From positions 1-64,000 of the forward strand of contig JAIOYR010000009.1 of NCBI GenBank assembly GCA_021740995.1: 64,000 nt of DNA, read 5' to 3'. A program made the position numbers and the translations under genes. This DNA is from Taibaiella sp. Lineage in GTDB: Bacteria; Bacteroidota; Bacteroidia; Chitinophagales; Chitinophagaceae. Under the pieces are notes generated by a model, which saw nothing but the letters and a program-made list of their open reading frames with translations, searched no databases and was not told the origin of the DNA. Position 1 is the stretch's first letter. Each line of letters starts with the position of its first letter. Shown piece after piece: positions 1-64,000 of the stretch.

Positions 1-2
1 CC

Positions 3-56
3 TATATGGGTGTGCCTGTGCCACAGGAGATGACCGGGAATGTATTGACTGAATAA
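3..56 (+). CDS. C-terminal end of a gene cut by the window edge (possible alkaline-phosphatase-superfamily enzyme)
   Basis: Seventeen codons are open from the window start and end at TAA (54-56). The peptide ends with MGVPVPQEMTGNVLTE. This resembles the C-terminal tail of type I phosphodiesterase/sulfatase-like proteins, where a 'lGvpvP.dm.G..L' motif follows the last helix. The resemblance is from memory of the family and the fragment is very short, so the product name is tentative. The gene would converge on the helicase-nuclease gene whose stop lies at 90. Confidence 0.35.
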   Translation, partial: YMGVPVPQEMTGNVLTE

Positions 57-89
57 TGGCATGTATTCGGATGTTAGCCTGACGTAGTT

Positions 90-3000
90 CTATTCATCAT
101 CCAGGTCCACATCATCATCGGGTCTTATGAGCTCGTACCTTTTAGCAAAGTCGCACCACCTGCAACCCTCCTTGCCACAGCCCTTATTGTATTCGTGGTT
201 CATTATTCTGCTGTAGGCATCTTTTAGTTGTGCACGCACTACTTCCTCGTCCTGCGGTAATACCGGCACAATGAACTGCCTGTATTCCCCTTTTTTGCTT
301 TTCTGTATATACTCAAATTTTCCGGTGGAAACCCGCCAGTTTCTATCCTCGTAGTTTTCCAATAACAACTTATAAAACACCATCTGCCGCCAATAGTCGC
401 CGCCCAGCGGTTCCTTCTCATTAGGCGCAGCAAGGTTTTTTGCGGCCGAGTTATCGGGGTCGCCTGTTTTATAATCCACTACGGTGCAACTGTCGGCATG
501 CAGCTCAATTTTATCTATTTTGCCGGTTACAGGTACGCCATCCAGCATATACCTGGGCACTTTAAATTCTATCTCCACGTTCTTATGCATATTGCCGGCA
601 CAGTGGTCGTAGTATTCTGACAGGAGGGTGTTTCCCTGCTCCATTCTCCGCTCAAACTGTAGTGCCGTGAAACTACCAGACTCTCTATACAGCTCGCTCT
701 TGAATGCTGCCAGCACAAACTCCTTTGAGGGGACCTCGCCTTTATTCAGCTTCATTTCGAGATACATGCGCTCCAGTGCATAGTGCACCGCGCTACCAAA
801 TCCAAAGGCATCATTTTTCTGCGATGGCACTTTCAGTATGGTCTCGTAATAGAAGGTAAGCGGGCAATGCAGGAATTTTGTAAGCTGCGTAGCACTCATA
901 GTCAGTTGTTGCAACATGCGCTCTACCACCACCGCATTAGCTGTTCTTATCTTCACCTCTTCTACGGGCTGCAATGCCCACTTTATATGCTCTATTATAG
1001 ACTCTGTAGCTACGACTCCCTGCTCCCGCTCTTCTGGGCTGCTGATCTCGTCTATAAACATTGTTGGCTCCAGCCCCTTGCCGGCATTATCGTTTACAGC
1101 GCATGATATTTGCAAGTGCTTTTTGGCACGCGTGAGCGCCACATAAAACAAACGTCTAGCCACTTCTTCTTTGTAAGTGCTATCCACATCATCTGCTGTA
1201 GCAGTAATGGTTTCCGGCATTTTATATTCACCTCCAAGGCCGCGTTTCTTTTCCCAAAAACCCTTTGTGCATCCTATCAGGAATACATACTCAAACTCAT
1301 TGCCCTTGGCACTGTGTGTGGTATAGAAGTACACCCCATTTTCAGCCTGTATTACCCGCTCCATTTTCAGGGATATTTTTTCGCTGTCCATACGCTCCGT
1401 TATCCTGATAAAATCCATGGGTTTTATACGCGGCGTGCGGGCATGTGTTTCTTTCACAAAGTCGAAGAACGTATTGAGCACCTGCAGGTCCCATACATGA
1501 GTAGGGGTGAGCAACATGTGCGCTACTATACCACTTTCGTGTACTATCTTTTCTATGAGCAATGGCAGCGGCAAAGCAAGTTGTTGTTTTTCCCACTCAT
1601 CCAGATTCTTGCCCAGCCGGTGCATAGCCTTGGCAGAGGGCAGGTTCAGCGCCTCTATCATCAGCGGGTTAGAGAGTATGAGCCGCCATTTAAGTTGCCC
1701 CTTTTCTTTTCTGTTTTGCTGCATGTATAGTGCCAGCTCTGCTATGTCGTTTGGTGCTATGCCAAAGCACGGTGCATGCATTATCTCGAACAGCCACTCC
1801 TCTCCATCAAATGTCTTTTTGCGCTCAGCATCCAGATAGCGCAGCACATTCAATATCTGCTGTATGAGGGTTTCTGAAAGTACGTTTACCGGTTTCTTTA
1901 CATTGTAGGGTATGCCTTTGCGTTCCAGCAGTGCTATAATATTATCTGCCTGCTTGTGTTGTGCATACAGCACGGCTACCTCGCGCAATGGCACACCCTG
2001 CTTTTGCAATTTCTCTATTTGCAGCACCAGGTCTGCTTCTTCATGCAGCACATTCTGATAGGTCTTTATAACCGGCACTATTGTATCCTTGCCTTCCTTG
2101 AAACGCTCATTAGCAGCTACTATATTTTTGTTCAGCTTCAGTTCGTTGAGCTGGTGTATCAGCCGCTGTTTGTTGTTGTTTATAGCAGCCATTGCCTTGT
2201 CTATCACCGCCTGCGATGAGCGATAGTTTTCGGGCAGCACTATTACTTTTATGTCTTCTTTGTGTCGCTCATAAAAGTCTATGATGTTGCGTATGCGCGC
2301 CCCCTGAAACTCATAGATACCCTGATCATCATCACCTACCACAAACACGTTGGGGTTGTCCCAGTAAGAGGTAAGGTAGTTGAGCACTTCATTCTGCGAA
2401 CCATTGGTATCCTGAAACTCATCGACCAGTATAAACTGGTATCGCTCCTGATAACTTTGCAGCAACACTGCGTGTTTTGAGAATGCATCGAGCACCCACA
2501 GTATCATGTCATTATAGTCATACCGTGCCATCTCCTGCATCCTGAGCTGATAGGTGTCGTATAGCTTCGCCGCTGCGCGGGTTTGCTCCATGCGTGCCGT
2601 TTCTTCGTCTATAGCGGCCTGTTTCAGGTCGCCTTTTTTATAGCCCTTGCCGTTTCTTTTATAAATGTATTCTTCGTTTTCGGGCAGGCTGGCTATGTAT
2701 GTATCTATGGCTGTAGAGACGTGTATTGGCATCAGGTGTTCCCGCTTCATCATATCAAAGAGGCGGTTCAGTTTGCCGGTATCGTTGTATATATCTCCGC
2801 TGAGCCGCCTGAGCAAATGTCCCTGCGGCAGTGTCTCCAGTATATCGTGCATTAGCTCTGCCCTTTCCAGATCATCTATGGGCTGCATTTCGCGCTTGCT
2901 GAAGTACTCTGCGTTGTTCTGTATCACCATGTTGCAGAACCCGTGAAATGTATGGATGTTCACCTTGTGTGCTGCAGCACCCATTATCTGCACCAGTCTG

Positions 3001-3245
3001 CGGCGCATAGAGTTGGTAGCCTCATCGGTATAGGTGAGGCATAGTACCTCCTGCGGTTGCACCTGCGCCTCGCTGCGCAGCAGGTTGGCTATGCGCATAG
3101 CCAGCACCTCGGTCTTGCCGGTACCCGGTCCTGCCACTACCATTACTGCACCGTAAATGGTATCTACCGCGTCGCGCTGCCGCTCATTCAGCTTATTATA
3201 CCGCTCTGCAAACAGGTCTTCTTTGATATTTGTCTTGTCGTTCAT
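90..3245 (-). CDS. UvrD/PcrA-type ATP-dependent helicase fused to a PD-(D/E)XK nuclease with a probable Fe-S cluster
   Basis: A 1051-residue SF1 helicase-nuclease, probably acting in recombination or double-strand-break processing. The N-terminal Walker A is AGPGTGKT at residues 38-45. Motif II is VDEFQDT around 275, followed by GDDDQGIYEFQGA, then NYRS, a TTHSAKGNEFE motif V and a VALTRAKKHL motif VI. The C-terminal third carries a RecB-type nuclease core (GKIDKIE, then VVDYKTG). A Cys in FLHCPLTF before the core plus C1023, C1028 and C1031 after it match the AddB/AdnA four-Cys Fe-S staple. The start is set at the ATG at 3245 rather than a TTG 60 bases upstream, because the helicase domain begins soon after. 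The partner could be encoded elsewhere; the enzyme may also work alone. Confidence 0.9.
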   Translation of the reverse strand: MNDKTNIKEDLFAERYNKLNERQRDAVDTIYGAVMVVAGPGTGKTEVLAMRIANLLRSEAQVQPQEVLCLTYTDEATNSMRRRLVQIMGAAAHKVNIHTFHGFCNMVIQNNAEYFSKREMQPIDDLERAELMHDILETLPQGHLLRRLSGDIYNDTGKLNRLFDMMKREHLMPIHVSTAIDTYIASLPENEEYIYKRNGKGYKKGDLKQAAIDEETARMEQTRAAAKLYDTYQLRMQEMARYDYNDMILWVLDAFSKHAVLLQSYQERYQFILVDEFQDTNGSQNEVLNYLTSYWDNPNVFVVGDDDQGIYEFQGARIRNIIDFYERHKEDIKVIVLPENYRSSQAVIDKAMAAINNNKQRLIHQLNELKLNKNIVAANERFKEGKDTIVPVIKTYQNVLHEEADLVLQIEKLQKQGVPLREVAVLYAQHKQADNIIALLERKGIPYNVKKPVNVLSETLIQQILNVLRYLDAERKKTFDGEEWLFEIMHAPCFGIAPNDIAELALYMQQNRKEKGQLKWRLILSNPLMIEALNLPSAKAMHRLGKNLDEWEKQQLALPLPLLIEKIVHESGIVAHMLLTPTHVWDLQVLNTFFDFVKETHARTPRIKPMDFIRITERMDSEKISLKMERVIQAENGVYFYTTHSAKGNEFEYVFLIGCTKGFWEKKRGLGGEYKMPETITATADDVDSTYKEEVARRLFYVALTRAKKHLQISCAVNDNAGKGLEPTMFIDEISSPEEREQGVVATESIIEHIKWALQPVEEVKIRTANAVVVERMLQQLTMSATQLTKFLHCPLTFYYETILKVPSQKNDAFGFGSAVHYALERMYLEMKLNKGEVPSKEFVLAAFKSELYRESGSFTALQFERRMEQGNTLLSEYYDHCAGNMHKNVEIEFKVPRYMLDGVPVTGKIDKIELHADSCTVVDYKTGDPDNSAAKNLAAPNEKEPLGGDYWRQMVFYKLLLENYEDRNWRVSTGKFEYIQKSKKGEYRQFIVPVLPQDEEVVRAQLKDAYSRIMNHEYNKGCGKEGCRWCDFAKRYELIRPDDDVDLDDE

Positions 3246-3328
3246 TGGTTTTATGAAGGTAATGAGACTATACGAAAGTGAAAGTGAATTTTTGAAAACC
3301 AACATTGTTTATTGCGCTGGTTGATTTG

Positions 3329-4414
3329 ATGATTTTCATTTCTCTGCTTTTAGGTATCTTTATCTGCCATATGAATACCTATACCGTATATACCCGCTCA
3401 TGGATCGCGTCGGCAGTGCTGTATGTGGTGTATTGTTTTGTCGGGTTCCTGTTGTTTGGGGTTTCGTTGGAGTTTTATCCGGATATGGATGTGGTACCCG
3501 GATTGATATTCCTGTTAGTAATTGCCTTTGTGCCGTTGCCGCTGGCACAGCTTTCATCCCGGTCGCAACTATCGCTGAGCGTAGACAACGATCTAATAGT
3601 CTTTAGGGTCATAAAAGGTAATGGACTTGTGCCGTTTGCCGACCCCATTATTTCCCTTGGCGACATTACACTAATGGAAGTGCACAGCTATCCGCTTAGC
3701 GGCAATTATTTGTTGCTGTTACTCAGCAATGGCAGAAAGGTGCGGCTGTTCAGAAAGCGGCACCTGTTTGATAAAAACGACCACTTTTTTGATATGTATC
3801 TGTCGTTGCGTTTGTTATGGCAAAACCATCTTGCAGGTAAAACTACTGCTGCACAGCCACCCGCTGAGCAGCCGGCGTTTACAGAAGTAGGAGAACCATT
3901 GCCCGCCACTGAAAAGCCACCGGTGGAGTCAATAATACATACATCGCCCTACTTTGCACCAAGCTATACCTTCAGGGGCAATCAGCTCACCTGCACCAGT
4001 GGCGTGCTTATATGGGGCGGCACCATGCTTTTTGCTTTTGTTGCATTACTGTTTACCATGGTGATGGTCAATGTGTCTTTGTTCTTTGCGGTGCTTAGTG
4101 TGGTGTGGCTATTGTCGTTCTCCACTGTACTCAACTACTTTGAGCTGACAAATGACCAGCTGACCATAAAAACCCACAACCTGCCCTGGCGAAAAACCAC
4201 CTACCTGCTCAAAGAAATAAGCGAGGCAAAGCTAGATGCCGAAGAGAGCGGCAAACATAGCCTTATGTTGGTATTGAAGGACTTTAGTTTTCACAGCTAC
4301 AAAGCGCCCACTCTGGAAGACGAACACTGGATATCTCTGAAAAACGCACTGGAAGCACGTGGCATAAGGGTGAAGGACAACAATAAAAAACGAAAAACAA
4401 TAAAGCCGCAATAA
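3329..4414 (+). CDS. Membrane protein of unknown function with two hydrophobic/PH-like halves
   Basis: About 361 residues. Four hydrophobic segments form two pairs: one pair in the first 80 residues and a second pair around residues 230-265. Each pair is followed by a soluble stretch that reads like a membrane-proximal beta domain ('NDLIVFRVIKGNG', 'NDQLTIKTHNLPWR'). A Pro/Ala-rich linker separates the halves, so an internal duplication of a TM-pair plus PH-like unit is likely. I do not recognise a named family. The ATG at 3329 is preferred to the TTG at 3305. The gene is divergent from the helicase-nuclease. Confidence 0.7.
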   Translation: MIFISLLLGIFICHMNTYTVYTRSWIASAVLYVVYCFVGFLLFGVSLEFYPDMDVVPGLIFLLVIAFVPLPLAQLSSRSQLSLSVDNDLIVFRVIKGNGLVPFADPIISLGDITLMEVHSYPLSGNYLLLLLSNGRKVRLFRKRHLFDKNDHFFDMYLSLRLLWQNHLAGKTTAAQPPAEQPAFTEVGEPLPATEKPPVESIIHTSPYFAPSYTFRGNQLTCTSGVLIWGGTMLFAFVALLFTMVMVNVSLFFAVLSVVWLLSFSTVLNYFELTNDQLTIKTHNLPWRKTTYLLKEISEAKLDAEESGKHSLMLVLKDFSFHSYKAPTLEDEHWISLKNALEARGIRVKDNNKKRKTIKPQ

Positions 4415-4476
4415 GCGATGCAGTAATCAAGTGATGTTATTTCAGCATGCCATGATGCATGCGCGTCAATATAAAC

Positions 4477-4968
4477 TTATAACTTCTGTATCCTGCTTAT
4501 AATGCCGGTAGTTGAGTAGCCATCTACAAAGGGAATGATATGCACTTCTCCTCCATTTTGCTGCACAAAGTCTGCGCCTACTATCTTATCTATCGTATAG
4601 TCGCCGCCCTTTACCAGTATGTCGGGCTTTATCGCTTTTATGAGTTCCTCGGGGGTGTCTTCGTCGAACAGGCACACTGCATCGGCAAAGAGTAAGGACG
4701 CTATCTGAAAGGCTCTGTCCTGCTCATGAGTGATGGGACGCAGGGGACCTTTGAGTCGCTGTACAGAGCTGTCGGTATTGAGACCAACTACCAGCATATT
4801 ACCCAAACTGGCAGCCCTTGCCAGCAGGTCGAGATGGCCGTGATGCAGTATGTCGAAACAGCCATTGGTAAATACAATTTTTTTGTTGCGCAATCGCCAG
4901 CCGTTACATTCCCGCACCAATTCTTCCCGGCTAAATATTTTGTGCTGAATCCACTGTATTTTTTCCAT
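4477..4968 (-). CDS. rfaE2: D-glycero-beta-D-manno-heptose 1-phosphate adenylyltransferase-like nucleotidyltransferase
   Basis: A 163-residue cytidylyltransferase-fold protein equal to the second domain of HldE/RfaE. It transfers AMP to heptose-1-phosphate in the ADP-heptose pathway for lipopolysaccharide. TNGCFDILHHGH (residues 34-45) has the HxGH signature. LVVGLNTDSSVQRLKG and the C-terminal YSTTGII, typical of RfaE domain II, are also present. The kinase domain is absent, as in organisms with split genes. Its start lies inside the end of the upstream membrane-protein gene (38-base overlap), so the two are surely co-transcribed and both fit envelope synthesis. Confidence 0.9.
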   Translation of the reverse strand: MEKIQWIQHKIFSREELVRECNGWRLRNKKIVFTNGCFDILHHGHLDLLARAASLGNMLVVGLNTDSSVQRLKGPLRPITHEQDRAFQIASLLFADAVCLFDEDTPEELIKAIKPDILVKGGDYTIDKIVGADFVQQNGGEVHIIPFVDGYSTTGIISRIQKL

Positions 4969-5947
4969 TTTTATTGCGATTGTAAGGGTGAATAGCCAAC
5001 ATTGCTACCAACCCCAATACTATTATTACTGCGGTCTGAGCCACCCATGCTATCCAGCCAAAAGCCTGTGCCGGCACTATATCTACCTTATATGCCACCA
5101 GCATCTGTGCTACCAATAGTGTGTAAAGACCAATACCTCCGGGGGTAATGATCATACCAATGCTGCCATATACCAGCACCACCAGTGCCGTACTTATAGA
5201 AAGGTTAGCAGTAGCATCGAGACAACGGAACCCGATATATAACTGTAAGAGATACATTGCCCATATAAGAAAGGTATAACCCAGAAAAGCTGCTCTTTTT
5301 TTCATGTGAAGGATAGAAAAAATCCCCCCCATCAATTCTTTTACGAACAGTCCTACTTTGGTTTCCTTGTTTCGGCGATACAGAATTACGCCTACCGGAA
5401 TAGCCAACAGGCCTACAATAGCCAAAATGAGCAATGTTGTCTTGCTGCTTTCGAATTTTGCAGACACAGAACCCATAATAGAGGCTACATATTCGCTCAC
5501 AAACTGCATTTGCAGCATAAACGCAAGTACACCTATTACCAGCAGCGACACCATATCGAATGCCCGCTCGGCTACTATGGTACCTATCATTTTATGAGCA
5601 GGCATTTTTTCATACTTTGCCAGCACGGTACACTTAGCCACCTCGCCGGCACGTGGCAATGCGAGATTGGCTATATAGCCTATAAGCACAGCAAACGTGG
5701 TATTGAGGAGCGAGGGCTTCAGTTCTACAGTCTCGAGCAGATAGCGCCAGCGCACCGCCCTGAAAAAATGAGATAAAAACCCGATAAGGAAAACCGGTAT
5801 CAGGTACCATCCATTAGCATTTGTGATAGCGTCTGCCAGATCTGTTTTCTGCTTATCATCCAGCTGATGCAGCATCTGATAGACAATCCATATTCCCAAC
5901 CCCAGAAATAGAATATACTGCAATATGGTCAGGATGATTTTCTTCAT
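4931..5947 (-). CDS. UPF0104 / lysylphosphatidylglycerol-synthase-TM-region family membrane protein
   Basis: A 338-residue polytopic inner-membrane protein with about eight hydrophobic segments. Family marks are RAVRWRYLL near residue 67, NLALPRAGEVAKC near 95, a GTIVAERAFD motif, and the C-terminal GGIGLYTLL. This family is related to the flippase half of MprF (lipid-linked substrate transport), but the substrate here is unknown. It lacks the synthase domain, so it is not an aminoacyl-phosphatidylglycerol synthase. The overlap with rfaE2 suggests a role in envelope glycolipid metabolism, which is inference from context. Confidence 0.82.
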   Translation of the reverse strand: MKKIILTILQYILFLGLGIWIVYQMLHQLDDKQKTDLADAITNANGWYLIPVFLIGFLSHFFRAVRWRYLLETVELKPSLLNTTFAVLIGYIANLALPRAGEVAKCTVLAKYEKMPAHKMIGTIVAERAFDMVSLLVIGVLAFMLQMQFVSEYVASIMGSVSAKFESSKTTLLILAIVGLLAIPVGVILYRRNKETKVGLFVKELMGGIFSILHMKKRAAFLGYTFLIWAMYLLQLYIGFRCLDATANLSISTALVVLVYGSIGMIITPGGIGLYTLLVAQMLVAYKVDIVPAQAFGWIAWVAQTAVIIVLGLVAMLAIHPYNRNKNGKNTVDSAQNI

Positions 5948-5997
5948 AAGCTAATAAAGATACAAAAAGCGATGTTTATGTATACTACCTTTAGATA

Positions 5998-6342
5998 TTA
6001 GAGGGTATTATCTTCTTTGGGGAAGATAATCACCGGCTTATATTTTTTGGCGGCTTCAAATTCCATGATGGCGTAGGATATAATAATCACTGTATCTTCA
6101 GGATTTATCCTGCGTGCAGCAGGTCCGTTCATACATATCATACCCGAGCCACGTGTACCTCTTATTACATAGGTTTCCAGCCGCTCACCGTTATCTATAT
6201 CCAATACCTGCACCTTCTCATTCTCAATGATGTTGGCTGCGTCCATCAAATCTTCATCTATGGTAATACTGCCTATATAATGTAGGTTGGCTTCAGTAAT
6301 TTTTACCCTATGGATTTTAGATTTTAGTATTTCTATCTGCAT
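5998..6342 (-). CDS. panD: Aspartate 1-decarboxylase (pyruvoyl enzyme)
   Basis: A 114-residue PanD, which makes beta-alanine from aspartate for pantothenate and CoA synthesis. With the start at the ATG at 6342 the protein begins [18 protein letters not shown]. The self-cleavage pair then falls exactly at Gly24-Ser25 in [13 protein letters not shown], so the pyruvoyl group forms on Ser25. Lys9, Arg54-region and Tyr/Asn positions of the active site ([12 protein letters not shown]) look intact. A longer reading frame upstream would add 13 residues not found in the family. A consensus -7 box lies only 7 bases before the ATG, so the mRNA may have almost no leader. Confidence 0.95.
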
Positions 6343-6349
6343 AGCGGCG

Positions 6350-6357
6350 CAAAGGTA
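6350..6357 (-). promoter_or_regulatory. Predicted -7 box of panD
   Basis: On the minus strand this reads TACCTTTG, a perfect match to the Bacteroidota -7 element TAnnTTTG. A CTTG (one mismatch to TTTG) lies 21 bases upstream. The expected start point is within a few bases of the panD ATG at 6342. Confidence 0.45.
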
Positions 6358-6491
6358 GGGTAATAGTTGAAAGTATTGCAAGCCTTAAAAGTTAAATAGG
6401 CCAAAGGGGCGAACAAATAATGATTTATAAAACATGTTATTGTTTCCGGCATGTGTTTACACTAATGAAATCATTTTGCCGGTTCTAAAAA

Positions 6492-6523
6492 AAGACCGCC
6501 CTGTATTGCTACAGGGCGGTCTT
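6492..6523 (-). terminator. Intrinsic terminator of the RND efflux operon
   Basis: A perfect 14-bp stem (left arm AAGACCGCCCTGTA, 6492-6505; right arm 6510-6523) with a 4-base loop. In the minus-strand transcript it is followed by seven U (6487-6493). It lies 24 bases past the RND pump stop codon. Confidence 0.93.
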
Positions 6524-6546
6524 GGATATAGTATCAATCGTTTACT

Positions 6547-9500
6547 TTAAATATTCACTTTCGCTTTTACTCTTTTTATCCAATCTTTCATTCTGAAGCT
6601 CAGAAGACACATTGCAGGTACTACTATCAGTGTAAGGATAGTGGCAAAGCCAAGGCCATAAATCATAGTCCATGCCAATGGTCCCCAGAATGCATTACTG
6701 TCGCCACCAAAGAATATATCGGGATTGAAGTGAGTAAACAGTCCGGCGAAATCTATGTTGAGACCCACGGCCAGTGGTATGAGGCCCAGGATGGCAGCAG
6801 TAGCCGTAAGTAATACGGGTGTCATACGGGTGCGGCCTGCTTCTACTATTGCATCATATGGCGTCATCCCTTCTTCCAGCATGAGATCCATAAACTCTAC
6901 CAACAATATACCGTTTCTAACCACTATACCTGCCAGAGCTACTATACCTATACCACTCATTACCAAAGAGAAGGTATTGCCAAAAATACTATAACCCAGC
7001 AACACACCTGTGATACTAAACAATACCTCGCTCATAATGATAACAGTACGGCTCAGCGAGTTGAATTGCAGCACCAGTATCAGGAATATCAAAGCCATGG
7101 CTATGAGCATCGCATTGCCCAAAAAGCCCATTGTTTCCGCCTGCTCTTCCTGCTGTCCACCCATTATTATGTTTACGCCGGCGGGAACAGGGAAACTGTT
7201 CAATTCTCCCTGCACAGCCTCTACCACTGCGTTAGGTTCAAAACCAGTGAGAACGTTAGAGGAAAGCGCAATGATACGTTTCTGGTCTTTACGCTTCACC
7301 CCACCGTATGTAGTAGAATAGCGCACATCCGCAAAAGAACTTACAGGCACAGTACGTATCATGCCACCCATACCCATGTCACGATATATCACCGGCATGT
7401 TGCGTATGGCTTCTATGTCTTTGCGCTGCTCAGTTGAGTATCTGAGATAAATCGGATAATCATCATTGGCGTCGCGGAAGCGGGAAATTTCTTTGCCAAA
7501 CACAGCAGTGCGCAATGCAGCCGCCACCGTATAGGTACTGATGCTTTCATTGTTCATGCGCTCTCTGTTGAGGTCGAAGATGATCTCCGGCTTATCAGCC
7601 TGAAAGTCGCTGCGCAATTCCTCGACACCAGGCACTTGTTTCTTCTCGAGGAAGCTCTTGAGCCTGTCAGATGTGGCGATAAGGGTATCCAGATTATCTC
7701 CGGTTATTTCTATAACCACCGGCTTGGGCAATGGTGGCCCACCCTGCTCTTTATCTACTGTTACTTCTGCACCAGGATACTCCCTCACGGCCGACCGGAT
7801 TGCATCCAGATATTTCTCAGAAGAGATTCCTTTACGCTTAGCGAATTCTACAAACGCTACAGTAATCTTGCCTTTGTTGGGGAAGTCACCAATCTCGTTG
7901 GTAGTAGGGTCTACTGCACCTACAGTTACATTAGAGATTACAGATTTCACAATCGGGTTTTTCTTACCAGATGCGAGGTCTATATCAAGTGCCTTGTAGA
8001 CCTTTGTTTCCAGTTTCTGCAATACTTCATCTGTGCGTTTCTGGTCTGTGCCTATGGGCATATTCACATACACATACACAAAGTTGGGGTCTGCAGACGG
8101 GAAGAACACGAAAGGAGGATTGCGAGCCACATAAGTGACTACGGATACCGGGAATAGTACGATTGTTGTTACCAATACCATTACCGGATATTTTAGTGCT
8201 CTTACCAGCCAGCGTGTATACCACTCGCGGAAAGCAGGCCATATCCTGTTTTGGAAAGCATGTATCCATTTAGATAGTACATATTTTTCGAGTAGAATAA
8301 AGAGGTACAGAACTATAAGGAAGTTGCCCATACCGAAGCCGCCGCCCAGATAGCAGATAGCTGCAATAGCTACGAACACTATAAGCACAGCCATATCCCT
8401 TCTGCTAAAACCTTTCTTAGCACCCGGCTCATGACTCTCCGGCTTCATAAAGCTGACAGCGAATACGGGATTGATGATGTATGCAACAGCGAGTGACGCC
8501 AGCAACGTGATAATCAGTGTAACAGGCAGGAAGAACATAAAGCTACCGATAACCCCCTTCCAGAATGCCAGTGGAATAAACGGAATAAGCGTAGTAACCG
8601 TGCCGGAGAGTACCGGCAGGAACACCTCTCCAGTAGCCAGTTTTGCTGCATCTTTTATACTTCGTTTACCATTGTCAAACAGCCGGTGTGTATTCTCTAT
8701 TACCACAATCGCATCGTCGACCACTATACCCAGTGCCAGCAGGAAGGAGAACAGCACAATCATATTGAGCGTAAACCCGATAGCCGGCAACACAAGGAAG
8801 GCGATAGCACAAGACAAAGGCACCGACATGGCCACAAACAATGCATTGGTAACACCCATGAAGAACATGAGTATCAACGTAACCAATATGAACCCGATGA
8901 TAATGGTATTGATGAGGTCAGTAAGTGTACTCTTTGTAGACTCTGACTGATCGCCGGTGATCACTATCGTAAGGTCTTTTGGCAGATCGTCTTTCTGCAT
9001 TTCCTTCACCAGTTCATCTATTTTTTCAGATGCTTCAATCAGATTAGCTCCGCTTGCTTTAATGACGTTGAGGGTTATTACATTCTGCCCATCGAGACGT
9101 GCAAAGCTTTTCTGCTCTACAAAAGTATCTATGACGGTAGCTATGTCTTTAAGGTAGATACTTCTGCCCTGCTGATTTTTAACAATGATATCACCTATCT
9201 GTCCGGCAGCTTTGAACTCATTTTTTACACTCAGTATACGTTTCTGATTGTTCATAGACACCTCGCCAGCGGTCATGGAAATATTTTCCATAGCTATAGT
9301 GCGGTCTATATCATCGAATGTAAGGCCGGCTGCCTGCATCCTGAACAGGTCTACATTTATCTGCACTTCGCGCTCAGGTGCGCCTACAAGGTCTACCCTC
9401 TTTATTTGCTTTACTGCTTCAATTCTATCCTTTACTTTATCGGCATACTTTTTCAATCGGTTCAGGTCATAGTTGCCCGATACGTTTACATTCAATATAG

Positions 9501-9933
9501 GAAACTCAGAAAAGTCGATGTCCTTTACCTCTGGCTGGAAAGGCAGATTCTGTGGCAGATCCTGCTTGGCTTTGTCCACACCGTCCTTTACATCCTGCTT
9601 GGCTTTGTCCACCTTCACATCGGTGTTGAACTCAACAATTACCACAGAGTAGTCCTGAAAAGAATTGCTGGTAACACGCTTTACACCAGTGAGGTTCTTT
9701 ACCTGCTTTTCTATAGGCTTTGTTACCAGATTCTCCATATTCTCCGGCGATGTGCCGGGATATACAGTCTGTACTATTATCTGCGGGAGTTTTATTTCAG
9801 GGAATTGCTCCTTAGGCAGATTCAGGTAAGCCGACAGACCTACAAGGGTGATGAGTATGGTAAGTATATATACCGCTGTGCGGTTGTCTATCGCCCAGCT
9901 CGATAGTTTGAACTCTTTGAATTTGTCTTTCAT
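6547..9933 (-). CDS. RND multidrug efflux permease (AcrB/HAE1-type inner-membrane pump)
   Basis: A 1128-residue proton-driven pump, the inner-membrane part of a tripartite efflux system. It has one N-terminal helix (VYILTILITLVGLSAYL), two large periplasmic loops, and two blocks of transmembrane helices. GIVVDDAIVVIENTHRL is the classic helix-4 motif with paired Asp residues. It is slightly longer than AcrB, mainly from an extra hydrophobic stretch around residues 515-550 between the two halves. It is the last gene of the TetR-TolC-adaptor-pump operon and is followed by a strong terminator. Substrate range cannot be read from sequence; drugs, detergents or bile-like compounds are usual. Confidence 0.93.
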   Translation of the reverse strand: MKDKFKEFKLSSWAIDNRTAVYILTILITLVGLSAYLNLPKEQFPEIKLPQIIVQTVYPGTSPENMENLVTKPIEKQVKNLTGVKRVTSNSFQDYSVVIVEFNTDVKVDKAKQDVKDGVDKAKQDLPQNLPFQPEVKDIDFSEFPILNVNVSGNYDLNRLKKYADKVKDRIEAVKQIKRVDLVGAPEREVQINVDLFRMQAAGLTFDDIDRTIAMENISMTAGEVSMNNQKRILSVKNEFKAAGQIGDIIVKNQQGRSIYLKDIATVIDTFVEQKSFARLDGQNVITLNVIKASGANLIEASEKIDELVKEMQKDDLPKDLTIVITGDQSESTKSTLTDLINTIIIGFILVTLILMFFMGVTNALFVAMSVPLSCAIAFLVLPAIGFTLNMIVLFSFLLALGIVVDDAIVVIENTHRLFDNGKRSIKDAAKLATGEVFLPVLSGTVTTLIPFIPLAFWKGVIGSFMFFLPVTLIITLLASLAVAYIINPVFAVSFMKPESHEPGAKKGFSRRDMAVLIVFVAIAAICYLGGGFGMGNFLIVLYLFILLEKYVLSKWIHAFQNRIWPAFREWYTRWLVRALKYPVMVLVTTIVLFPVSVVTYVARNPPFVFFPSADPNFVYVYVNMPIGTDQKRTDEVLQKLETKVYKALDIDLASGKKNPIVKSVISNVTVGAVDPTTNEIGDFPNKGKITVAFVEFAKRKGISSEKYLDAIRSAVREYPGAEVTVDKEQGGPPLPKPVVIEITGDNLDTLIATSDRLKSFLEKKQVPGVEELRSDFQADKPEIIFDLNRERMNNESISTYTVAAALRTAVFGKEISRFRDANDDYPIYLRYSTEQRKDIEAIRNMPVIYRDMGMGGMIRTVPVSSFADVRYSTTYGGVKRKDQKRIIALSSNVLTGFEPNAVVEAVQGELNSFPVPAGVNIIMGGQQEEQAETMGFLGNAMLIAMALIFLILVLQFNSLSRTVIIMSEVLFSITGVLLGYSIFGNTFSLVMSGIGIVALAGIVVRNGILLVEFMDLMLEEGMTPYDAIVEAGRTRMTPVLLTATAAILGLIPLAVGLNIDFAGLFTHFNPDIFFGGDSNAFWGPLAWTMIYGLGFATILTLIVVPAMCLLSFRMKDWIKRVKAKVNI

Positions 9934-10041
9934 TTTAGTTTTGTTGTGCTGTAATTAATATTATACACATGATGTTGTTGCGCTCTGCCTATCGACAGCA
10001 GGTATGTTCCTTACATTTGCCGGTTGGCGAGTCTGGCTATC

Positions 10042-11136
10042 TTACTGAACAGCAATTGACTCGCCTTCATCCAGGTCCTCGAATCCGGCTACTATCACTT
10101 TATCACCAGCCTCCAGTCCGGAAAGTACCTCTACCATTCCATTTGAATTGCGACCGGTGGTTATCATTTTTATTTTCGCCTTGTTGCCATCCGCCACGTA
10201 CACCATTTCACCTTCAGATGTTTTTTGTATTACTGATACCGGTACTACCAATGCGTTTTTGTTTTCGTAGTTTGCTATCTTCAGTATACAAGACATATTG
10301 GGGTGCAGGTTGTTATTGCCGCCCAGTTTTATCTGTACCAGAAATGAACGAGACATAGCGTCTACCGCTCTTGACACGAATGATATTTTCGTTTTTATGG
10401 TATCCTTATTGTCGGGGAATATGAGAAAAGCAGGGTCGCCTACTTTCACCTTACCTATATAGTTCTCACCCAGATTGGCTTCTGCTTTCAGCTTGCTGGT
10501 GTTCACCACTCTTATGAAAGCCGATGGCGATTGTGACTGGTCGCCTACCTTCAGGCTTACCATATCTACTGTGCCGCTAATGGGCGATGTAATATTATTG
10601 AGGTCTCTGCCTGCCTTGGCTACCGCTTTTTGTTTCAGCAGGTTTTCATACTGTGTCTTAGCAGACATCAGTTGCACCTCTGTACCTATGTTTTGTTCCC
10701 ACAACTTTTGTTGCTTTTCATAGAGTGCCTTAGCCAGTTCTATCTGCGGCTCCATGGCATCTATCTGTTGTTGTGCAATTGCTGCATCGAGCGTAGCCAG
10801 CACCTGACCCTGATTTACATGCTGTCCTACCTGCACATTTACACGGTTCACAGTACCCATAGTGCGTGCAGTTGCATTTACCACTTCATCGCCATTTATC
10901 TGCGATTGTACTTCTATAAATGCATTGAAGACTGTAGGCTGTATTTCCGCTACTGATATTGCAGTCACCTTGCCGCCGCTGCTATCTTTGTTGTTGAGCT
11001 CCAATGTTTTAATTTTCATATCGAGCGCTGCACGATCTTTCTTAAGTGCTGCAAGTTCTGCGGATGGGTCCTTTGAGCCGCCGCCGCATGATGCGAATAC
11101 TATAGCCGGAATAAGTAATAAATAAGAACGTTTCAT
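10042..11136 (-). CDS. Efflux RND periplasmic adaptor (membrane-fusion) lipoprotein
   Basis: A 364-residue adaptor that bridges the pump and the TolC channel. The signal peptide ends in a lipobox (VFAS then Cys17), followed by a Gly/Lys/Asp-rich tether. A coiled-coil hairpin (residues about 25-50 and 115-150) flanks the two lipoyl halves (GTVNRVNVQVGQHVNQGQVLA; ITSPISGTVDMVSLKVGDQ). A beta-barrel and a membrane-proximal domain with GLEAGDKVIVAG follow. Gene order, strand and close spacing tie it to the upstream TolC gene and downstream pump. Confidence 0.93.
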   Translation of the reverse strand: MKRSYLLLIPAIVFASCGGGSKDPSAELAALKKDRAALDMKIKTLELNNKDSSGGKVTAISVAEIQPTVFNAFIEVQSQINGDEVVNATARTMGTVNRVNVQVGQHVNQGQVLATLDAAIAQQQIDAMEPQIELAKALYEKQQKLWEQNIGTEVQLMSAKTQYENLLKQKAVAKAGRDLNNITSPISGTVDMVSLKVGDQSQSPSAFIRVVNTSKLKAEANLGENYIGKVKVGDPAFLIFPDNKDTIKTKISFVSRAVDAMSRSFLVQIKLGGNNNLHPNMSCILKIANYENKNALVVPVSVIQKTSEGEMVYVADGNKAKIKMITTGRNSNGMVEVLSGLEAGDKVIVAGFEDLDEGESIAVQ

Positions 11137-11228
11137 TTTATAGTGTGTTTTTTATTTTAGTAGAAAGGTATTAGTCGAAAGTAGAAGGTTGTTTATGTTT
11201 TGTAATTTGTCTTAGTCTTTTTGGAATT

Positions 11229-12581
11229 TTACTTCAGTAGTCCCAGTGCTTTTTTCAGGTCAGCTTCAGCATTTATCACTTCGAGCAAAGCAGAGAAATA
11301 ATTGTTTTGAGAGCGTAGGAGATCCGTTTGCGCAGTAGTTACTTCCAGGTTGCTGCCTACACCTGCTTTGTATTTTTTCTGAGCAAGGTCCAGTACTGTA
11401 TTTGACAACTCCAGATTGCGCTTTTGGCTCTGTACCTGCAGTAATGAATTCTTCAGGGTAGTTCTTGCTGTAGCTGCCTGAAAGTCGATAGACTGCTTTG
11501 TAAATTCGATATTGTTTTTTGTTTTCTCTATTTTCAGTCTTGCCTCACGTACCTGGTGCTGACGTACAAAACCATTGAATATAGGTGCATTGAGCGCAAA
11601 ACCAAATATGGAACTTGGCATGTATGAATCGAATTTGAAAATATTTTCTAATTTATCGTTACCATAATTGGAACCATAAGACCAGAAGCCACTCAATGAA
11701 GGCAATGCGGATAGCTTATACCTTTTCAGATCAAACTCGTTTAGTTTCAGCGCTGTCATCAATACATTGTACTCTGGCACCCGCTCATAATTTTCTTTCT
11801 CTGTAATCAAAGCCATACCCGATTCTCTTCCTTTTTCCACATCAGTATCCGTAAGGATAATTGGGGTATTTATATCCATACCCAAATTGTACTTCAGCAC
11901 CTGCTCTGCTACTGTAAGCATGTTACCTACTTTCATGCTGTCTGTTGCCAGATTGTTTATCTGCACACTGGTGCGGTCTACGTCTATCTTCTCTGCAAAT
12001 CCTGCGTTTCTGGTTTTTACCAGATCGCTTTCCATGCTTCTTGCCAGTACCAGCGAGCTTTTTATGATGTCAAACTGCTTATAAGCAATGACCAGCGAAT
12101 TGTAGGCCTTATAGATGTTGTAACGTACACTTTCCTGAGTTACTTTTTCCGACTGGCGTGCCATATCCATTACCGTATTGCGTGCCTGCAAGGCTACTAT
12201 TACACTACCGTCAAACAGCACCTGAGAGGTTGTAACATTAGCAGAAGCTGAATAGGGCAAGGAAAACTGAAGCGGTACAATTGTACCTTTTGGAACTACA
12301 ATGCCACCTGACGGAAAAGTACTTGCGTCTATAAACTGGCTGGGAACAATATTGGCATAAGAGAAATCTGCTTTACCATTTATATGGGGCAAAGCTGCCG
12401 AAGTAGTTTGTTTCACCTGAGCCTCCTGTATCAGCATGTCTATGTGTGCATTCTTTACAGAATAGTTGTTCTGTAAGGCGTAGGCTATACAATCATTCAG
12501 GCTCAGTCTTACAGGCGTTTGTGCCTGTGTGCTAGTTGTTGCTATAATTGCACTAAATAGTGCTATATATACTTTTCTCAT
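11229..12581 (-). CDS. TolC-family outer-membrane efflux channel
   Basis: A 450-residue outer-membrane factor with signal peptide (to about residue 20, ending STQAQ) and two repeats of long helical hairpins. 'LSLNDCIAYALQNNYSVK' at the mature N terminus is the family start, and 'LDLAQKKYKAGVGSNLEVTTAQ' is the signature of the second repeat. It forms the trimeric exit duct for the adjacent pump. Its ATG overlaps the stop of the upstream TetR gene by four bases, showing translational coupling with the regulator. Confidence 0.92.
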   Translation of the reverse strand: MRKVYIALFSAIIATTSTQAQTPVRLSLNDCIAYALQNNYSVKNAHIDMLIQEAQVKQTTSAALPHINGKADFSYANIVPSQFIDASTFPSGGIVVPKGTIVPLQFSLPYSASANVTTSQVLFDGSVIVALQARNTVMDMARQSEKVTQESVRYNIYKAYNSLVIAYKQFDIIKSSLVLARSMESDLVKTRNAGFAEKIDVDRTSVQINNLATDSMKVGNMLTVAEQVLKYNLGMDINTPIILTDTDVEKGRESGMALITEKENYERVPEYNVLMTALKLNEFDLKRYKLSALPSLSGFWSYGSNYGNDKLENIFKFDSYMPSSIFGFALNAPIFNGFVRQHQVREARLKIEKTKNNIEFTKQSIDFQAATARTTLKNSLLQVQSQKRNLELSNTVLDLAQKKYKAGVGSNLEVTTAQTDLLRSQNNYFSALLEVINAEADLKKALGLLK

Positions 12582-13207
12582 ATTGCGGTTGTTGTGTTCT
12601 TTAAGTACTTTTCTTTATATGTTACGTATTGTTCTATTCCTTTTGGGGTCATTATACCATACATGAAGTGTTCGCCTATTTCTAAAGCCACACTCATGAG
12701 GCCGGTGCGATCATTTACCAGCAGGTTGGGATGCAGTGCCATCAACGAGGTTTCTATTTTATACCTTCCCAGCAACTCAGCGTTCAATCCCTCCCGGTAC
12801 AGCCCTTCTTTAATTCCTTGAAGGATATTGTCCCGAACCATTGCTACATCTTGTTCCAGCAACAGGTCCCTGAATTTTTTGTATGCCTCCGGGAAAAAAC
12901 GTTGCATTTCGAACATTGCCATAGGGTTCATTTCTCTATGTATCTTGTCGAAAAAGGCAAGTATCTTAACCATTGCCTCTATAGCATTGTCAGCACCCTG
13001 TAGCACACAGGAGCAATTATCTGTTGTATTGTTTTTATACCAGATTACAGATTCGTTTACTACCTCTTGTTTATTGGCAAAATGCTGATATAGTGTTTTT
13101 TTTGAAATGCCAGCTCTCCGGGCAATATCATCCATAGTAATAGACTTAAAGCCATATTGGCTAAACAATTCTATAGATGAACTTAATATTTTCTCCAATG
13201 CCTCCAT
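12578..13207 (-). CDS. TetR/AcrR-family repressor of the efflux operon
   Basis: A 209-residue regulator. The N-terminal helix-turn-helix reads SITMDDIARRAGISKKTLYQHFANKQEVV (about residues 22-50 in pieces), and a variable ligand-binding C-terminal domain follows. It is the first gene of the operon and its start lies 20 bases from a 28-bp inverted repeat that overlaps its own promoter. It therefore probably represses itself together with tolC, adaptor and pump, and is released by a pump substrate. The regulation is inferred from layout. Confidence 0.92.
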   Translation of the reverse strand: MEALEKILSSSIELFSQYGFKSITMDDIARRAGISKKTLYQHFANKQEVVNESVIWYKNNTTDNCSCVLQGADNAIEAMVKILAFFDKIHREMNPMAMFEMQRFFPEAYKKFRDLLLEQDVAMVRDNILQGIKEGLYREGLNAELLGRYKIETSLMALHPNLLVNDRTGLMSVALEIGEHFMYGIMTPKGIEQYVTYKEKYLKNTTTAI

Positions 13208-13217
13208 AATTACGGGA

Positions 13218-13254
13218 CAAAACTACGGAAACATTTTTTACAAAAAACGTTTCC
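13218..13254 (-). promoter_or_regulatory. Efflux operon promoter with palindromic TetR operator
   Basis: The inverted repeat GGAAACATTTTTT (13227-13239) / AAAAAACGTTTCC (13242-13254) matches at 12 of 13 positions with a 2-base centre. A minus-strand -7 box TAGTTTTG lies at 13218-13225, just downstream and 11 bases from the TetR ATG. The palindrome covers the region where the -33 element would sit, the expected place for a repressor. Confidence 0.75.
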
Positions 13255-13480
13255 ACAGTATTTTTTGTCTCTATGAGCGTATTGAGGGAAGTAATAATGA
13301 TACAAAACGAAAATCAATACAAGTAGCATCATAATATAACATTATCCGCAATGTAGGATTAGAGAAGATTCAATATATATGATGATTTTGATAAAAAAGG
13401 GAATGAATAGATACTGAGCGTGTATTATTACTGGCTTATCTACGGCCGTGTTGAAGCATTTTTATTTTACCTTTGCCTCT

Positions 13481-14506
13481 ATGCCGTCTTTACAGGAACA
13501 AATACAAGTGCTGGAGCAGGAAATAAATGCCTTCAGCCCCACCGATGCCGCAGGGCTAGAGCAATACCGTATCAGGTTTCTGGGAACAAAAGGTCTGGTA
13601 AAACAGTTGGCCACCGAAATGAAAAACGTTCCACCTGAGGGGCGTAAAGAAGCCGGCATGTTGCTCAATGGCTTTAAAAACCTGGCAGAAGCCAGATATG
13701 AGGAGTTTGCTGCAACGCTCAGTGCAGGTGCTGCCAATACCAACGCCATTGATATCAGTCTCCCCGGCACACCGCTGGCGGCAGGTACCCGCCACCCATT
13801 GCGGATGGTAGAAAATCAAATGGTAGGCATCTTTGAAAAAATCGGATTCAGTGTAGCAACAGGCCCTGAAATTGAAGACGACTGGCACAACTTCACATCA
13901 CTCAATATGCCCGAGCATCATACTGCACGGGATATGCAGGATACGTTTTATGTAGCGCAAAATCCGGATTGGGTATTGCGTACACATACCTCATCGGTGC
14001 AGGCACGCATACTCGAAACTACCCCTTTGCCGGTTAGGGTCATTTGTCCGGGCAGGGTATACAGAAACGAAACCATATCGGCACGTGCCCATTGTTTCTT
14101 TCATCAGTGCGAGGGCTTGTATGTAGATAAGGGTGTTTCTTTTGCTGACCTTAAACAAACCCTTTATTACTTTGTTACAGAAATGTTCGGACCCGATACC
14201 AAGGTTCGTTTCCGTCCATCCTACTTCCCCTTCACAGAGCCCAGTGCCGAGATGGATATTTCGTGCACCGTATGTGGTGGCTCAGGTTGCAACCTATGCA
14301 AGCACAGCGGGTGGGTAGAGATTCTTGGCTGTGGCATGGTGCATCCTAATATGCTGCGCAACTTCGGTATAGACCCGGAGGTATACACCGGTTTTGCCTT
14401 CGGCATGGGTGTAGAGCGCATTACTCAGATCAAGTTTCAGGTGAACGACCTCAGGCTTTATTCACAGAATGATGTACGCTTTCTCCGGCAGTTTCAGGGG
14501 TTGTAG
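13481..14506 (+). CDS. pheS: Phenylalanyl-tRNA synthetase alpha subunit
   Basis: A 341-residue class II synthetase subunit that, with PheT, charges tRNA-Phe. It has the N-terminal coiled coil (residues 1-80), motif 2 around HCFFHQCEGLYVD, the catalytic FRPSYFPFTEPSAEMD, and motif 3 GFAFGMGVERI. A Cys4 cluster (CTVCGGSGCNLC) sits before GWVEI, as in many PheS proteins. The ATG at 13481 is chosen over a GTG 33 bases upstream because MPSLQEQI is a normal start. A -7 box TACCTTTG at 13468-13475 ends 5 bases before it, which suggests a leaderless message. pheT is not adjacent. Confidence 0.95.
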   Translation: MPSLQEQIQVLEQEINAFSPTDAAGLEQYRIRFLGTKGLVKQLATEMKNVPPEGRKEAGMLLNGFKNLAEARYEEFAATLSAGAANTNAIDISLPGTPLAAGTRHPLRMVENQMVGIFEKIGFSVATGPEIEDDWHNFTSLNMPEHHTARDMQDTFYVAQNPDWVLRTHTSSVQARILETTPLPVRVICPGRVYRNETISARAHCFFHQCEGLYVDKGVSFADLKQTLYYFVTEMFGPDTKVRFRPSYFPFTEPSAEMDISCTVCGGSGCNLCKHSGWVEILGCGMVHPNMLRNFGIDPEVYTGFAFGMGVERITQIKFQVNDLRLYSQNDVRFLRQFQGL

Positions 14507-14587
14507 CTAGTGTCATTACCTTAGGAGGGTTTCATGTTACGTAACTTCATTCAAGCCATTTCAGGGTTGGTGTTCTATATCCGTGTT

Positions 14588-14634
14588 CCGCAGGTTTCGC
14601 CTGCGGTTATTCACATTCAAGCCCTACAGGCTTG
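14588..14634. repeat. REP-like double hairpin
   Basis: There are two short hairpins in tandem. The first is CCGCAGG / CCTGCGG (14588-14594, 14600-14606, 5-base loop); the second is CAAGCC / GGCTTG (14618-14623, 14629-14634, 5-base loop). They lie between the convergent ends of pheS and the MBL-hydrolase gene. The form resembles dispersed REP-type elements of Bacteroidota intergenic regions, but whether it recurs in this genome cannot be seen here. Confidence 0.5.
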
Positions 14635-14668
14635 CTTCAGTATATGACATTTGATTGAAGGTAAAAGC

Positions 14669-15787
14669 TTATTGCAGTCCATTCCACCATTCCTCATGAT
14701 GTGTGGTATCGACTAGTTTTACTGCTTTACCTATCATCGGGTGCATTAGTGGCATGTTCCTTTGTTTTGCTTCTTTTACCACACGCATTATAGGTTCATC
14801 CCAGTCGTGTAGTGCCAGTGCAAACTTTGACCAGTGCACCGGGAACAGCTTTTGGGCATTTAGTTCTACAGCAGCTTTTACTACTTCCTCCGGCATCATG
14901 TGTATGTATTTCCAGTATTCATTGTACTGCCCGTTCTCCAGTATAGCCAGGCTGAACGGACCATGCTGCGCACCTATAGTTGCGAAGTGGGTATCATAGC
15001 CCGAATCACCACCTATGAATATCTTCTGGCTGGGAGTAGATAGCACAAACGATGTCCACAAGGTTCCATTCCTTTTCAAACCTCTTCCTGAAAAGTGGCG
15101 CGATGGCACAAGGGTAGCCTCGAAACCACTGTCCAATATTATATGTTCATTCCAGTCGCGCTCTATAATCATAGAGGTATCATATCCCCAATGCTCCAGG
15201 TGCGCACCTACACCCAGTCCGGTAATCACATGCTTTACTTTATGCCTCAGTGCTACCACTGTTCTATGGTCCAGATGGTCGTAGTGGTCGTGAGAAATAA
15301 AGAGGTAATCTATCTCAGGCATGTCATCGGCAGTATATACATCTGCACCCTTGAAACTCTTGGTGGTAAAGCTTAGCGGAGACGCATTGCCGCTGAATAC
15401 CGGATCTACCAGAATCCGCTTTCCATCCAGTTGCATCAGGTAAGATGAATGTCCGAACCATACTATCAGGTTCTCATTGGGATTGAGTTTTTTCAGGTCT
15501 GTCTTCTCCGATGGTAATACCATAGCCGGTGCTACTCTTTTGCTTTGTCCAAAGAAGAAATCCTTGAAAACAGTATAGTAACTTACACCTTCTTTCAGCG
15601 AGGGTGTATTATTCAGATTCTGAAAAGCCCCGTCTCTGTAATTGGGAGATTTTTTCAGTTTTTCCATGCGTGCACCAGCTGGTGCTTTTCCAAATTGTGG
15701 TTGTTTCATATACAGGAACACTATTAAAACTAAGATGGCAATCAGCAGTGCTATGACAACTAATATTTTAAGAAATATCTTTATCAT
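14669..15787 (-). CDS. Membrane-anchored MBL-fold metallohydrolase (NAPE-PLD / UlaG-like)
   Basis: A 372-residue protein with one N-terminal hydrophobic anchor (residues 5-27) and a metallo-beta-lactamase fold. It shows the metal motif SHDHYDHLDH, an upstream WFGHSSYLMQLDGKRILVDPVFS, a GGDSGYD strand and a late PVHWSKF histidine. The pattern is that of the N-acyl-phosphatidylethanolamine phospholipase D-like branch. Substrate is unknown; a phospholipid or other phosphoester is a guess. The gene is on the same strand as the SDR gene 29 bases upstream and may share its transcript. Confidence 0.85.
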   Translation of the reverse strand: MIKIFLKILVVIALLIAILVLIVFLYMKQPQFGKAPAGARMEKLKKSPNYRDGAFQNLNNTPSLKEGVSYYTVFKDFFFGQSKRVAPAMVLPSEKTDLKKLNPNENLIVWFGHSSYLMQLDGKRILVDPVFSGNASPLSFTTKSFKGADVYTADDMPEIDYLFISHDHYDHLDHRTVVALRHKVKHVITGLGVGAHLEHWGYDTSMIIERDWNEHIILDSGFEATLVPSRHFSGRGLKRNGTLWTSFVLSTPSQKIFIGGDSGYDTHFATIGAQHGPFSLAILENGQYNEYWKYIHMMPEEVVKAAVELNAQKLFPVHWSKFALALHDWDEPIMRVVKEAKQRNMPLMHPMIGKAVKLVDTTHHEEWWNGLQ

Positions 15788-15816
15788 TTTATCTCATTTC
15801 TACCTCTTTCAATTCA

Positions 15817-16632
15817 CTATTTTATCATGCTCATCAATACTTTGTCGAACATTCGATCTGAAAGTATCTTTCGTAGAAACAAAATCAGCTTTGCGCCACC
15901 ACCTGCGGCATACCTTGTTTTGGGTCGTGTTGCCATTATTGCTTTTTCTATTACTCTGGCTATTACTATTGGTTCTGCACCCATTTTCTCATCGCCGCTC
16001 TCCAGCATTTTGGCATGTTTGTGTGCCAGTGTACCGTAGGCGGTATTGCCAGATGTTTTTATCAAATGTTCTCTGGCTATTCTGTTCCATTCTGTTTTTA
16101 TAGCACCCGGCTTTATTACTACTACGTCTATACCAAACTGCTTCAGCTCCATGCGTATACTATCGCTCAGGCCCTCTACTGCAAATTTTGTAGCATGATA
16201 CCATGCGCCATGCGGCTCTCCTATACTTCCACCTATCGACGAGATGTTGATAATCCTTCCACTATGTTGCGCCCTCATTGTAGGCAACACCAGTTGGGTG
16301 AGTCGTGCCAATCCGAAGATATTGACTTCGAACTGATAGCGTGCTTCTGATATCGGTACATCTTCCAGTGCACCATAGGAGCCATACCCCGCATTATTTA
16401 CAAGGCCGTCTATACGCTTTTCGGTTTCTATAATTTTGGCTACACCAGCTACCATAGATGCATCATCTGTTACGTCCATCTCCAGCAACTTCGCTCCTGC
16501 AGCTGCTATGTCTTGCATTTTATCGGTGCGGCGTGCTGCAGCATATACTATACAGCCGTCCTGCAACAGCAGTTTTACTGTCTCTTTACCTATTCCGGAT
16601 GAGGCTCCGGTAACCAGAATTACTTTTTTCAT
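15817..16632 (-). CDS. Short-chain dehydrogenase/reductase
   Basis: A 271-residue NAD(P)-dependent oxidoreductase. It has the cofactor motif TGASSGIGKE at residues 8-17, the NNAGYGSYG stretch, the catalytic Ser in ISSIGGSIG and YHATK for Tyr/Lys. The C-terminal part resembles SDRs annotated as retinol- or 17-beta-hydroxysteroid-type. The substrate is not predictable. A TetR gene lies 45 bases upstream on the same strand, and a palindrome sits directly before the start, so induction through that regulator is likely. Confidence 0.9.
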   Translation of the reverse strand: MKKVILVTGASSGIGKETVKLLLQDGCIVYAAARRTDKMQDIAAAGAKLLEMDVTDDASMVAGVAKIIETEKRIDGLVNNAGYGSYGALEDVPISEARYQFEVNIFGLARLTQLVLPTMRAQHSGRIINISSIGGSIGEPHGAWYHATKFAVEGLSDSIRMELKQFGIDVVVIKPGAIKTEWNRIAREHLIKTSGNTAYGTLAHKHAKMLESGDEKMGAEPIVIARVIEKAIMATRPKTRYAAGGGAKLILFLRKILSDRMFDKVLMSMIK

Positions 16633-16640
16633 TTTTTGTA

Positions 16641-16658
16641 GATTGACTAATCGGTCAA
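16641..16658. promoter_or_regulatory. Probable TetR operator before the SDR gene
   Basis: The site reads GATTGACTAATCGGTCAA. The core TTGACT-AATC-GGTCAA is a dyad with one G:T-type mismatch and has the form of many FadR-like TetR operators (TGACC...GGTCA). The first twelve bases, GATTGACTAATC, occur again exactly at 17246-17257 over the start of the TetR gene. Confidence 0.6.
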
Positions 16659-16677
16659 TATTTTTGTTAAAAAAATT

Positions 16678-17259
16678 TTACACTGAAATCATTCCCCATA
16701 CCATCTCAAAAGACTCTTCTATGAGTTTCTTTTGCGCGGCCGGTGTTGGTTTTGTTGTCATCAGGTATTGGTTGATACCAAATAGCTGGCTCGATAAGAG
16801 TGTATGAATAAACTCCACCGGCATCTTTTTCAGCACCTTCGCTTTTATGCCTTCGTTTATAAGATCCATTGCCACCCTGCTCTGTTTCTGTATTTCCTCC
16901 GGTGCCAGCATCAGCAGGTAGGGCGAACTCATGAATTGCTGCACAAACCTGAACTCAGTCATGTTTTCCATCCCCCAGTTAAGCGCACCAATAAAGAATG
17001 CCTTGCATTTTTCCTTTATAGGTAGATGCCCGTTTTCCCCAACATTCATACAAGCCGAAAGGCGGGTTTTTATATCCACATATAGTGCGACTATCAGTTC
17101 GTCCTTCGTATTGTAGTAATGAAACAAAGTGCCGTTTGCCACACCTGCTTCTTTGGCTATCTTGCTGGTAGGAGTTGCATGAAAGCCATGCTCCACAAAC
17201 AGCTTTAGTGCTGCGTTGAGTATTTCCCTTTGTTTATCTGTTGCAGATTGACTAATCAC
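16678..17259 (-). CDS. TetR/AcrR-family transcriptional regulator
   Basis: A 193-residue regulator with N-terminal helix-turn-helix (PTSKIAKEAGVANGTLFHYY, residues 30-49) and a C-terminal ligand domain. The only usable start is a GTG at 17259. A perfect promoter (TTTG-N19-TACTTTTG) ends 4 bases before it, so translation would begin at or very near the transcript end. The 12-base repeat GATTGACTAATC covers the first codons, suggesting autorepression. The likely regulon is itself plus the downstream SDR (and perhaps the MBL hydrolase). Confidence 0.88.
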   Translation of the reverse strand: MISQSATDKQREILNAALKLFVEHGFHATPTSKIAKEAGVANGTLFHYYNTKDELIVALYVDIKTRLSACMNVGENGHLPIKEKCKAFFIGALNWGMENMTEFRFVQQFMSSPYLLMLAPEEIQKQSRVAMDLINEGIKAKVLKKMPVEFIHTLLSSQLFGINQYLMTTKPTPAAQKKLIEESFEMVWGMISV

Positions 17260-17263
17260 TCCA

Positions 17264-17294
17264 CAAAAGTAGAAACAATATTGGTATTGCCAAA
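17264..17294 (-). promoter_or_regulatory. Consensus Bacteroidota promoter of the TetR gene
   Basis: On the minus strand TTTG (17291-17294), a 19-base spacer, then TACTTTTG (17264-17271). Both boxes and spacing fit the Bacteroidota sigma-A consensus exactly. Confidence 0.75.
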
Positions 17295-17315
17295 TTTATC
17301 TGGATTAGAGATTTG

Positions 17316-18719
17316 TTAAAGAAATATTTTACCGGGGTTCAGGATGCCATTCGGGTCAAAGACGTGCTTTATCTGTTTCATCAGGTTCATCTGCGTTTCG
17401 TTAAATGCAACATTCATATATTCCCGCTGCACCAGCCCTATGCCATGCTCACCGGATATGGTACCTCCCAGCCTCACTACCTCGCCGAACAGTTTGCGTA
17501 TGCCTGCGGGGAGCTTCGTATTCCAGTCTTCGTCGCTCATTCCTGCTTTTACTATATTCACGTGCAGGTTGCCATCGCCCGCATGACCGTAGCATACTGA
17601 GTGAAAGCCGTATTCCCTGCCTATTTCTTTTACAATAGTGAGTAGTTCGGGCAACTCTGCACGTGGTACTACCGTGTCTTCTTCTTTGTAAATTGAATTG
17701 CTTTTTACCGCCTCTCCCACTTTTCTGCGCAGTGTCCACAACATTTGTTTTTGTTCGTGGCTGTCTGCCATCAGCACCTCATCTATATCATACTGCTGCA
17801 CTATCTGAGACATAGCTTCTGCATCTCTGTACAGTTCATCCATATTATTTCCATCTACTTCTATCAACAGGTGTGCAGCTATGTCGTCCGGCAGGCTGAT
17901 ACCTGTGGCCTGCACATAGCGCATAGACCACTCCAGTGCATCCCGCTCCATAAATTCCAGTGCAGATGGCGTATAACCTGCCAGAAATATCGCATTAACT
18001 GCCGCACATGCCTGCACCGCTGAGCGAAATGGCACTAACAGCAACAAATCATGTTTTACAGGTGGTATCAGTCGCAGCACAATCCTGGTTATTATACCCA
18101 GTGTGCCCTCGCTACCTACTATTAGTTGCGTAAGATTGTATCCCGTAGCATTCTTCAGCACATTGGCGCCAGTCCATATTATCTCACCGTTAGGCAATAC
18201 TATTTCCAGGTTCAGTACATAATCTTTCACAACCCCATATTTCACTGCTCTGGGCCCTCCACTGTTTTCAGATACATTGCCTCCTATAAAACACGACCCC
18301 TTACTTGCCGGATCCGGCGGATAGAATAAGCCCTCATTTTTCACAGCCTCTTGCAACACCTGTGTTATTACGCCGGGCTCGGTAGTTACTTGAAAATTTC
18401 TTTTGTCAATTTTCAGTATCTTATTAAAACGCTTCATATCCAGCACCACACCCCCGGTCACGGGTAATGCACCTCCGCTTAGTCCGGTACCGGCACCACG
18501 TGGTGTTACGGCAATTAGATGCTCATTGCAATACTTCATTATGCTACTAATCTCTTCTGCTGTGCCCGGCAGCAGCACTACTTCCGGGATATACCGCAGA
18601 TCTTCTGTTTGGTCAGCCGCACATCGTGCCCTTTGTTCCTCATCGGTATGCACATACTGTAGTCCGGTTACAGACCCGAAAAATGAAATATCCTCTTGTT
18701 GAATTTTCTTATACGGCAT
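17316..18719 (-). CDS. FAD-linked oxidase, glycolate oxidase / D-lactate dehydrogenase type (GlcD-like)
   Basis: A 467-residue flavoprotein with an N-terminal FAD_binding_4 domain: VTPRGAGTGLSGGALPVTGGVVLD around residues 85-108 and GGNVSENSGGPRAVKYG around 148. The C-terminal FAD-oxidase domain contains CYGHAGDGNLHVNI and ends GTISGEHGIG...DPNGILNPGK. It oxidises a 2-hydroxy acid, such as glycolate or D-lactate, and probably passes electrons to the quinone pool. The start is set at ATG 18719 (MPYKKIQQED); an upstream extension adds 18 residues not expected in the family. No GlcE/GlcF partner is adjacent. Confidence 0.9.
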   Translation of the reverse strand: MPYKKIQQEDISFFGSVTGLQYVHTDEEQRARCAADQTEDLRYIPEVVLLPGTAEEISSIMKYCNEHLIAVTPRGAGTGLSGGALPVTGGVVLDMKRFNKILKIDKRNFQVTTEPGVITQVLQEAVKNEGLFYPPDPASKGSCFIGGNVSENSGGPRAVKYGVVKDYVLNLEIVLPNGEIIWTGANVLKNATGYNLTQLIVGSEGTLGIITRIVLRLIPPVKHDLLLLVPFRSAVQACAAVNAIFLAGYTPSALEFMERDALEWSMRYVQATGISLPDDIAAHLLIEVDGNNMDELYRDAEAMSQIVQQYDIDEVLMADSHEQKQMLWTLRRKVGEAVKSNSIYKEEDTVVPRAELPELLTIVKEIGREYGFHSVCYGHAGDGNLHVNIVKAGMSDEDWNTKLPAGIRKLFGEVVRLGGTISGEHGIGLVQREYMNVAFNETQMNLMKQIKHVFDPNGILNPGKIFL

Positions 18720-18853
18720 ATTGCAAAGTTGCAGAAAATAAATGGGGCTTAATACACCTATCAGTAGCACCATGCATTCGGTCTCATCTATGATATACTT
18801 TTCACTTGTTTTCTTTATTCAGATATCTCGATCTCAAAACCTCAAAAACACGC

Positions 18854-19012
18854 ATTGCTGACGCAATTTAGCTAAATTGCGTCAGTCAGATAACCTAAAT
18901 TAGCTAAATTACGTCAGTTATAAGGATTATACGGAATACATTAGCCAGTATAAATGGTGCAAATTATAAAATTGCGTCAGCTTAATGACCTAATTTATGT
19001 AAATTGCGTCGG
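18854..19012. repeat. Array of five ~32-bp degenerate tandem repeats with a perfect 28-bp palindrome
   Basis: Units end (CAG or CGG) at 18885, 18917, 18948, 18980 and 19012, a period of 31-32 bases. Units 1, 2, 4 and 5 end in AAATTGCGTCAG or a one-base variant; unit 3 is decayed. Unit 1 holds a perfect palindrome, arm CTGACGCAATTTAG (18858-18871) and its exact complement (18872-18885). Unit 5 is an imperfect dyad of the same sequence. The array stops 24 bases before the ATG of the DUF4143-type ATPase gene. The rest of this 317-base gap holds nothing else I recognise. Confidence 0.85.
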
Positions 19013-19036
19013 TCTACTGACTCAATTATCATTTTT

Positions 19037-20173
19037 ATGAACATTCACCGTATTCTTGGGCAAAGGATTGAAAAACAAATAGGAAAGCAAAAGGTAATTA
19101 TGCTTTATGGCTCACGCCGTACAGGCAAAACAACAATCATAGAAAACATTGCTGATAAATATGGCACCGATGTGCTGTTGCTGCAGGGCGAAGACATGCA
19201 GGTGGCGGAGATGCTGAGCCGCAGAACAATAGTCAACTATAAAGGACTCACCAAAGGAAAGAAAATTATTATCATAGATGAGGCGCAGGCCATACCTGAT
19301 ATAGGCTTGATACTGAAGCTAATGATAGATAATATAAAGGGCATTACCATTATTGCCACAGGCAGTAGCAGTTTTGACCTCGTAAATAAAACCGGCGAAC
19401 CACTGGTAGGCAGAAACATTGTATATCAGCTTTATCCGGTAGCACAGGTCGAACTATCGGCTACAGAAGATGCTATTACTACTGCCAGAAATCTCGAACA
19501 CAGGCTGGTGTATGGCAGTTATCCGGAATTATGGCAGCTCGACGATGCACAGGAGCAAAAGAACTACTTGCTGCAAATGGTAAACAGCTATCTGCTGAAA
19601 GACCTGCTGATTATGGAAAACATAAAAGGTGCAGATGTGCTATACAAGCTGCTGCAGCTATTGGCATGGCAGGTAGGCAGTCAGGTAAGTACAGTAGAGC
19701 TGGGCAATAGTCTGCAGATTAATAAGCTAACAGTAGAGCGCTATCTGGATCTGTTGGCAAAAGTGTTTATCATATATCCGCTCACAGGGTATAGTGGCAA
19801 CCTGCGAAAAGAAGTAACAAAAAGCAAAAAGTGGTATTTCTACGATAATGGCATCCGCAATGCACTCATCAATAATTTCAGTCCGCTACAGAGCCGGAAT
19901 GATATAGGGCAGCTATGGGAGCAGTATGTACTGAGCGAAAGAATAAAACATAACAGCTACAGAGGCTACCAACCCCAGTACTATTTCTGGCGCACATACG
20001 ACCAGCAGGAAACAGACTTAATAGAGCTCAACAACGGACAGTTGCAGGCACTGGAATGTAAGTGGAAAGGTAGTAAAAAAGCAAAAGTGCCCGTTGCTTT
20101 TGGGAAAGCATATCCAGACGCTGCTTTTGAAATCATCGACAATGCCAACTATTTATCATGGATTGGTGGGTAG
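19037..20173 (+). CDS. AAA_14 / DUF4143-type ATPase with nuclease-like C terminus
   Basis: A 378-residue ATPase with Walker A GSRRTGKTT (about residues 25-33) and Walker B KIIIIDEAQ near 83, followed by the sensor strand IIATGSSSFDL. A winged-helix-like middle (LGNSLQINKLTVERYLDLL) leads to a C-terminal DUF4143 domain whose ETDLIE and ALECKWK strands give a PD-(D/E)XK-like core. The family is common in Bacteroidota and archaea but its cellular role is not established. The ATG at 19037 is preferred to the TTG at 19004, which lies inside the repeat array. The gene stands alone and its upstream repeats could be its own binding sites. Confidence 0.88.
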   Translation: MNIHRILGQRIEKQIGKQKVIMLYGSRRTGKTTIIENIADKYGTDVLLLQGEDMQVAEMLSRRTIVNYKGLTKGKKIIIIDEAQAIPDIGLILKLMIDNIKGITIIATGSSSFDLVNKTGEPLVGRNIVYQLYPVAQVELSATEDAITTARNLEHRLVYGSYPELWQLDDAQEQKNYLLQMVNSYLLKDLLIMENIKGADVLYKLLQLLAWQVGSQVSTVELGNSLQINKLTVERYLDLLAKVFIIYPLTGYSGNLRKEVTKSKKWYFYDNGIRNALINNFSPLQSRNDIGQLWEQYVLSERIKHNSYRGYQPQYYFWRTYDQQETDLIELNNGQLQALECKWKGSKKAKVPVAFGKAYPDAAFEIIDNANYLSWIGG

Positions 20174-20186
20174 CTATTATTTACTT

Positions 20187-20217
20187 TTTGCGGTCTACCC
20201 GCTACTGTCTACTTTTG
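20187..20217 (+). promoter_or_regulatory. Consensus Bacteroidota promoter of the epimerase gene
   Basis: TTTG (20187-20190), 19-base spacer, TACTTTTG (20210-20217), an exact match to the consensus. The expected start point is near 20224, giving a leader of about 28 bases before the ATG at 20252. Confidence 0.75.
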
Positions 20218-20251
20218 ACACCACAAACAACAGTATACATTCTTTCGCCTA

Positions 20252-21268
20252 ATGGTTCTTGTTACCGGAGGTAGTGGATTTCTTGGTCAGCATCTGGTGC
20301 AGTATTTATCTGCTCGGGGGCTTCCTGTGCGTGCATTGTACCATAGCAATGCACCCACCGCAGCAATGCTGCACCTGCCCGGTGTAGAATGGATGCAATG
20401 CGACCTGCTGGATGTTTATGACATAGAGGAGGCAATGGCAGGTGTTACCGATATTTATCATTGCGCAGCTATGGTGTCGTTCAATCCTAAACACAGGGAC
20501 CAGATGCTCCACTTCAATCCCGAAAGCACAGCCAACATTGTAAATCAGGCTGTAAATCAGGGCATACGCAAGATGGTGCATGTAAGCTCTGTAGCAGCAC
20601 TTGGCAGAACCGGCGACCAACATAAAGAAATAAATGAAGAGCAGGAGTGGGGTGAGAGTAAGTACAACTCGGCCTATGGTATGAGCAAGTACCTTGCCGA
20701 AACAGAGGTGTGGCGGGGAATAGGAGAAGGGCTATGTGCAGTCATCATCAATCCATCTGTTATAATAGGTGCAGCCCCATCACCCGAAACCCAAAATGGT
20801 TTTTGGGATAAAGGTTCAGCACAGCTGATGAAAGTAGTGAATAATGAATTCCCCTTTTATACAAATGGTGTAAATGGCTGGGTGAATGTAAAAGATGTAG
20901 TTGCTGTCATGGCATTGCTTATGGGAGCTGATATAGAAGCAGAACGGTACATAGTAAATGCTGATAACCAGCCATACAGGGAGGTGTTTACCCTTATGGC
21001 AAAAGCACTCGACAAAAAACCACCACGCTTTCACGCCAGCGCATTTCTAACAGGTATTATATGGAGGCTTAGTGTGCTGTACAGCAATGTGTCTGGCGCC
21101 AATGCAGCTATAACACGGGAGACAGCCAATAATGCTCACAGCTATTCATATTATAACAATAAAAAGCTGCTTACCACTTTCCCGGCATTTTCATACACAC
21201 CCGTTGGCGAAACAATAACCCAAATGGCTCAATCCTTTATAGCTAGCAGTAATAATAATGAAAGTTAA
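20252..21268 (+). CDS. NAD-dependent epimerase/dehydratase (extended SDR, dihydroflavonol-reductase-like)
   Basis: A 338-residue extended SDR with the nucleotide motif VTGGSGFLGQHL at residues 4-15. CDLLDVYDIEEAM covers the acidic strand, HVSSVAALG the catalytic Ser, and YGMSKYLAE the Tyr-x-x-x-Lys. It resembles the dihydroflavonol 4-reductase/3-beta-HSD branch common in Bacteroidota. The substrate could be a nucleotide sugar or a small carbonyl compound. It has its own promoter and is followed by the rho leader. Confidence 0.88.
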   Translation: MVLVTGGSGFLGQHLVQYLSARGLPVRALYHSNAPTAAMLHLPGVEWMQCDLLDVYDIEEAMAGVTDIYHCAAMVSFNPKHRDQMLHFNPESTANIVNQAVNQGIRKMVHVSSVAALGRTGDQHKEINEEQEWGESKYNSAYGMSKYLAETEVWRGIGEGLCAVIINPSVIIGAAPSPETQNGFWDKGSAQLMKVVNNEFPFYTNGVNGWVNVKDVVAVMALLMGADIEAERYIVNADNQPYREVFTLMAKALDKKPPRFHASAFLTGIIWRLSVLYSNVSGANAAITRETANNAHSYSYYNNKKLLTTFPAFSYTPVGETITQMAQSFIASSNNNES

Positions 21269-21363
21269 AGTAGTGGAAGTTATTGCTTTACGTATATTTT
21301 CATTAAAGTAAATATAAAACAGAGATTGAAAGAGTGAAATTCACGCGGATAACTGAATATTTT

Positions 21364-21395
21364 TTTCGCTATTTAAAAAAACAGTCGTATTCTTG
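21364..21395 (+). promoter_or_regulatory. Possible rho promoter in a 271-base gene-free leader region
   Basis: TTTC (21364-21367, one mismatch to TTTG), about 20 bases, then TATTCTTG (21388-21395, one mismatch to TAnnTTTG). If used, the rho mRNA has an AT-rich leader of about 140 bases. The region 21269-21539 contains no other gene or hairpin I can support. Confidence 0.35.
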
Positions 21396-21539
21396 CATTA
21401 AGGAAACAGTAATTGTTCCAGCCTTTCATTCAGATTATCTGATAATTCCCATTTTTTTAAGTTTTTTCAATTAAGTTAATTTGACATCCAGGATTAACCA
21501 TTTTTTATTAAAAAACCATTACACGGAAAAAATACACGC

Positions 21540-23345
21540 ATGCCTTACGACATCATGCAGCTAAATGACATGCTCATACCTGAGCTGATAGACGTAGCTG
21601 ATACACTGAAAATCCCAAATGCAGGAAAATTGGATAAGCAAAACCTGGTTTATAAAATATTAGACCAACAAGCTGTCTTAGCAGTACCTGCTGCCGAAGA
21701 AACAAAGAAAAAACGTGGTCGCAAACCCAAAGAAGCAGCTACAGAAGCAGTACCGGAAGTGGTAGCTGAAGAAGCTCCGGTTGTAGTAATCCCGGAAAGT
21801 ACTCCCGAGGCCGCAACGCCTCCAACTGAAGAAGTTGCGCCTGCTGCTGTAGAAGCTGGTGATAAAAAACGCCGTCCACGCAAGCCAAAAGAAGATATGC
21901 CACAGCCGGAAAGGCATAAGCCTGCTCCGGGGCCTGTTCCGCAATGGGCAGAACCAAAAAACAAAGAACCAAGACAACCATCAAACCTGTTTAATAATAA
22001 CCCAACAAGAACTCCTGTAGAAGAGAAGCCTGCTGTTGAAGCCGAAAAAACTACTCCGGTTGAAAGTACAGGAATCACAATGCCGGCGCCAGAATCGGGA
22101 GATGCACAAGCTCCGCAACAGCAACAACCCGAAGCTACAGTTGCGCCTAAACCTGAGCGTCCGCCACATCACCAACTCAATCGCCCGCAACGCAGAGAAC
22201 CCCCTAAAGAGAGCACTTTCAATCTTGAGTTTGAAGGTATAGTAGCTAGCGAAGGGGTTCTGGAAATGATGCCTGATGGTTATGGTTTCCTCCGCAGCAG
22301 TGATTACAATTATCTTAGTTCACCAGATGATATTTATGTATCACCTTCCCAGATAAAATTATTCGGCCTGAAAACCGGAGATACGGTGAAGGGCAATGTA
22401 CGTCCACCCAAGGAAGGTGAAAAATATTTCGCACTGCTAAAAGTGGAAAGTATAAACGGAAGACTACCGGACGAGATACGTGACCGTGTTCCATTCGATT
22501 ATCTTACTCCGCTTTTCCCATTCGAAAAGCTGAACCTTACTACCACTGGCAACAACTACAGCACCCGCATCATGGATCTCTTTACCCCCATAGGTAAGGG
22601 TCAGCGCGGACTGATAGTGGCACAGCCAAAGACCGGTAAGACAATGTTGCTGAAAGAAGTAGCTAATGCCATCGCCGCCAATCACCCGGAATGTTATCTG
22701 ATGATAGTGCTGGTAGATGAGCGCCCTGAGGAGGTTACGGATATGCAGCGTAGTGTGCGTGCAGAGGTTATAGCTTCTACATTCGACGAACCTGCAGACA
22801 AACACGTAAAGGTGTCTACCATTGCTTTGCAAAAAGCTAAACGCCTGGTAGAGGTAGGACACGATGTGGTGATACTGCTGGACTCTATTACCCGTCTGGC
22901 ACGTGCACACAATACGGTAGCACCCGCTAGCGGCAAAGTATTGAGTGGTGGTGTAGAAGCCAACGCCATGCAGAAACCAAAACAATTTTTTGGTGCTGCA
23001 CGTAAAATAGAAAACGGAGGTTCACTCACCATACTTGCTACCGCACTCATAGATACCGGCTCCAAGATGGATGAGGTAATCTTCGAAGAGTTTAAAGGTA
23101 CAGGTAACATGGAGTTGCAACTTGACCGTAAACTGGCAAACAAGCGTATCTACCCTGCTATCGACATTACGTCTTCATCAACCCGCCGCGATGATCTGTT
23201 GCTAGATAAAGATGTGCATAACAAAATGTGGCTGCTGCGCAATCATATCTCTGACATGAACACCGATGAGGCTATGCACTTCCTGCTCAAACAAATAAAA
23301 GGAACTAAGAACAATGAAGAATTTCTTGCTACAATGAATAAGTAA
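21540..23345 (+). CDS. rho: Transcription termination factor Rho with a long low-complexity N-terminal insertion
   Basis: A 601-residue hexameric RNA helicase that ends unprotected transcripts. Residues 1-45 are the Rho_N helix bundle ([18 protein letters not shown]). Residues about 55-225 are a disordered stretch rich in Lys, Pro, Glu, Ala and Gln, with two KKRGRKPKE-like basic patches. Then come the RNA-binding OB fold ([15 protein letters not shown]) and the ATPase with Walker A AQPKTGKT at 361-368, [11 protein letters not shown] and the Q-loop region. At 601 residues it is much longer than E. coli Rho (419). Such insertions are known in Bacteroidota and some Actinobacteria, where they can bind RNA or drive condensates. 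Confidence 0.96.
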
Positions 23346-23365
23346 GCAGAACATGTATCATAGTA

Positions 23366-23402
23366 AAAGAAGCACAGTGCATATCCTGCACTGTGCTTCT
23401 TT
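23366..23402 (+). terminator. Intrinsic terminator after rho
   Basis: A perfect 14-bp stem AGAAGCACAGTGCA (23368-23381) / TGCACTGTGCTTCT (23387-23400) with loop TATCC, extended by two A:T pairs. It lies between the convergent rho and aroE genes and, with A/T on both sides, may act in both directions. Confidence 0.88.
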
Positions 23403-23437
23403 AGTTTAGGGAAAGTGTTACCTGCCTAAAAACGAGA

Positions 23438-24178
23438 CTATCGTTCTGCAGCATGTTTCGACCATATATTCCAGCTTGCTTCTGCTTGTAGCATCAGCAT
23501 TTCAAATCCGTTTTTTATTGCTGCCCCAGCTGCTTTTCCCTTTATCAAAAATTGAGTTTCTTCAGGATTGTATATAAGGTCATAAAGCAGGTGATGCGTC
23601 CCTATGCTGTTATATGGAATAGCTGGTGCAGCATCTATATTGGGGTACATGCCCAGTGGCGTAGTATTGATGATGAGTTTGTGAACGTCTATTACTTCAG
23701 GTGTTATCAGTTCATAAGGAAGCGCATTGGGTGCGTCACTGGCAGATACTCTATGAAACGGAATACCCAATTGAGTCAGCACATATGCCACTGCCTTCGA
23801 CGATCCGCCGGTACCCAGTATTAGTGCTTGTGTGTGATGCGATGTCAGCAATGGTATCAGGCTTTGCTCAAAACCCGACACATCAGTGTTGTATCCCTTT
23901 TTGTATCCGTGTCTTATCGATATACAATTGACCGCACCTATTGCCTGTGCCGTTTCATCAACCTCCTGCAGATAGGGTATTATCGCTTCCTTGAAAGGCA
24001 GCGTTACATTAAGTCCTGCTATACCCGGGTGGCTCTCCAGCAGGCCGGTCAGTGCTGCTATGTCAGAAAGCGGATAGGCTTCGTATGTTGCTGCAAGTTC
24101 CATCCTTGCAAATTTCTTCTTGAAATAGGCTGGCGAGAATGAATGTGAAAGCGGGTAACCAATAATTCCGTAGTGCAA
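23438..24178 (-). CDS. aroE: Shikimate dehydrogenase
   Basis: AroE reduces 3-dehydroshikimate with NADPH in aromatic amino-acid synthesis. It has the substrate motif HYGIIGYPLSHSFSP at the N terminus, catalytic Lys in NVTLPFKEAI, the Rossmann motif LGTGGSSKAV, and DLIYNPEETQFL near the C terminus. There is no ATG close to the conserved N terminus. A TTG at 24178 gives a start one residue before HYGIIG, which fits the family. An alternative start at 24301 would add about 41 residues without family match. The start is therefore uncertain but the gene identity is firm. Confidence 0.9.
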   Translation of the reverse strand: MHYGIIGYPLSHSFSPAYFKKKFARMELAATYEAYPLSDIAALTGLLESHPGIAGLNVTLPFKEAIIPYLQEVDETAQAIGAVNCISIRHGYKKGYNTDVSGFEQSLIPLLTSHHTQALILGTGGSSKAVAYVLTQLGIPFHRVSASDAPNALPYELITPEVIDVHKLIINTTPLGMYPNIDAAPAIPYNSIGTHHLLYDLIYNPEETQFLIKGKAAGAAIKNGFEMLMLQAEASWNIWSKHAAER

Positions 24179-24346
24179 GGTTGTTCCGGGGGTTAATTGT
24201 TCTTCTGAAATTAATATTGATTGCGCCACAAAACAATGGCATACAAAAATGCGAAATAACCGTGAATAAACTTTAGAAACTTTGTATAAGTACCACGCCA
24301 CGTCAGTTCAATGTGGATATCGTATTGCTGCTGCCACATTACATGG

Positions 24347-24937
24347 TTATTTACCTGCACAGTATGTAGCTGCAACATACACCTTTTTGCCTTTTTCGTT
24401 ATAATAATAACATCCGCCACGTGGCCCGGAATGGTAGACTTTAGGTTTGCTTTTGGCTGGCAGGGGAAGAGGATTGCCGCCTTTATACTTGGGCGCCTTA
24501 AAGTCACGGGCATTTGAGAATTCCATACCCATATCGTGCATACTGTGGTCGTATCGATAATATTTATGCCTTTCAAATGGTGTACGGGTTACAGATACAG
24601 TCAACGTAGTATCGGCATCTTTCACAGTAATTTTGCTGAGCGAGTTTACAAGATACTTTTTCTCTACAAATCCATATTCAGAGGTATTGAAATGGTTGAG
24701 CTGCCAGAAGTGAAATTTTATGCAACTAAATTTGCCGGATAAGGATTCAAAGCCCTCGAAGTTCCCTTCAACAGGCTGCACTATTACCCGTGTGGGTGCA
24801 TGCACTATACAGCTTACGTTGTAATCTCTGTCCAGTCTGTCGCGCACTATCAGGTTATCTGTGTTCACATACATCACCTGCTGCCCCTTTGTGCTGCTGT
24901 AAACAAACATTAATATCAAAAAAAACAACCTACACAT
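24347..24937 (-). CDS. Secreted protein of unknown function with SH3-like N-terminal region
   Basis: About 196 residues. The signal peptide runs from the ATG at 24937 (MCRLFFLILMFVYSSTKGQ). The mature start VMYVNTDNLIVRDRLDRDYN reads like a bacterial SH3 strand pair. The C-terminal tail has a compact PRGGCYYYNEKGKKVY segment followed by a Cys near the end. That tail form occurs on assorted secreted Bacteroidota proteins; two Cys could form a disulfide. No enzyme motif is visible. It lies between aroE and comEC on the same strand. Confidence 0.65.
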   Translation of the reverse strand: MCRLFFLILMFVYSSTKGQQVMYVNTDNLIVRDRLDRDYNVSCIVHAPTRVIVQPVEGNFEGFESLSGKFSCIKFHFWQLNHFNTSEYGFVEKKYLVNSLSKITVKDADTTLTVSVTRTPFERHKYYRYDHSMHDMGMEFSNARDFKAPKYKGGNPLPLPAKSKPKVYHSGPRGGCYYYNEKGKKVYVAATYCAGK

Positions 24938-24991
24938 CGCACAATAAAAATAATAGATTTTCCCTAATCGTAGCCACACTATTCCTTCGCA

Positions 24992-27115
24992 TTACTCTGA
25001 CAATACAAGTGCGCCCTGCCCGGCTATTGAGTATGTAGCTACTCCTTCACTTACGCAGTCAGCAATTATAGCAGCCTGTTGCCTATGCGTATAGCTATTG
25101 CCTATTACAACTACCTCAGGGGAAAACACTCGTTTCAGTTCTTGTGTATTTACCCTGCCGGCACCGTTAAGTATCAGGTAGTCTACTTTGAAACGACCAG
25201 CAGGTAATACATTTCTGTTGAGTAGCAATACGGTCTTATTGTTGATACTAAACACCTCACGTCCTACAGCTATCTTTTGCTCCTGTACACCCCAGTATAT
25301 ATGTGCTTGCGATGTGGCATACGATGCTGCATCTCCGGAAATAGTATCGGTGTATACAACCGAGTATGTCTTGCCGGATATCAACTCTATACGGTTCCCA
25401 CCTTTGATGTTGTACACAACAAGCCTATTTTGTTGCAGTCGACTCCACTCTGCTATACATGTAAACAACAATAACAAACACACAGCCAACAAACCACCGA
25501 AGAGAGCCGGCTTGTAATGCCGTATGAAATACCATGCAAGCCCAGCGATGGTGACATACATCATTATCAGCTCAAATCCGCTCAATGTAAGTATATTGAA
25601 TGATTTAGGACCTATAACCTGCAGATAGTAAACTATTCCTCCAAACGTATCTACTAACCAAATTATTATAGCAGCCAGCCAGCCGGCAAGTAGGGCTAAA
25701 TTGCTCAGTACCACCAGCACCATGCCCAGTATCAGCACCACACTCATAAAGAGCAGTGCGGCTACATTGGCTATCACAAACATTACAGGGAAGGTATGAA
25801 AATAATAAATGACTATAGGTGCTATAAGTATCTCGGCAGCTATGCTCATAGCCACTGCACTCCATATGGTTCGGGGTATATCATATACCCATTGCAGCAA
25901 CTTCTTAAATACGTGGCCACCCTTTGCTTTTTTGGTGGGCACATCTAGCCAGCTATATATGTGCTTGTAAAAAAGTACTATAGACAATACTGCAATAAAC
26001 GACAATTGAAAACCAACTGAAAATAGCCAGGCAGGCTCAGCAAAAAGGAGCACGAAGGCAGTAGCCAAAAGTTGGTTGATACTGTTGTTACTTTTCTGCA
26101 ACATTATGCCAACAGCCAATAAAGAGAACATTCCTGCGGCTCTCACTGCCGATGGTTGTGAGCCCGCCATCAACACATAAAACCACACTACCGGCAGGGC
26201 TATTGCATACTTCACCCACAGGTGCTTTTTGTGCTTCACCCAGCCCAGCAGGAAAGAAATAACCAGAAAAAATATAGCCACATTGCCACCGGATATAGCT
26301 ATGATGTGTACGATACCAGTCTGAGAATACGACTGTCTGAGGTCTTCATCCAGATTTACCTCATCGCCCAGCAGCATCGCCTGTAGCAGTCCTGCCGCTT
26401 TGTTGTTACCGAGGTGGTGGCTCAGTTGGTTCATGCACCAGTCGTGCACCCGCTCTGTAAAAGGCGCAGCCGCGGCATTGCCTTTACCATATAACAGCAC
26501 ATCTTTTGCAGTACACCATTGTCTGTACATCAGATTGTTGCGGGCGCAATACTTTGCATAGTCAAATTCAAAGGGGTTTCCGGCATTTCGTATCAGTTCC
26601 CAGTTGCCGGGCACCAGCAAAGTATCTCCCCGGTGCAGTGCCTCTGTAGCGGGTCCTTTCTCTATATACACCACTGCCTTGCCGGTTTCTCTGGTCACAT
26701 TGCCGTTGTCTGTTGCATAGAGAACGGCAACAGGCAACTTCCATGATTTTTCCTTTTCGGCAGGGGAAGCAGAGATACGTACTGCGTATACTTTGGACTC
26801 GCTGATATGGTTGCCAAACCACCCTTTGTTATTAGAGTCGTCGTTATAGTAAGTTATAGATACACCCCCCGAAAACAACAAAACATTAGTCAGTATGAAT
26901 GTGAGGAGTGTGTTTGTTCTATTAGGCTTTTCAAAAAACAATGCCACTGCAAGCAACAGAAAGGCAATAGCAGCACTGTATAGAAAATAAACTCCCGACG
27001 CGCCGCTTAGCCATCCTTTGTAGTAGCACAATATACCCGCAGCAAATGGCAGCAGGATTCTGAAAAATGGCTTTGTTTCCCAGAAGTATGTATTATTTTT
27101 TGGCCAGCGGCTCAT
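24992..27115 (-). CDS. comEC: ComEC/Rec2-family DNA-uptake channel protein
   Basis: About 707 residues. An N-terminal DUF4131-type region with three TM helices and an OB-like loop is followed by the Competence domain. That domain shows the diagnostic HIIAISGGNVAIFF around residues 270-283, GSQPSAVRAAGMFSLL and many further helices. The C-terminal part is soluble but lacks the HxHxDH metal motif of full-length ComEC, so this is the short Bacteroidota form. It should transport single-stranded DNA across the inner membrane. ATG 27115 is preferred to a TTG at 27133. Confidence 0.9.
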   Translation of the reverse strand: MSRWPKNNTYFWETKPFFRILLPFAAGILCYYKGWLSGASGVYFLYSAAIAFLLLAVALFFEKPNRTNTLLTFILTNVLLFSGGVSITYYNDDSNNKGWFGNHISESKVYAVRISASPAEKEKSWKLPVAVLYATDNGNVTRETGKAVVYIEKGPATEALHRGDTLLVPGNWELIRNAGNPFEFDYAKYCARNNLMYRQWCTAKDVLLYGKGNAAAAPFTERVHDWCMNQLSHHLGNNKAAGLLQAMLLGDEVNLDEDLRQSYSQTGIVHIIAISGGNVAIFFLVISFLLGWVKHKKHLWVKYAIALPVVWFYVLMAGSQPSAVRAAGMFSLLAVGIMLQKSNNSINQLLATAFVLLFAEPAWLFSVGFQLSFIAVLSIVLFYKHIYSWLDVPTKKAKGGHVFKKLLQWVYDIPRTIWSAVAMSIAAEILIAPIVIYYFHTFPVMFVIANVAALLFMSVVLILGMVLVVLSNLALLAGWLAAIIIWLVDTFGGIVYYLQVIGPKSFNILTLSGFELIMMYVTIAGLAWYFIRHYKPALFGGLLAVCLLLLFTCIAEWSRLQQNRLVVYNIKGGNRIELISGKTYSVVYTDTISGDAASYATSQAHIYWGVQEQKIAVGREVFSINNKTVLLLNRNVLPAGRFKVDYLILNGAGRVNTQELKRVFSPEVVVIGNSYTHRQQAAIIADCVSEGVATYSIAGQGALVLSE

Positions 27116-27167
27116 ATTGGCTATTAGTCGCAAAGTACAAAAGGAGTTTCAATTGTACTATTTACAG

Positions 27168-27761
27168 CTACTTGCGTTGATCCTTTTTCGAAACTTCAAG
27201 GTTCAAGCCCGCCCAGTTTTTCAGCAGTTGCAATCCATATTCTGTGCCAATCGACTCGGGATGAAACTGGACACCAGTACATGGGTACTGTGTGTGCGCC
27301 AGGGCCATAATTATTCCATCATTGGTATAGGCTGTTGCCTGTAGGCCTGTATTCTCAAAATGCTCAATGGCGAGTGAGTGATAGCGCATCACCGTAAATG
27401 TAGCCGGGACATCTGCAAACAAACCGCTGCCATTGTGTGTTATTTCGCTGATCTTGCCATGCATAGGGTAGGCGGTGTGTACCAGCCTTGCACCAAAGTA
27501 CATGCCCAGTGCCTGATGCCCGAGGCACACGCCGAGTATGGGTATACGGCTGTGAAAATAGTCGATTGTTTCCATGGTAATGCCAGCCTGTAGGGGTGTC
27601 TCGGGACCCGGAGATATAATAAGTCGCTCCGGATTTAGCGCAATAAGTTGTTTCAGGGTGATTTCATCATTGCGGTACACAGCACACTCATTGCCGGTCT
27701 GCAGCAGGTAGTGCTGTAGTATCCATGTAAATGAGTCGTAGTTGTCAATGAGTACCCACAT
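27168..27761 (-). CDS. pabA: Glutamine amidotransferase of anthranilate / aminodeoxychorismate synthase
   Basis: A 197-residue class I glutaminase that supplies ammonia to the chorismate-using partner. It has the N-terminal IDNYDSFTW, the nucleophile Cys in GVCLGHQALG, and His-Glu in VQFHPES. TrpG and PabA cannot be told apart by sequence alone and one protein often serves both pathways. No trpE/pabB neighbour helps the choice; pabA is given because the gene stands outside a trp operon. It overlaps the upstream cvpA gene by 17 bases. Confidence 0.85.
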   Translation of the reverse strand: MWVLIDNYDSFTWILQHYLLQTGNECAVYRNDEITLKQLIALNPERLIISPGPETPLQAGITMETIDYFHSRIPILGVCLGHQALGMYFGARLVHTAYPMHGKISEITHNGSGLFADVPATFTVMRYHSLAIEHFENTGLQATAYTNDGIIMALAHTQYPCTGVQFHPESIGTEYGLQLLKNWAGLNLEVSKKDQRK

Positions 27762-28296
27762 CAGTTGCCGGTTGGTTTACAGTTTCGAAGAAATGCTCCA
27801 GTTTTATAAATGTGTCTTGTACGAAAGGAAGCAATTTGCCCGCCTGCTCACAAAACCATGGTGCCAGCAGCGATAGCCAGTAGTAGGTATGCGACGTAGC
27901 AATTGTTTCAGCAGATAATACATGCACCCTTGCACCTATCCATAGTAGCGAGCTCCATATCACAGCGCCCAGAAAGGCATAAAGCAGTGCGCCAGCAAGT
28001 TTGTTTACTATGCCCAGCATTACTCCTTCCACTGCTTTCTCTACTACCTTTGCTACCAGCCGCACCAGCAATACTACTCCCACAAACAATACCATATAAC
28101 TAATAACCTGAGCCCAGCCCGATGTGATGTATTCATTGGCAAGCAGCCACGCAGCAAAAGACTGCGACATTTTCAAAGCTACCAATATACCTAATAAAAT
28201 ACCGATTACAGAAAATGCAGCCACAATAAGCCCCTTCATGTAACCACGAATGAAGAAAAGTAAAATAATAACCAGTCCGGTGATGTCGAGTGCCAT
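27745..28296 (-). CDS. cvpA: CvpA-family membrane protein
   Basis: A 183-residue protein with four hydrophobic helices in the first 125 residues. The N terminus (DITGLVIILLFFIRGYMKGLI) and the amphipathic GIVNKLAGALLYAF segment are those of the CvpA/colicin V production family. In other bacteria CvpA is linked to envelope integrity and purine-operon context; the exact role is unresolved. It is co-transcribed with the overlapping glutamine amidotransferase gene. Confidence 0.85.
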   Translation of the reverse strand: MALDITGLVIILLFFIRGYMKGLIVAAFSVIGILLGILVALKMSQSFAAWLLANEYITSGWAQVISYMVLFVGVVLLVRLVAKVVEKAVEGVMLGIVNKLAGALLYAFLGAVIWSSLLWIGARVHVLSAETIATSHTYYWLSLLAPWFCEQAGKLLPFVQDTFIKLEHFFETVNQPATDVGTH

Positions 28297-28312
28297 TGCC
28301 GCCCAAAAGTAA

Positions 28313-28558
28313 TTAATCTGCCCTGCAATTATTGGACGAATCTGGCAGGCAGGGTTTTACTGGTTTGCCTGTTGTTCGGCAATAGAATGTGAGCACATAA
28401 ACACCATCGTCGGTTGGCATATGCGTCATCAGACTTTTGTTGAACGCAAGTTTATAAAGCATTCCATTGCAGTCCCCCTTTTCAAAATAGGTATAGTGGT
28501 CGAATCTTCTATTGTTATCGTATCCTATCTCGGATAGCTTACATCCGTAAAATCCACA
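28313..28558 (-). pseudogene. Possible remnant of a small protein gene
   Basis: In the 402-base gap between yqeY and cvpA one minus-strand frame stays open for 81 codons with protein-like composition (GYDNNRRFDHYTYF, then YKLAFNKSLMTHMPTDDGVY, ending in a Cys-containing tail). It begins after a TGA at 28559-28561 and has no ATG until the middle. It may be a 5'-truncated or frameshifted gene, or chance. I do not recognise a family. Confidence 0.3.
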
Positions 28559-28698
28559 TCACAGAAATAAGCATCCTACTCAAATATTCTGCACGAAACT
28601 ACAATTCCCGTAAGCGGCAGCGATACGGGAATTGAAAAAATAGTATCACGGTCTTGCGCAGCGTACAATTGTAGCTAGAACAAATGCTACGACAAAAA

Positions 28699-29148
28699 TT
28701 ATGCGAGCAATTGTTTTACCATCTCTGATATTGCCTTACCATCTGTCTTGCCTGCCAGTTGTTTGCTGGCCACACCCATCACCTTGCCCATATCGGCAGG
28801 CGATGCCGCACCTACCTGTGCTATGATAGCCTGTAGAGCTGTTTTTAGTTCATCTGCGGTCATTTGCTGTGGCAAGAAACGCTCGATAATAGCCAACTCT
28901 TCACGCTCTTTTGCTGCCAGATCCTCCCGGTTTTGTTTTTCGAAAATATCCAGAGAGTCGCGGCGTTGCTTGGCCAGTTTCTGCAGCATTTTCAGTTCTG
29001 TAGCCTCACTTATTTCGCCACCTGCGCCTTCGGCCGTTTTCTCTATTATTATAGCCGCCTTTATTGCACGCAGTGTACGCAATCCTGCCTCATCCTTGGC
29101 GCGCATTGCGTTTTTCAGTTCGTCCATTACTTTGAGTTCCAGAGACAT
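28699..29148 (-). CDS. yqeY: GatB/YqeY domain-containing protein
   Basis: A 149-residue stand-alone YqeY domain: LELKVMDELKNAMRAKDEAGLRTLRAI at the N terminus (in parts) and IERFLPQQMTADEL in the middle, ending with the helical tail domain (MGKVMGVASKQLAGKTDGKAIS). It is related to the tRNA-binding tail of GatB amidotransferase, but its own function is not settled. Length is normal for the family. Confidence 0.92.
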   Translation of the reverse strand: MSLELKVMDELKNAMRAKDEAGLRTLRAIKAAIIIEKTAEGAGGEISEATELKMLQKLAKQRRDSLDIFEKQNREDLAAKEREELAIIERFLPQQMTADELKTALQAIIAQVGAASPADMGKVMGVASKQLAGKTDGKAISEMVKQLLA

Positions 29149-29181
29149 ATTATTGAGTTGATTTTTGGAGTTTGGAATTTT

Positions 29182-29199
29182 TCCCGATAACTATCGGGA
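29182..29199. repeat. Short palindrome TCCCGATAACTATCGGGA
   Basis: This 18-base near-perfect palindrome lies between gldC and yqeY. It is a variant of the TTCCGATAGCTATCGGAA palindromes found twice at 37825-37842 and 37958-37975, so one dispersed intergenic repeat family is present at least three times in the window. Confidence 0.6.
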
Positions 29200-29206
29200 T
29201 GGATTT

Positions 29207-29551
29207 TTAAGCCTTCTCAGATTGTTCGAGCGAATCGCTTGCTTTTTTCAGAAAGCTCTTGGCGAACTGTTTCATTTCTTTAGCCAGCTCTTCGTTTTTA
29301 GTTGCTCTTTGGTAGGTGTCAGCCATACCGAAGAGTGTCTGGTAAAAGAAGTCATTCATTTCGTCTACCATCATTTTGCTTGTCCATAGGTCTATACGCA
29401 GTGCCGATTTTTCTTCGCCGTCCCACAGCCCCAGCAGTATTGCTTTGGCTTTTTGCCAGTCTGGTACACCCCCATCCGGTGCCGTCCATTGTATCATTTC
29501 CGGCATTTTATCTTCTGCCAGTTCTACTTGTATGTTAATTGTCGATGTCAT
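29207..29551 (-). CDS. gldC: Gliding motility protein GldC
   Basis: A 114-residue protein matching GldC: INIQVELAEDKMPEMIQW at the start, then APDGG, AKAILLGLWD, LRIDLWTSKM and VDEMNDFFYQTLFGMADTYQ. In Flavobacterium, GldC is associated with gliding motility and is widely kept in non-gliding Bacteroidota. A -7-like TACTTTTG lies just upstream on the minus strand. A decayed second copy occurs at 31096-31331. Confidence 0.9.
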   Translation of the reverse strand: MTSTINIQVELAEDKMPEMIQWTAPDGGVPDWQKAKAILLGLWDGEEKSALRIDLWTSKMMVDEMNDFFYQTLFGMADTYQRATKNEELAKEMKQFAKSFLKKASDSLEQSEKA

Positions 29552-29693
29552 ATTATTGGTATGAATAGCTGCAAAAGTACACCTAATTTGGAAACAGGCA
29601 GAAACCGAAGCTATTCAATCGGACAATCTCCGTTTTTCACAAAGTTCAATATTCGGTGTTGTTCAAAATAGAACTATCAGAAAAGGTTATTTT

Positions 29694-29724
29694 TTTGATA
29701 ATATTGAAAATCTTTTCTAACTTG
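29694..29724 (+). promoter_or_regulatory. Promoter of the Omp28-like gene
   Basis: TTTG (29694-29697), 20-base spacer, TAACTTG (29718-29724), one base short of the -7 consensus. The start point would be near 29730, about 25 bases before the ATG at 29755, in a strongly AT-rich stretch. Confidence 0.5.
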
Positions 29725-29754
29725 CAATAACTATTATAATTTTTACCTAAAAAA

Positions 29755-30891
29755 ATGAAAAAAATGAAAATAAAATCTATTCTGTTATTTGGTTCCGCTT
29801 TGATGATTGCGGGCAGTTCTTTTGCTCAGAGCAATGTTACTACCGGTGGTATGAAATACACTTTGCTTGAAGAAGGTACGGGTACGTGGTGCGGTTATTG
29901 CCCTGATGGTTCACAGCGTATTCAGCAGGACGTTGAGCCTTCATTTCCAAGATGTATAGCAGTAGCATTTCATAATGGCGACGCCATGGAGCTCTCAGGT
30001 GATCCTTTTAATAATGCTTATATCACCGGTTTTCCTCAAGGTACAGTAGATAGGGTTCCTTACAGCGGCAACATTGGTATAGGTCGTGGATCGTGGTCGG
30101 CAGCGGTAGGTGCAAGAGACGGAGCAACGCCAAAGTTTGATGTAAAAATGATATCAACTTTTGACAGTGTAACCAGAGTTGTTTCTATTACAGTACGTGG
30201 CAAAGCGCTCGTTGCCGCTACAGGAAAATACCGAATCAATGCGTATATTATAGAGGATAGCATTTCAAGTGCTGCTCCTAACGCACAGGGTAGCTATATG
30301 AATACTACTGCCGGTTCCTGGTACATGGGTTATGGCAGCCCTATCACACCTGCCTCACGTTATGCACACATGGGTGTTGTAAGAAAAGTTTTGGCAACAG
30401 GTGATAACATTTATGGTGATACCGCATTTACAAATCCAGCTATAGGCGATTCTGTTTCCAAAACATACAGTTATACTATTCCTGCTACTAGCCCATTTAA
30501 ATACGTGAAAGTTGTAGGCCTAGTTCAGAAATATGGTTCAACCACGAACGACAGGGAAATCGAAAATTCCGTAAAGGCTCGCGTTCGCCTTATGTGGAAA
30601 GTTTTGCCAACAACAAATGTTGCTCAAATTGCTCCAATGCAAGAAATCGAAATTTTCCCTAACCCTGCGTCAAACAATCTTAGGGTTGAAGGACAACTTT
30701 CTGCTTCTGTTGCTACCCGCATTACAATCACAAACATGGTTGGTCAGGTAGTATCTACACAGGAGTTCGCTGCAGGCGGTACACAGTTTTCAGAGAATAT
30801 CTCATTGAGTAATTTCACAAGCGGCGTTTACTTTATGAACATCGCCAATAATGGAATAAGTGTTACTAAACAATTCTCAGTAGTTAAATAA
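29755..30891 (+). CDS. Omp28-like thioredoxin-fold secreted protein with T9SS C-terminal sorting domain
   Basis: A 378-residue protein. Signal peptide to about residue 25 (SSFAQ). An Omp28-type thioredoxin-like domain with a redox motif GTWCGYCPDG (C46 and C49) follows; then come beta-rich domains. Residues about 300-378 are a type A T9SS sorting domain: IEIFPNPASNNLRVEG, ITNMVGQVV and a final GVYFMNI-type strand with VTKQFSVV. It should be exported through the outer membrane by the type IX system and anchored or released after cleavage. Its promoter and terminator make it monocistronic. It is bracketed by gldC and its pseudogene copy. Confidence 0.88.
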   Translation: MKKMKIKSILLFGSALMIAGSSFAQSNVTTGGMKYTLLEEGTGTWCGYCPDGSQRIQQDVEPSFPRCIAVAFHNGDAMELSGDPFNNAYITGFPQGTVDRVPYSGNIGIGRGSWSAAVGARDGATPKFDVKMISTFDSVTRVVSITVRGKALVAATGKYRINAYIIEDSISSAAPNAQGSYMNTTAGSWYMGYGSPITPASRYAHMGVVRKVLATGDNIYGDTAFTNPAIGDSVSKTYSYTIPATSPFKYVKVVGLVQKYGSTTNDREIENSVKARVRLMWKVLPTTNVAQIAPMQEIEIFPNPASNNLRVEGQLSASVATRITITNMVGQVVSTQEFAAGGTQFSENISLSNFTSGVYFMNIANNGISVTKQFSVVK

Positions 30892-30910
30892 TTTTTCTAC
30901 AATTTTTCTT

Positions 30911-30944
30911 AAAAAAGAAGCTCATTCCGGGCTTCTTTTTTTTT
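30911..30944 (+). terminator. Intrinsic terminator of the Omp28-like gene
   Basis: Stem AAGAAGC (30915-30921) / GCTTCTT (30931-30937), extended by A:T pairs on both sides, 9-base loop, then a run of T to 30944. Confidence 0.85.
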
Positions 30945-31095
30945 GCATGGATTTCAAGTATATTTTCCCTTATTGTACCTTTTATTACTTTGTTATCGTG
31001 CCTTTGCAGATGAGTGAAGATGCCAACTTCACATAGTGACATTATGTTTCTTTTACAATACATTTTTCATAATTATCAGTTGTTTTTGATAAACA

Positions 31096-31331
31096 ATAAG
31101 CCATACCAAAGAGTGTCTGATAAAAGAAGTCATTCATTTCGTCTACCGTCGTTTTGCTGACCCAGACGCCCGGGCATAATACCGATTCCACTACGCCCTC
31201 CCTTAGATTCAGGAGTATTGCTTTCGCTTATATATCCAGTCCGGCACACAGCTATCAGGCACCATCCATTGTGTCACTTAAGGCACTACTCTTCCGCCAG
31301 TTCTACTTGTATGCTTACTGACAATTTCATA
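31096..31331 (-). pseudogene. Decayed duplicate of gldC
   Basis: The minus strand from the ATG at 31331 begins M-K-L-S-V-S-I-Q-V-E-L-A-E-E and then hits a TAG. It ends with TVDEMNDFFYQTLFGMA, nearly identical to intact GldC. Nucleotide similarity to 29322-29551 is obvious, with stops and indels between. It extends upstream of the start to about 31372, matching the 5' flank of the real gene. The rest of the gap 30945-31590 holds no gene. Confidence 0.9.
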
Positions 31332-31590
31332 TAACTGGTATGAACAGCCATATATGAACCCCTAATTTAGAAAAGTAATAGCCGACAAATTTGCCGGCTG
31401 TAAGTAAATAAACTACAAGGTGTTTTCTGAAAAATGCAGATACAAAGATGGAAATACACTGGATTCGCCACAAAGGGTATAGAATCGAAGGGGTGCGGCA
31501 CAGAATACACAAACATCACTAAATGGTTAATTTGTAAAACCAGGTTGCAATATTAATTTGGAACCACCGTAAAAAAAGTCGGGCTAACTG

Positions 31591-31986
31591 CTACTCCCTG
31601 TTCAAACGTATTTCCTGCAAAAGATACATGTTATCTTTTAGCTTCATGAGTATGTATACGTTGTACTTGTTGCCGCCAGGGGTGATAAGGCTTCCAATGA
31701 TAAACTTAGAAGAATTGTTGGGAGAGCCATTATCCATGATAAGAAAATCTTTTGGAATGTTTTTATCAAAGAAATCTTTAAGCACCACCTCTGCCTGATT
31801 GCGACTGTATATAGTTTGCGTGTTGTTTATGGTCACAGGGACAATGTTGTCGAAAAATTTCGACATATCCTCAATACGGTTATTTTTAATAGCATTCACA
31901 ACTTCCTCCATCGGCTGGCGGGCTGTTTGTGCATTAACCGTAAAAAGTGAAAATATACAACTAACTAATAGAATAAAATTTTTCAT
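31591..31986 (-). CDS. DUF4783-family secreted protein
   Basis: A 131-residue protein with signal peptide (residues 1-19, ending VNAQ) and an NTF2-like body. VVNAIKNNRIEDMSKFFDN, VTINNTQTIYSRNQAEVVLKDFF (in parts) and a C-terminal YILMKLKDNMYLLQEIRLNR are typical of the DUF4783 family of Bacteroidota. The role is unknown, probably a periplasmic ligand-binding fold. It is monocistronic. Confidence 0.8.
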   Translation of the reverse strand: MKNFILLVSCIFSLFTVNAQTARQPMEEVVNAIKNNRIEDMSKFFDNIVPVTINNTQTIYSRNQAEVVLKDFFDKNIPKDFLIMDNGSPNNSSKFIIGSLITPGGNKYNVYILMKLKDNMYLLQEIRLNRE

Positions 31987-32192
31987 GTCAAAATTAAATG
32001 AACAAACGCACTTTTCAATTATACCTCAACACTCATACAGCAAAAATTGAGCCAAAAATTGCCAATTGTTAAATTTCACTAAAAAAATAACAGTTTATAT
32101 CATAAAACAGTACTGACTACCACAGTAAAGGGTATCAAATATACGTAAATTTCAAACACAAACCGTTTTGTGAAATATTATCCAAACAAAAA

Positions 32193-32227
32193 AACGCAGC
32201 ACAAATATACAATATTGGTGCTGCGTT
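32193..32227 (-). terminator. Intrinsic terminator for the small 62-residue gene
   Basis: A perfect 10-bp stem AACGCAGCAC (32193-32202) / GTGCTGCGTT (32218-32227) with further A:T pairing inside. In the minus-strand transcript it is followed by a U-rich run. It lies 61 bases past the stop of the gene at 32289-32477 and supports that gene being expressed. Confidence 0.8.
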
Positions 32228-32288
32228 GCTCTGTCTTATATTATCCAACCACACATACCCCACATCACAAATTTTATCCGGCAAATTA

Positions 32289-32477
32289 TCAGGCTGTCAA
32301 CTTATATGCCCGTGCATCCAACTGCATAAGCGTATTTTGTATATGCCTTTTTACTAGTCTGCTATGAGAAATAGCGAATGTTGCACTTAACAAGGTTTTA
32401 AGGTCTGCACTAAGCGGACTTTCGAGAATTTTTAATGCTTTGTTTTTGCTGAAATAAATTACGGCTCTCTTCTTCAT
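32289..32477 (-). CDS. Small basic protein of unknown function
   Basis: Sixty-two residues starting MKKRAVIYFSKNKALKIL, with a helical middle (ADLKTLLSATFAISHSRLV) and no membrane segment. No family recognised. The main support is the ATG start and a strong intrinsic terminator just downstream on the same strand. The 210 bases upstream (32478-32687) show no other feature. Confidence 0.5.
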   Translation of the reverse strand: MKKRAVIYFSKNKALKILESPLSADLKTLLSATFAISHSRLVKRHIQNTLMQLDARAYKLTA

Positions 32478-32687
32478 ATCTATAGGTTTTGATAGTCTTA
32501 GTACAAATCCTGTGCCAAAACATTGGCTTTCCCAAAAGTTTAAGATTCATTAACATTCCAGACTATTGATGATGGATACATCGCTACGGGGACTCAATTT
32601 TTTAAACCATTCTATGTGAATATTGGCACACAACTCTGGCATGCATTATTATCTATAATGCACTTGGGGAATAGAAAGAAATAAGTA

Positions 32688-33098
32688 TTAATCAATTACA
32701 GCAATACACTTGAGCTCTATGGCTATTGCGGTAGGCAGCGAGTCTATGCCCACTGTGGTGCGGCACGGCTGATTATCTTTGAAGTACTCTGCATAGATTT
32801 TATTGTAAATCTGAAAATCACGCTTCATATCTACAAGAAATACGGTTACATCTACCAGTTTGTCCCAGCTACTGCCACTTTCTTCCAGTATTACCCGCAC
32901 ATTGTCGAACACGCTACGGCACTGTGCAGCAAAGTCGAAATCAGCGTGATTGCCGTGCTTATCTGTCACAAGACCCGGTATTTCGTCTGTACCTGCTTTG
33001 CGCGGCCCTACACCCGATAAAAACAACAGATTGCCCACCCTTCTGGAGTGCGGATATAGTCCCACCGGCTTTGGTGCTTTGTCTGTAGAAAATGACAT
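32688..33098 (-). CDS. RidA/YjgF-family protein
   Basis: A 136-residue RidA-superfamily protein with an SGVGPRKAGTDEIPG stretch, CRSVFDNVRVILEESGSSWD in the helical core, VDVTVFLVDM and a C-terminal CRTTVGIDSLPTAIAIEL. The Arg in CRTTV is the catalytic residue of imine deaminases. It may remove reactive enamines; the long GPRK loop is closer to the 2-aminomuconate-deaminase-like branch than to E. coli RidA. It is transcribed with the EGF-like lipoprotein gene 6 bases upstream. Confidence 0.88.
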   Translation of the reverse strand: MSFSTDKAPKPVGLYPHSRRVGNLLFLSGVGPRKAGTDEIPGLVTDKHGNHADFDFAAQCRSVFDNVRVILEESGSSWDKLVDVTVFLVDMKRDFQIYNKIYAEYFKDNQPCRTTVGIDSLPTAIAIELKCIAVID

Positions 33099-33104
33099 GA
33101 TAAT

Positions 33105-33635
33105 TTACTGTCTTTTGTAGCTATTAAATGTTTTAGTGCTTATACCCCCGCCAGTGTAGGTCTCCCGAAGTGTCATAGAGGCAGAAGTGGTGCTTATAGT
33201 GCCGCTGCCGCTATAGGCTATAGAAGCCTTGGTAGTAGGTATGATGTTAAAGCTGGAACCGCCTGAGGAATTATTTGATAGCTCCACAGGCAGCTTTACT
33301 ACAGTGAGCCCTGCGGTATCTATCCATAATACTTCCATAGAGCTGTAGTTGGTGGTATCATCAGTCGCCACAAATATCAGCATATTGGTGGTATCAGATG
33401 CAGGGTCGTCGGGCGGGGTGCCTACATATGTATTGGCATACATCTTTCTGTATATGATTTCACAATTTGCCCCTTCTATGCCCTGTATGCACTTGCAAAT
33501 TCCCCCCATACAAGTGCCTTTGTTGAGGCAGGTAACTGCACCACATTCGTTTTTGGCGCAGGAGCTATACAGTACCGCACAAAAAATACTAAGTGTAACT
33601 ATTGCGCCCAGCGCTATTTGCTTTATTGGTTTCAT
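33105..33635 (-). CDS. Lipoprotein with a single EGF-like domain
   Basis: About 176 residues from ATG 33635. The signal peptide ends in YSS then Cys26. Six Cys in the next 35 residues (C-x4-C-x5-C-x4-C-x-C-x8-C order, with CLNKGTCMGGICKC) form an EGF-like fold. A Ser/Thr-rich beta domain of about 110 residues follows. It is an exposed lipoprotein of unknown partner. An in-frame start 42 bases upstream would place extra residues before the signal peptide and is rejected. Confidence 0.75.
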   Translation of the reverse strand: MKPIKQIALGAIVTLSIFCAVLYSSCAKNECGAVTCLNKGTCMGGICKCIQGIEGANCEIIYRKMYANTYVGTPPDDPASDTTNMLIFVATDDTTNYSSMEVLWIDTAGLTVVKLPVELSNNSSGGSSFNIIPTTKASIAYSGSGTISTTSASMTLRETYTGGGISTKTFNSYKRQ

Positions 33636-33840
33636 AGCTATTAATGTAAATGCCATGCCAAAGATACGTAATACCATCTAACTGCAAAGGCATTGCCGGA
33701 GCGGATGCAGAAAAGAACGTTTATGGGATATTTTAGCTTATTTGACGGTTGTTGGTCATAACCGGTGTGGGTGGTGACCGACGAACCAATTAAACTAATC
33801 CGGAATTTTACCGACATTTAGCTTCTAAATTTCAGAATTA

Positions 33841-34941
33841 ATGTCTGCAAAAATGACTGTATACCTCATTACTCTTTCCATCCTGTCTGCTGTAAATGTT
33901 TCCTGCAACGGACAACATACCGCTAAATCTGAAAACAGTACAGTGCGATCGGCCGCTGTATCTGCAGACACTGTTAGTGAACTTGGACGTAATCTGTGGT
34001 ATGTATATCAGGACAAGAAAAACAACTATTGGTTTGGGAGTAATGGTGAAGGAATCTACCGTTATGATGGAAAAACTATACTGAATTACACCACAAAACA
34101 CGGATTGAGCAATGACAGTATCCGACAAATTGTGGAAGATGAATACGGGAATATGTACTTCTCCACCTTGGGTGGCATCAATAAGTTTGACGGTGAAAAA
34201 TTTGTATGCCTGCAGGCGATAAAAAGTAAGGAATGGAAACTAATGAAAAATGATCTGTGGTTTTATATGCTGGGCAAAAGGAACGAACGCGGACCCTACC
34301 GATATGACGGCAAAACACTATACAACCTGGAGTTTCCCAAACATTTCCTTCATAATGAATTTCATGCCCAGGGCATCAGTCCGTTTTATAGCCCCTACGA
34401 AGTTTATACCATCTACAAAGATCGTAAAGGTGCTATGTGGTTTGGCACTTCTGTTTTTGGTGCCTGCCGGTTTGACGGGCAATCTGTAAAGTGGATGTAC
34501 GAAAGGGATTTGACAATTACCCCAAATGGCGGCAGTTTTGGGATACGGTCTGTTTATGAAGATAAAGCAGGTGGATTTTGGATTTGCAATACCAGGCATC
34601 GGTACATCATAGATACTGAAGCAACATCAAAAAGTGATAGGTTGCAGTACCAAAAAGTAAACGGCATTGGCAATGCACAAATCTTTGATGGCGATGAGTA
34701 CATCTACTACTCCCATATTGTAGAAGACAGGGAGGGTAATATATGGCTGACAACCTGGTCTCAGGGTGTATACAAGTATGACGGGAAAAACATTACACAT
34801 TATGCTGTCAGAGATGGCCTAAAAGATGTCAACCTGGTTTCGATGTACAAAGACAATAGTGGCAACCTGTGGTTGGGCACACCAGAAAACGGCGTGTATA
34901 AATTCAACGGGAAGACATTTGAAAGGGTGCGGTTACCGTGA
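33841..34941 (+). CDS. Beta-propeller lipoprotein with two-component-regulator-type repeats
   Basis: A 366-residue lipoprotein (VNVS then Cys22). It has about six Reg_prop repeats of the form 'D.....WFGS.G.GIYRYDGKT', for example around residues 60-82, 190-215 and 330-355. In hybrid kinases these propellers are periplasmic sensors; here no kinase follows, so it is a free-standing propeller, probably on the periplasmic or outer face. The ligand is unknown. Confidence 0.8.
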   Translation: MSAKMTVYLITLSILSAVNVSCNGQHTAKSENSTVRSAAVSADTVSELGRNLWYVYQDKKNNYWFGSNGEGIYRYDGKTILNYTTKHGLSNDSIRQIVEDEYGNMYFSTLGGINKFDGEKFVCLQAIKSKEWKLMKNDLWFYMLGKRNERGPYRYDGKTLYNLEFPKHFLHNEFHAQGISPFYSPYEVYTIYKDRKGAMWFGTSVFGACRFDGQSVKWMYERDLTITPNGGSFGIRSVYEDKAGGFWICNTRHRYIIDTEATSKSDRLQYQKVNGIGNAQIFDGDEYIYYSHIVEDREGNIWLTTWSQGVYKYDGKNITHYAVRDGLKDVNLVSMYKDNSGNLWLGTPENGVYKFNGKTFERVRLP

Positions 34942-35019
34942 GTTTCGTTTGTTGTTAGCTAGGATAGGTTTCTATATTATCAACTGGGATATCATTTAAG
35001 GTGTAGCTAAAATACACCA

Positions 35020-35730
35020 TTAGTCTTTTCTCCACCATGTTACTTTATCCCAAAATATCGATCCGTTGGCAATAGGCTGTTTGTCAAAAACGAATTTATC
35101 TACCAACTGTTTCTCCTTCGTGTCCATGCGACGAATATGGAGAACAGCCAATTGTAGCTTTTGTTCTGTAGTGTCTTTTGCTTGAACAACAGCGGTTATT
35201 TCATAGGCAAGCTGTTTGCCAAGCATACTTTTTATTATTCCCCCGGATTCAAAACGATTTGTGTATACTGTGTCGCCAATTTTGAAGTAACCAGTAGGTT
35301 TAGGAGGATTGGTTCTCAATCGTTCAGCATGAGCAAAATGGTCGGCAATTTGTTCGTTGAAGTTGATGGGTCGGTTATTGAGTTTTCGATGATAAGAGGT
35401 AAAGATTATGTAGGTCATCTCCTCCGGATGGTAAATTTTGTAGCTGTTGAAATATCGGGAAAGAACAAACTCTCTCCAGAGTTTCCAATTATTGCGAAAT
35501 TGCATGCCTTGAATCATATTGAATTCAGCAACCGCAATTTTTTCGGATTTGTGCGCGAAATATTCTTTGGTAGTATCTAGGAATAGAATGTCAAGACGAT
35601 CCATGCACTCTTCTATATTCGTTGGTATTTTGCTCCAGGCCTCTTTCATTTCCTTCCTGGATGCTGTTTGCCCAAAAGAAGTGAGGCTGGTTAGTGCCAG
35701 TACTAATATAAATGATAAGGCATATTTCAT
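35020..35730 (-). CDS. Secreted DUF6794-like protein
   Basis: A 236-residue protein with signal peptide (residues 1-20, ending SFGQ). Residues 35-125 match what I recall of DUF6794: IPTNIEECMDRLDILF, RNNWKLWREFVLSRYF and YHPEEMTYIIFTSYHR. That segment is usually seen in small cytosolic helical proteins, so its presence behind a signal peptide is a little unusual. The C-terminal half is a beta domain starting FKIGDTVYTNRFESGG. No function can be given. Confidence 0.65.
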   Translation of the reverse strand: MKYALSFILVLALTSLTSFGQTASRKEMKEAWSKIPTNIEECMDRLDILFLDTTKEYFAHKSEKIAVAEFNMIQGMQFRNNWKLWREFVLSRYFNSYKIYHPEEMTYIIFTSYHRKLNNRPINFNEQIADHFAHAERLRTNPPKPTGYFKIGDTVYTNRFESGGIIKSMLGKQLAYEITAVVQAKDTTEQKLQLAVLHIRRMDTKEKQLVDKFVFDKQPIANGSIFWDKVTWWRKD

Positions 35731-35808
35731 GTGTGAGGTATTGGTGGATTGTGAGGGAAAGGTATTGAACTTTTTCGTGGAGAGTATGAGGTCAATATTG
35801 AACTTTTA

Positions 35809-36264
35809 CTAAGTATCATATTCTCCATCCCATGGTTCATGAAAAAAGATAGTGCTGCTTGGTTGCAATTCCAAACCGTCCGAATCTAATGTTGGAATAA
35901 GTCCAAATACGTACCCGTCAATAACCGTTTGAAATGGTTTTATGTAAATATCCTTAAACTCAACCTCCCCTAACTTTGACAACCATTCACTCAACACTAC
36001 TTCATCGGACTCTTCTATTCTGTTTGCAGTGGCCCCAGCAAAAAAGTGCTTGGTAGCAAGATAATTACCCGAAATATCGAAAGTGTGCAACACTATGTAT
36101 TCTAATTTATGCTCTTGCCACCTTGACATGTCGATATCATTATATGGTTCATCGAACACGAATGTGCCATAGCCCCAAAATTGTTTGCTACTATCGCAAA
36201 ATCCAACAAAATGAGTATGATAATCTTCAATTCTCTTGATGGGAATTTTTTCTGGAATACTCAT
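35809..36264 (-). CDS. Hypothetical acidic protein
   Basis: About 151 residues from ATG 36264 (MSIPEKIPIKRIEDYHTHF). It is acidic, with beta-strand-rich composition and no signal or membrane segment. No family recognised. Size and acidity are like immunity or contact-antagonism proteins, but there is no toxin gene beside it, so that is only a thought. It lies divergent from the phage-particle operon. Confidence 0.6.
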   Translation of the reverse strand: MSIPEKIPIKRIEDYHTHFVGFCDSSKQFWGYGTFVFDEPYNDIDMSRWQEHKLEYIVLHTFDISGNYLATKHFFAGATANRIEESDEVVLSEWLSKLGEVEFKDIYIKPFQTVIDGYVFGLIPTLDSDGLELQPSSTIFFHEPWDGEYDT

Positions 36265-36641
36265 TGTACAATTTAACTCAAATATAAGGTTGGACACTGA
36301 AATAATATAAACCCCACATACAAAAACTCCCACCCTATCTGTGACTCTTTGAAGGCGGAACGAAGGGGACTCTATCTTCAGAATAAACCATAATACACCT
36401 ATTGTATAAATCAGTCAGCAGCCCAAACGGCAAAAACACACCCTTATAATCACGCACACCACCCAACAAATCCAATCTAATATGTCCTAAAATCTCCCAA
36501 AAAAACAACAGAAACCGCACTTGGGTGGAGGCGGGGTAAGCTATAATGCGTAAGTGATAGAACATCAAAGAATTAACCCCGAAAAAAAATCTATGATATA
36601 CTCGTAGCTGTATATGATAGTGCGAAAAACGTAGTATCATA

Positions 36642-36682
36642 AAAGTGCAATTTGCCAAAGTGCAAATAGGGTATCACCTTTG
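36642..36682 (+). promoter_or_regulatory. Candidate promoter of the phage-particle operon with a direct repeat
   Basis: TTTG (36651-36654), 20-base spacer, CACCTTTG (36675-36682; one mismatch to TAnnTTTG), 26 bases before the first ATG. The direct repeat AAAGTGCAA (36642-36650 and 36657-36665, 15-base period) straddles the TTTG box, the place for an activator or repressor. The rest of the 444-base gap 36265-36708 holds nothing I can support. Confidence 0.5.
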
Positions 36683-36708
36683 TGTGAGCAAACAAAGAAA
36701 TCCCTATC

Positions 36709-37698
36709 ATGATTGACAAATTCAAGAAAATAGACAGACAATATGTGCTGTCTGACAGCTCGGTAAACGAGTATGGTTTCCGCCTTCTTACCTCCGGTTA
36801 CCAGATTGATTCCTTCCGCAAAAACCCTATAGGGTATTACATGCACCAGCGCGAAGATGGCATAGCCCTGAAGTGGGAAGACCTGCATATAAACGACGAT
36901 AAAGTAATAGGCACTCCCGTAGTGAACCTCGCAAACAGCAGGGGAGAACAAACCTGCAACGAAGCCGAAAACGGCTTTCTGAATGCCGCATCGGTAGGGC
37001 ATATAGTAGTGCTGGAATACAGCATGGACAAAGAAATGATGCTGCCGGGGCAAACCGGACCCACCATAACAAAGTGGTATAACAAGGAGTGCAGCCTGGT
37101 AGATATTCCCGGCAACTGCAATGCGCTCACCCGCCTGTATGATGTGAATGAAAATATGCTGAACCTGGTGGACATGAATATAGGCAAGCCACTGACACAG
37201 ATGCCCAAAAGCACCATTGCACAACTGAATGAGACGCTGCAACTGAGCGACAACAGCAATGAAAATGAACTGGTGCTGACGGTGCAAAATCTGGTGGCAA
37301 AAACACAGCATCTGGAAACAGAAAATAAGGCACTGAGTGCCGACAAACACAAACTGCAACAACAACTGGATGAGATAAACAACATTCGCCGGAAGTATGA
37401 AATAACTGCTCTGCTGGACCGCGCACTGGAAGATAAAAAGATAACTACTGAGCTACGGGGCAAACTGGCTGCAGACTATGCCGCAAACCCGGAAGGACTA
37501 AAAGCCCTGCTGGCGGCAATGCCTGCCTACCGCACCATAGCAGAGCAACTAAACAGCCAGCGACCAGACATGGCAGAAGCACAGTGGGAGTGGGATGACT
37601 ATGAAAAAAAAGACCCCGCGGGCAACAAACTAAAAGACCTGAGAGCGAACGACCCTGTGCGGTATAAAGAGTTGTTTGAGCGGAAGTTTGCGGCGTAG
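36709..37698 (+). CDS. Prohead serine protease fused to a scaffold-like coiled coil (Mu I-like)
   Basis: A 329-residue protein. Residues 1-140 have the herpes-type prohead protease layout: His in GYYMHQRED (about 46) and Ser in LNAASVGH (about 95) fit the catalytic His and Ser of the family ('VSxGF' strand). Residues about 175-230 are a strong coiled coil (NLVAKTQHLETENKAL and on), followed by a helical tail, as in scaffold domains that the protease later removes. It should mature the capsid encoded 358 bases downstream. The catalytic assignment is by position and motif, not by alignment. Confidence 0.75.
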   Translation: MIDKFKKIDRQYVLSDSSVNEYGFRLLTSGYQIDSFRKNPIGYYMHQREDGIALKWEDLHINDDKVIGTPVVNLANSRGEQTCNEAENGFLNAASVGHIVVLEYSMDKEMMLPGQTGPTITKWYNKECSLVDIPGNCNALTRLYDVNENMLNLVDMNIGKPLTQMPKSTIAQLNETLQLSDNSNENELVLTVQNLVAKTQHLETENKALSADKHKLQQQLDEINNIRRKYEITALLDRALEDKKITTELRGKLAADYAANPEGLKALLAAMPAYRTIAEQLNSQRPDMAEAQWEWDDYEKKDPAGNKLKDLRANDPVRYKELFERKFAA

Positions 37699-37770
37699 AC
37701 CTGTAACTACATCCCACTAATATCAGCAACTTGAGATAATAAAACGGCACGCAAAAATATTCCACTCAAA

Positions 37771-37975
37771 CCTGCCTACCGCAGGCAGGGACGCAAAGAC
37801 TCATAGTTTGTGAACGCTACACAATTCCGATAGCTATCGGAAGCAAAGCAACTAAAATCCACGACGAATTTTAATGTCTATTGGTCTTACAACGTGTACT
37901 AAAACGTTGCAATACGCATACAATACCACAAACGTACAGCATCACTCCCCCCCCGAATTCCGATAGCTATCGGAA
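37771..37975. repeat. Cluster of intergenic palindromes between protease and capsid genes
   Basis: The 358-base gap holds a hairpin CCTGCCT / AGGCAGG (37771-37777, 37783-37789). It also holds two identical palindromes TTCCGATAGCTATCGGAA (37825-37842, 37958-37975), each within AATTCCGATAGCTATCGGAA followed by GCAA. These are host-type dispersed repeats, not phage coding sequence. They sit exactly where head genes might have been lost. Confidence 0.8.
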
Positions 37976-38056
37976 GCAATGGAGTATTTCTTTCCTGCAG
38001 ATACTCCAGGATAATTTCTACAAGTCCTTATTCAATCACCAAACCAATATATAAAC

Positions 38057-38971
38057 ATGGCAATCCAAAAAGAGATCTGGCAAGACCACATCGAAGGCAA
38101 TCTATTTAAGAACAATGAGTTCTTACTGGCATCAACCGACGCAAGCCAATATGTGCTGCAAGGAAAAGTAGTGCATATACCACAGGCCGGCGCACTGGCT
38201 ACGGTAGTAAAAAACCGCTCGTCTGTACCGGCAACAGTAGTGCAGCGCACAGACACAGACATCACCTATGTGCTGGACGAATTTACCACCGACCCCATTC
38301 TGATTCCCAATGCAGAAACGTTTGAGCTGAGCTACAATAAGCGCGAAAGTGTACTGGGTGAATATGAGTCGTCATTGCGCCAGACCATAGCAGACAATCT
38401 GCTGATAGACTGGAGCCCGTCCGGGTCAGAGGGTATGATAATCCGCACTACCGGTGTATCTACAGCAAGTCACCTGGCAGACACCACCGGCAACCGAAAG
38501 AAGTTCACCGTGAATGACCTGAAAAATGCACAGTTGCAGCTGAACAAACAAAACGTGCCGATGGAAGGCAGGTATGCACTTATCAGTGCCGATATGTTTC
38601 AGCAGTTGACTGATGATATGTCAGCAACACAATACCGCGACTTCAGTGCTGCATACGATGTAAAAGACGGAGTACTGGGCAGGCTGTTCGGATTCAATAT
38701 AATGATGCGCGGCAATGTGGTAAGCTATGACAATGAAGTGCTACCTGCGGTAAATGCCTATGGTGCAGCCGCAGACGAACCAGACAATGATGGTGTGCTG
38801 TGCTGGCAGATAAGCGCTGTAGAGCGCGCGCTGGGACAGATAACATTCTTTGAGCGCATAGGCGACCCAACCTACTACGGCGACATATACAGTGTAGGTG
38901 TGCGTATGGGCGCACGCAAACGCCGCAGCGATGCCAAGGGCATAATAGCAATAGTGCAGGCTGCAGTATAA
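38057..38971 (+). CDS. Major capsid protein (HK97-fold type)
   Basis: A 304-residue protein. The N-terminal arm IQKEIWQDHIEGNLFKNNEFL is followed by the E-loop/P-domain pattern of phage coat proteins: VVHIPQAGALATVVKN, then SYNKRESVLGEYE. The A-domain is like that of Bacteroidota phage coats (MEGRYALISADMFQQL; LGRLFGFNIMMRGNVV). The C terminus ends with YYGDIYSVGVRMGARKRRSDAKGI-type strands (in parts). The length is ordinary for a capsid without a cleaved delta domain. It could be a nanocompartment shell, but the adjacent protease-scaffold and tail genes favour a phage-like head. Confidence 0.8.
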   Translation: MAIQKEIWQDHIEGNLFKNNEFLLASTDASQYVLQGKVVHIPQAGALATVVKNRSSVPATVVQRTDTDITYVLDEFTTDPILIPNAETFELSYNKRESVLGEYESSLRQTIADNLLIDWSPSGSEGMIIRTTGVSTASHLADTTGNRKKFTVNDLKNAQLQLNKQNVPMEGRYALISADMFQQLTDDMSATQYRDFSAAYDVKDGVLGRLFGFNIMMRGNVVSYDNEVLPAVNAYGAAADEPDNDGVLCWQISAVERALGQITFFERIGDPTYYGDIYSVGVRMGARKRRSDAKGIIAIVQAAV

Positions 38972-38981
38972 AAACAGTGAA

Positions 38982-39254
38982 ATGCATACCGAGATAAAAA
39001 TATGGATACTCATTGCGGCGGCGGGCATCATGGCATCTGTGCTGGGCTTTATAATAAAAGTGATAACAGACCAGGTAATAAAAAGGCTCGACGATATAGT
39101 AACAGAGCTGAAACAACTGACACATGCGACCACTATACAAGGGCAACAGATACAAGGCCTGAAAGAACAGGAAGCCATGATACACCGCCGCCTCAATGAA
39201 CATTCTGAAAGAATACATGCATTGGAAGCCAATGCAATCAATCACTATCAATAA
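38982..39254 (+). CDS. Small membrane protein with one TM helix and a coiled coil
   Basis: Ninety residues. Residues 6-28 are hydrophobic (IWILIAAAGIMASVLGFII), followed by a long heptad helix (VIKRLDDIVTELKQLTHAT, QQIQGLKEQEAMIHRRLNE). This form is seen in spanin/Rz-like and holin-accessory proteins and in phage proteins of unknown role. It follows the capsid gene by 10 bases and precedes the next gene by 10. A lysis or release role is possible but not shown. Confidence 0.7.
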   Translation: MHTEIKIWILIAAAGIMASVLGFIIKVITDQVIKRLDDIVTELKQLTHATTIQGQQIQGLKEQEAMIHRRLNEHSERIHALEANAINHYQ

Positions 39255-39264
39255 ACCTACAACT

Positions 39265-39696
39265 ATGATTTGTACAAAAATGAGAAGCCGGTTCAAACGG
39301 GTGCTGCAACAGTTTGATAAATATGTAGATGAGCATATAAATACCGCTCTACAAGTAACAACGGCGCTAAAACAAATGTTATCATCGCCGGTAGCAGATG
39401 TAGTAACTGCACTCATACCCGGTGAGCTGGATAACCTGCTGCGGCAGCGAATACTTATAGCACTGGAGCGAGCAATAACTATATTGACAATAACTGAGCA
39501 GTGCAAAAAATATGCCGGCACCAAGGAAAAGGTATGCTGCTTTATAGAACAGCTAAAAGTGCAGTCGCCTGAGCTGCAGGATGCCTTATTGCAAAAACTG
39601 GCGGCCCTGATGACCAGTGAGCTCGATGGCAACAGGCTAAGGCAAAGCCTTTATGACTTGTATACTCAGGCCAAATATGCTGCATCGAAGCAGTAA
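39265..39696 (+). CDS. Helical protein of unknown function between capsid and sheath genes
   Basis: A 143-residue, almost fully helical, basic protein (VLQQFDKYVDEHINTALQV; LDNLLRQRILIALERAITI). No membrane anchor is clear. The ATG at 39265 is chosen because it clears the previous stop; a longer frame from 39196 would overlap the upstream gene by 59 bases. In related phages, neck or head-completion genes lie at this place, but no such family is recognised here. Confidence 0.65.
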   Translation: MICTKMRSRFKRVLQQFDKYVDEHINTALQVTTALKQMLSSPVADVVTALIPGELDNLLRQRILIALERAITILTITEQCKKYAGTKEKVCCFIEQLKVQSPELQDALLQKLAALMTSELDGNRLRQSLYDLYTQAKYAASKQ

Positions 39697-39849
39697 GTGG
39701 AACGTGGGGAGCAACTGGAATAGGAAAACACAATAGGTACAACGTCGCTTGTCTAAGGAAATCGTAAATACCTGCACCCCACATTAATTATCCATATGCT
39801 CCTGAAAATGTAGTTTACTTTATTTGAAACCACTATCAAACCCTATCTA

Positions 39850-40071
39850 ATGAAAAACAAACAAGATGCTGCAAAAAAGCTCTACTTCACTAGTGATCAT
39901 CATGCCTTTCTGGATGAAGAACGAGCTCGGCGACATGCAAAGCACCTGAAAGACAAAACCATAAATACCCTATCGCTACAGGAAGCAGAAAAACAGCTGG
40001 CTGCAATAACAAAAGTGAGCAGCAATGACGAGTTGGAAATATTTCTGGATGAGCTAATCAATGCAGCGTAA
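39850..40071 (+). CDS. Small charged helical protein
   Basis: Seventy-three residues, starting MKNKQDAAKKLYFTSDHH. It has a middle rich in Arg/Lys (EERARRHAKHLKDK) and an acidic amphipathic C-terminal helix (SNDELEIFLDELINA). It ends 48 bases before the sheath gene. No family recognised. Confidence 0.6.
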   Translation: MKNKQDAAKKLYFTSDHHAFLDEERARRHAKHLKDKTINTLSLQEAEKQLAAITKVSSNDELEIFLDELINAA

Positions 40072-40119
40072 GCGAGCGGTCGCAATTAAGATTTTATAAA
40101 GAACTAAACAAAAACAGAA

Positions 40120-41301
40120 ATGGGAAGTGTAAACATAACACTGGCTAATGGCCAGCTCGGAGCCACGCTCCAAACAAATGACGGAATCGCCGGCTTGGTA
40201 GTAACCGGACAGTCTGAAGCCGGCTACGTAGCCGGCACCCCTATACTGGTAACAAGTATGGCAGCAGTAGCTGCGGCCGGCATTACCAATGCCACTAATG
40301 GCTTTGCCATAAAACAAGTGGAAGAGTTTTATAAACAGGCTGGTGCCGGAGCACAACTCTACCTGATGCTGGTGCTACCAACAATGACCATAGCCGAAAT
40401 GGCAGACATATCGCTACCCAACGGAGCAAAGAAGCTACTTGACTATGCCGGTGGAAAAATAAAGATTTTGGGTCTGGTAAGTAACGATGTGGCTGTGGGA
40501 GGCGCGGAAGGCCCTATAGTAGTAGAACATGCGCTGAATGCTGATGTGTATACTGCAGCAGATAACATGGCTGTACTGGCTGAGGCGTATTTTGAGGCTC
40601 ATACGCCTTTCCGGGCTATAATAGGCGGCACAAGCTACACAGGTGTTGCTGCAGACCTTACGGATGTATCCTTAGGAACCACCAACAACCGCACGGCAAT
40701 ACTTATAGGCGATACTGCGGCCGGTGCAGGCGCATGTGTGGGCCTGGCACTGGGTGTGGCATCATCTGTGCCCGTGCAACGAAAGATAAGCAGGGTTAGA
40801 ACCGGTGCGCTTAAAAGCACCACAGCATATGTAGGCACAGTGACGGCAGAAGCTGCTGCAGAATCGCTGGCAGTGATAGCAGAGCGTGGATTTATCACCT
40901 TCACTACATACTCTAATACCAGTGGCTACTTTTTCTCCGGCGACCCTATGTGCACGGCTACCACAGACGACTATAGCATGCTGGCAAGGGGCCGGGTAAT
41001 AGACAAAGCACACATACTGGCTTACACCACCTTTGTGCAAATAGTAGACGATGAAGTGCCGGTAAATGAAGATGGCACTCTGGATGCCGGCTTCTGCAAA
41101 TGGCTAAGCCAACAGATTGTAAATCAGATAAACAATACAATGACCGCGGCTAAGGAAATAAGCAGTGTAAGCTGTTTTATAGACCCTGCACAAAACATAC
41201 TGAGTACCAATCAGCTAAACGTGGTGATAGGCATTATTCCGGTAGGATACGCTACACAAATAGAAATCAGCCTGGGATTTAGTACTCCGGCAAACGGATA
41301 A
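40120..41301 (+). CDS. Contractile tail sheath protein (DUF2586 family)
   Basis: A 393-residue sheath protein, the contractile outer tube. It has the N-terminal NITLANGQLGATLQTNDGIAG and the internal VEEFYKQAGAGAQLYLMLV. The Ala-rich GDTAAGAGACVGLALGVASSVPVQRKISRV region is divided here by domain. The C-terminal tail-sheath core (DDEVPVNEDGTLDAGFCKW; VGYATQIEISLGF) closes the protein. DUF2586 is the sheath family of Mu-like and Bacteroidota contractile elements. It directly precedes the tube gene, as in P2 FI-FII. Confidence 0.88.
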   Translation: MGSVNITLANGQLGATLQTNDGIAGLVVTGQSEAGYVAGTPILVTSMAAVAAAGITNATNGFAIKQVEEFYKQAGAGAQLYLMLVLPTMTIAEMADISLPNGAKKLLDYAGGKIKILGLVSNDVAVGGAEGPIVVEHALNADVYTAADNMAVLAEAYFEAHTPFRAIIGGTSYTGVAADLTDVSLGTTNNRTAILIGDTAAGAGACVGLALGVASSVPVQRKISRVRTGALKSTTAYVGTVTAEAAAESLAVIAERGFITFTTYSNTSGYFFSGDPMCTATTDDYSMLARGRVIDKAHILAYTTFVQIVDDEVPVNEDGTLDAGFCKWLSQQIVNQINNTMTAAKEISSVSCFIDPAQNILSTNQLNVVIGIIPVGYATQIEISLGFSTPANG

Positions 41302-41358
41302 AATAAATCCTGACAGCAAAACACAATAAAAATTCTATAAAACCAAAAAAACACTACA

Positions 41359-41790
41359 ATGCCAACAATACCATTTTTTGACAGTAAAGACTGCGAGTGG
41401 GCAGACATGACCGTGATGATAGCCGGTGCTACACTCACTAAAATACGTGGCTTAAAGTACAAGGCCACTAAAGAAAAACAACTGCTGCATGCCGCCGGCG
41501 ATGAGCCTATAAGTATACAGGGCGGAAACCGGGTGTATGATGGACAGATAAAGGTCCTGAAAGGTGCGCTGGATGATATGAACAGAGCCGCCAGAGCAGT
41601 CGGTGGAGACGACATATTGGATCTCCAGTTCGACATAGTTATAACCTATAAACCTAAAGGCACCAGAGCCCTGCAAACAGATACGCTGATAGGAGTAGAG
41701 GTAAAAGATTTTGAGAAAGGCTGGGAACAGGGAGCGAAAAGCATGGATGTAACACTGCCTATAGTGTTTATGAAGTTGATTAACGGCTAG
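41359..41790 (+). CDS. Tail tube protein
   Basis: A 143-residue beta-rich protein. FFDSKDCEWADMTVMIAGA is its first half, and a central KYKATKEKQLLHAAGDEPISIQ loop segment (in parts) leads to a final VKDFEKGWEQGAKSMDVTLP. Size and the 'grgdkp' like loop (GDEPISIQGG) match inner-tube proteins of contractile tails. Its place straight after the sheath gene and before the chaperone is the canonical one. Confidence 0.82.
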   Translation: MPTIPFFDSKDCEWADMTVMIAGATLTKIRGLKYKATKEKQLLHAAGDEPISIQGGNRVYDGQIKVLKGALDDMNRAARAVGGDDILDLQFDIVITYKPKGTRALQTDTLIGVEVKDFEKGWEQGAKSMDVTLPIVFMKLING

Positions 41791-41808
41791 TTATTGGCAA
41801 GAAGAAAA

Positions 41809-42156
41809 ATGCAAAAAACTAAAACTAAAAAAATGCAAAAAGAAACAATAAAACTTGTGGGCCAGGCAACCGAAGCCCAGATAAATGAGTGGAAAGCTAA
41901 GAACAAGTATGGCATCTATGCTATAGAGGTAGACGGACATATAGGCTACTTCAAAAATCCAGGAAGAAACGAACTGAACTGCGCAATGAGTAAGGCAGAT
42001 AAGGACAAAGCACTTGAAATTTTTGAAGAGCTGGCTAATGTAACCTTTCTCGGCGGCAGCGAAGAGATACTAAAGAATGATCAGATGTTTATAGGAGTGT
42101 GTCAGGAGCTGAAAGTGAAACTGGACGGCAAAAAAGCTCATCTGGTAAACTTATAG
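41809..42156 (+). CDS. Tail assembly chaperone (gpE/gpG-like), frame-0 product
   Basis: A 115-residue protein beginning MQKTKTKKMQKETIKLVGQA. It has an NKYGIYAIEVDGHIGYFKNP domain and a helical end (DKDKALEIFEELANV). Its position between tube and tape measure is that of P2 E or lambda G chaperones. The stop at 42154 is preceded, 18 bases upstream, by codons AAA-AAA within an A6 run (42130-42135). An open -1 frame overlaps the last 58 bases, which suggests a frameshifted long form. ATG 41809 or 41833 are both possible starts. Confidence 0.78.
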   Translation: MQKTKTKKMQKETIKLVGQATEAQINEWKAKNKYGIYAIEVDGHIGYFKNPGRNELNCAMSKADKDKALEIFEELANVTFLGGSEEILKNDQMFIGVCQELKVKLDGKKAHLVNL

Positions 42157-42326
42157 CGGAGTCGTGCGGGGGGCCAGCTCACGATTCCATAGGATATCTG
42201 GAAACACTGCTTGAATATTACCTGCCTGGCATTAATCACAAAGTATTGAGTGATGAAGCATTTGCACAAAAACTGGCTCACCTGCAATTCATAAGGCAGC
42301 AAATATCTGAGCGATCTTACGACTGA
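42099..42326 (+). CDS. -1 frame extension of the tail chaperone (gpGT/E'-like)
   Basis: This open frame lies one base back from the chaperone frame and overlaps it from 42099 to 42156. It encodes a helical tail (SIGYLETLLEYYLPGINHKV; FAQKLAHLQFIRQQISER) with no good ATG (a GTG at 42099 only). By analogy with P2 E/E' and lambda G/GT it is best read as the C-terminal part made by -1 slippage at the A6 run 42130-42135. The extension would be about 64 residues. Confidence 0.65.
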   Translation: MSGAESETGRQKSSSGKLIAESCGGPAHDSIGYLETLLEYYLPGINHKVLSDEAFAQKLAHLQFIRQQISERSYD

Positions 42327-42706
42327 GCATTGAGTAGCCTTTCTTTCTGAATGGCAAACTCATCGTCTGTAATGACTCCCTCCTTTCTCAACTCATTCAG
42401 TTTAGTCAACTCTTCTGCAACAGAAAGTGCTGGCGCACTTGCAGCTGCACGCTCCAGCATTTTTTCTTTGTATTCATCATCCTTCAATTTGGGAGAGTTG
42501 AAAATAAATATGAAACCAATAATTGGTGTCAGGAAAAAGGAAATAAAAAAAGCTTTCGAAAACCCTATACTTCTTTCTTTACCCAACCGTGCAGCTAATA
42601 GACACACAACGGTCTGCAAACAAATGTATGAGCGCAAATAAGATGAAAGTAAATCGGCACTAAAAACGAAAACAATAAACAAAACTGCAAAAACTGTTGT
42701 CAGCAT
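42317..42706 (-). CDS. SHOCT-domain membrane protein on the opposite strand (moron-like)
   Basis: A 129-residue protein with two hydrophobic stretches: residues 1-37 (TVFAVLFIVFVFSADLL and on) and 52-68 (AFFISFFLTPIIGFIFIF). The C-terminal SHOCT helix pair reads ELTKLNELRKEGVITDDEF followed by AIQKERLL. It is the only minus-strand gene within the particle operon and overlaps the chaperone extension by 10 bases. Such insertions between tail genes usually serve the host or protect the element rather than the virion; its function is unknown. Confidence 0.75.
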   Translation of the reverse strand: MLTTVFAVLFIVFVFSADLLSSYLRSYICLQTVVCLLAARLGKERSIGFSKAFFISFFLTPIIGFIFIFNSPKLKDDEYKEKMLERAAASAPALSVAEELTKLNELRKEGVITDDEFAIQKERLLNAQS

Positions 42707-42919
42707 TGTTGCATCTCTTTTTTTGCGTTGCTTCGGCTTGGCTTTGCATGATAGGTGCTACTTTTTGAAGCATCAAAATAAGCAGAATTGGCGAATACGC
42801 AAAACTGCCAACCAACTACTGAACCAACAACTATCTGATTAGAAAATGCGGGTATGCCAGTTTCAATATTACCTGTATCGAAAAAATGAAGCAAAACTTC
42901 TTCAAATTATATAGCGTAT

Positions 42920-44185
42920 ATGAAATCAACACCCAAAGAAATAGATAAAGACAAACAGGAAAAAACAATCCCTATTGCGGAGGTGCACAGTCTGATTTCG
43001 GCGCTGGGTAATACGATACAATCGATACAACGGCTAAACAACACATTAAGCGCCATAGCCCATATCCGCAAGACAACGAGCAATCAAACCAATAGATATT
43101 TCCCTACTGATACTGTAACAATACCTGTTGATTCAATTCAGACCTTTCTGTTTGAAGATGAAAGCAAAAAAGAGGAAAACAGAAATGTCAGGAAACGGTC
43201 GCAGTACGACAAATATTACAAATCAGACGAAATCAGCTCCAATATAGAGCGTATAAAAAGTATTGCTGAATTAACAGAAAGTGCTGAGCGCATTGCAAAT
43301 CTATTAAGCGACATGCACCCTACAATAAAAGACCACATAAAGCCATTAACTACCATTAGCAAGGTAGCTAAAGTTACTGCCAGTGAAACAAGGATTTTAA
43401 ATACTATCGTTAATGGAGCCGGCTTAGTAGAAGGCGCAATGGCTGCCGATGAACTAATAACCGGTATTGTAGCACTTACCGAGGTCCTTTCAGGGCCACC
43501 TGGCTGGGCGCTGTTTCTTGGTACGCTGGCAGCAAGTGGAGTAGCAGCGTACCTTGATAAAGAACAACACGAAAAGGAAGCGAATCAAGCCAACACCGAA
43601 AACAACAAAAACACCAAACGCGCATTACGCACATTCGGAATGTCATCGACAGAATCAGACGACTACATTTTACAAAGGCGAAAGCGATTGGACAATATAA
43701 ATATAGTACCAGACCAGGATGAACGTGATTGGAAAATGACCTACAACCCGGCAGCAGAATTCACAAAAAGATATGGCAAACATGCTTACGATCTATCCAT
43801 ACCATTTCCGGTAGGAGTAGCTGATAACACCTATCATCCACAAAATGTATTGCCAAACACAATTGCAGCACAACCCATAGCACCTGAAACAGGCAAAAGC
43901 TATATTTCGCAGACCAATGCGCTGCATACCCGCACGATGAGTGCAGGGCTAACAAACGGGATGAAGGGATTTGAAAGCGCAGCAACTAAAGAAATTTTGC
44001 AAGTCAAAGCCTATGACCTGAAGCACCAAACAAATACTGCCGAAATGAAGAACCTGGCGATACTGGAAGTATCTACATTATTGCCAAAAAGCTCAAACGA
44101 AGGAAAAAAGAACCCTGCACACATCTATTTTGCACCAGGTAACAGAACAGAAAGTAGACAAAAAATTGGGCCGAAAGCAAAGTAA
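42920..44185 (+). CDS. Short tape-measure-like protein
   Basis: A 421-residue protein with a charged N-terminal helical region (residues 1-150). A hydrophobic, Ala/Gly-rich centre at about 165-215 (AADELITGIVALTEVLSG; WALFLGTLAASGVAAYL) and a long polar C-terminal part follow. The hydrophobic middle and the location between the chaperone and the gpD-like hub are those of tail tape measures. It is short; with the usual relation of length to tail length, the tail would be roughly 60 nm. No lysozyme or peptidase domain is visible. Confidence 0.6.
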   Translation: MKSTPKEIDKDKQEKTIPIAEVHSLISALGNTIQSIQRLNNTLSAIAHIRKTTSNQTNRYFPTDTVTIPVDSIQTFLFEDESKKEENRNVRKRSQYDKYYKSDEISSNIERIKSIAELTESAERIANLLSDMHPTIKDHIKPLTTISKVAKVTASETRILNTIVNGAGLVEGAMAADELITGIVALTEVLSGPPGWALFLGTLAASGVAAYLDKEQHEKEANQANTENNKNTKRALRTFGMSSTESDDYILQRRKRLDNINIVPDQDERDWKMTYNPAAEFTKRYGKHAYDLSIPFPVGVADNTYHPQNVLPNTIAAQPIAPETGKSYISQTNALHTRTMSAGLTNGMKGFESAATKEILQVKAYDLKHQTNTAEMKNLAILEVSTLLPKSSNEGKKNPAHIYFAPGNRTESRQKIGPKAK

Positions 44186-44208
44186 TCAATGTGCACATCA
44201 ATAAATCA

Positions 44209-44325
44209 ATGATAGAACACTTCACAATTAATACAAGTTCCGGATCTACAGGAATAAATGAATTCAAAACTAAAGTAGAAGAGGTCTTGCTCGAAATTCT
44301 TAACAGTGCAAACGTAATACAGTAA
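44209..44325 (+). CDS. Very small ORF between tape measure and DUF6046 genes
   Basis: Thirty-eight codons from ATG 44209: MIEHFTINTSSGSTGINEF followed by an amphipathic helix KTKVEEVLLEILNSAN. It fills the gap exactly, ending 4 bases before the next ATG. Too short to assign; coding is supported by position and by protein-like composition only. Confidence 0.45.
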   Translation: MIEHFTINTSSGSTGINEFKTKVEEVLLEILNSANVIQ

Positions 44326-44329
44326 TACC

Positions 44330-44986
44330 ATGGCAGAAATATCATTCAGTTTAGCAACGCTCTTCGAGAAAACTTTTGGTTACAAGACCAGAGCCTTTGA
44401 ACCTCAATTCAGGCAATTAAAGGGCCACAACCCACCCGGCCGAAAAGAACAAGGTGCAGCTGGCTCTCCCTACTACGCCAATGACGCACTGGGCACAGAA
44501 TACTATATGCCTGTTACACTCACCTACCCTGATATGAGCTCGAGGCAAGAACCACCACCAGGTGTAACAGCGACAAACAACAATTCATTTTCAGTGCATA
44601 AAAAATGGAATTTACCTTATCCTATTATATCTATAGAAAGTAAAAAAACAATTGTAGAAACTGCATTGACGGAACGAAGAGGTACTGTTAAAGAATTGAT
44701 AGCGATTAAGGACTATGAAATAACAATTAAAGGATTTCTGATTGCTCCTACACACGAATTCCCGGAACAGGATGTAACTACACTACGTACTATATATGAG
44801 CAAAACACAGCCATATCGATACAATGTCCGCTTACGGATATCTTTCTGTTAAGGCCTGACAGAAGCGGTAGCGACCAGGTAGTAATCAGCGAATTAAAAT
44901 TTCCGGCTATTGTCGGTATAAAAAACATAAGACCATACGAACTGAAAATGCTGAGCGATGAACCTTTTAATCTCTTATCTATATAA
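44330..44986 (+). CDS. DUF6046 tail/baseplate protein
   Basis: A 218-residue protein with YMPVTLTYPD, then NLPYPIISIESKKTIVETAL and TVKELIAIKDYEITIKGFLI, and a C-terminal RPYELKMLSDEPFNLL. These are DUF6046 hallmarks as I know them. The family sits between tape measure and hub in Bacteroidota contractile elements and is probably a baseplate-tube junction protein (a place taken by gpU/gpX or gp53-like proteins in other phages). It is separated from the hub gene by 2 bases. Confidence 0.8.
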   Translation: MAEISFSLATLFEKTFGYKTRAFEPQFRQLKGHNPPGRKEQGAAGSPYYANDALGTEYYMPVTLTYPDMSSRQEPPPGVTATNNNSFSVHKKWNLPYPIISIESKKTIVETALTERRGTVKELIAIKDYEITIKGFLIAPTHEFPEQDVTTLRTIYEQNTAISIQCPLTDIFLLRPDRSGSDQVVISELKFPAIVGIKNIRPYELKMLSDEPFNLLSI

Positions 44987-44988
44987 CT

Positions 44989-46014
44989 ATGTTTGTTCTC
45001 AACAGCGAAATTACCATCGGCACCTTTCGGTTTAGCGGTGTACACGATGTGCTCATTAAAAAGAGCGTACATAGTATTGTAGAAACCGCAACAATAAAAA
45101 TACCGGCGATAGCGGCGATTGTATCAAACCGCAAAGTATCCGCAGAACGGATTACAACTGCGACACAATTTACAGAGGGTGATGCTGTAACAATAAAACT
45201 GGGCTACAACGGCGACATGAAAACCGAATTTAGCGGATTTGTGAAACACAGAAAGCTGGATATGCCCCTTGAAATAGAATGTGAGGGATACAGCTGGCTG
45301 CTGCGGAAAAACATCGCAAAAATTAAAAATAGCAACCTAACCCTTAAAGAACTACTGAGTACTGCAGTGGCAGATTTGCAGGGCAAAAACAAGATAACTG
45401 TGCAGTGCGAGGTGGACCTGAATATCCTCAACATCAGCCTGGATAATCCCACGGGTTTTGATGTAATCAAACATATCTCAAAATGTAGTGATGACAACAT
45501 TTCTTGCTTTTTTATAAAGCCCGATACTCTTTGGTGTGGCACACTATACACTGATGTAACCAATGATAAGACGACCATTGCTATAGAAAAAGTAAGGTGT
45601 AAACCGGGGCATAACACTATCAGGAAAAACACACTTTTGCCTCACAACACAGCAGGAAAACCCGGCAACGTACTATACAGCAGAAAACGTGGAGATGGTG
45701 AAATTATAGCAGGGAATTCTACGGTTGCTACTATTGAAAAAACGAAACATACCCTTACACTCAACCACATAAAGAATGCAGCTGAACTACAATTACTGGC
45801 AAATGAAAAAGCATACAGAAACACCTATACCGGCTACGAAGGCTCGTTTGTTTCCTTCCTTCAACCATATGCAGCACCCGGATATGTTGCATATGTAAAA
45901 GACAATACACACCCGGAAATGGATGGCAGTTACCTGATTGAGAGCACTGAAGTGCATTTTAGCATAAAGGGTGCGCGCAGGATAATAGAACTGGGAATTA
46001 GAACCGAAAAATAA
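44989..46014 (+). CDS. Baseplate hub protein (gpD / late control D-like)
   Basis: A 341-residue hub with the N-terminal barrel VHDVLIKKSVHSIVETATI and TQFTEGDAVTIKLGY. The second barrel contains FSGFVKHRK and ECEGYSWLLRKNI. Residues about 265-341 end with YIESTE-type strands (GSYLIESTEVHFSIKGARR). It trimerises around the spike as the central hub that the needle crosses. Order DUF6046-hub-spike-wedge is canonical. Confidence 0.85.
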   Translation: MFVLNSEITIGTFRFSGVHDVLIKKSVHSIVETATIKIPAIAAIVSNRKVSAERITTATQFTEGDAVTIKLGYNGDMKTEFSGFVKHRKLDMPLEIECEGYSWLLRKNIAKIKNSNLTLKELLSTAVADLQGKNKITVQCEVDLNILNISLDNPTGFDVIKHISKCSDDNISCFFIKPDTLWCGTLYTDVTNDKTTIAIEKVRCKPGHNTIRKNTLLPHNTAGKPGNVLYSRKRGDGEIIAGNSTVATIEKTKHTLTLNHIKNAAELQLLANEKAYRNTYTGYEGSFVSFLQPYAAPGYVAYVKDNTHPEMDGSYLIESTEVHFSIKGARRIIELGIRTEK

Positions 46015-46021
46015 AACCCAT

Positions 46022-46570
46022 ATGACAAAGAACACAGCGAAAATCAAAGCAGGAATTACATTGCTGGCACAAAAGCCGTACGAAATACTCAGCGGCACTG
46101 TAGTTGCAGGGAGTGTAGATACAGAAGCAAATACAATAAGTGTACAAACCGGAAACGACCGCCCTCCTGTAGAGGACGTTTTACTCACTGCAGTAACTGG
46201 TGAAAATAGTGGCCTCATAATAGTGCCTAAAGAAGGAAGCCATGTTATTATCGGCAGTATTGATGGTCCCGGTCAATGGGTAGTGCTTAAGGCAAGCGAA
46301 CTGGCACAAGCCTCGATAAAAATTGGCACTGCCACTTTCCTGACAAATGAAAACAGCATTAAGATAGAAAGTAGTACTGCGGTACTGGATATAGGCAACC
46401 TTATAAAAATCAACACAGCGGGCGAGAGCCTCTTTACACTATTAAACGACCTTATTACAGCTATCACATTAATTACAGTTGGCACACCCTCCGGGCCCAG
46501 TACACCTCCTGTCAATGTAGCGTCATTCAGCGCATTGATACCCAGACTAAGTAATCTATTGAGTGCATAG
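46022..46570 (+). CDS. Baseplate spike / gpV-like protein
   Basis: A 182-residue protein with an OB-like fold at residues 20-85 (GTVVAGSVDTEANTISVQT; GLIIVPKEGSHVIIGSID). A repetitive beta segment follows (SIKIGTATFLTNENSIKIES; AVLDIGNLIKINTAGESLF) that reads as a short triple-stranded needle. The tail is Pro/Thr-rich and hydrophobic. It has no PAAR motif, so the tip may be a separate or absent protein. It follows the hub by 7 bases. Confidence 0.8.
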   Translation: MTKNTAKIKAGITLLAQKPYEILSGTVVAGSVDTEANTISVQTGNDRPPVEDVLLTAVTGENSGLIIVPKEGSHVIIGSIDGPGQWVVLKASELAQASIKIGTATFLTNENSIKIESSTAVLDIGNLIKINTAGESLFTLLNDLITAITLITVGTPSGPSTPPVNVASFSALIPRLSNLLSA

Positions 46571-46594
46571 TTACTCCCACAAACATCCTATTTT

Positions 46595-46894
46595 ATGGCT
46601 AAACAAATGACAGACATTGGTCTTAATGACAGCGAAGACATTACAATTTTTTTCGGTGACTTTCTGGTCGCCGAAAGCACTGCACAACACCAGCAGCAGC
46701 TATTACTCAACACAAAAGGCGATTTTAAAGAAAACCCTACGGTATGTGTGGGTGCATTAGGGTATCTGGATGATGAGCATTATCAGAATCTTATCCGTGC
46801 AGTAAATGTAGAGTTCACCAGAGATGGAATGGAAGTAGCAGAAGTATCGCTCTCGAATGAAGGAGTAATTAAAAGTGATGCTGTGTACACATAA
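46595..46894 (+). CDS. Baseplate wedge protein gpW/gp25-like
   Basis: Ninety-nine residues. TDIGLNDSEDITIFFGDFLV is followed by QQQLLLNTKGDFKENPTVCV and a GALGYLDDE turn, the gp25-like pattern 'l.t.kGe....P..G'. The C-terminal strand is REGME-VAEVSL-like. Its location between spike and gpJ homologue is as in P2 (V-W-J). gp25-type wedges nucleate sheath assembly. Confidence 0.78.
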   Translation: MAKQMTDIGLNDSEDITIFFGDFLVAESTAQHQQQLLLNTKGDFKENPTVCVGALGYLDDEHYQNLIRAVNVEFTRDGMEVAEVSLSNEGVIKSDAVYT

Positions 46895-46933
46895 GAATCA
46901 GCTCAAAACTTAAACCCTATGAAACTATAATCT

Positions 46934-47878
46934 ATGAAAACAGTAAGAACACAGCCCAACCAAAGTTTGCTGGATATCATACTCACTGAGTATGGCTCGC
47001 TGGAGGCAGGCATGCAAGTGGCTGCAGCTAACAATATTGACATCAGCAGCATACCCATGACCGGCAGCGTACACAATTTGCCGATAGTGCAGTCCGGCTC
47101 AATAGACTTTGAAGGTACTGGCTATCTGCGGCAAAACAGTGTAGTAATTGGAACGCTGGCACTACCCTTACTTGAGTATATGATAGTTTTAAAACCTGTA
47201 CTTGCCATAGTTCCTAATGTAGTCGGCGACCCGCACATTATAGGCTACTATTCTTACGACTTTACAGAATCTCCGGGGTTCATTCACATCAATCCCTTAG
47301 CCAGTGCTTATCCTTCTGACAACAGAGTATACTATGAAACCGAAGAACGTTATCTTACTGGTCACCCACCAGAATCCTCGTTGCCACTTAGTGTTACTGC
47401 GATGTCTGCTGCATCTATTCCCTACAAACTGACATGGACCGTAGGACTTGGGTACATGATGGTGTGGAGCGATATTACATTTCCTGTTGTAACAGGTACG
47501 TTCGAAGACGTAGAGGGCAATAAAGCATACTATGCTCCTCTGACTATACTAGACAACACCACACAGGATGTAATAGAACATTTGATGGGCGACTTGTCTG
47601 TAGCGTTGGTGTCGGCTACAGCCTCACTCGCTACCTTCCGGCTAACCCGTTCTCATATTCCTATCCTGTTGGCCAACTTCAGGGAACACACTATGGAATG
47701 GCTGGAAGCCGCTACCACAGGCACCCCTGATCCACTGGATCCGTTAAATACCAACAAGACAATAATCACAGTAGGTGCCGGTGTACATACTGTGGGTATA
47801 AAGACTACTTATCTTTTTCCCGGAGGCACACCATCCTATCCTGCGTCAGCATTTACGATGGTCCTTAAGGTTCTCTAA
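46934..47878 (+). CDS. LysM-like baseplate-associated protein
   Basis: A 314-residue protein. Residues 1-55 look like a LysM module (QPNQSLLDIILTEYGSLEA, then AANNIDISSIP). The rest is beta-rich with no known enzyme motif and ends in a GVHTVGIKTTYLFPGGT segment. LysM proteins in tails (P2 gpX) join hub and tube or touch peptidoglycan. Here the LysM is at the N terminus of a larger protein. The remaining 260 residues are unassigned. Confidence 0.6.
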   Translation: MKTVRTQPNQSLLDIILTEYGSLEAGMQVAAANNIDISSIPMTGSVHNLPIVQSGSIDFEGTGYLRQNSVVIGTLALPLLEYMIVLKPVLAIVPNVVGDPHIIGYYSYDFTESPGFIHINPLASAYPSDNRVYYETEERYLTGHPPESSLPLSVTAMSAASIPYKLTWTVGLGYMMVWSDITFPVVTGTFEDVEGNKAYYAPLTILDNTTQDVIEHLMGDLSVALVSATASLATFRLTRSHIPILLANFREHTMEWLEAATTGTPDPLDPLNTNKTIITVGAGVHTVGIKTTYLFPGGTPSYPASAFTMVLKVL

Positions 47879-47901
47879 TTCTATCTATTAAACCTACTAT
47901 C

Positions 47902-48732
47902 ATGGCACGAACAATTGCAGTTATACAACAACAAATAATAGAGACAAAAAATGCAGACCCAACATTAAGCTCCTATGAATGGAGCGACAGCAAGGTGGCC
48001 ATCTGGCGACTATGGACCTATGTAATAGCATTCTGTATATGGACGCTCGAGAACTTGTTTGACTACCACAAAATAGAAGTATCAGATATAATTTCTACCC
48101 AGAAACCACATACATTGCAATGGTATGTGCACAAAGCGAAACTATTCCAGTATGGCGATTCACTCCCTGCAAATTCCGACATTTATGCCACAACATCCAC
48201 CGACCCGGCAATAGTCATTGTGAAATACGCAGCTGCAGTAGAGCTTGCCAACATGGTTCGAATCAAGGTGGCAAAAGAAAATGCCGGAACACTGGAAAGC
48301 CTGTCTATTGCAGAGCTTGCTGCCTTTACAGGTTACATGAGCCGCATAAAGGATGCAGGTGTCCGGCTGCAACTCACCAGCGGCGACCCGGACAATCTTC
48401 AGTTGGCATTATCTGTCTACTACGATCCACTCGTACTTAGCAGCACTGGCTCCCGGATTGATGGGGCTTCTTTCACGCCTGTTATGGATGCTATTAATTC
48501 TTTTCTAGCTGACCTGCCCTTTAATGGTGTCTTTGTTCTAAACGAACTTATCGTTGCATTACAGGCAATTGATGGTGTGAAGATTGGTTACATACTGAGC
48601 GCCCAGGCAAACTATGCAGCTACACCTTACTTACCTATAACTATTAAGTACACCCCTGATGCGGGTTACATGGCACTCGATGAGACCTACTTCAATGCAA
48701 ACGTTACCTACACACCTTACGCCGCAGCATAG
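47902..48732 (+). CDS. Baseplate J-like wedge protein
   Basis: A 276-residue protein. The N terminus has SYEWSDSKVAIWRLWTYVIA and FCIWTLENLFDYHKIEVSD, followed by a GDPDNLQLALSVYYDPLVLS core and a FVLNELIVALQAIDGVKIGY C-terminal piece. The last part is the usual '...l...i..v.GV...' of gpJ/gp47 wedges. It would link to the gpI-like protein downstream to make the baseplate wedge. Confidence 0.7.
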   Translation: MARTIAVIQQQIIETKNADPTLSSYEWSDSKVAIWRLWTYVIAFCIWTLENLFDYHKIEVSDIISTQKPHTLQWYVHKAKLFQYGDSLPANSDIYATTSTDPAIVIVKYAAAVELANMVRIKVAKENAGTLESLSIAELAAFTGYMSRIKDAGVRLQLTSGDPDNLQLALSVYYDPLVLSSTGSRIDGASFTPVMDAINSFLADLPFNGVFVLNELIVALQAIDGVKIGYILSAQANYAATPYLPITIKYTPDAGYMALDETYFNANVTYTPYAAA

Positions 48733-48793
48733 CATGTACTGATGTATGACTGTCCATCCTTTTTCAATTCTATATCTTTTTAAGACTACAACA

Positions 48794-49297
48794 ATGGGCT
48801 TCTTTGATATTAACTACGACACACTCCGTGTGCAATTACTACCCGTACGATTGCGAAAATCCGTTATGAAAGCCTGGCTGCGCTGCCTGCTCATACCTGT
48901 AAAGTGGTTGCACAATGTGTTCATGATAGACCGGGAAAGTAATCTATATTATCTCGCCCACAATAGCCAGATAGTATACCTGGAAGCTGTACTCAACGAC
49001 GTCTTTGACCCTATATCCAGAGGTATATTTATTGAAGATGGGCTGTACGAAGACCCCCTGTTTACCTACCTGATACCGGAAGAACGACCGCTGTGGCTTG
49101 GACTAAGCAGCGAATCAGGTACTGTTGGCTATACTGTACCGATCGCACTCTTCACAGATGCAGAAACTTCTTTACTAGGCAATGCCTTTATCGTTAATGT
49201 ACCGGGTGCAGTATCCTTTGATACAGACAGAATGAAAGCTCTTATCAACCGATACAGGCTTGCCGGAAGAAGCATTTATCAGATAGTAATCTATTAG
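48794..49297 (+). CDS. Tail protein I-like baseplate protein
   Basis: About 167 residues from ATG 48794 (MGFFDINYDTLRVQLLPVRL). It shows a conserved-looking LLIPVKWLHNVFMIDRESNL and a LEAVLNDVFDPISRGIFIED helix typical of Bacteroidota gpI-like wedge proteins. The position between J-like and fibre genes is that of P2 I. A longer frame from 48746 starts with a weak codon and is not favoured. Confidence 0.68.
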   Translation: MGFFDINYDTLRVQLLPVRLRKSVMKAWLRCLLIPVKWLHNVFMIDRESNLYYLAHNSQIVYLEAVLNDVFDPISRGIFIEDGLYEDPLFTYLIPEERPLWLGLSSESGTVGYTVPIALFTDAETSLLGNAFIVNVPGAVSFDTDRMKALINRYRLAGRSIYQIVIY

Positions 49298-49346
49298 TTC
49301 TTTGCGTTTCCTCCTTGCATTTTAATCACTAAATTTTATTCCGAAC

Positions 49347-50186
49347 ATGAAATCAATTGACTTTACACAACCCGGTGGTTTTCCGCTCACACAAGACCAG
49401 CTCCATTATCTGCAGCAGGCATATACCGAAAGTACCCGCGCTCTGGCGGCTATGGGTGGAGATAGCTCCACTCCATACACTATCAGCGGAATGACCGTAA
49501 CCAACCCTGCTACCGGAGATTACACCATTACGGATGGTTGGTTTTATTACAACAACGAAATGGTACGCTGCTTAGCCGGCAGTATTACCGGAGCCAGCGG
49601 CTCTTCCGATGCATTTATTGTTATCACAAATACTGCAGCACCACTTGTTTACAACGATGGCAGCACACCCAATGTAGTGCTCGACCAAACTGCTTCTTTG
49701 CAGGTATTGCCTTCCGGCACTCCTACCGATGCTACCCATTTTCTACTGAGTGCACTACGCAGATTTGGCAGTGGTTTTGGTGCTGCTAACCGCGAAGCAG
49801 CATGGAAGACCCTGGCAATAAGCACGCCCGCGGCTGATGGGGGCGTTACAGGCACAGTCTATTACAAAAAAGACCACACCGCCAACACCCTGCACATTCG
49901 CGGACTACTGACCGCAGCTAATGCCCAGAACTTTGCTGCCTCCCCCGGCACACTGTTTTATCTCATGGGTACGCTGCCTGCAGGTTATGTGCCTAATAAC
50001 ACGGCACAATTTACTGCTCAAAGCTTTGGTGCAGCATCTATTAAAGATGATCTTGGCATAGCTTGGATAAAGCAAATTAATTTTGGAATTAACAATACAG
50101 GGCAGTTATTTGCTAACTGGATTAAACCAGACATTGCAGTCGGGGGTTACGGCGTTAATTTTAATAGTATTATATCGCTCGACTAA
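49347..50186 (+). CDS. Short tail fibre/tip protein
   Basis: A 279-residue protein. N-terminal anchor FTQPGGFPLTQDQLHYLQQA; middle rich in Ser/Thr/Ala/Gly beta (YTISGMTVTNPATGDYTITD); C-terminal globular beta domain (TVYYKKDHTANTLHIRGLL). The layout is anchor-shaft-head, but the shaft is brief, so it is a short fibre or tip, with the head as receptor binder. No chaperone gene follows; the next gene, mreD, is convergent 4 bases away. Confidence 0.65.
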   Translation: MKSIDFTQPGGFPLTQDQLHYLQQAYTESTRALAAMGGDSSTPYTISGMTVTNPATGDYTITDGWFYYNNEMVRCLAGSITGASGSSDAFIVITNTAAPLVYNDGSTPNVVLDQTASLQVLPSGTPTDATHFLLSALRRFGSGFGAANREAAWKTLAISTPAADGGVTGTVYYKKDHTANTLHIRGLLTAANAQNFAASPGTLFYLMGTLPAGYVPNNTAQFTAQSFGAASIKDDLGIAWIKQINFGINNTGQLFANWIKPDIAVGGYGVNFNSIISLD

Positions 50187-50190
50187 TACC

Positions 50191-50736
50191 CTATATTCTT
50201 GAAGTATCCTGTCTTGTAAAGAGCAGCAGATATACGATTATGAACATCATAGATGTCAGCGTCGATGCCGTTGTTTTGAGCAGCAACATCCCTACGTTCG
50301 AAAGGTTCCACATCTCTATAGAAAAAAACAAAAGATGGTGCAGCACTATCAGGAAACCACTGTATACCAAAAAAGGCATCCAGCCCATGTTTTTGATAGA
50401 GGGCTGCATACCAGTATACTCCGACAGGTTTCTGGGCAGCAGTGCACTCAGCACATTGGTGCGCAGGTAAGCTATAAGCACCGTGGCACATGCGTGCATG
50501 CCTGCAGTATTGCTAAATGCATCAATTGTTGTGCCCAATACAAATCCGGACAGGAGCAGTCCCCATACGGGCATTTCGAACGGAAGCAGCAACAAAAACA
50601 ATGGATAAATCAACGGAATAAATACGGGAAACCCCGATGGTTCGCTCCACCAGCGCAGGGTTATCTTGTTGAGTATAAGCGCCTGAAGCAGTACGATGAT
50701 GCAAAACCGTAAAATATTTTTCAGATATACGTTCAT
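50191..50736 (-). CDS. mreD: Rod-shape determining protein MreD
   Basis: A 181-residue inner-membrane protein with five to six helices (CIIVLLQALILNKITL; FIPLIYPLFLLLLPF; VLGTTIDAFSNTAGMHA). The Asp-Ala-Phe and Asn positions in that stretch and placement after mreC identify it. It works with MreB and MreC in the elongasome. Its stop faces the fibre gene with a 4-base gap. Confidence 0.85.
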   Translation of the reverse strand: MNVYLKNILRFCIIVLLQALILNKITLRWWSEPSGFPVFIPLIYPLFLLLLPFEMPVWGLLLSGFVLGTTIDAFSNTAGMHACATVLIAYLRTNVLSALLPRNLSEYTGMQPSIKNMGWMPFLVYSGFLIVLHHLLFFSIEMWNLSNVGMLLLKTTASTLTSMMFIIVYLLLFTRQDTSRI

Positions 50737-50785
50737 ACCGTTACCGTTTTTTTCTCTTTTTTCTAAAATAATTAAAGACTATACA

Positions 50786-51643
50786 TTACTTCTTTGCTGT
50801 AGAGTCTTCCAATTGCTTTTTTTCAGTGCTCATTTTATTTTCTACCACATATACATATTGCAGGTTTCTAAAATCGGTAGATGAGCGCAGATATATATGC
50901 TGCATTGCATTCTTCTTTACCATTTCCGTTTTTATCACCGTACCTATCAGCACCTCCGGCGGAAAATAAAGTGAATAACTGTTAGTAAATACAGAATCAC
51001 CTTTCTTTACTACTACCTGTTGCGGCACATCTATCATTGTCAGCACCCGTGGATTCTTACCATCCCATATCACAAAGCCGTTGGCGGTGTTTCTTAGCCG
51101 TGCACTTACTTTTTGTTTGGCACTGAGCACAGACAGTATACTGGAATAGTTGCGCGATACATGTTCAACCCTGCCCACTACACCCGTACCAGAAAGCACT
51201 GCCATGTTTTTGTAAATACCCGATGCCGAGCCACGATTGATGGTGATATAATTGTCGCTTGCATTCACAGAGTTGTTGATTACTCGGGCTGTGCGATATT
51301 CATATTCCGCATAGCGCACAATATGCTTAGACGAGTCTCCTACTAAAGACCGGGTGTGTATTACAGTATCCGTTAGTGTATCTATACTACGGTATTGCTC
51401 CACTAGTTGGCGCAGCCGGGCGTTTTCATTCAGCAGGCTATCGTTCATTTTACGCAGCCCGAAATAGTACAAAACATCGCTCTGCTTTTTGTATACCAGA
51501 CCAGATACTGCATTAGCAGAGCTCACTATATCATTTCCCTGTAGCGTATTGGTTCGCTGAATGAAAATAATACATACTACCTCTAGTGTAAGAAACAATA
51601 TGAGGTTAAAAAAACGACGTATGAAGAGTATGAAATTGCGCAA
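50786..51643 (-). CDS. mreC: Rod-shape determining protein MreC
   Basis: A 285-residue protein with one N-terminal TM helix, a coiled coil (residues about 60-95, DSLLNENARLRQLVEQY) and the MreC beta-barrel (VINNSVNASDNYITINRGSA; VLSGTGVVGRVEHVSRNYSS). The start is a TTG at 51643: MRNFILFIRRFF is the normal N terminus of Bacteroidota MreC and no ATG lies near. Periplasmic scaffold of the elongasome. Confidence 0.92.
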   Translation of the reverse strand: MRNFILFIRRFFNLILFLTLEVVCIIFIQRTNTLQGNDIVSSANAVSGLVYKKQSDVLYYFGLRKMNDSLLNENARLRQLVEQYRSIDTLTDTVIHTRSLVGDSSKHIVRYAEYEYRTARVINNSVNASDNYITINRGSASGIYKNMAVLSGTGVVGRVEHVSRNYSSILSVLSAKQKVSARLRNTANGFVIWDGKNPRVLTMIDVPQQVVVKKGDSVFTNSYSLYFPPEVLIGTVIKTEMVKKNAMQHIYLRSSTDFRNLQYVYVVENKMSTEKKQLEDSTAKK

Positions 51644-51748
51644 TTCGTATCAGGAATTTGGGAATTTGGAATTAGTAATCCGGATTTTGGTAGAAGGTGC
51701 TATTTGTCCCAACTTGTCAAATCCCAAATTCTTAATCCCCCAAAAAAA

Positions 51749-52780
51749 CTACTTCATCAAAAACGGCATCCTTGCTATGTTCTTCAATGCCATACCCGTG
51801 CCACGCACCACTGCACGCAGCGGGTCGTCTGCTACATGTACCGGCAGTTTTATCTTATGAGATATTCGCTTGTCGAGCCCCCGTAGCAATGCACCACCTC
51901 CTGTCAGGTACAAGCCCCTCCTATAGATGTCTGCAGCCAGCTCAGGCGGGGTGCTTTCCAGTGCTTTTAGTATAGCCTCCTCTATTTTGAAAATCGATTT
52001 GTCCAATGCTTCCGCTACTTCCTGATAAGACACCATTATCTGCTTTGGTATACCGGTTACCAGATCTCTTCCGTTTACAGCTATATCGTCGGGGGGGTTA
52101 TCCAGTTCTTTCAGTGCCGAGCCCACATGTATTTTTATTTGCTCAGCGGTGCGCTCGCCTATCATCAGGCTATGGTAGCGGCGCATTGCCTCCATAATAT
52201 CGCCTGTAAACTCATCTCCGGCTATTCTTATACTCTGGTCGCAAACTATACCTGCCAGTGCTATTACAGATATACCGGTTGTGCCACCACCTATATCTAT
52301 TATCATATTCCCGGTAGGCTCTTCTACATCTATACCTATACCCAGCGCTGCTGCCATTGGTTCATGTATCATATACACCTCTTTGGCTCCCGCCTGCTCT
52401 GCCGAGTCACGCACTGCACGTTTCTCAACCTCTGTAATGCTGGATGGTATACAAATAACCATACGCCAGCTGGGTGGAAACATTGGCTTCTTAGGGTATA
52501 CCAGTTTTATCATTTCGCGCAGCATTCCTTCTGCTGCGTTGAAGTCTGCAATTACACCATCTTTTAGCGGACGAATGGTTTTAAGGTTTTCATGTGTTTT
52601 TTCATGCATCATCATTGCCTTCTTCCCTACAGCAACTATTTTATTGGTAGTGCGGTCTATGGCTACTATCGATGGTTCATCTACTACCACCTGATCGTTA
52701 TGTATTATTAGCGTATTAGCCGTACCAAGATCTATTGCTATCTCTTGTGTCAGAAATTTAAAAAAGCCTAAAAAACTCAT
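51749..52780 (-). CDS. mreB: Rod-shape determining actin homologue MreB
   Basis: A 343-residue actin-like ATPase with DLGTANTLI (phosphate 1), a VDEPSIVAIDR strand, GNMIIDIGGGTTGISVIAL (phosphate 2), and YLTGGGALLRGLDK (adenosine). It directs cell-wall synthesis. It heads the mreB-mreC-mreD set on the minus strand. mreC lies 105 bases downstream across a repeat-rich gap (GGAATTTGG-type direct repeats at about 51654-51672). Confidence 0.97.
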   Translation of the reverse strand: MSFLGFFKFLTQEIAIDLGTANTLIIHNDQVVVDEPSIVAIDRTTNKIVAVGKKAMMMHEKTHENLKTIRPLKDGVIADFNAAEGMLREMIKLVYPKKPMFPPSWRMVICIPSSITEVEKRAVRDSAEQAGAKEVYMIHEPMAAALGIGIDVEEPTGNMIIDIGGGTTGISVIALAGIVCDQSIRIAGDEFTGDIMEAMRRYHSLMIGERTAEQIKIHVGSALKELDNPPDDIAVNGRDLVTGIPKQIMVSYQEVAEALDKSIFKIEEAILKALESTPPELAADIYRRGLYLTGGGALLRGLDKRISHKIKLPVHVADDPLRAVVRGTGMALKNIARMPFLMK

Positions 52781-53109
52781 TATGGCAGTATTTTATAATT
52801 ATCGCAAAAGTGCGAAAAAAGTATTTCAATCGGGGGTAAATCTACCCTTGTGCGCAAAATTATGTAAATATTTATGCCCAAACAGGTAATTTATAGGCCA
52901 CGGTCATATTTTACTTCTCTGTTCTGTTTATCCTATGTATATTATAATGTTTAAATAATAAATTTTCTTTCAAAATTGCACTGAAAACATAGAATTCATC
53001 GAAATACATAAACACATAACTACATTCATTTAAAGCATTTTCTCCTTGCCAGTCGTATAATATATACTGTATTTTGTAGTCATGATAAACAAGTATCCCT
53101 CTTTTTTTA

Positions 53110-53117
53110 TACTTTTG
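53110..53117 (+). promoter_or_regulatory. -7 box in the mreB-carB intergenic region
   Basis: TACTTTTG followed by CACC, a perfect -7 element; the -33 box at proper spacing is weak (nearest TTTG is at 53073-53076). It would start carB transcription near 53123, 74 bases before the ATG. The rest of this 416-base gap is AT-rich with no supported gene. Confidence 0.5.
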
Positions 53118-53196
53118 CACCCCGGGCGTTGAGCCCGATTTCTATATCTGCTCAGCCCATTTTTCTTTTTTATTTTTAATAATATACTTTGTTCTG

Positions 53197-56064
53197 ATGC
53201 CACGTGACCTTTCTATTAAATGCGTACTTATTATCGGTTCAGGTCCCATTGTTATCGGGCAGGCTTGCGAGTTCGATTATTCCGGCTCTCAGGCTGCCCG
53301 CAGTTTGCGGGAAGAAGGGATTAAAGTAATCCTTATCAATTCCAACCCTGCTACAATAATGACAGACCCTATTATGGCAGATAGGGTATACCTGCTTCCG
53401 CTCACCGTAGAAAGCATAGAGCAAATATTAGAAGAGAATCAAATTGATGCCATTCTTCCCACCATGGGTGGTCAAACCGCGCTCAATCTTGCTAAAGAAG
53501 CCGATGAGTTGGGTATATGGGAGCGCTACAATGTCCGACTGATAGGGGTAGATATCAAAGCTATAGACAAGGCGGAAGACCGTGAATTATTTCGGAAATG
53601 GATGATTGACATCGGCGTTCCGGTAGCAGAATCCCGCACTGCCAATTCACTGCTTGAAGGCAAGGAGTTTGCACAGCATATAGGTATACCATTGGTTATT
53701 CGGCCTTCTTTTACTCTTGGTGGCTCCGGCGGCAGCATAGTTACTCACAAAGACGATCTGGATGCCGCACTGGATCGCGGACTTACGGCTTCGCCCATGC
53801 ACGAGGTACTGGTAGAAAAAGCAGTACTGGGCTGGAAAGAATTTGAGCTGGAGTTGCTCAGAGATATGAATGATAATGTAGCCATCATTTGCACGGTTGA
53901 GAACTTCGACCCTATGGGCATTCACACCGGCGACAGTATCACTGTAGCTCCGGCTATGACCCTCAGCGACACTGCATTTCAGCTCATGCGCAATACTGCA
54001 ATAAAGATGATGCGTGACCTCGGCAATTTTGCCGGTGGTTGCAACGTGCAGTTTGCCTTAAACCCCGAAACTGAGGAAATAATAGCTATAGAAATTAACC
54101 CTCGTGTGAGCCGCTCTTCTGCACTCGCATCCAAAGCCACAGGTTACCCCATAGCCAAGATAGCCGCCAAGCTGGCTATTGGCTATGCGCTCGACGAGCT
54201 GAGTAACCAGATAACACAAACCACTTCTGCTTATTTTGAGCCCGCACTCGACTACGTGATAGTGAAAATGCCACGTTGGAATTTTGATAAATTTAAAGGA
54301 GCAGATGATACACTCGGCTTTCAGATGAAATCCGTAGGCGAGGTTATGGCTATCGGTCGTACTTTCCCCGAAGCTTTGCAAAAGGCCTGCCAGAGTTTGG
54401 AAAACAATGCAACCGGGCTGTCTTTCATCAGCACCAGCAGATTGCGGCCAGAGGAGTTGATAGACACACTAAAACGACCAACCTGGGACCGCATATTCCG
54501 GATCAAGGAAGCAATGGCGGCCGGCGTATCTATTAAAACCATACAAGAGCTTACTCATATAGACCGTTGGTTTCTATACCAGATACAGGATATCGTAAAT
54601 CTGGAAAACGAAATAAAAAAACACAAACACCTCGACAAAATCCCCTTATTACTGCTGCAAGAGGCGAAAAAAATGGGCTTTGGCGATGAACAACTGGCAG
54701 ACCTGCTCAATGACTGCACTGCCGAAGAAATATATGAGCACAGAAAAGCATTGGGTATCACCCGGGTTTTCAAGATGGTAGACACCTGTAGTGCAGAGTT
54801 TGAAGCAAAAACGCCTTACTACTACAGCACATTCGAAAACAAAGGAGCATTCAGCGCGGCAAGCGACAATACATCAGCTCAAAACCCCGGAAATGAAAGT
54901 ATAGTAACAGACAAGAAAAAAATAATAGTACTGGGCTCCGGACCAAACAGAATAGGTCAAGGCATAGAGTTTGATTATTGTTGTACTCATGGTCTTATAG
55001 CTATACGCGAAAGTGGCTATGAGTCAATAATGGTAAACTGCAATCCCGAAACAGTTTCTACAGATTTCGATATTGCCGACAAGCTTTACTTTGAGCCGGT
55101 ATACTGGGAGCATCTTTGGGAAATCATAGAACACGAGCAGCCTTATGGCGTGATTGTGCAACTGGGCGGACAAACTGCTCTGAAGCTGGCAAAAAAGCTG
55201 CACGAAAAAGGCATCAGAATAATCGGCACTTCATACGACAATATGGATATTGCCGAAGACCGTGGCAGATTTAGCGATACGCTCAAGGAGCTGGGCATTC
55301 CTTACCCCAGATATGGTACTGCCTACACTACAGACGAGGCTATAGACGTAGCTAAGCAGGTAGGCTATCCGGTATTGGTGCGCCCTTCTTATGTGCTGGG
55401 TGGGCAGCGCATGCGCATTGTTATCAATGATGAAGAGCTGGAAAAAAGTGTGGTAAGCCTGCTCAAACATCTCCCCGGCAACAAAATATTAATTGATCAC
55501 TTTTTGGATCGGTGTCAGGAGGCAGAAGTAGATGCAATTTGCGATGGTGAAGAGGTACACATAATGGGCATCATGGAGCATATAGAGCCTGCAGGTATTC
55601 ATAGTGGCGACAGTCACGCACTGCTCCCCGTTTTCAATCTGGGACCACTCATAGTAGAAGAAATGGCCGAAATAGCCCGCAAAATAGCGCTTAGGCTCAA
55701 TGTGAAGGGGTTGATCAACATACAATATGCCATAAAAGACAACAAGGTATATGTAATAGAGGCCAATCCGCGGGCCAGCCGCACTACACCATTTATAGCC
55801 AAGGCTTACAACATTCCTTACCTCAACATTGCCACCAAGGTAATGATGGGTGAAAAAAAGCTCAAAGACTTTGTAATAGAAAAAAAACTGGATGGTTTTG
55901 CTGTCAAAGAACCTGTGTTTAGTTTCAATAAATTCCCTAACGTAAACAAGGAACTGGGACCGGAGATGAAAAGCACAGGCGAGGCTATACGCTTTATCAA
56001 AAACCTGCGGGATCCTTGGTTCCGCCAACTGTACAAAGAGCGGAGTATGCACCTGAGCAAATAA
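53197..56064 (+). CDS. carB: Carbamoyl-phosphate synthase large subunit, form without C-terminal regulatory domain
   Basis: A 955-residue CarB that makes carbamoyl phosphate for arginine and pyrimidines. There are two ATP-grasp halves. The first starts [20 protein letters not shown] with [11 protein letters not shown]. The second starts [20 protein letters not shown] with [13 protein letters not shown]. The chain ends soon after the second half (residues 930-955), so the MGS-like allosteric domain of E. coli CarB (about 1073 residues) is missing. Short CarB forms are known in Bacteroidota. carA is not adjacent. Confidence 0.95.
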
Positions 56065-56188
56065 CCCTTGTTGGGGTATACGCTTCGTTTATTTTTATGT
56101 AAAAATGGTTTGGACTTAATAATCACCAGCTAATAATTTTCTTTTTCCATGTATATATAATATATTCACGGTTAAAATTATTCCTTTT

Positions 56189-57349
56189 GTGAGAACCACA
56201 TTATTGGTGTTTTTGTTTCTGGTTGGTGTTGTGTCTCATACCCTTGCTCAAATCACACTTACGGCTGCCGGCTACCCTGCAATCCTTACCGGCTCTGATA
56301 GCCTGCGCATTACTACACACAGCTCACCATTTCCCATGTTATTGCCGGCTACCGCTGCTACCTGGGATATGAACACACTGACAGACACCATTCCTGTTTT
56401 TTTTGCCAGTCGGGTTCCGGTTCCGGTCTACCAGTATGCCGATAGTAATCAATATCGCATGGGCACCTTCGGCTATCAGGGCAATGCACCTGCTTCTGTT
56501 ACAAGCCTTGGGGTTTATGAGTACGGTGTAAATACTAAAAATGCCATATTTAATTTATTCTCAATAACAGGAGTGTCCTCTGACACATTCTTTATTCCAA
56601 CCCAAAATACAATGTATACTGCTCCTTTGGTAAAAATCGCATTTCCGGCTGCGCACTCCAGCTCTTGGCAGTCTGTGTATCAGCATGAAGTTGGATTTGA
56701 ATTGTCTGTAGGTGCTTATTCACTATTACACGAGCCCGGTTTTAGGAGGAGATACACGCAGCGCAAAGACACGGTAACCGGGTGGGGACAGATGCGGGTG
56801 AAGAATGCTGACGGCAGCCCATCAGCATTCTTCGATGTCCTGCAAGTGCAAACAACTACCTATACTACCGATAGCTTTTATATGAGTGGCTCAGTAGCTC
56901 CATCCCATATAGTAACACTGCTATCATTTACACAAGGCAAGCAAGACACCACCTATATACAACGCTACTACCGCGCCGGCGAGGTCACGCCGCTGGCAGA
57001 GGTGGTCTATAAAGATGCCGCTTTTACCCAGCCGGCAAAAGCCACTACCCATATTCAGCGCCTGCAGCCTGTTGCCACGATCTCTGTACCGGTGAATAAA
57101 CACTTTTCATTATACCCCAATCCTGTTACTTCAGGCATATTGCGCATTGTGCTTCCATCAGCTACAGGCATATATGCCTATTCCGTTTCCGATGTCACTG
57201 GGCACATGGTGCACTCAGGCATCTTACCTAATGGCAATACCGATTGTACACTCACCCTCCCTCATCACATGGCCTCCGGCAGCTACTATATGCATATCCT
57301 GCAAAACGGCATGCCTATATGCACCTCTGCGTTTACAGTATCAGAATGA
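56189..57349 (+). CDS. Secreted T9SS cargo protein of unknown function
   Basis: A 386-residue protein from a GTG start (56189); signal peptide to about residue 21 (LVGVVSHTLAQ). A beta-rich body is followed by a type A T9SS sorting domain (residues about 305-386: FSLYPNPVTSGILRIVL, VSDVTGHMVHSG, SGSYYMHILQNG). No catalytic motif is seen in the body. Confidence 0.8.
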   Translation: MRTTLLVFLFLVGVVSHTLAQITLTAAGYPAILTGSDSLRITTHSSPFPMLLPATAATWDMNTLTDTIPVFFASRVPVPVYQYADSNQYRMGTFGYQGNAPASVTSLGVYEYGVNTKNAIFNLFSITGVSSDTFFIPTQNTMYTAPLVKIAFPAAHSSSWQSVYQHEVGFELSVGAYSLLHEPGFRRRYTQRKDTVTGWGQMRVKNADGSPSAFFDVLQVQTTTYTTDSFYMSGSVAPSHIVTLLSFTQGKQDTTYIQRYYRAGEVTPLAEVVYKDAAFTQPAKATTHIQRLQPVATISVPVNKHFSLYPNPVTSGILRIVLPSATGIYAYSVSDVTGHMVHSGILPNGNTDCTLTLPHHMASGSYYMHILQNGMPICTSAFTVSE

Positions 57350-57395
57350 TGTATTGATTCGCCTTTTTATCATATACCCACACTACCTTTGATGC

Positions 57396-58826
57396 ATGGC
57401 TGAACCCTCACATCCGTTGAAAACATCTGCACAAGTAGCTCTTGCTGCCCTTGCGTTGTTGTTGGTCGGTGCATTTGTGTTTTACAGAGAGCGGGTTTTC
57501 TTTGGCGATGCCTCCTTTTTGGCGTTCAATGTAATCAACTATCAAAGACATTATATACAATGGAGCAGGTATGGCTCTATAATTACTCAAGCTTTCCCGT
57601 TACTTGCGCAACTTTTGCATTTACCTATAAAGGTCGCACTGATAGGGTATGCCGTTAGCTTCAATCTGTTTTACTTCCTGTCTGCCGTTGCTGTTTACCG
57701 TTGCCGGCAGTATGGGCTGGTAGTGCTGATGGGGCTGTATTTTTTGTTGTTTTTCAGTGATTCTTATTTCTGGGTCAGCGAGGTGCCACAGGCTGTAGCA
57801 TGGATGTTTGTATATCTGGGCCTGACATTATGGATAGGCGCTACCAAAAAGAATATTTATGTTTTCCTGCCGCTCATTATATTACTTGCATTCCTTACTA
57901 TTTCCACTCATTTCGTGGCCATTATTCCCCTTACCTACCTATGGATATATTTTATTCTTCAAAAAAAAGACTGGCATTTCTCACGCAGCCACACCATAGT
58001 ACTAAGTGCCATACCCATAATGGTCATATTATTCCGCATACTACTGGTCGGTTCTGATTCGGGCGAGAATGCACAGCTACATGCTGTTACTCATTTTAGT
58101 ATAAAGGACCTGCTGCTTATAGTCACCACTCCCGTCATAAAAATGTTTGTGTACCGCTGTTTTACTATTTACTGGCCGGCACTACTCTTACTGGTGTTGA
58201 GTATCATAGCTCTTAAAAAACAGACAAACAAGCCACTTTTAATATGGACTATCATTTCGTGGCTGGGCTATTTCATTATTATGGGGCTGACGTATGGCGG
58301 TTACGATAGCAGTTTCCCAGTGTTTCATATTGAAAGTGAGTGGGGACCCATTGGTATATTAATTGCAGTTCCATTTGTCTATTTTATGCTGCCTGCCTTC
58401 AAGCCAGCATACGCTGTAATGTTGCTTGCCGCTGTTTTCGTGGTAAGGATAGGTTATATCAGTGCATCAGTCCCTAAGTTTCGCTGGCGCAATGATTTTA
58501 AGGAGCAGGTATTTACTCAAATGAAAAAGAAGGGCATTACCAAACTTGCTCTTTATAACGACAGTACACTTCAGTCAAAACTGATGCTCGACTGGTCTTT
58601 ACCAAACGAGTGTATACTTATGTCGGCAATGAATGGCGACAAGCCACAACTTACATTCCGTTTTGTATCGCCGGCAGATAGTGTTGCGCTTCAGGCACTG
58701 GCCAAACCCAACAGCATCAGCATCAGCTTCGACATGCTTGTGCCTGCAAACCTCAACCATGAGTATTATAACATTGACACCACCCGACCATATTCAGTTA
58801 TGTCATATAGCGAACTAATGAAATGA
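57396..58826 (+). CDS. Polytopic membrane protein, first of a tandem pair
   Basis: A 476-residue protein with about 10-11 TM helices, including VALAALALLLVGAFVF near the N terminus. Recognisable short marks are FHIESEWGPIGILIAVPF and a late AMNGDKPQLTFRFV. The arrangement (helix bundle, then a soluble C-terminal domain of about 110 residues with a Thr/Asp-rich end) is shared with the next gene. No named family is recognised; glycosyltransferase-C-like or O-antigen-type proteins have similar shape. Its last 4 bases overlap the next gene (ATGA), so they are translationally coupled. Confidence 0.7.
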   Translation: MAEPSHPLKTSAQVALAALALLLVGAFVFYRERVFFGDASFLAFNVINYQRHYIQWSRYGSIITQAFPLLAQLLHLPIKVALIGYAVSFNLFYFLSAVAVYRCRQYGLVVLMGLYFLLFFSDSYFWVSEVPQAVAWMFVYLGLTLWIGATKKNIYVFLPLIILLAFLTISTHFVAIIPLTYLWIYFILQKKDWHFSRSHTIVLSAIPIMVILFRILLVGSDSGENAQLHAVTHFSIKDLLLIVTTPVIKMFVYRCFTIYWPALLLLVLSIIALKKQTNKPLLIWTIISWLGYFIIMGLTYGGYDSSFPVFHIESEWGPIGILIAVPFVYFMLPAFKPAYAVMLLAAVFVVRIGYISASVPKFRWRNDFKEQVFTQMKKKGITKLALYNDSTLQSKLMLDWSLPNECILMSAMNGDKPQLTFRFVSPADSVALQALAKPNSISISFDMLVPANLNHEYYNIDTTRPYSVMSYSELMK

Positions 58827-60271
58827 TTGATAAAGAATCAAACTTTAAAAAACCAGCGCTCATAGCCTTTGCAGCGCTCACAGCCTTGCTTATAGGAGCA
58901 TTTGTGTTTTGGCAGGAGCGTATGTTTGCCGATGTTTCCTATTATGCGTTTAACATCATTAATAATGATAGCCTGAATGTACTACACGGACGCTATGGCT
59001 CTTTTATTACCCAACTAATTCCGTACTGGCTGGAAAAATTTAATGTGTCGGTAAAAACAATTCTCATAGGATATAGTATCAGTTTCAACCTTTTTTATCT
59101 CCTTGTTTCTGCAATTCTTATTTTTCTATTTAAGCAATACAGGCTGGCCATTTTAATGGCACTTTACTATTTCTTATTTGTAAGCGACACCTACTTTTTT
59201 GCGATCGATGAGATTCATCAGGCAGTAGCCTGGATGTTTTTGATGTATGGAACGCTTATCAGTCTGGGCAACAAAAAGGTAAATTTCATTCTTTTGCTTT
59301 GCCTGTTTTTACCCTTAGCATTTTTTGCTGTTTCTACTCACTTTATTGCTATTATCCCTACTGTTTTTTTATGGGTGTTTTTCATACTGGAAAAGAAAAA
59401 CTGGCCGTTTACTAATAAAACAACACTGCTCTTAAGCGTATTACTTGTAGCAGTAGTAGGACTAAAGTTTATTTTGTCTTCATCTTCGCAAGCCTACGAA
59501 AGCGCTCACTTATACAACGCTACTCACTTTTCTTTGAAGGATATTATTGAATCCTTCTCGAGTCCGGTAATCAGTGAATTTGGCACCAGATGCCTTACCA
59601 ATTATTGGATAACTACCCTCATTTTTATATTGAGCATTGTAATACTATGCAAGCACAGACTCTATAAATTACTTGCCTGGACCATCACTGCTACAATTGG
59701 CTACATAATACTTATAGGCCTTACATACGGCACTTTTACTTATTTTGCGTTATATCATATTGAGGCAGAATGGCAAAGTCTGGGTATTCTTATAGCAGCA
59801 CCATTTGTGTTTACTTTCTTACCTGCCATCAATAAAAACATCGTCATAATAGCTGTATCTGTAATTTTTATCACAAGACTACTATATATAGGGGAATCTG
59901 TACCTAAGTTCACGTGGCGCACACAGTTTCAGGAGCGTGTCTTATCCCATATGAAGCAAAAAGGCATAACAAAGCTGGCAGTGATAATGGACGACGTCTA
60001 CAGACCAAAGTATCTTCTGGACTGGGCTGCTGGCTATGAAAGCATGTTTGCCTCTGCTATAAATGGAGATAAGCCGCAGCGCACTTTTATTTTTGTAAAC
60101 GAAGATGACAAGAAAACACAAGAACATTTATCCGACCCAAAAAAATTTTATAATACATGGAGTATTCTGCCAATAGAGTGGTTGAATAAACGATATTTCG
60201 ATATAGACACAACGCAACCTTATACTGTATTGACTTTCGAACAACTTTTTACTAACGGGGACTACAAATAA
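58823..60271 (+). CDS. Polytopic membrane protein, second of a tandem pair
   Basis: A 482-residue paralogue of the preceding protein, with the same helix pattern (ALIAFAALTALLIGAFVF; LYHIEAEWQSLGILIAAPF), the same AINGDKPQRTFIFV mark and the same C-terminal end (YFDIDTTQPYTVLTF). They arose by tandem duplication and have diverged widely. A pair of membrane subunits that act together is likely. Confidence 0.7.
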   Translation: MIDKESNFKKPALIAFAALTALLIGAFVFWQERMFADVSYYAFNIINNDSLNVLHGRYGSFITQLIPYWLEKFNVSVKTILIGYSISFNLFYLLVSAILIFLFKQYRLAILMALYYFLFVSDTYFFAIDEIHQAVAWMFLMYGTLISLGNKKVNFILLLCLFLPLAFFAVSTHFIAIIPTVFLWVFFILEKKNWPFTNKTTLLLSVLLVAVVGLKFILSSSSQAYESAHLYNATHFSLKDIIESFSSPVISEFGTRCLTNYWITTLIFILSIVILCKHRLYKLLAWTITATIGYIILIGLTYGTFTYFALYHIEAEWQSLGILIAAPFVFTFLPAINKNIVIIAVSVIFITRLLYIGESVPKFTWRTQFQERVLSHMKQKGITKLAVIMDDVYRPKYLLDWAAGYESMFASAINGDKPQRTFIFVNEDDKKTQEHLSDPKKFYNTWSILPIEWLNKRYFDIDTTQPYTVLTFEQLFTNGDYK

Positions 60272-60314
60272 ATTGCGCTAATTTTGCCGTTGCGTTTAAA
60301 AAAGCAACAACAGG

Positions 60315-60827
60315 ATGAAACCAAAACACCCGCAAGGCTCGTTCGTAGTAATGTCTGAACTGGTATTGCCAAATGATACCAATACACTTGGCAACCTGAT
60401 GGGTGGCAAGCTGATGCACTGGATGGATATAGCCGCCGCTATTGCCGCTCAAAAACATTGTAACTGCCCTGTAGTAACCGCATCGGTAGACAATGTCTCT
60501 TTTGCCAATCCCATAAAGCTCGGTAATCTGCTGACTGTAGAAGCCAAACTTACCCGCTCTTTCAATACCTCTATGGAAGTCTTTATACAGGTGTGGGGCG
60601 AGGATCTTTCGGCTCAATACAGATACCTGTCGAATGAAGCATACCTGACCTTCGTAGCGCTGGACCCCAATGGCAGACCACGCAAAGTGCCAGAGCTGGT
60701 ACCTGAAACAGAAACGGAAATCAAAATGTTCGATGGTGCACTACGTCGCAGACAGCTGCGCCTGATAATGGGCGGTAAGATGAAGCTGGAAGATGCAGAT
60801 GAGTTGAGGGCACTTTTTGTAAAATAA
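60315..60827 (+). CDS. Acyl-CoA thioesterase (hotdog fold, YciA/BACH type)
   Basis: A 170-residue thioesterase that hydrolyses acyl-CoA. LPNDTNTLGNLMGGKLMHWM carries the Asn/Asp-type active site, then ASVDNVSFANPIKLGNLL and the C-terminal helical tail. A -7 box TAATTTTG is at 60279-60286, giving a short leader. Confidence 0.9.
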   Translation: MKPKHPQGSFVVMSELVLPNDTNTLGNLMGGKLMHWMDIAAAIAAQKHCNCPVVTASVDNVSFANPIKLGNLLTVEAKLTRSFNTSMEVFIQVWGEDLSAQYRYLSNEAYLTFVALDPNGRPRKVPELVPETETEIKMFDGALRRRQLRLIMGGKMKLEDADELRALFVK

Positions 60828-60865
60828 CAACCAGAATAAGCAACAATACCAAAACAACACCTATA

Positions 60866-62149
60866 ATGGCAATAGACCGTACAATAGTCCCGGACATACA
60901 CGATGCTGTGGAATTTGATTATAAGTTACCGGGCGTTAACGCAGAAAAGCTGGACAATGGTCTGCCCTTATATTGGCTCGATGCCGGTGTGCAGGATGTA
61001 GTGCAGATAGACTGGGTTTTCCCCGCAGGGCTTTGGTATGAGCAGAAGGCATCTGTGGCGCATGCTACTGCCGGGCTTTTCAAGAGCGGCACATCGAGGT
61101 ACACTTCCGAGCAGATACATGAAGCACTGGAGTTTTATGGAGCGCAACTAAAGGTGAATGCCGGCAACGACAATGCTACTATCACTTTGTATACACTCAC
61201 CAAGCACCTGCCCGACCTGCTGCCTATGGTGTATGAAATCATTACCGACAGCACTTTCCCGGAGCATGAGGTAGCTATACACAAACATAATGCCATTCAG
61301 AAACTGCTGGTAAATCTGCGCCAATGCGAGTTTGTGGCCAATCAACAGATTGATGCGCTACTCTTTGGTGAGCACCACCCCTATGGCAGATACTCAAAGA
61401 AGGAAAAAATAGAAGCACTGGAAAGAGAAGACATAGTGACCTTCTACAACACCTACTACAACCTTGCTAATGCAAAAATGTTTATGGGGGGTAAGGCAGG
61501 CGCTAATGAGGTAAAATGCATCAATGCTGTTTTTGGCAAGGCACCACTTATAGGGAGAGTTATAGAAAGAGCGTCCTTCGCACCGGTGCATCCTTCAGAG
61601 AGAATACACAAAATAATAAATGACCCTAATGGCGTGCAGGGAGCCATACGGGTAGCAAGGCTATTCCCAAACCGCCACCACCCCGACTACACCCCTATGG
61701 TAGTACTAAATACGCTTTTTGGTGGCTACTTCGGATCAAGACTAATGAGTAATATCCGTGAAGATAAAGGGTACACCTATGGCATATACAGCTCTGTGAC
61801 ACCAGAGGTAGGCGGCGGCTCTATGACTATACATACTGAGGTGGGAACAGGTGTAGTAGACAACGCAATAAAAGAGATTTATCATGAGATGCAGGTGCTG
61901 TGCAATGAGGAGGTAGATGAAGAGGAACTGCTGCTCGTGAAAAACTACTTACTGGGCGGGCTGCTCGGCGACCTGGATGGCCCATTCTCTATCCTGCAAC
62001 GCTGGCGCTCGATAATACTGAACGGTTTTACTGAAGAGCATTTCAATAACAATGTACGGATATATAAAACAATAACGCCTGCAGAACTGCAGGCGCTTGC
62101 AAAGAAATATTATAACCCGGAAGATTTTTACGAGGTTGTTGTGATTTGA
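60866..62149 (+). CDS. M16-family peptidase homologue without the zinc motif
   Basis: A 427-residue protein with both M16 halves: NGLPLYWLDAGVQDVVQID at the start, GVQGAIRVARLFPNRHHPD in the second half and EDKGYTYGIYSS. Where active enzymes have HxxEH, this one reads AGLFKSGTSRYTSEQIHEAL, so the metal ligands are gone. It corresponds to the non-catalytic partner of a two-subunit M16 enzyme. The active partner is not next to it, which is notable. Cytosolic, no signal peptide. Confidence 0.85.
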   Translation: MAIDRTIVPDIHDAVEFDYKLPGVNAEKLDNGLPLYWLDAGVQDVVQIDWVFPAGLWYEQKASVAHATAGLFKSGTSRYTSEQIHEALEFYGAQLKVNAGNDNATITLYTLTKHLPDLLPMVYEIITDSTFPEHEVAIHKHNAIQKLLVNLRQCEFVANQQIDALLFGEHHPYGRYSKKEKIEALEREDIVTFYNTYYNLANAKMFMGGKAGANEVKCINAVFGKAPLIGRVIERASFAPVHPSERIHKIINDPNGVQGAIRVARLFPNRHHPDYTPMVVLNTLFGGYFGSRLMSNIREDKGYTYGIYSSVTPEVGGGSMTIHTEVGTGVVDNAIKEIYHEMQVLCNEEVDEEELLLVKNYLLGGLLGDLDGPFSILQRWRSIILNGFTEEHFNNNVRIYKTITPAELQALAKKYYNPEDFYEVVVI

Positions 62150-62161
62150 TCACAACAACCT
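62133..62161. terminator. Bidirectional hairpin at the end of the M16 gene
   Basis: A perfect 12-bp stem AGGTTGTTGTGA (62133-62144) / TCACAACAACCT (62150-62161) with loop TTTGA. It includes the last M16 codons and stop (62147-62149). Located between two convergent genes, so it can serve both. There is no long U run on either side. Confidence 0.65.
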
Positions 62162-62174
62162 TATAAACTATCTG

Positions 62175-62687
62175 CTATTGATATCTGCGGAATACATAAA
62201 GCAAAAGCGCAGCTATACCTATCACTACTACAAGTGATATATATAGTAATGTGTTTACCTTTTTGTAGTTATTGTTTGCTGCTCTTACGCTACTGAGTTC
62301 ATTTATATTATTGAGTATGTTCTCCATGCGCGAGAAGGCAGTTTCGCCTTTCACTACATAGTCATACGCACCATGTTTCATACTGTCTATAGCCACTTCC
62401 AGCTTATCCTGACCAGACAGCATAATAACCTGTGCCTGTGAGTTATGTGCTTTAATTTTTTTAAGCACATCCACTCCATTTTCAGCATCCGGACGATGTG
62501 AATTCAGATGAAAATCCAATACAATGATTTCCGGATTCAGGTGCATGTCTGCCAGCACGGTTTCTCCATCTTCATACGTTTTAATCTGATACATAAAGCG
62601 TTCAGATATGTAGTCTTTCAACATTTCGTTCTGTATGGGCTCGTCATCCACCAGAAAAATGTACCGGTTACTTTGTTCTATTGCCAT
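62175..62687 (-). CDS. Response-regulator receiver domain with a C-terminal membrane helix
   Basis: A 170-residue protein. Residues 8-125 are a CheY-like receiver: acidic pair VDDEP (14-16), phospho-Asp58 in IVLDFHLN, VIMLSGQ with Ser as the switch residue, and Lys in DYVVKGE. No DNA-binding or enzyme output follows; instead residues 147-166 form a transmembrane helix (LLYISLVVVIGIAALLLYVF), then RRYQ. It is 106 bases downstream of the hybrid kinase on the same strand, so it is probably its phospho-target. Confidence 0.85.
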   Translation of the reverse strand: MAIEQSNRYIFLVDDEPIQNEMLKDYISERFMYQIKTYEDGETVLADMHLNPEIIVLDFHLNSHRPDAENGVDVLKKIKAHNSQAQVIMLSGQDKLEVAIDSMKHGAYDYVVKGETAFSRMENILNNINELSSVRAANNNYKKVNTLLYISLVVVIGIAALLLYVFRRYQ

Positions 62688-62793
62688 GATATTTTATTCA
62701 ATTGGTCAGAAAAGTAATTTTTAATTCCCGAATATCAAAATGATTTATCAACTTTTGTCGAAAATCAGCTTTAATTTGAAAAGTGTGAAATAG

Positions 62794-64000
62794 CTATTTA
62801 TTATTCCTCAATTCTTCAAAAGCCTTATTGCACAAATGGTTCAGGTTAATAATCAATGATGGTAAGGTATCGAAATGGGCAGGCGCACCAGCGCTTTGCT
62901 CTATCAAAAATATTTTGCTTACATCCTCTTTTACGCCCATGTATGACAATTGCGGCTTTAGCGAGTGTGCCGCAATTTTGATGGTAGGGAAATCCCTTAT
63001 CGCCAGAGCTTTGTCTATACTATCCAGCAGTTTAGGCGCATTATCCAGAAACATACCGATATATTTCTGCATTTTTTCCGCATTTCCTCCGGTCAGTTGT
63101 CTCAGAAATTGCATATCAGTTACCACATCAGGAAGTATGGGCAATACAGGTTCTTCTTTTTTTACTATTATAGGCTCCTCTTTTTTTGGCTTTTCTGCTT
63201 CCACAGTATTACTACCCATCACTGCGTCCATCTTCAGCAGCAATTCATCTGCATTGAACGGTTTTGAAATAAATCCGTTCATACCGGCTTCAAAATATTG
63301 CAGCACATCTTCCTGAAGCACATTTGCTGTCATGGCTATAATCTTTACACTCCTTGAAGGCTCCGGCAGTTGTGAGCGTATAATAGTCGTTGCAGTAACT
63401 CCATCCATTACCGGCATTTGAATATCCATCAGCACTATGTCATACATCTCTGTGCGCACACAGTCTACAGCTTCCTTACCGTTTATGGCTACGTTCAGCC
63501 TTACACCCGGTATTACTTCTTTCAGTGTGTCTTCTGCCACCATCCGGTTAAACTCATTATCCTCCACCAGCAATACCTTCAATTTATTTAGCCGCCTCAT
63601 AGAGGCTGCATTCAGTATACTGCCCTGTTTTTCTTCTTCCTGTACTCCCGCCTCTGCAAAAGGTATTATGGCACTAAATGTAGTTCCTTTGTTGAGCTCA
63701 CTCGAAACAGATATTTCGCCACCCATGAGCCCCACCAGCTGACGGCAAATAGTGAGCCCCAAACCCGTGCCTCCAAACTTGCGGGTTGTCTCTGCACCTG
63801 CCTGTGTGAAACTGTCAAAAATACTATCCAGATGCTCTTTTGCTATACCTATACCGGTGTCTTTTATATCAAATCTTATCCACAGTTTGTTGCCTTCTTT
63901 TTTTGCCAGCGATGCCGTCACTTCTACAAAACCTTTCTCCGTAAACTTCACTGCGTTGCCGGCAAGGTTTATCAAAATCTGATTCAGCCTCGTGGGGTCT
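62794..64000 (-). CDS. Hybrid sensor histidine kinase, C-terminal part (cut by the window edge)
   Basis: The frame is open to the window end; the first visible residues are DPTRLNQILINLAGNAVKFTE, which is the N box of the kinase ATPase domain, so the His-containing domain and sensor lie outside. The G boxes (DTGIGI; GTGLGLTI) are followed by a receiver domain with VLLVEDNEFN, Asp in IVLMDIQMPVMDG and SKPFNADEL. A Hpt domain with His in AAHSLKP is at the C terminus. It thus holds a full phosphorelay (kinase-receiver-Hpt). The next gene on the strand encodes the membrane-bound receiver. Confidence 0.92.
   Translation of the reverse strand, partial: DPTRLNQILINLAGNAVKFTEKGFVEVTASLAKKEGNKLWIRFDIKDTGIGIAKEHLDSIFDSFTQAGAETTRKFGGTGLGLTICRQLVGLMGGEISVSSELNKGTTFSAIIPFAEAGVQEEEKQGSILNAASMRRLNKLKVLLVEDNEFNRMVAEDTLKEVIPGVRLNVAINGKEAVDCVRTEMYDIVLMDIQMPVMDGVTATTIIRSQLPEPSRSVKIIAMTANVLQEDVLQYFEAGMNGFISKPFNADELLLKMDAVMGSNTVEAEKPKKEEPIIVKKEEPVLPILPDVVTDMQFLRQLTGGNAEKMQKYIGMFLDNAPKLLDSIDKALAIRDFPTIKIAAHSLKPQLSYMGVKEDVSKIFLIEQSAGAPAHFDTLPSLIINLNHLCNKAFEELRNNK

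Follow-up and report, generated by a model that had tools for sequence, protein, structure and literature searches.

A contractile phage-type particle locus of Taibaiella as part of a probable domesticated, gene transfer agent-like element dispersed over three loci

Introduction

Why would a bacterial chromosome keep genes for a phage head and a contractile tail with no genes beside them for filling that head? The question is raised by positions 36709 to 50186 of the window, the whole 64,000-nucleotide stretch of Taibaiella sp. DNA that was analysed (contig JAIOYR010000009.1). Here, we follow this locus through its own genome (G000), through genomes of the same genus and through related genera, and weigh what the particle is for.

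The particle locus

The earlier note had described a one-strand block with capsid, protease and tail, and the block was borne out: all 18 of its 18 particle genes are open on the + strand, with the boundaries which that note gave them. Relatives retain the block gene for gene, so it is, on this comparative evidence, judged to be more than the work of chance. Its features and their family matches are as follows.

36592..36641, + strand: operator-like array upstream of the protease, heptamers TATGATA/TATGATA/TATCATA at 21-22 bp spacing
36642..36708, + strand: putative late promoter and leader, with a motif that we take to be a Bacteroidetes-type promoter (ATTTGCC ... CACCTTTGTG)
36709..37698, + strand: protease/scaffold, Mu I-like, head maturation; moderate family support (phrog_11321, unnamed, E 1e-60; phrog_328 head maturation protease, E 8.7e-5; Mu-like_Pro, E 2.4e-5, slightly below the family cut-off)
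38057..38971, + strand: major capsid protein (MCP); strong family support (phrog_267, E 9e-32; Phage_capsid_2, 27.4 bits against a cut-off of 25)
38982..39254, + strand: p03, small conserved protein (conservation in relatives)
39196..39696, + strand: p04, conserved protein (listed homologues are shorter ORFs)
39850..40071, + strand: p05, small protein present in some relatives
40120..41301, + strand: contractile tail sheath, DUF2586; strong family support (DUF2586, E 1.3e-48; phrog_907 tail sheath, E 3.7e-35)
41359..41790, + strand: tail tube-like protein; moderate family support (phrog_9206, labelled major head protein, E 4.6e-22; phrog_4579 tail protein, E 8.9e-9)
41794..42156, + strand: tail assembly chaperone-like protein (by position)
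42351..42641, + strand: p09, small protein of patchy conservation
42920..44185, + strand: putative tape measure protein, 421 aa (by position)
44330..44986, + strand: DUF6046 baseplate hub-like protein; strong family support (DUF6046, E 3.1e-28; phrog_5233 baseplate hub, E 9.2e-15)
44989..46014, + strand: baseplate hub; strong match to phrog_4930 (E 6.6e-48)
46022..46570, + strand: spike-like protein (weak match to Phage_base_V, E 0.079)
46595..46894, + strand: gp25-like wedge (position and conservation)
46934..47878, + strand: J-like baseplate protein (by position)
47902..48732, + strand: I-like wedge protein; weak support (phrog_38413, unnamed, E 6.5e-66; PDB baseplate component 9euf, E 0.0025)
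48746..49297, + strand: p17, conserved late protein (conservation in relatives)
49347..50186, + strand: putative tail fibre (gene order and conservation)
50191..52780, - strand: mreD-mreC-mreB, chromosomal border outside the element (named by eye; the same in several relatives)

The gp25-like, J-like, chaperone, tape-measure and fibre proteins matched no named family and are labelled from gene order and conservation, and PDB profile searches with the gp25-like, spike-like and tube proteins, together with a sheath search, gave no useful match. Scanning the window for tRNA and Rfam families gave no match either.

The packaging and early loci

A search of the whole genome for portal and terminase, which the earlier note had proposed, settled where the packaging genes are. 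TerL (C13:2881-4560, E 3.8e-268) and the portal (C13:6469-7599, E 1.5e-190) have one profile match each in the genome, both on contig C13 and none in the window, in agreement with the note's observation that neither gene lies at the particle locus. The gene order on C13 is TerS, TerL, a secreted-type protein, the gp36 adaptor, a membrane protein on the opposite strand, the Mu portal and a tail-terminator-like protein, with Pfam and PHROG matches to Portal_Mu (E 4.8e-66), gp36 (E 8.8e-7) and, for TerL, phrog_38 (E 8.1e-65). This order is identical in all 14 genus loci compared, four further packaging contigs lying outside the comparison; the secreted-type gene is present in 13 and the membrane gene in all 14 of these loci, and neither occurs in the compact prophages compared. 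The motifs of TerL, presumably Walker and nuclease residues, are invariant across 11 aligned relatives. A head loaded with non-DNA cargo, which had been suggested for want of a motor, is no longer needed as an explanation, because a terminase with such motifs is present on C13. TerS carries a detectable HTH (PF13518, HTH_28, E 8e-4, below the family cut-off) and matches phrog_4151 (DNA binding protein; E 6e-19). Packaging might therefore be directed to specific sites. According to a passage in a review (PMC11841831), the TerS of known GTAs has no detectable DNA-binding domain; that state is common among known GTAs, lies outside the GTA definition and is not the one found here.

A third locus, on contig C6, holds early and regulatory genes: an XRE/S24 repressor divergent from a MuB-like ATPase, followed by a DnaA-domain-IV protein, a protein of ~105 aa and Mu Gam. 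Family matches were obtained for Gam (E 7.5e-26), S24 (E 1.9e-7) and Bac_DnaA_C (E 6.5e-10) in Pfam, and for the ATPase in PHROG (phrog_296, MuB, E 8.9e-34). The order is identical in all 10 loci retrieved, of which two are truncated at a contig end, and the distance from repressor start to MuB start is 193-351 bp in all eight loci measured. An S41 protease is the common flank of the early locus in L241, L242, L243 and L247. Contig C132 of the same genome carries the early locus a second time. Of the readings in the earlier note, that of a GTA-like system divided between two loci fits, except that the loci number three.

Absent phage functions

MuB, Gam, the Mu portal and gp36, all features of Mu-like phages, are present in the genome; the loci are split, and a single contiguous transposable genome was not found. 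The interval between repressor and MuB on C6 holds no MuA, and a MuA profile gave no match in the genome as a whole and matches in three of 35 genus genomes (G009, G012, G022), all of which also carry MuF and a prophage-type TerL. This profile is an alignment of two MuA-like proteins from compact prophages, which are so labelled from their place before the MuB-like ATPase and from residues that we read as MuA-type; neither protein matches a transposase family in Pfam. PF09299, tried as a MuA probe, matched no genome or control and was dropped. A MuF profile likewise gave no match in the genome and matched four of 35 genus genomes, three of them above the cut-off. On both counts, with the two-row MuA profile as the measure of the former, the absence of transposase and MuF reported in and beside the particle genes extends to the whole genome. 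The missing MuF weighs against a working, GTA-like particle, whose head would have to be completed without it. The lysis family GH108 is missing from the genome and found in 10 of 35 genus genomes, and was rejected as the lysis gene of the element because it is not conserved.

Promoters of the particle and packaging loci

The heptamer array upstream of the protease has a matching array at the TerS promoter (G000:C13:1795-1844). Among the 11 species in which both regions were parsed (2 of 13 TerS starts were not located), TerS and protease promoters scored 23.5 within species and 16.1 between species, a result reached in 0 of 20000 permutations, and the corresponding counts for two early-promoter controls of 8 species each were 2214 and 4192 of 5000. 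Species with faint arrays, such as G009 and G002, were retained in this test, and in G002, G009, G012 and G020 the best within-species match falls on the core promoter or some short segment instead of the array. The array also occurs in six intergenic repeats of the same genome, so repeat homogenisation could mimic co-evolution. These six other copies have no consistent neighbour gene; a simple regulon was therefore rejected and none is claimed. No inverted repeats of at least 12 bases were found in three array regions. The HTH-bearing TerS could conceivably use the intergenically spread copies as packaging start sites, which would put export under host control, and we regard this as quite unlikely.

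Distribution, inheritance and selection

Among 35 same-genus genomes, the capsid occurs in 28, a non-prophage TerL in 30 and a MuB homologue in 30, with TerL and MuB together in 29, TerL only in one, MuB only in one and neither in four (Fisher 4.7e-4). Restricting the count to the 26 genomes that are at least 90% complete leaves 24 with both and two with neither (Fisher 0.003), and domesticated copies are wholly missing from two nearly complete, well-assembled genomes of the genus. In G001, G008 and G032, which are at least 90% complete, TerL is present and a capsid match absent, which reflects either assembly gaps or decay.

Distances of TerL and capsid follow those of CarB, the product of a host gene, with Mantel r of 0.75 for TerL (34 genomes) and 0.75 for MCP (26), and of 0.56 (25) and 0.64 (22), respectively, within the genus (0 of 5000 permutations each). 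In the TerL tree, a 39-row clade has support 80 and its 35-row core support 99, and TerL branches are several-fold longer than MCP branches. The trees comprise 50 of 51 TerL and 37 of 38 MCP sequences, one sequence of each set (G136, G149) being left out because its coordinates ran through an internal stop; G161:C398 and G146:C17, which carried a default GTA label in the trees and grouped with compact prophages, were excluded from the Mantel tests. TerL and the capsid are under purifying selection: among 13 hand-picked pairs, rather than every possible pair, dN/dS was 0.030-0.143 in 10 of 12 TerL pairs, with two saturated, and 0.011-0.076 in nine of 10 MCP pairs, with one saturated. Neither protein has internal stops in the genus among the matches listed.

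The loci are not equally far apart in all relatives. In G002 the three loci fall within 264 kb of one contig (C1), which carries portal, TerL, particle and early loci, as does G004:C44; with long contigs of relatives carrying all modules, an artefact of the window was discarded. In four of six unlinked cases the TerL-capsid distance is 19-24 kb, and by comparison with the size of the Mu head, loci so spaced might still fit one Mu-sized head. The mreD flank is common to the own locus and several relatives, and the particle locus is also found in the isolate Flavipsychrobacter stenotrophus RB1R16 (NZ_PPSL01000002.1). Judged from these sequence comparisons, the long-term inheritance of the element is vertical in this Chitinophagaceae genus and related genera.

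Interpretation and alternatives

We consider it probable, from gene content and conservation, that a Mu-like phage has been domesticated here and that the locus is its particle module; the element, vertically inherited, transposase-less and spread over three loci, would package host DNA in the manner of a GTA. With no MuA and with its genes dispersed, it should be incapable of phage-like replication or self-transmission, in keeping with the way a GTA works, and cells may perhaps use the tamed particle to exchange genes. In such a system the S24 repressor would be relieved, probably by DNA damage, and the early operon would then yield an activator that switches on the packaging and particle loci, a role for which the DnaA-domain protein is a candidate by analogy with GafA. 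The TerL motor would fill the head with host DNA by a headful mechanism, Gam may shield the DNA ends, and particles would leave by lysis, for which the GH108 search gave no gene in this genome, before contracting on related cells and delivering their DNA.

The main rival, which we hold to be unlikely, is a PBSX-like headed bacteriocin that packages host DNA without delivering it, kills relatives through its contractile tail and is kept for competition. Contractile-particle and packaging genes are both present, as this rival would have it. According to an excerpt of PMC12946183, PBSX itself samples host DNA evenly in 13.4 kb fragments, which it packages but fails to inject, and works as a tailocin. 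A particle kept for killing only would have no obvious need for a TerL under strong purifying selection, although PBSX does package DNA.

Loss of function is the next rival. A recently broken Mu-like prophage with its left half deleted, as the earlier note had also proposed, does not agree with the finding of TerS, TerL, adaptor, portal and the MuB-Gam block elsewhere in the genome, with packaging and early genes conserved in most of the genus, or with the purifying selection seen for TerL and capsid. A Mu-like prophage in slow decay, rearranged, making no particles and kept by chance or for one of its parts, would account for the missing MuA and MuF, the scattered modules and the two well-assembled genus genomes that lack domesticated copies; however, MCP and TerL dN/dS values of 0.01-0.14, the lack of internal stops among the matches listed, the species-by-species resemblance of promoters and the common flanks (mreD, and the S41 protease at the early locus) make it improbable.

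There is only a slight chance that the element is a satellite, dependent on intact Mu-like prophages in the same cells as helpers. MuA-bearing prophages do occur in three of 35 genus genomes and the capsids are related; however, the helper would usually be absent, since 32 of 35 genomes have no MuA match, and the element keeps its own head, tail and packaging set at loci tens of kb apart. Least probable of all is a chimeric assembly or binning with C13 and C6 from another organism, which the MAG origin, 4.61% contamination and the second early locus on C132 would allow, and against which stand the single long contigs with all modules in relatives (G002:C1, G004:C44) and the placement of G000 in one 10-species clade by both TerL and CarB.

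Significance

Known GTAs are few, and no GTA described in Bacteroidota was found in the part of the literature that was searched. If the reading as a domesticated, DNA-packaging element is true, a contractile, Mu-derived GTA would represent an independent origin, found in this genus, in its neighbours and at least partly in a cultured isolate. It would also make a stepwise question testable, namely which functions a phage loses (MuA, MuF) and which it keeps (portal, TerL, Gam, MuB, repressor) on the way to serving its host, with the relatives that carry linked and unlinked modules as intermediate states.

Comparison with known systems

R-pyocins, T6SS and eCIS have no capsid, portal or terminase, whereas here the capsid lies in the window and portal and terminase on C13. 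Among the closest known systems are Mu-like transposable prophages of Bacteroidota (G012:C67, G009:C37, L059; Porphyromonas phages, e.g. BK068093), which share homologous capsid (~50% identity to the Porphyromonas phages), TerL, portal and gp36, as well as an S24 repressor and MuB, and which have packaging genes divergent from the protease. Compact prophages also carry MuF and gpG homologues (L055, L059, L274, L280, L283) and, in those examined for it, MuA (G009, G012, G022), whereas MuA and MuF are absent from this element, its modules are split and two unrelated genes lie inside its packaging locus. Tape-measure candidates measure 287-508 aa in this element type and 545-619 aa in three prophage-type elements.

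PBSX of Bacillus subtilis, too, is an element of head and tail genes that its host has domesticated, and it packages host DNA (PMC12946183, in the portion drawn on here), as is predicted in the present case; it differs in host phylum and in being non-injecting. The Faecalibacterium FpGTA, as covered in the same portion of that paper, is likewise a near-ubiquitous GTA-like element outside Alphaproteobacteria; it is podovirus-like and from Bacillota, whereas this element is contractile and from Bacteroidota.

As in the definition of a GTA, phage-derived capsid, tail and packaging genes were found in the host genome, with long-term vertical inheritance and purifying selection. By gene content, with no MuA in the genome, modules on different contigs and the three loci of G002 spanning 264 kb, the element would be unable to transmit its own genes as a unit. 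It resembles the GTAs RcGTA/CcGTA, Bartonella BaGTA, Brachyspira VSH-1, Desulfovibrio Dd1 and Methanococcus VTA in its host-kept head, tail and packaging genes, vertical inheritance, spread over several loci and, as predicted here from gene content, lack of self-transmission. This likeness is one of gene content and inheritance, with DNA transfer predicted here. RcGTA has at least 24 genes in five loci, according to an extract of PMC10883770, and its activator GafA has a DnaA-like DNA-binding domain, as described in part of PMC6363796. The best-matching families in the present element are the Mu portal and the DUF2586 sheath. In contrast to known GTAs generally, this element derives from a Mu-like transposable phage of Bacteroidota, has a contractile tail and retains MuB, Gam, the S24 repressor and a TerS HTH.

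Particle and packaging loci

Protease, capsid, contractile-tail, baseplate and fibre genes, which the earlier note had placed on one strand, are borne out as 18 genes at window positions 36709-50186, all on the + strand. Named family matches are strong for the capsid, sheath and hubs and moderate for the protease and tube; for the spike-, gp25-, J-, chaperone-, tape-measure- and fibre-like genes they are weak or absent, and these labels come from gene order and conservation. The block ends at mreD-mreC-mreB (here and below, host genes were named by eye). In relatives, mreD likewise follows the particle genes in seven of the loci fetched (L021, L022, L028, L052, L056, L166 and L173); in genome G282 it is packaging genes that come next. 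The tape-measure region (tail chaperone to DUF6046) spans 4.8-5.1 kb in loci L030 and L062 versus 1.1-2.6 kb in the other measured loci.

TerL and portal profiles built from relatives were searched against the contigs of the window's own genome (G000, a MAG) and gave a single match each, C13:2881-4560 and C13:6469-7599, both outside the window's contig, while the MuF profile had no match in G000. The genome-wide check proposed in the earlier note thus recovers terminase and portal, once each, but no MuF. The packaging locus on contig C13 comprises:

C13:1890-2327, TerS
C13:2881-4563, TerL
C13:4765-5349, secreted-type protein
C13:5545-5982, gp36
C13:6003-6365, membrane-type protein, on the strand opposite to the rest of the locus
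C13:6469-7578, portal
C13:7721-8224, terminator-like protein (Phage_tail_terminator E 0.013, under the family cut-off)

Downstream follow prfA and other host genes. The portal match extends 21 bases beyond the gene's stop, which lies inside the match; the gene itself is open. TerL carries motifs, invariant in 11/11 aligned relatives, that we take to be Walker A/B and nuclease residues. Gene order is identical in all 14 genus loci compared, and the extra secreted-type and membrane-type genes occur in 13 and 14 of them, respectively; the compact prophages (Mu-like elements in one piece) of the same table lack both.

A third, early locus

A search with the MuB protein from a compact prophage found a distant, mostly single-copy MuB homologue in 30/35 genus genomes. 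The order of this locus (XRE/S24 repressor on the other strand, MuB-like ATPase, Bac_DnaA_C protein, a protein of ~105 aa, Mu Gam) is kept in all 10 loci fetched, of which two run off the end of a contig, and the repressor-to-MuB start gap is 193-351 bp in 8/8 measured. The MuA profile matches only G009, G012 and G022 among genus genomes, all three also with MuF. The GTA-like system split over two loci that had been proposed stands as a split, GTA-like candidate, but with three loci rather than two. In G000, the early locus recurs together with its flank at C132:1-5570 (L242) as a diverged copy (53-88% identity by gene), which may reflect sister-species contamination or duplication.

Non-prophage TerL occurs in 30/35 genus genomes, a count that includes G022 (a contig-end fragment) and G001 (two pieces) and from which G027 was subtracted, its only TerL lying in a compact element. 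Presence of this TerL and of the MuB homologue is concordant in 33/35 genomes; among those at least 90% complete (n=26), 24 have both, and both are missing from the other two, G027 and G033 (Fisher 0.003, table entered by hand). The capsid of G027 is only a 54% homologue inside the compact element and G033 had no capsid match in the 60-genome search, so in both genomes the loci either disappeared or escaped detection as a set.

Spacing of the loci varies. TerL and the capsid gene are 4-6 kb apart in G004, G006, G013, G016, G020 and G028; in the two inspected, G020 and G013, the modules are separated by two genes, one of them helicase-like by eye. On single contigs elsewhere the distance is 18.9 kb (G034), 21.8 kb (G009), 23.3 kb (G011), 23.7 kb (G024), 85.6 kb (G029) and 123.6 kb (G002), and portal and MuB homologue are 264 kb apart in G002.

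Distribution and descent

The capsid was found in 28/60 genomes searched, that is, in 28/35 of the own genus (G000 included) and 0/25 of other genera. Profile searches gave TerL matches in 31/35 genus genomes, portal matches in 32/35 and MuF in 4/35 (3 over the cut-off); the portal match of G033 is weak (E 5e-27), in a genome where MuF adjoins one of two portal matches, and looks like part of another prophage. Family-wide, TerL occurs in 37/294 genomes and 26/101 genera, prophage-type copies counted, and non-compact packaging loci without a MuF match occur also in at least genera g28, g56, g85, g92, g102, g112 and g115. A named-genome scan for the capsid gave 77 loci, the near ones belonging to this lineage; the remainder (38-58% identity) include many Mu-like prophages, from Bacteroidales, Capnocytophaga, Flavobacterium and other groups, and in many of these the protease is immediately preceded by divergent packaging genes (TerS, TerL, gp36 and Mu portal, frequently with MuF). 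Of 122 viral-contig relatives, the best 80 include 14 near ones (74-92% identity); these measure at most 13.8 kb and show no packaging gene at E 1e-4, which fits pieces of chromosome having been labelled viral. These IMG/VR entries (L345-L358) are particle-locus fragments filed as viral contigs.

In the TerL tree, 39 non-compact rows stand apart from the prophage rows (support 80; 99 for a 35-row core), and a 10-species clade with G000 has support 99 in both the TerL tree and that of the host protein CarB. Mantel correlations with CarB were 0.75 both for TerL (34 genomes) and for capsid (26); within the genus they were 0.56 (25) and 0.64 (22), with 0/5000 permutations as high in each case; TerL against capsid gave 0.60 (29 genomes; 1/5000 permutations). 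Over 13 chosen pairs, dN/dS was 0.030-0.143 for TerL (10/12 pairs finite), 0.011-0.076 for capsid (9/10) and 0.006-0.033 for CarB (7/11).

The MuF of one compact prophage (L059:3488-4747) also carries a PBECR2 nuclease-like domain; the domesticated loci are without MuF. The compact Mu-like element G027:C41 (L214, L215) combines a 616-aa TerL ORF with genes of early type; neither the MuF nor the MuA profile matches anything in its genome, and the element may represent a further, independent step towards losing mobility. The compact prophage G009:C37 is flanked on both sides (L212, L213) by secreted-type proteins of 174 aa, five in all and closely similar.

A shared promoter array

TerS (array at C13:1795-1844) and the protease (array at window 36592-36641) share an upstream array of ~50 bp with three heptamers, which in G000 has opposite orientations at the two sites; the heptamer varies by species (e.g. 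TATGACA in G024). Mean local scores between TerS and protease promoters were 23.5 within and 16.1 between species (0/20000 permutations, 11 species), and the best within-species match covers the array in 7/11 species; for the other four (G002, G009, G012 and G020) it falls on the core promoter or some short stretch. Comparisons with the early promoter gave no such signal (2214 and 4192 of 5000 permutations; 8 species each), and by eye no array was seen in the TerS-protease gap of the compact prophages inspected. Before the array upstream of TerS, TTATCCACA, presumably a DnaA box, occurs in 6/11 species inspected. The N-terminal domain of the RcGTA activator GafA resembles the DnaA DNA-binding domain, according to PMC6363796, which would make the early-locus DnaA-domain protein a natural candidate activator. 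The array also lies in six intergenic elements of G000, alike over ~180 bp (L327-L332):

C3:9194-9243
C19:18583-18632
C29:12227-12276
C32:14911
C50:60267
C87:44923

Each has the array and an outward promoter-like end as at the protease promoter, with no consistent neighbouring gene. A double-heptamer pattern occurs at 1-40 places per genome in the 12 genomes searched (control pattern 0-3), reaching 19-40 in G010, G017, G021 and G034 (control 0-2). These copies, with the six elements, count against a simple shared-control reading. In G021 and G034, many of the copies listed differ little from one another.

Comparison with known systems

We read the system as a Mu-like element that has no transposase, is inherited vertically, occupies three loci and most likely packages host DNA. 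No Bacteroidota GTA is described in the literature searched, judged by title or the start of the abstract. We file the element as a GTA-like candidate rather than a proven GTA because packaging and delivery are predictions, a PBSX-like killing particle, of the kind treated in PMC12946183, is a less probable alternative, and the element's TerS carries an HTH, departing from the known GTAs as PMC11841831 presents them.
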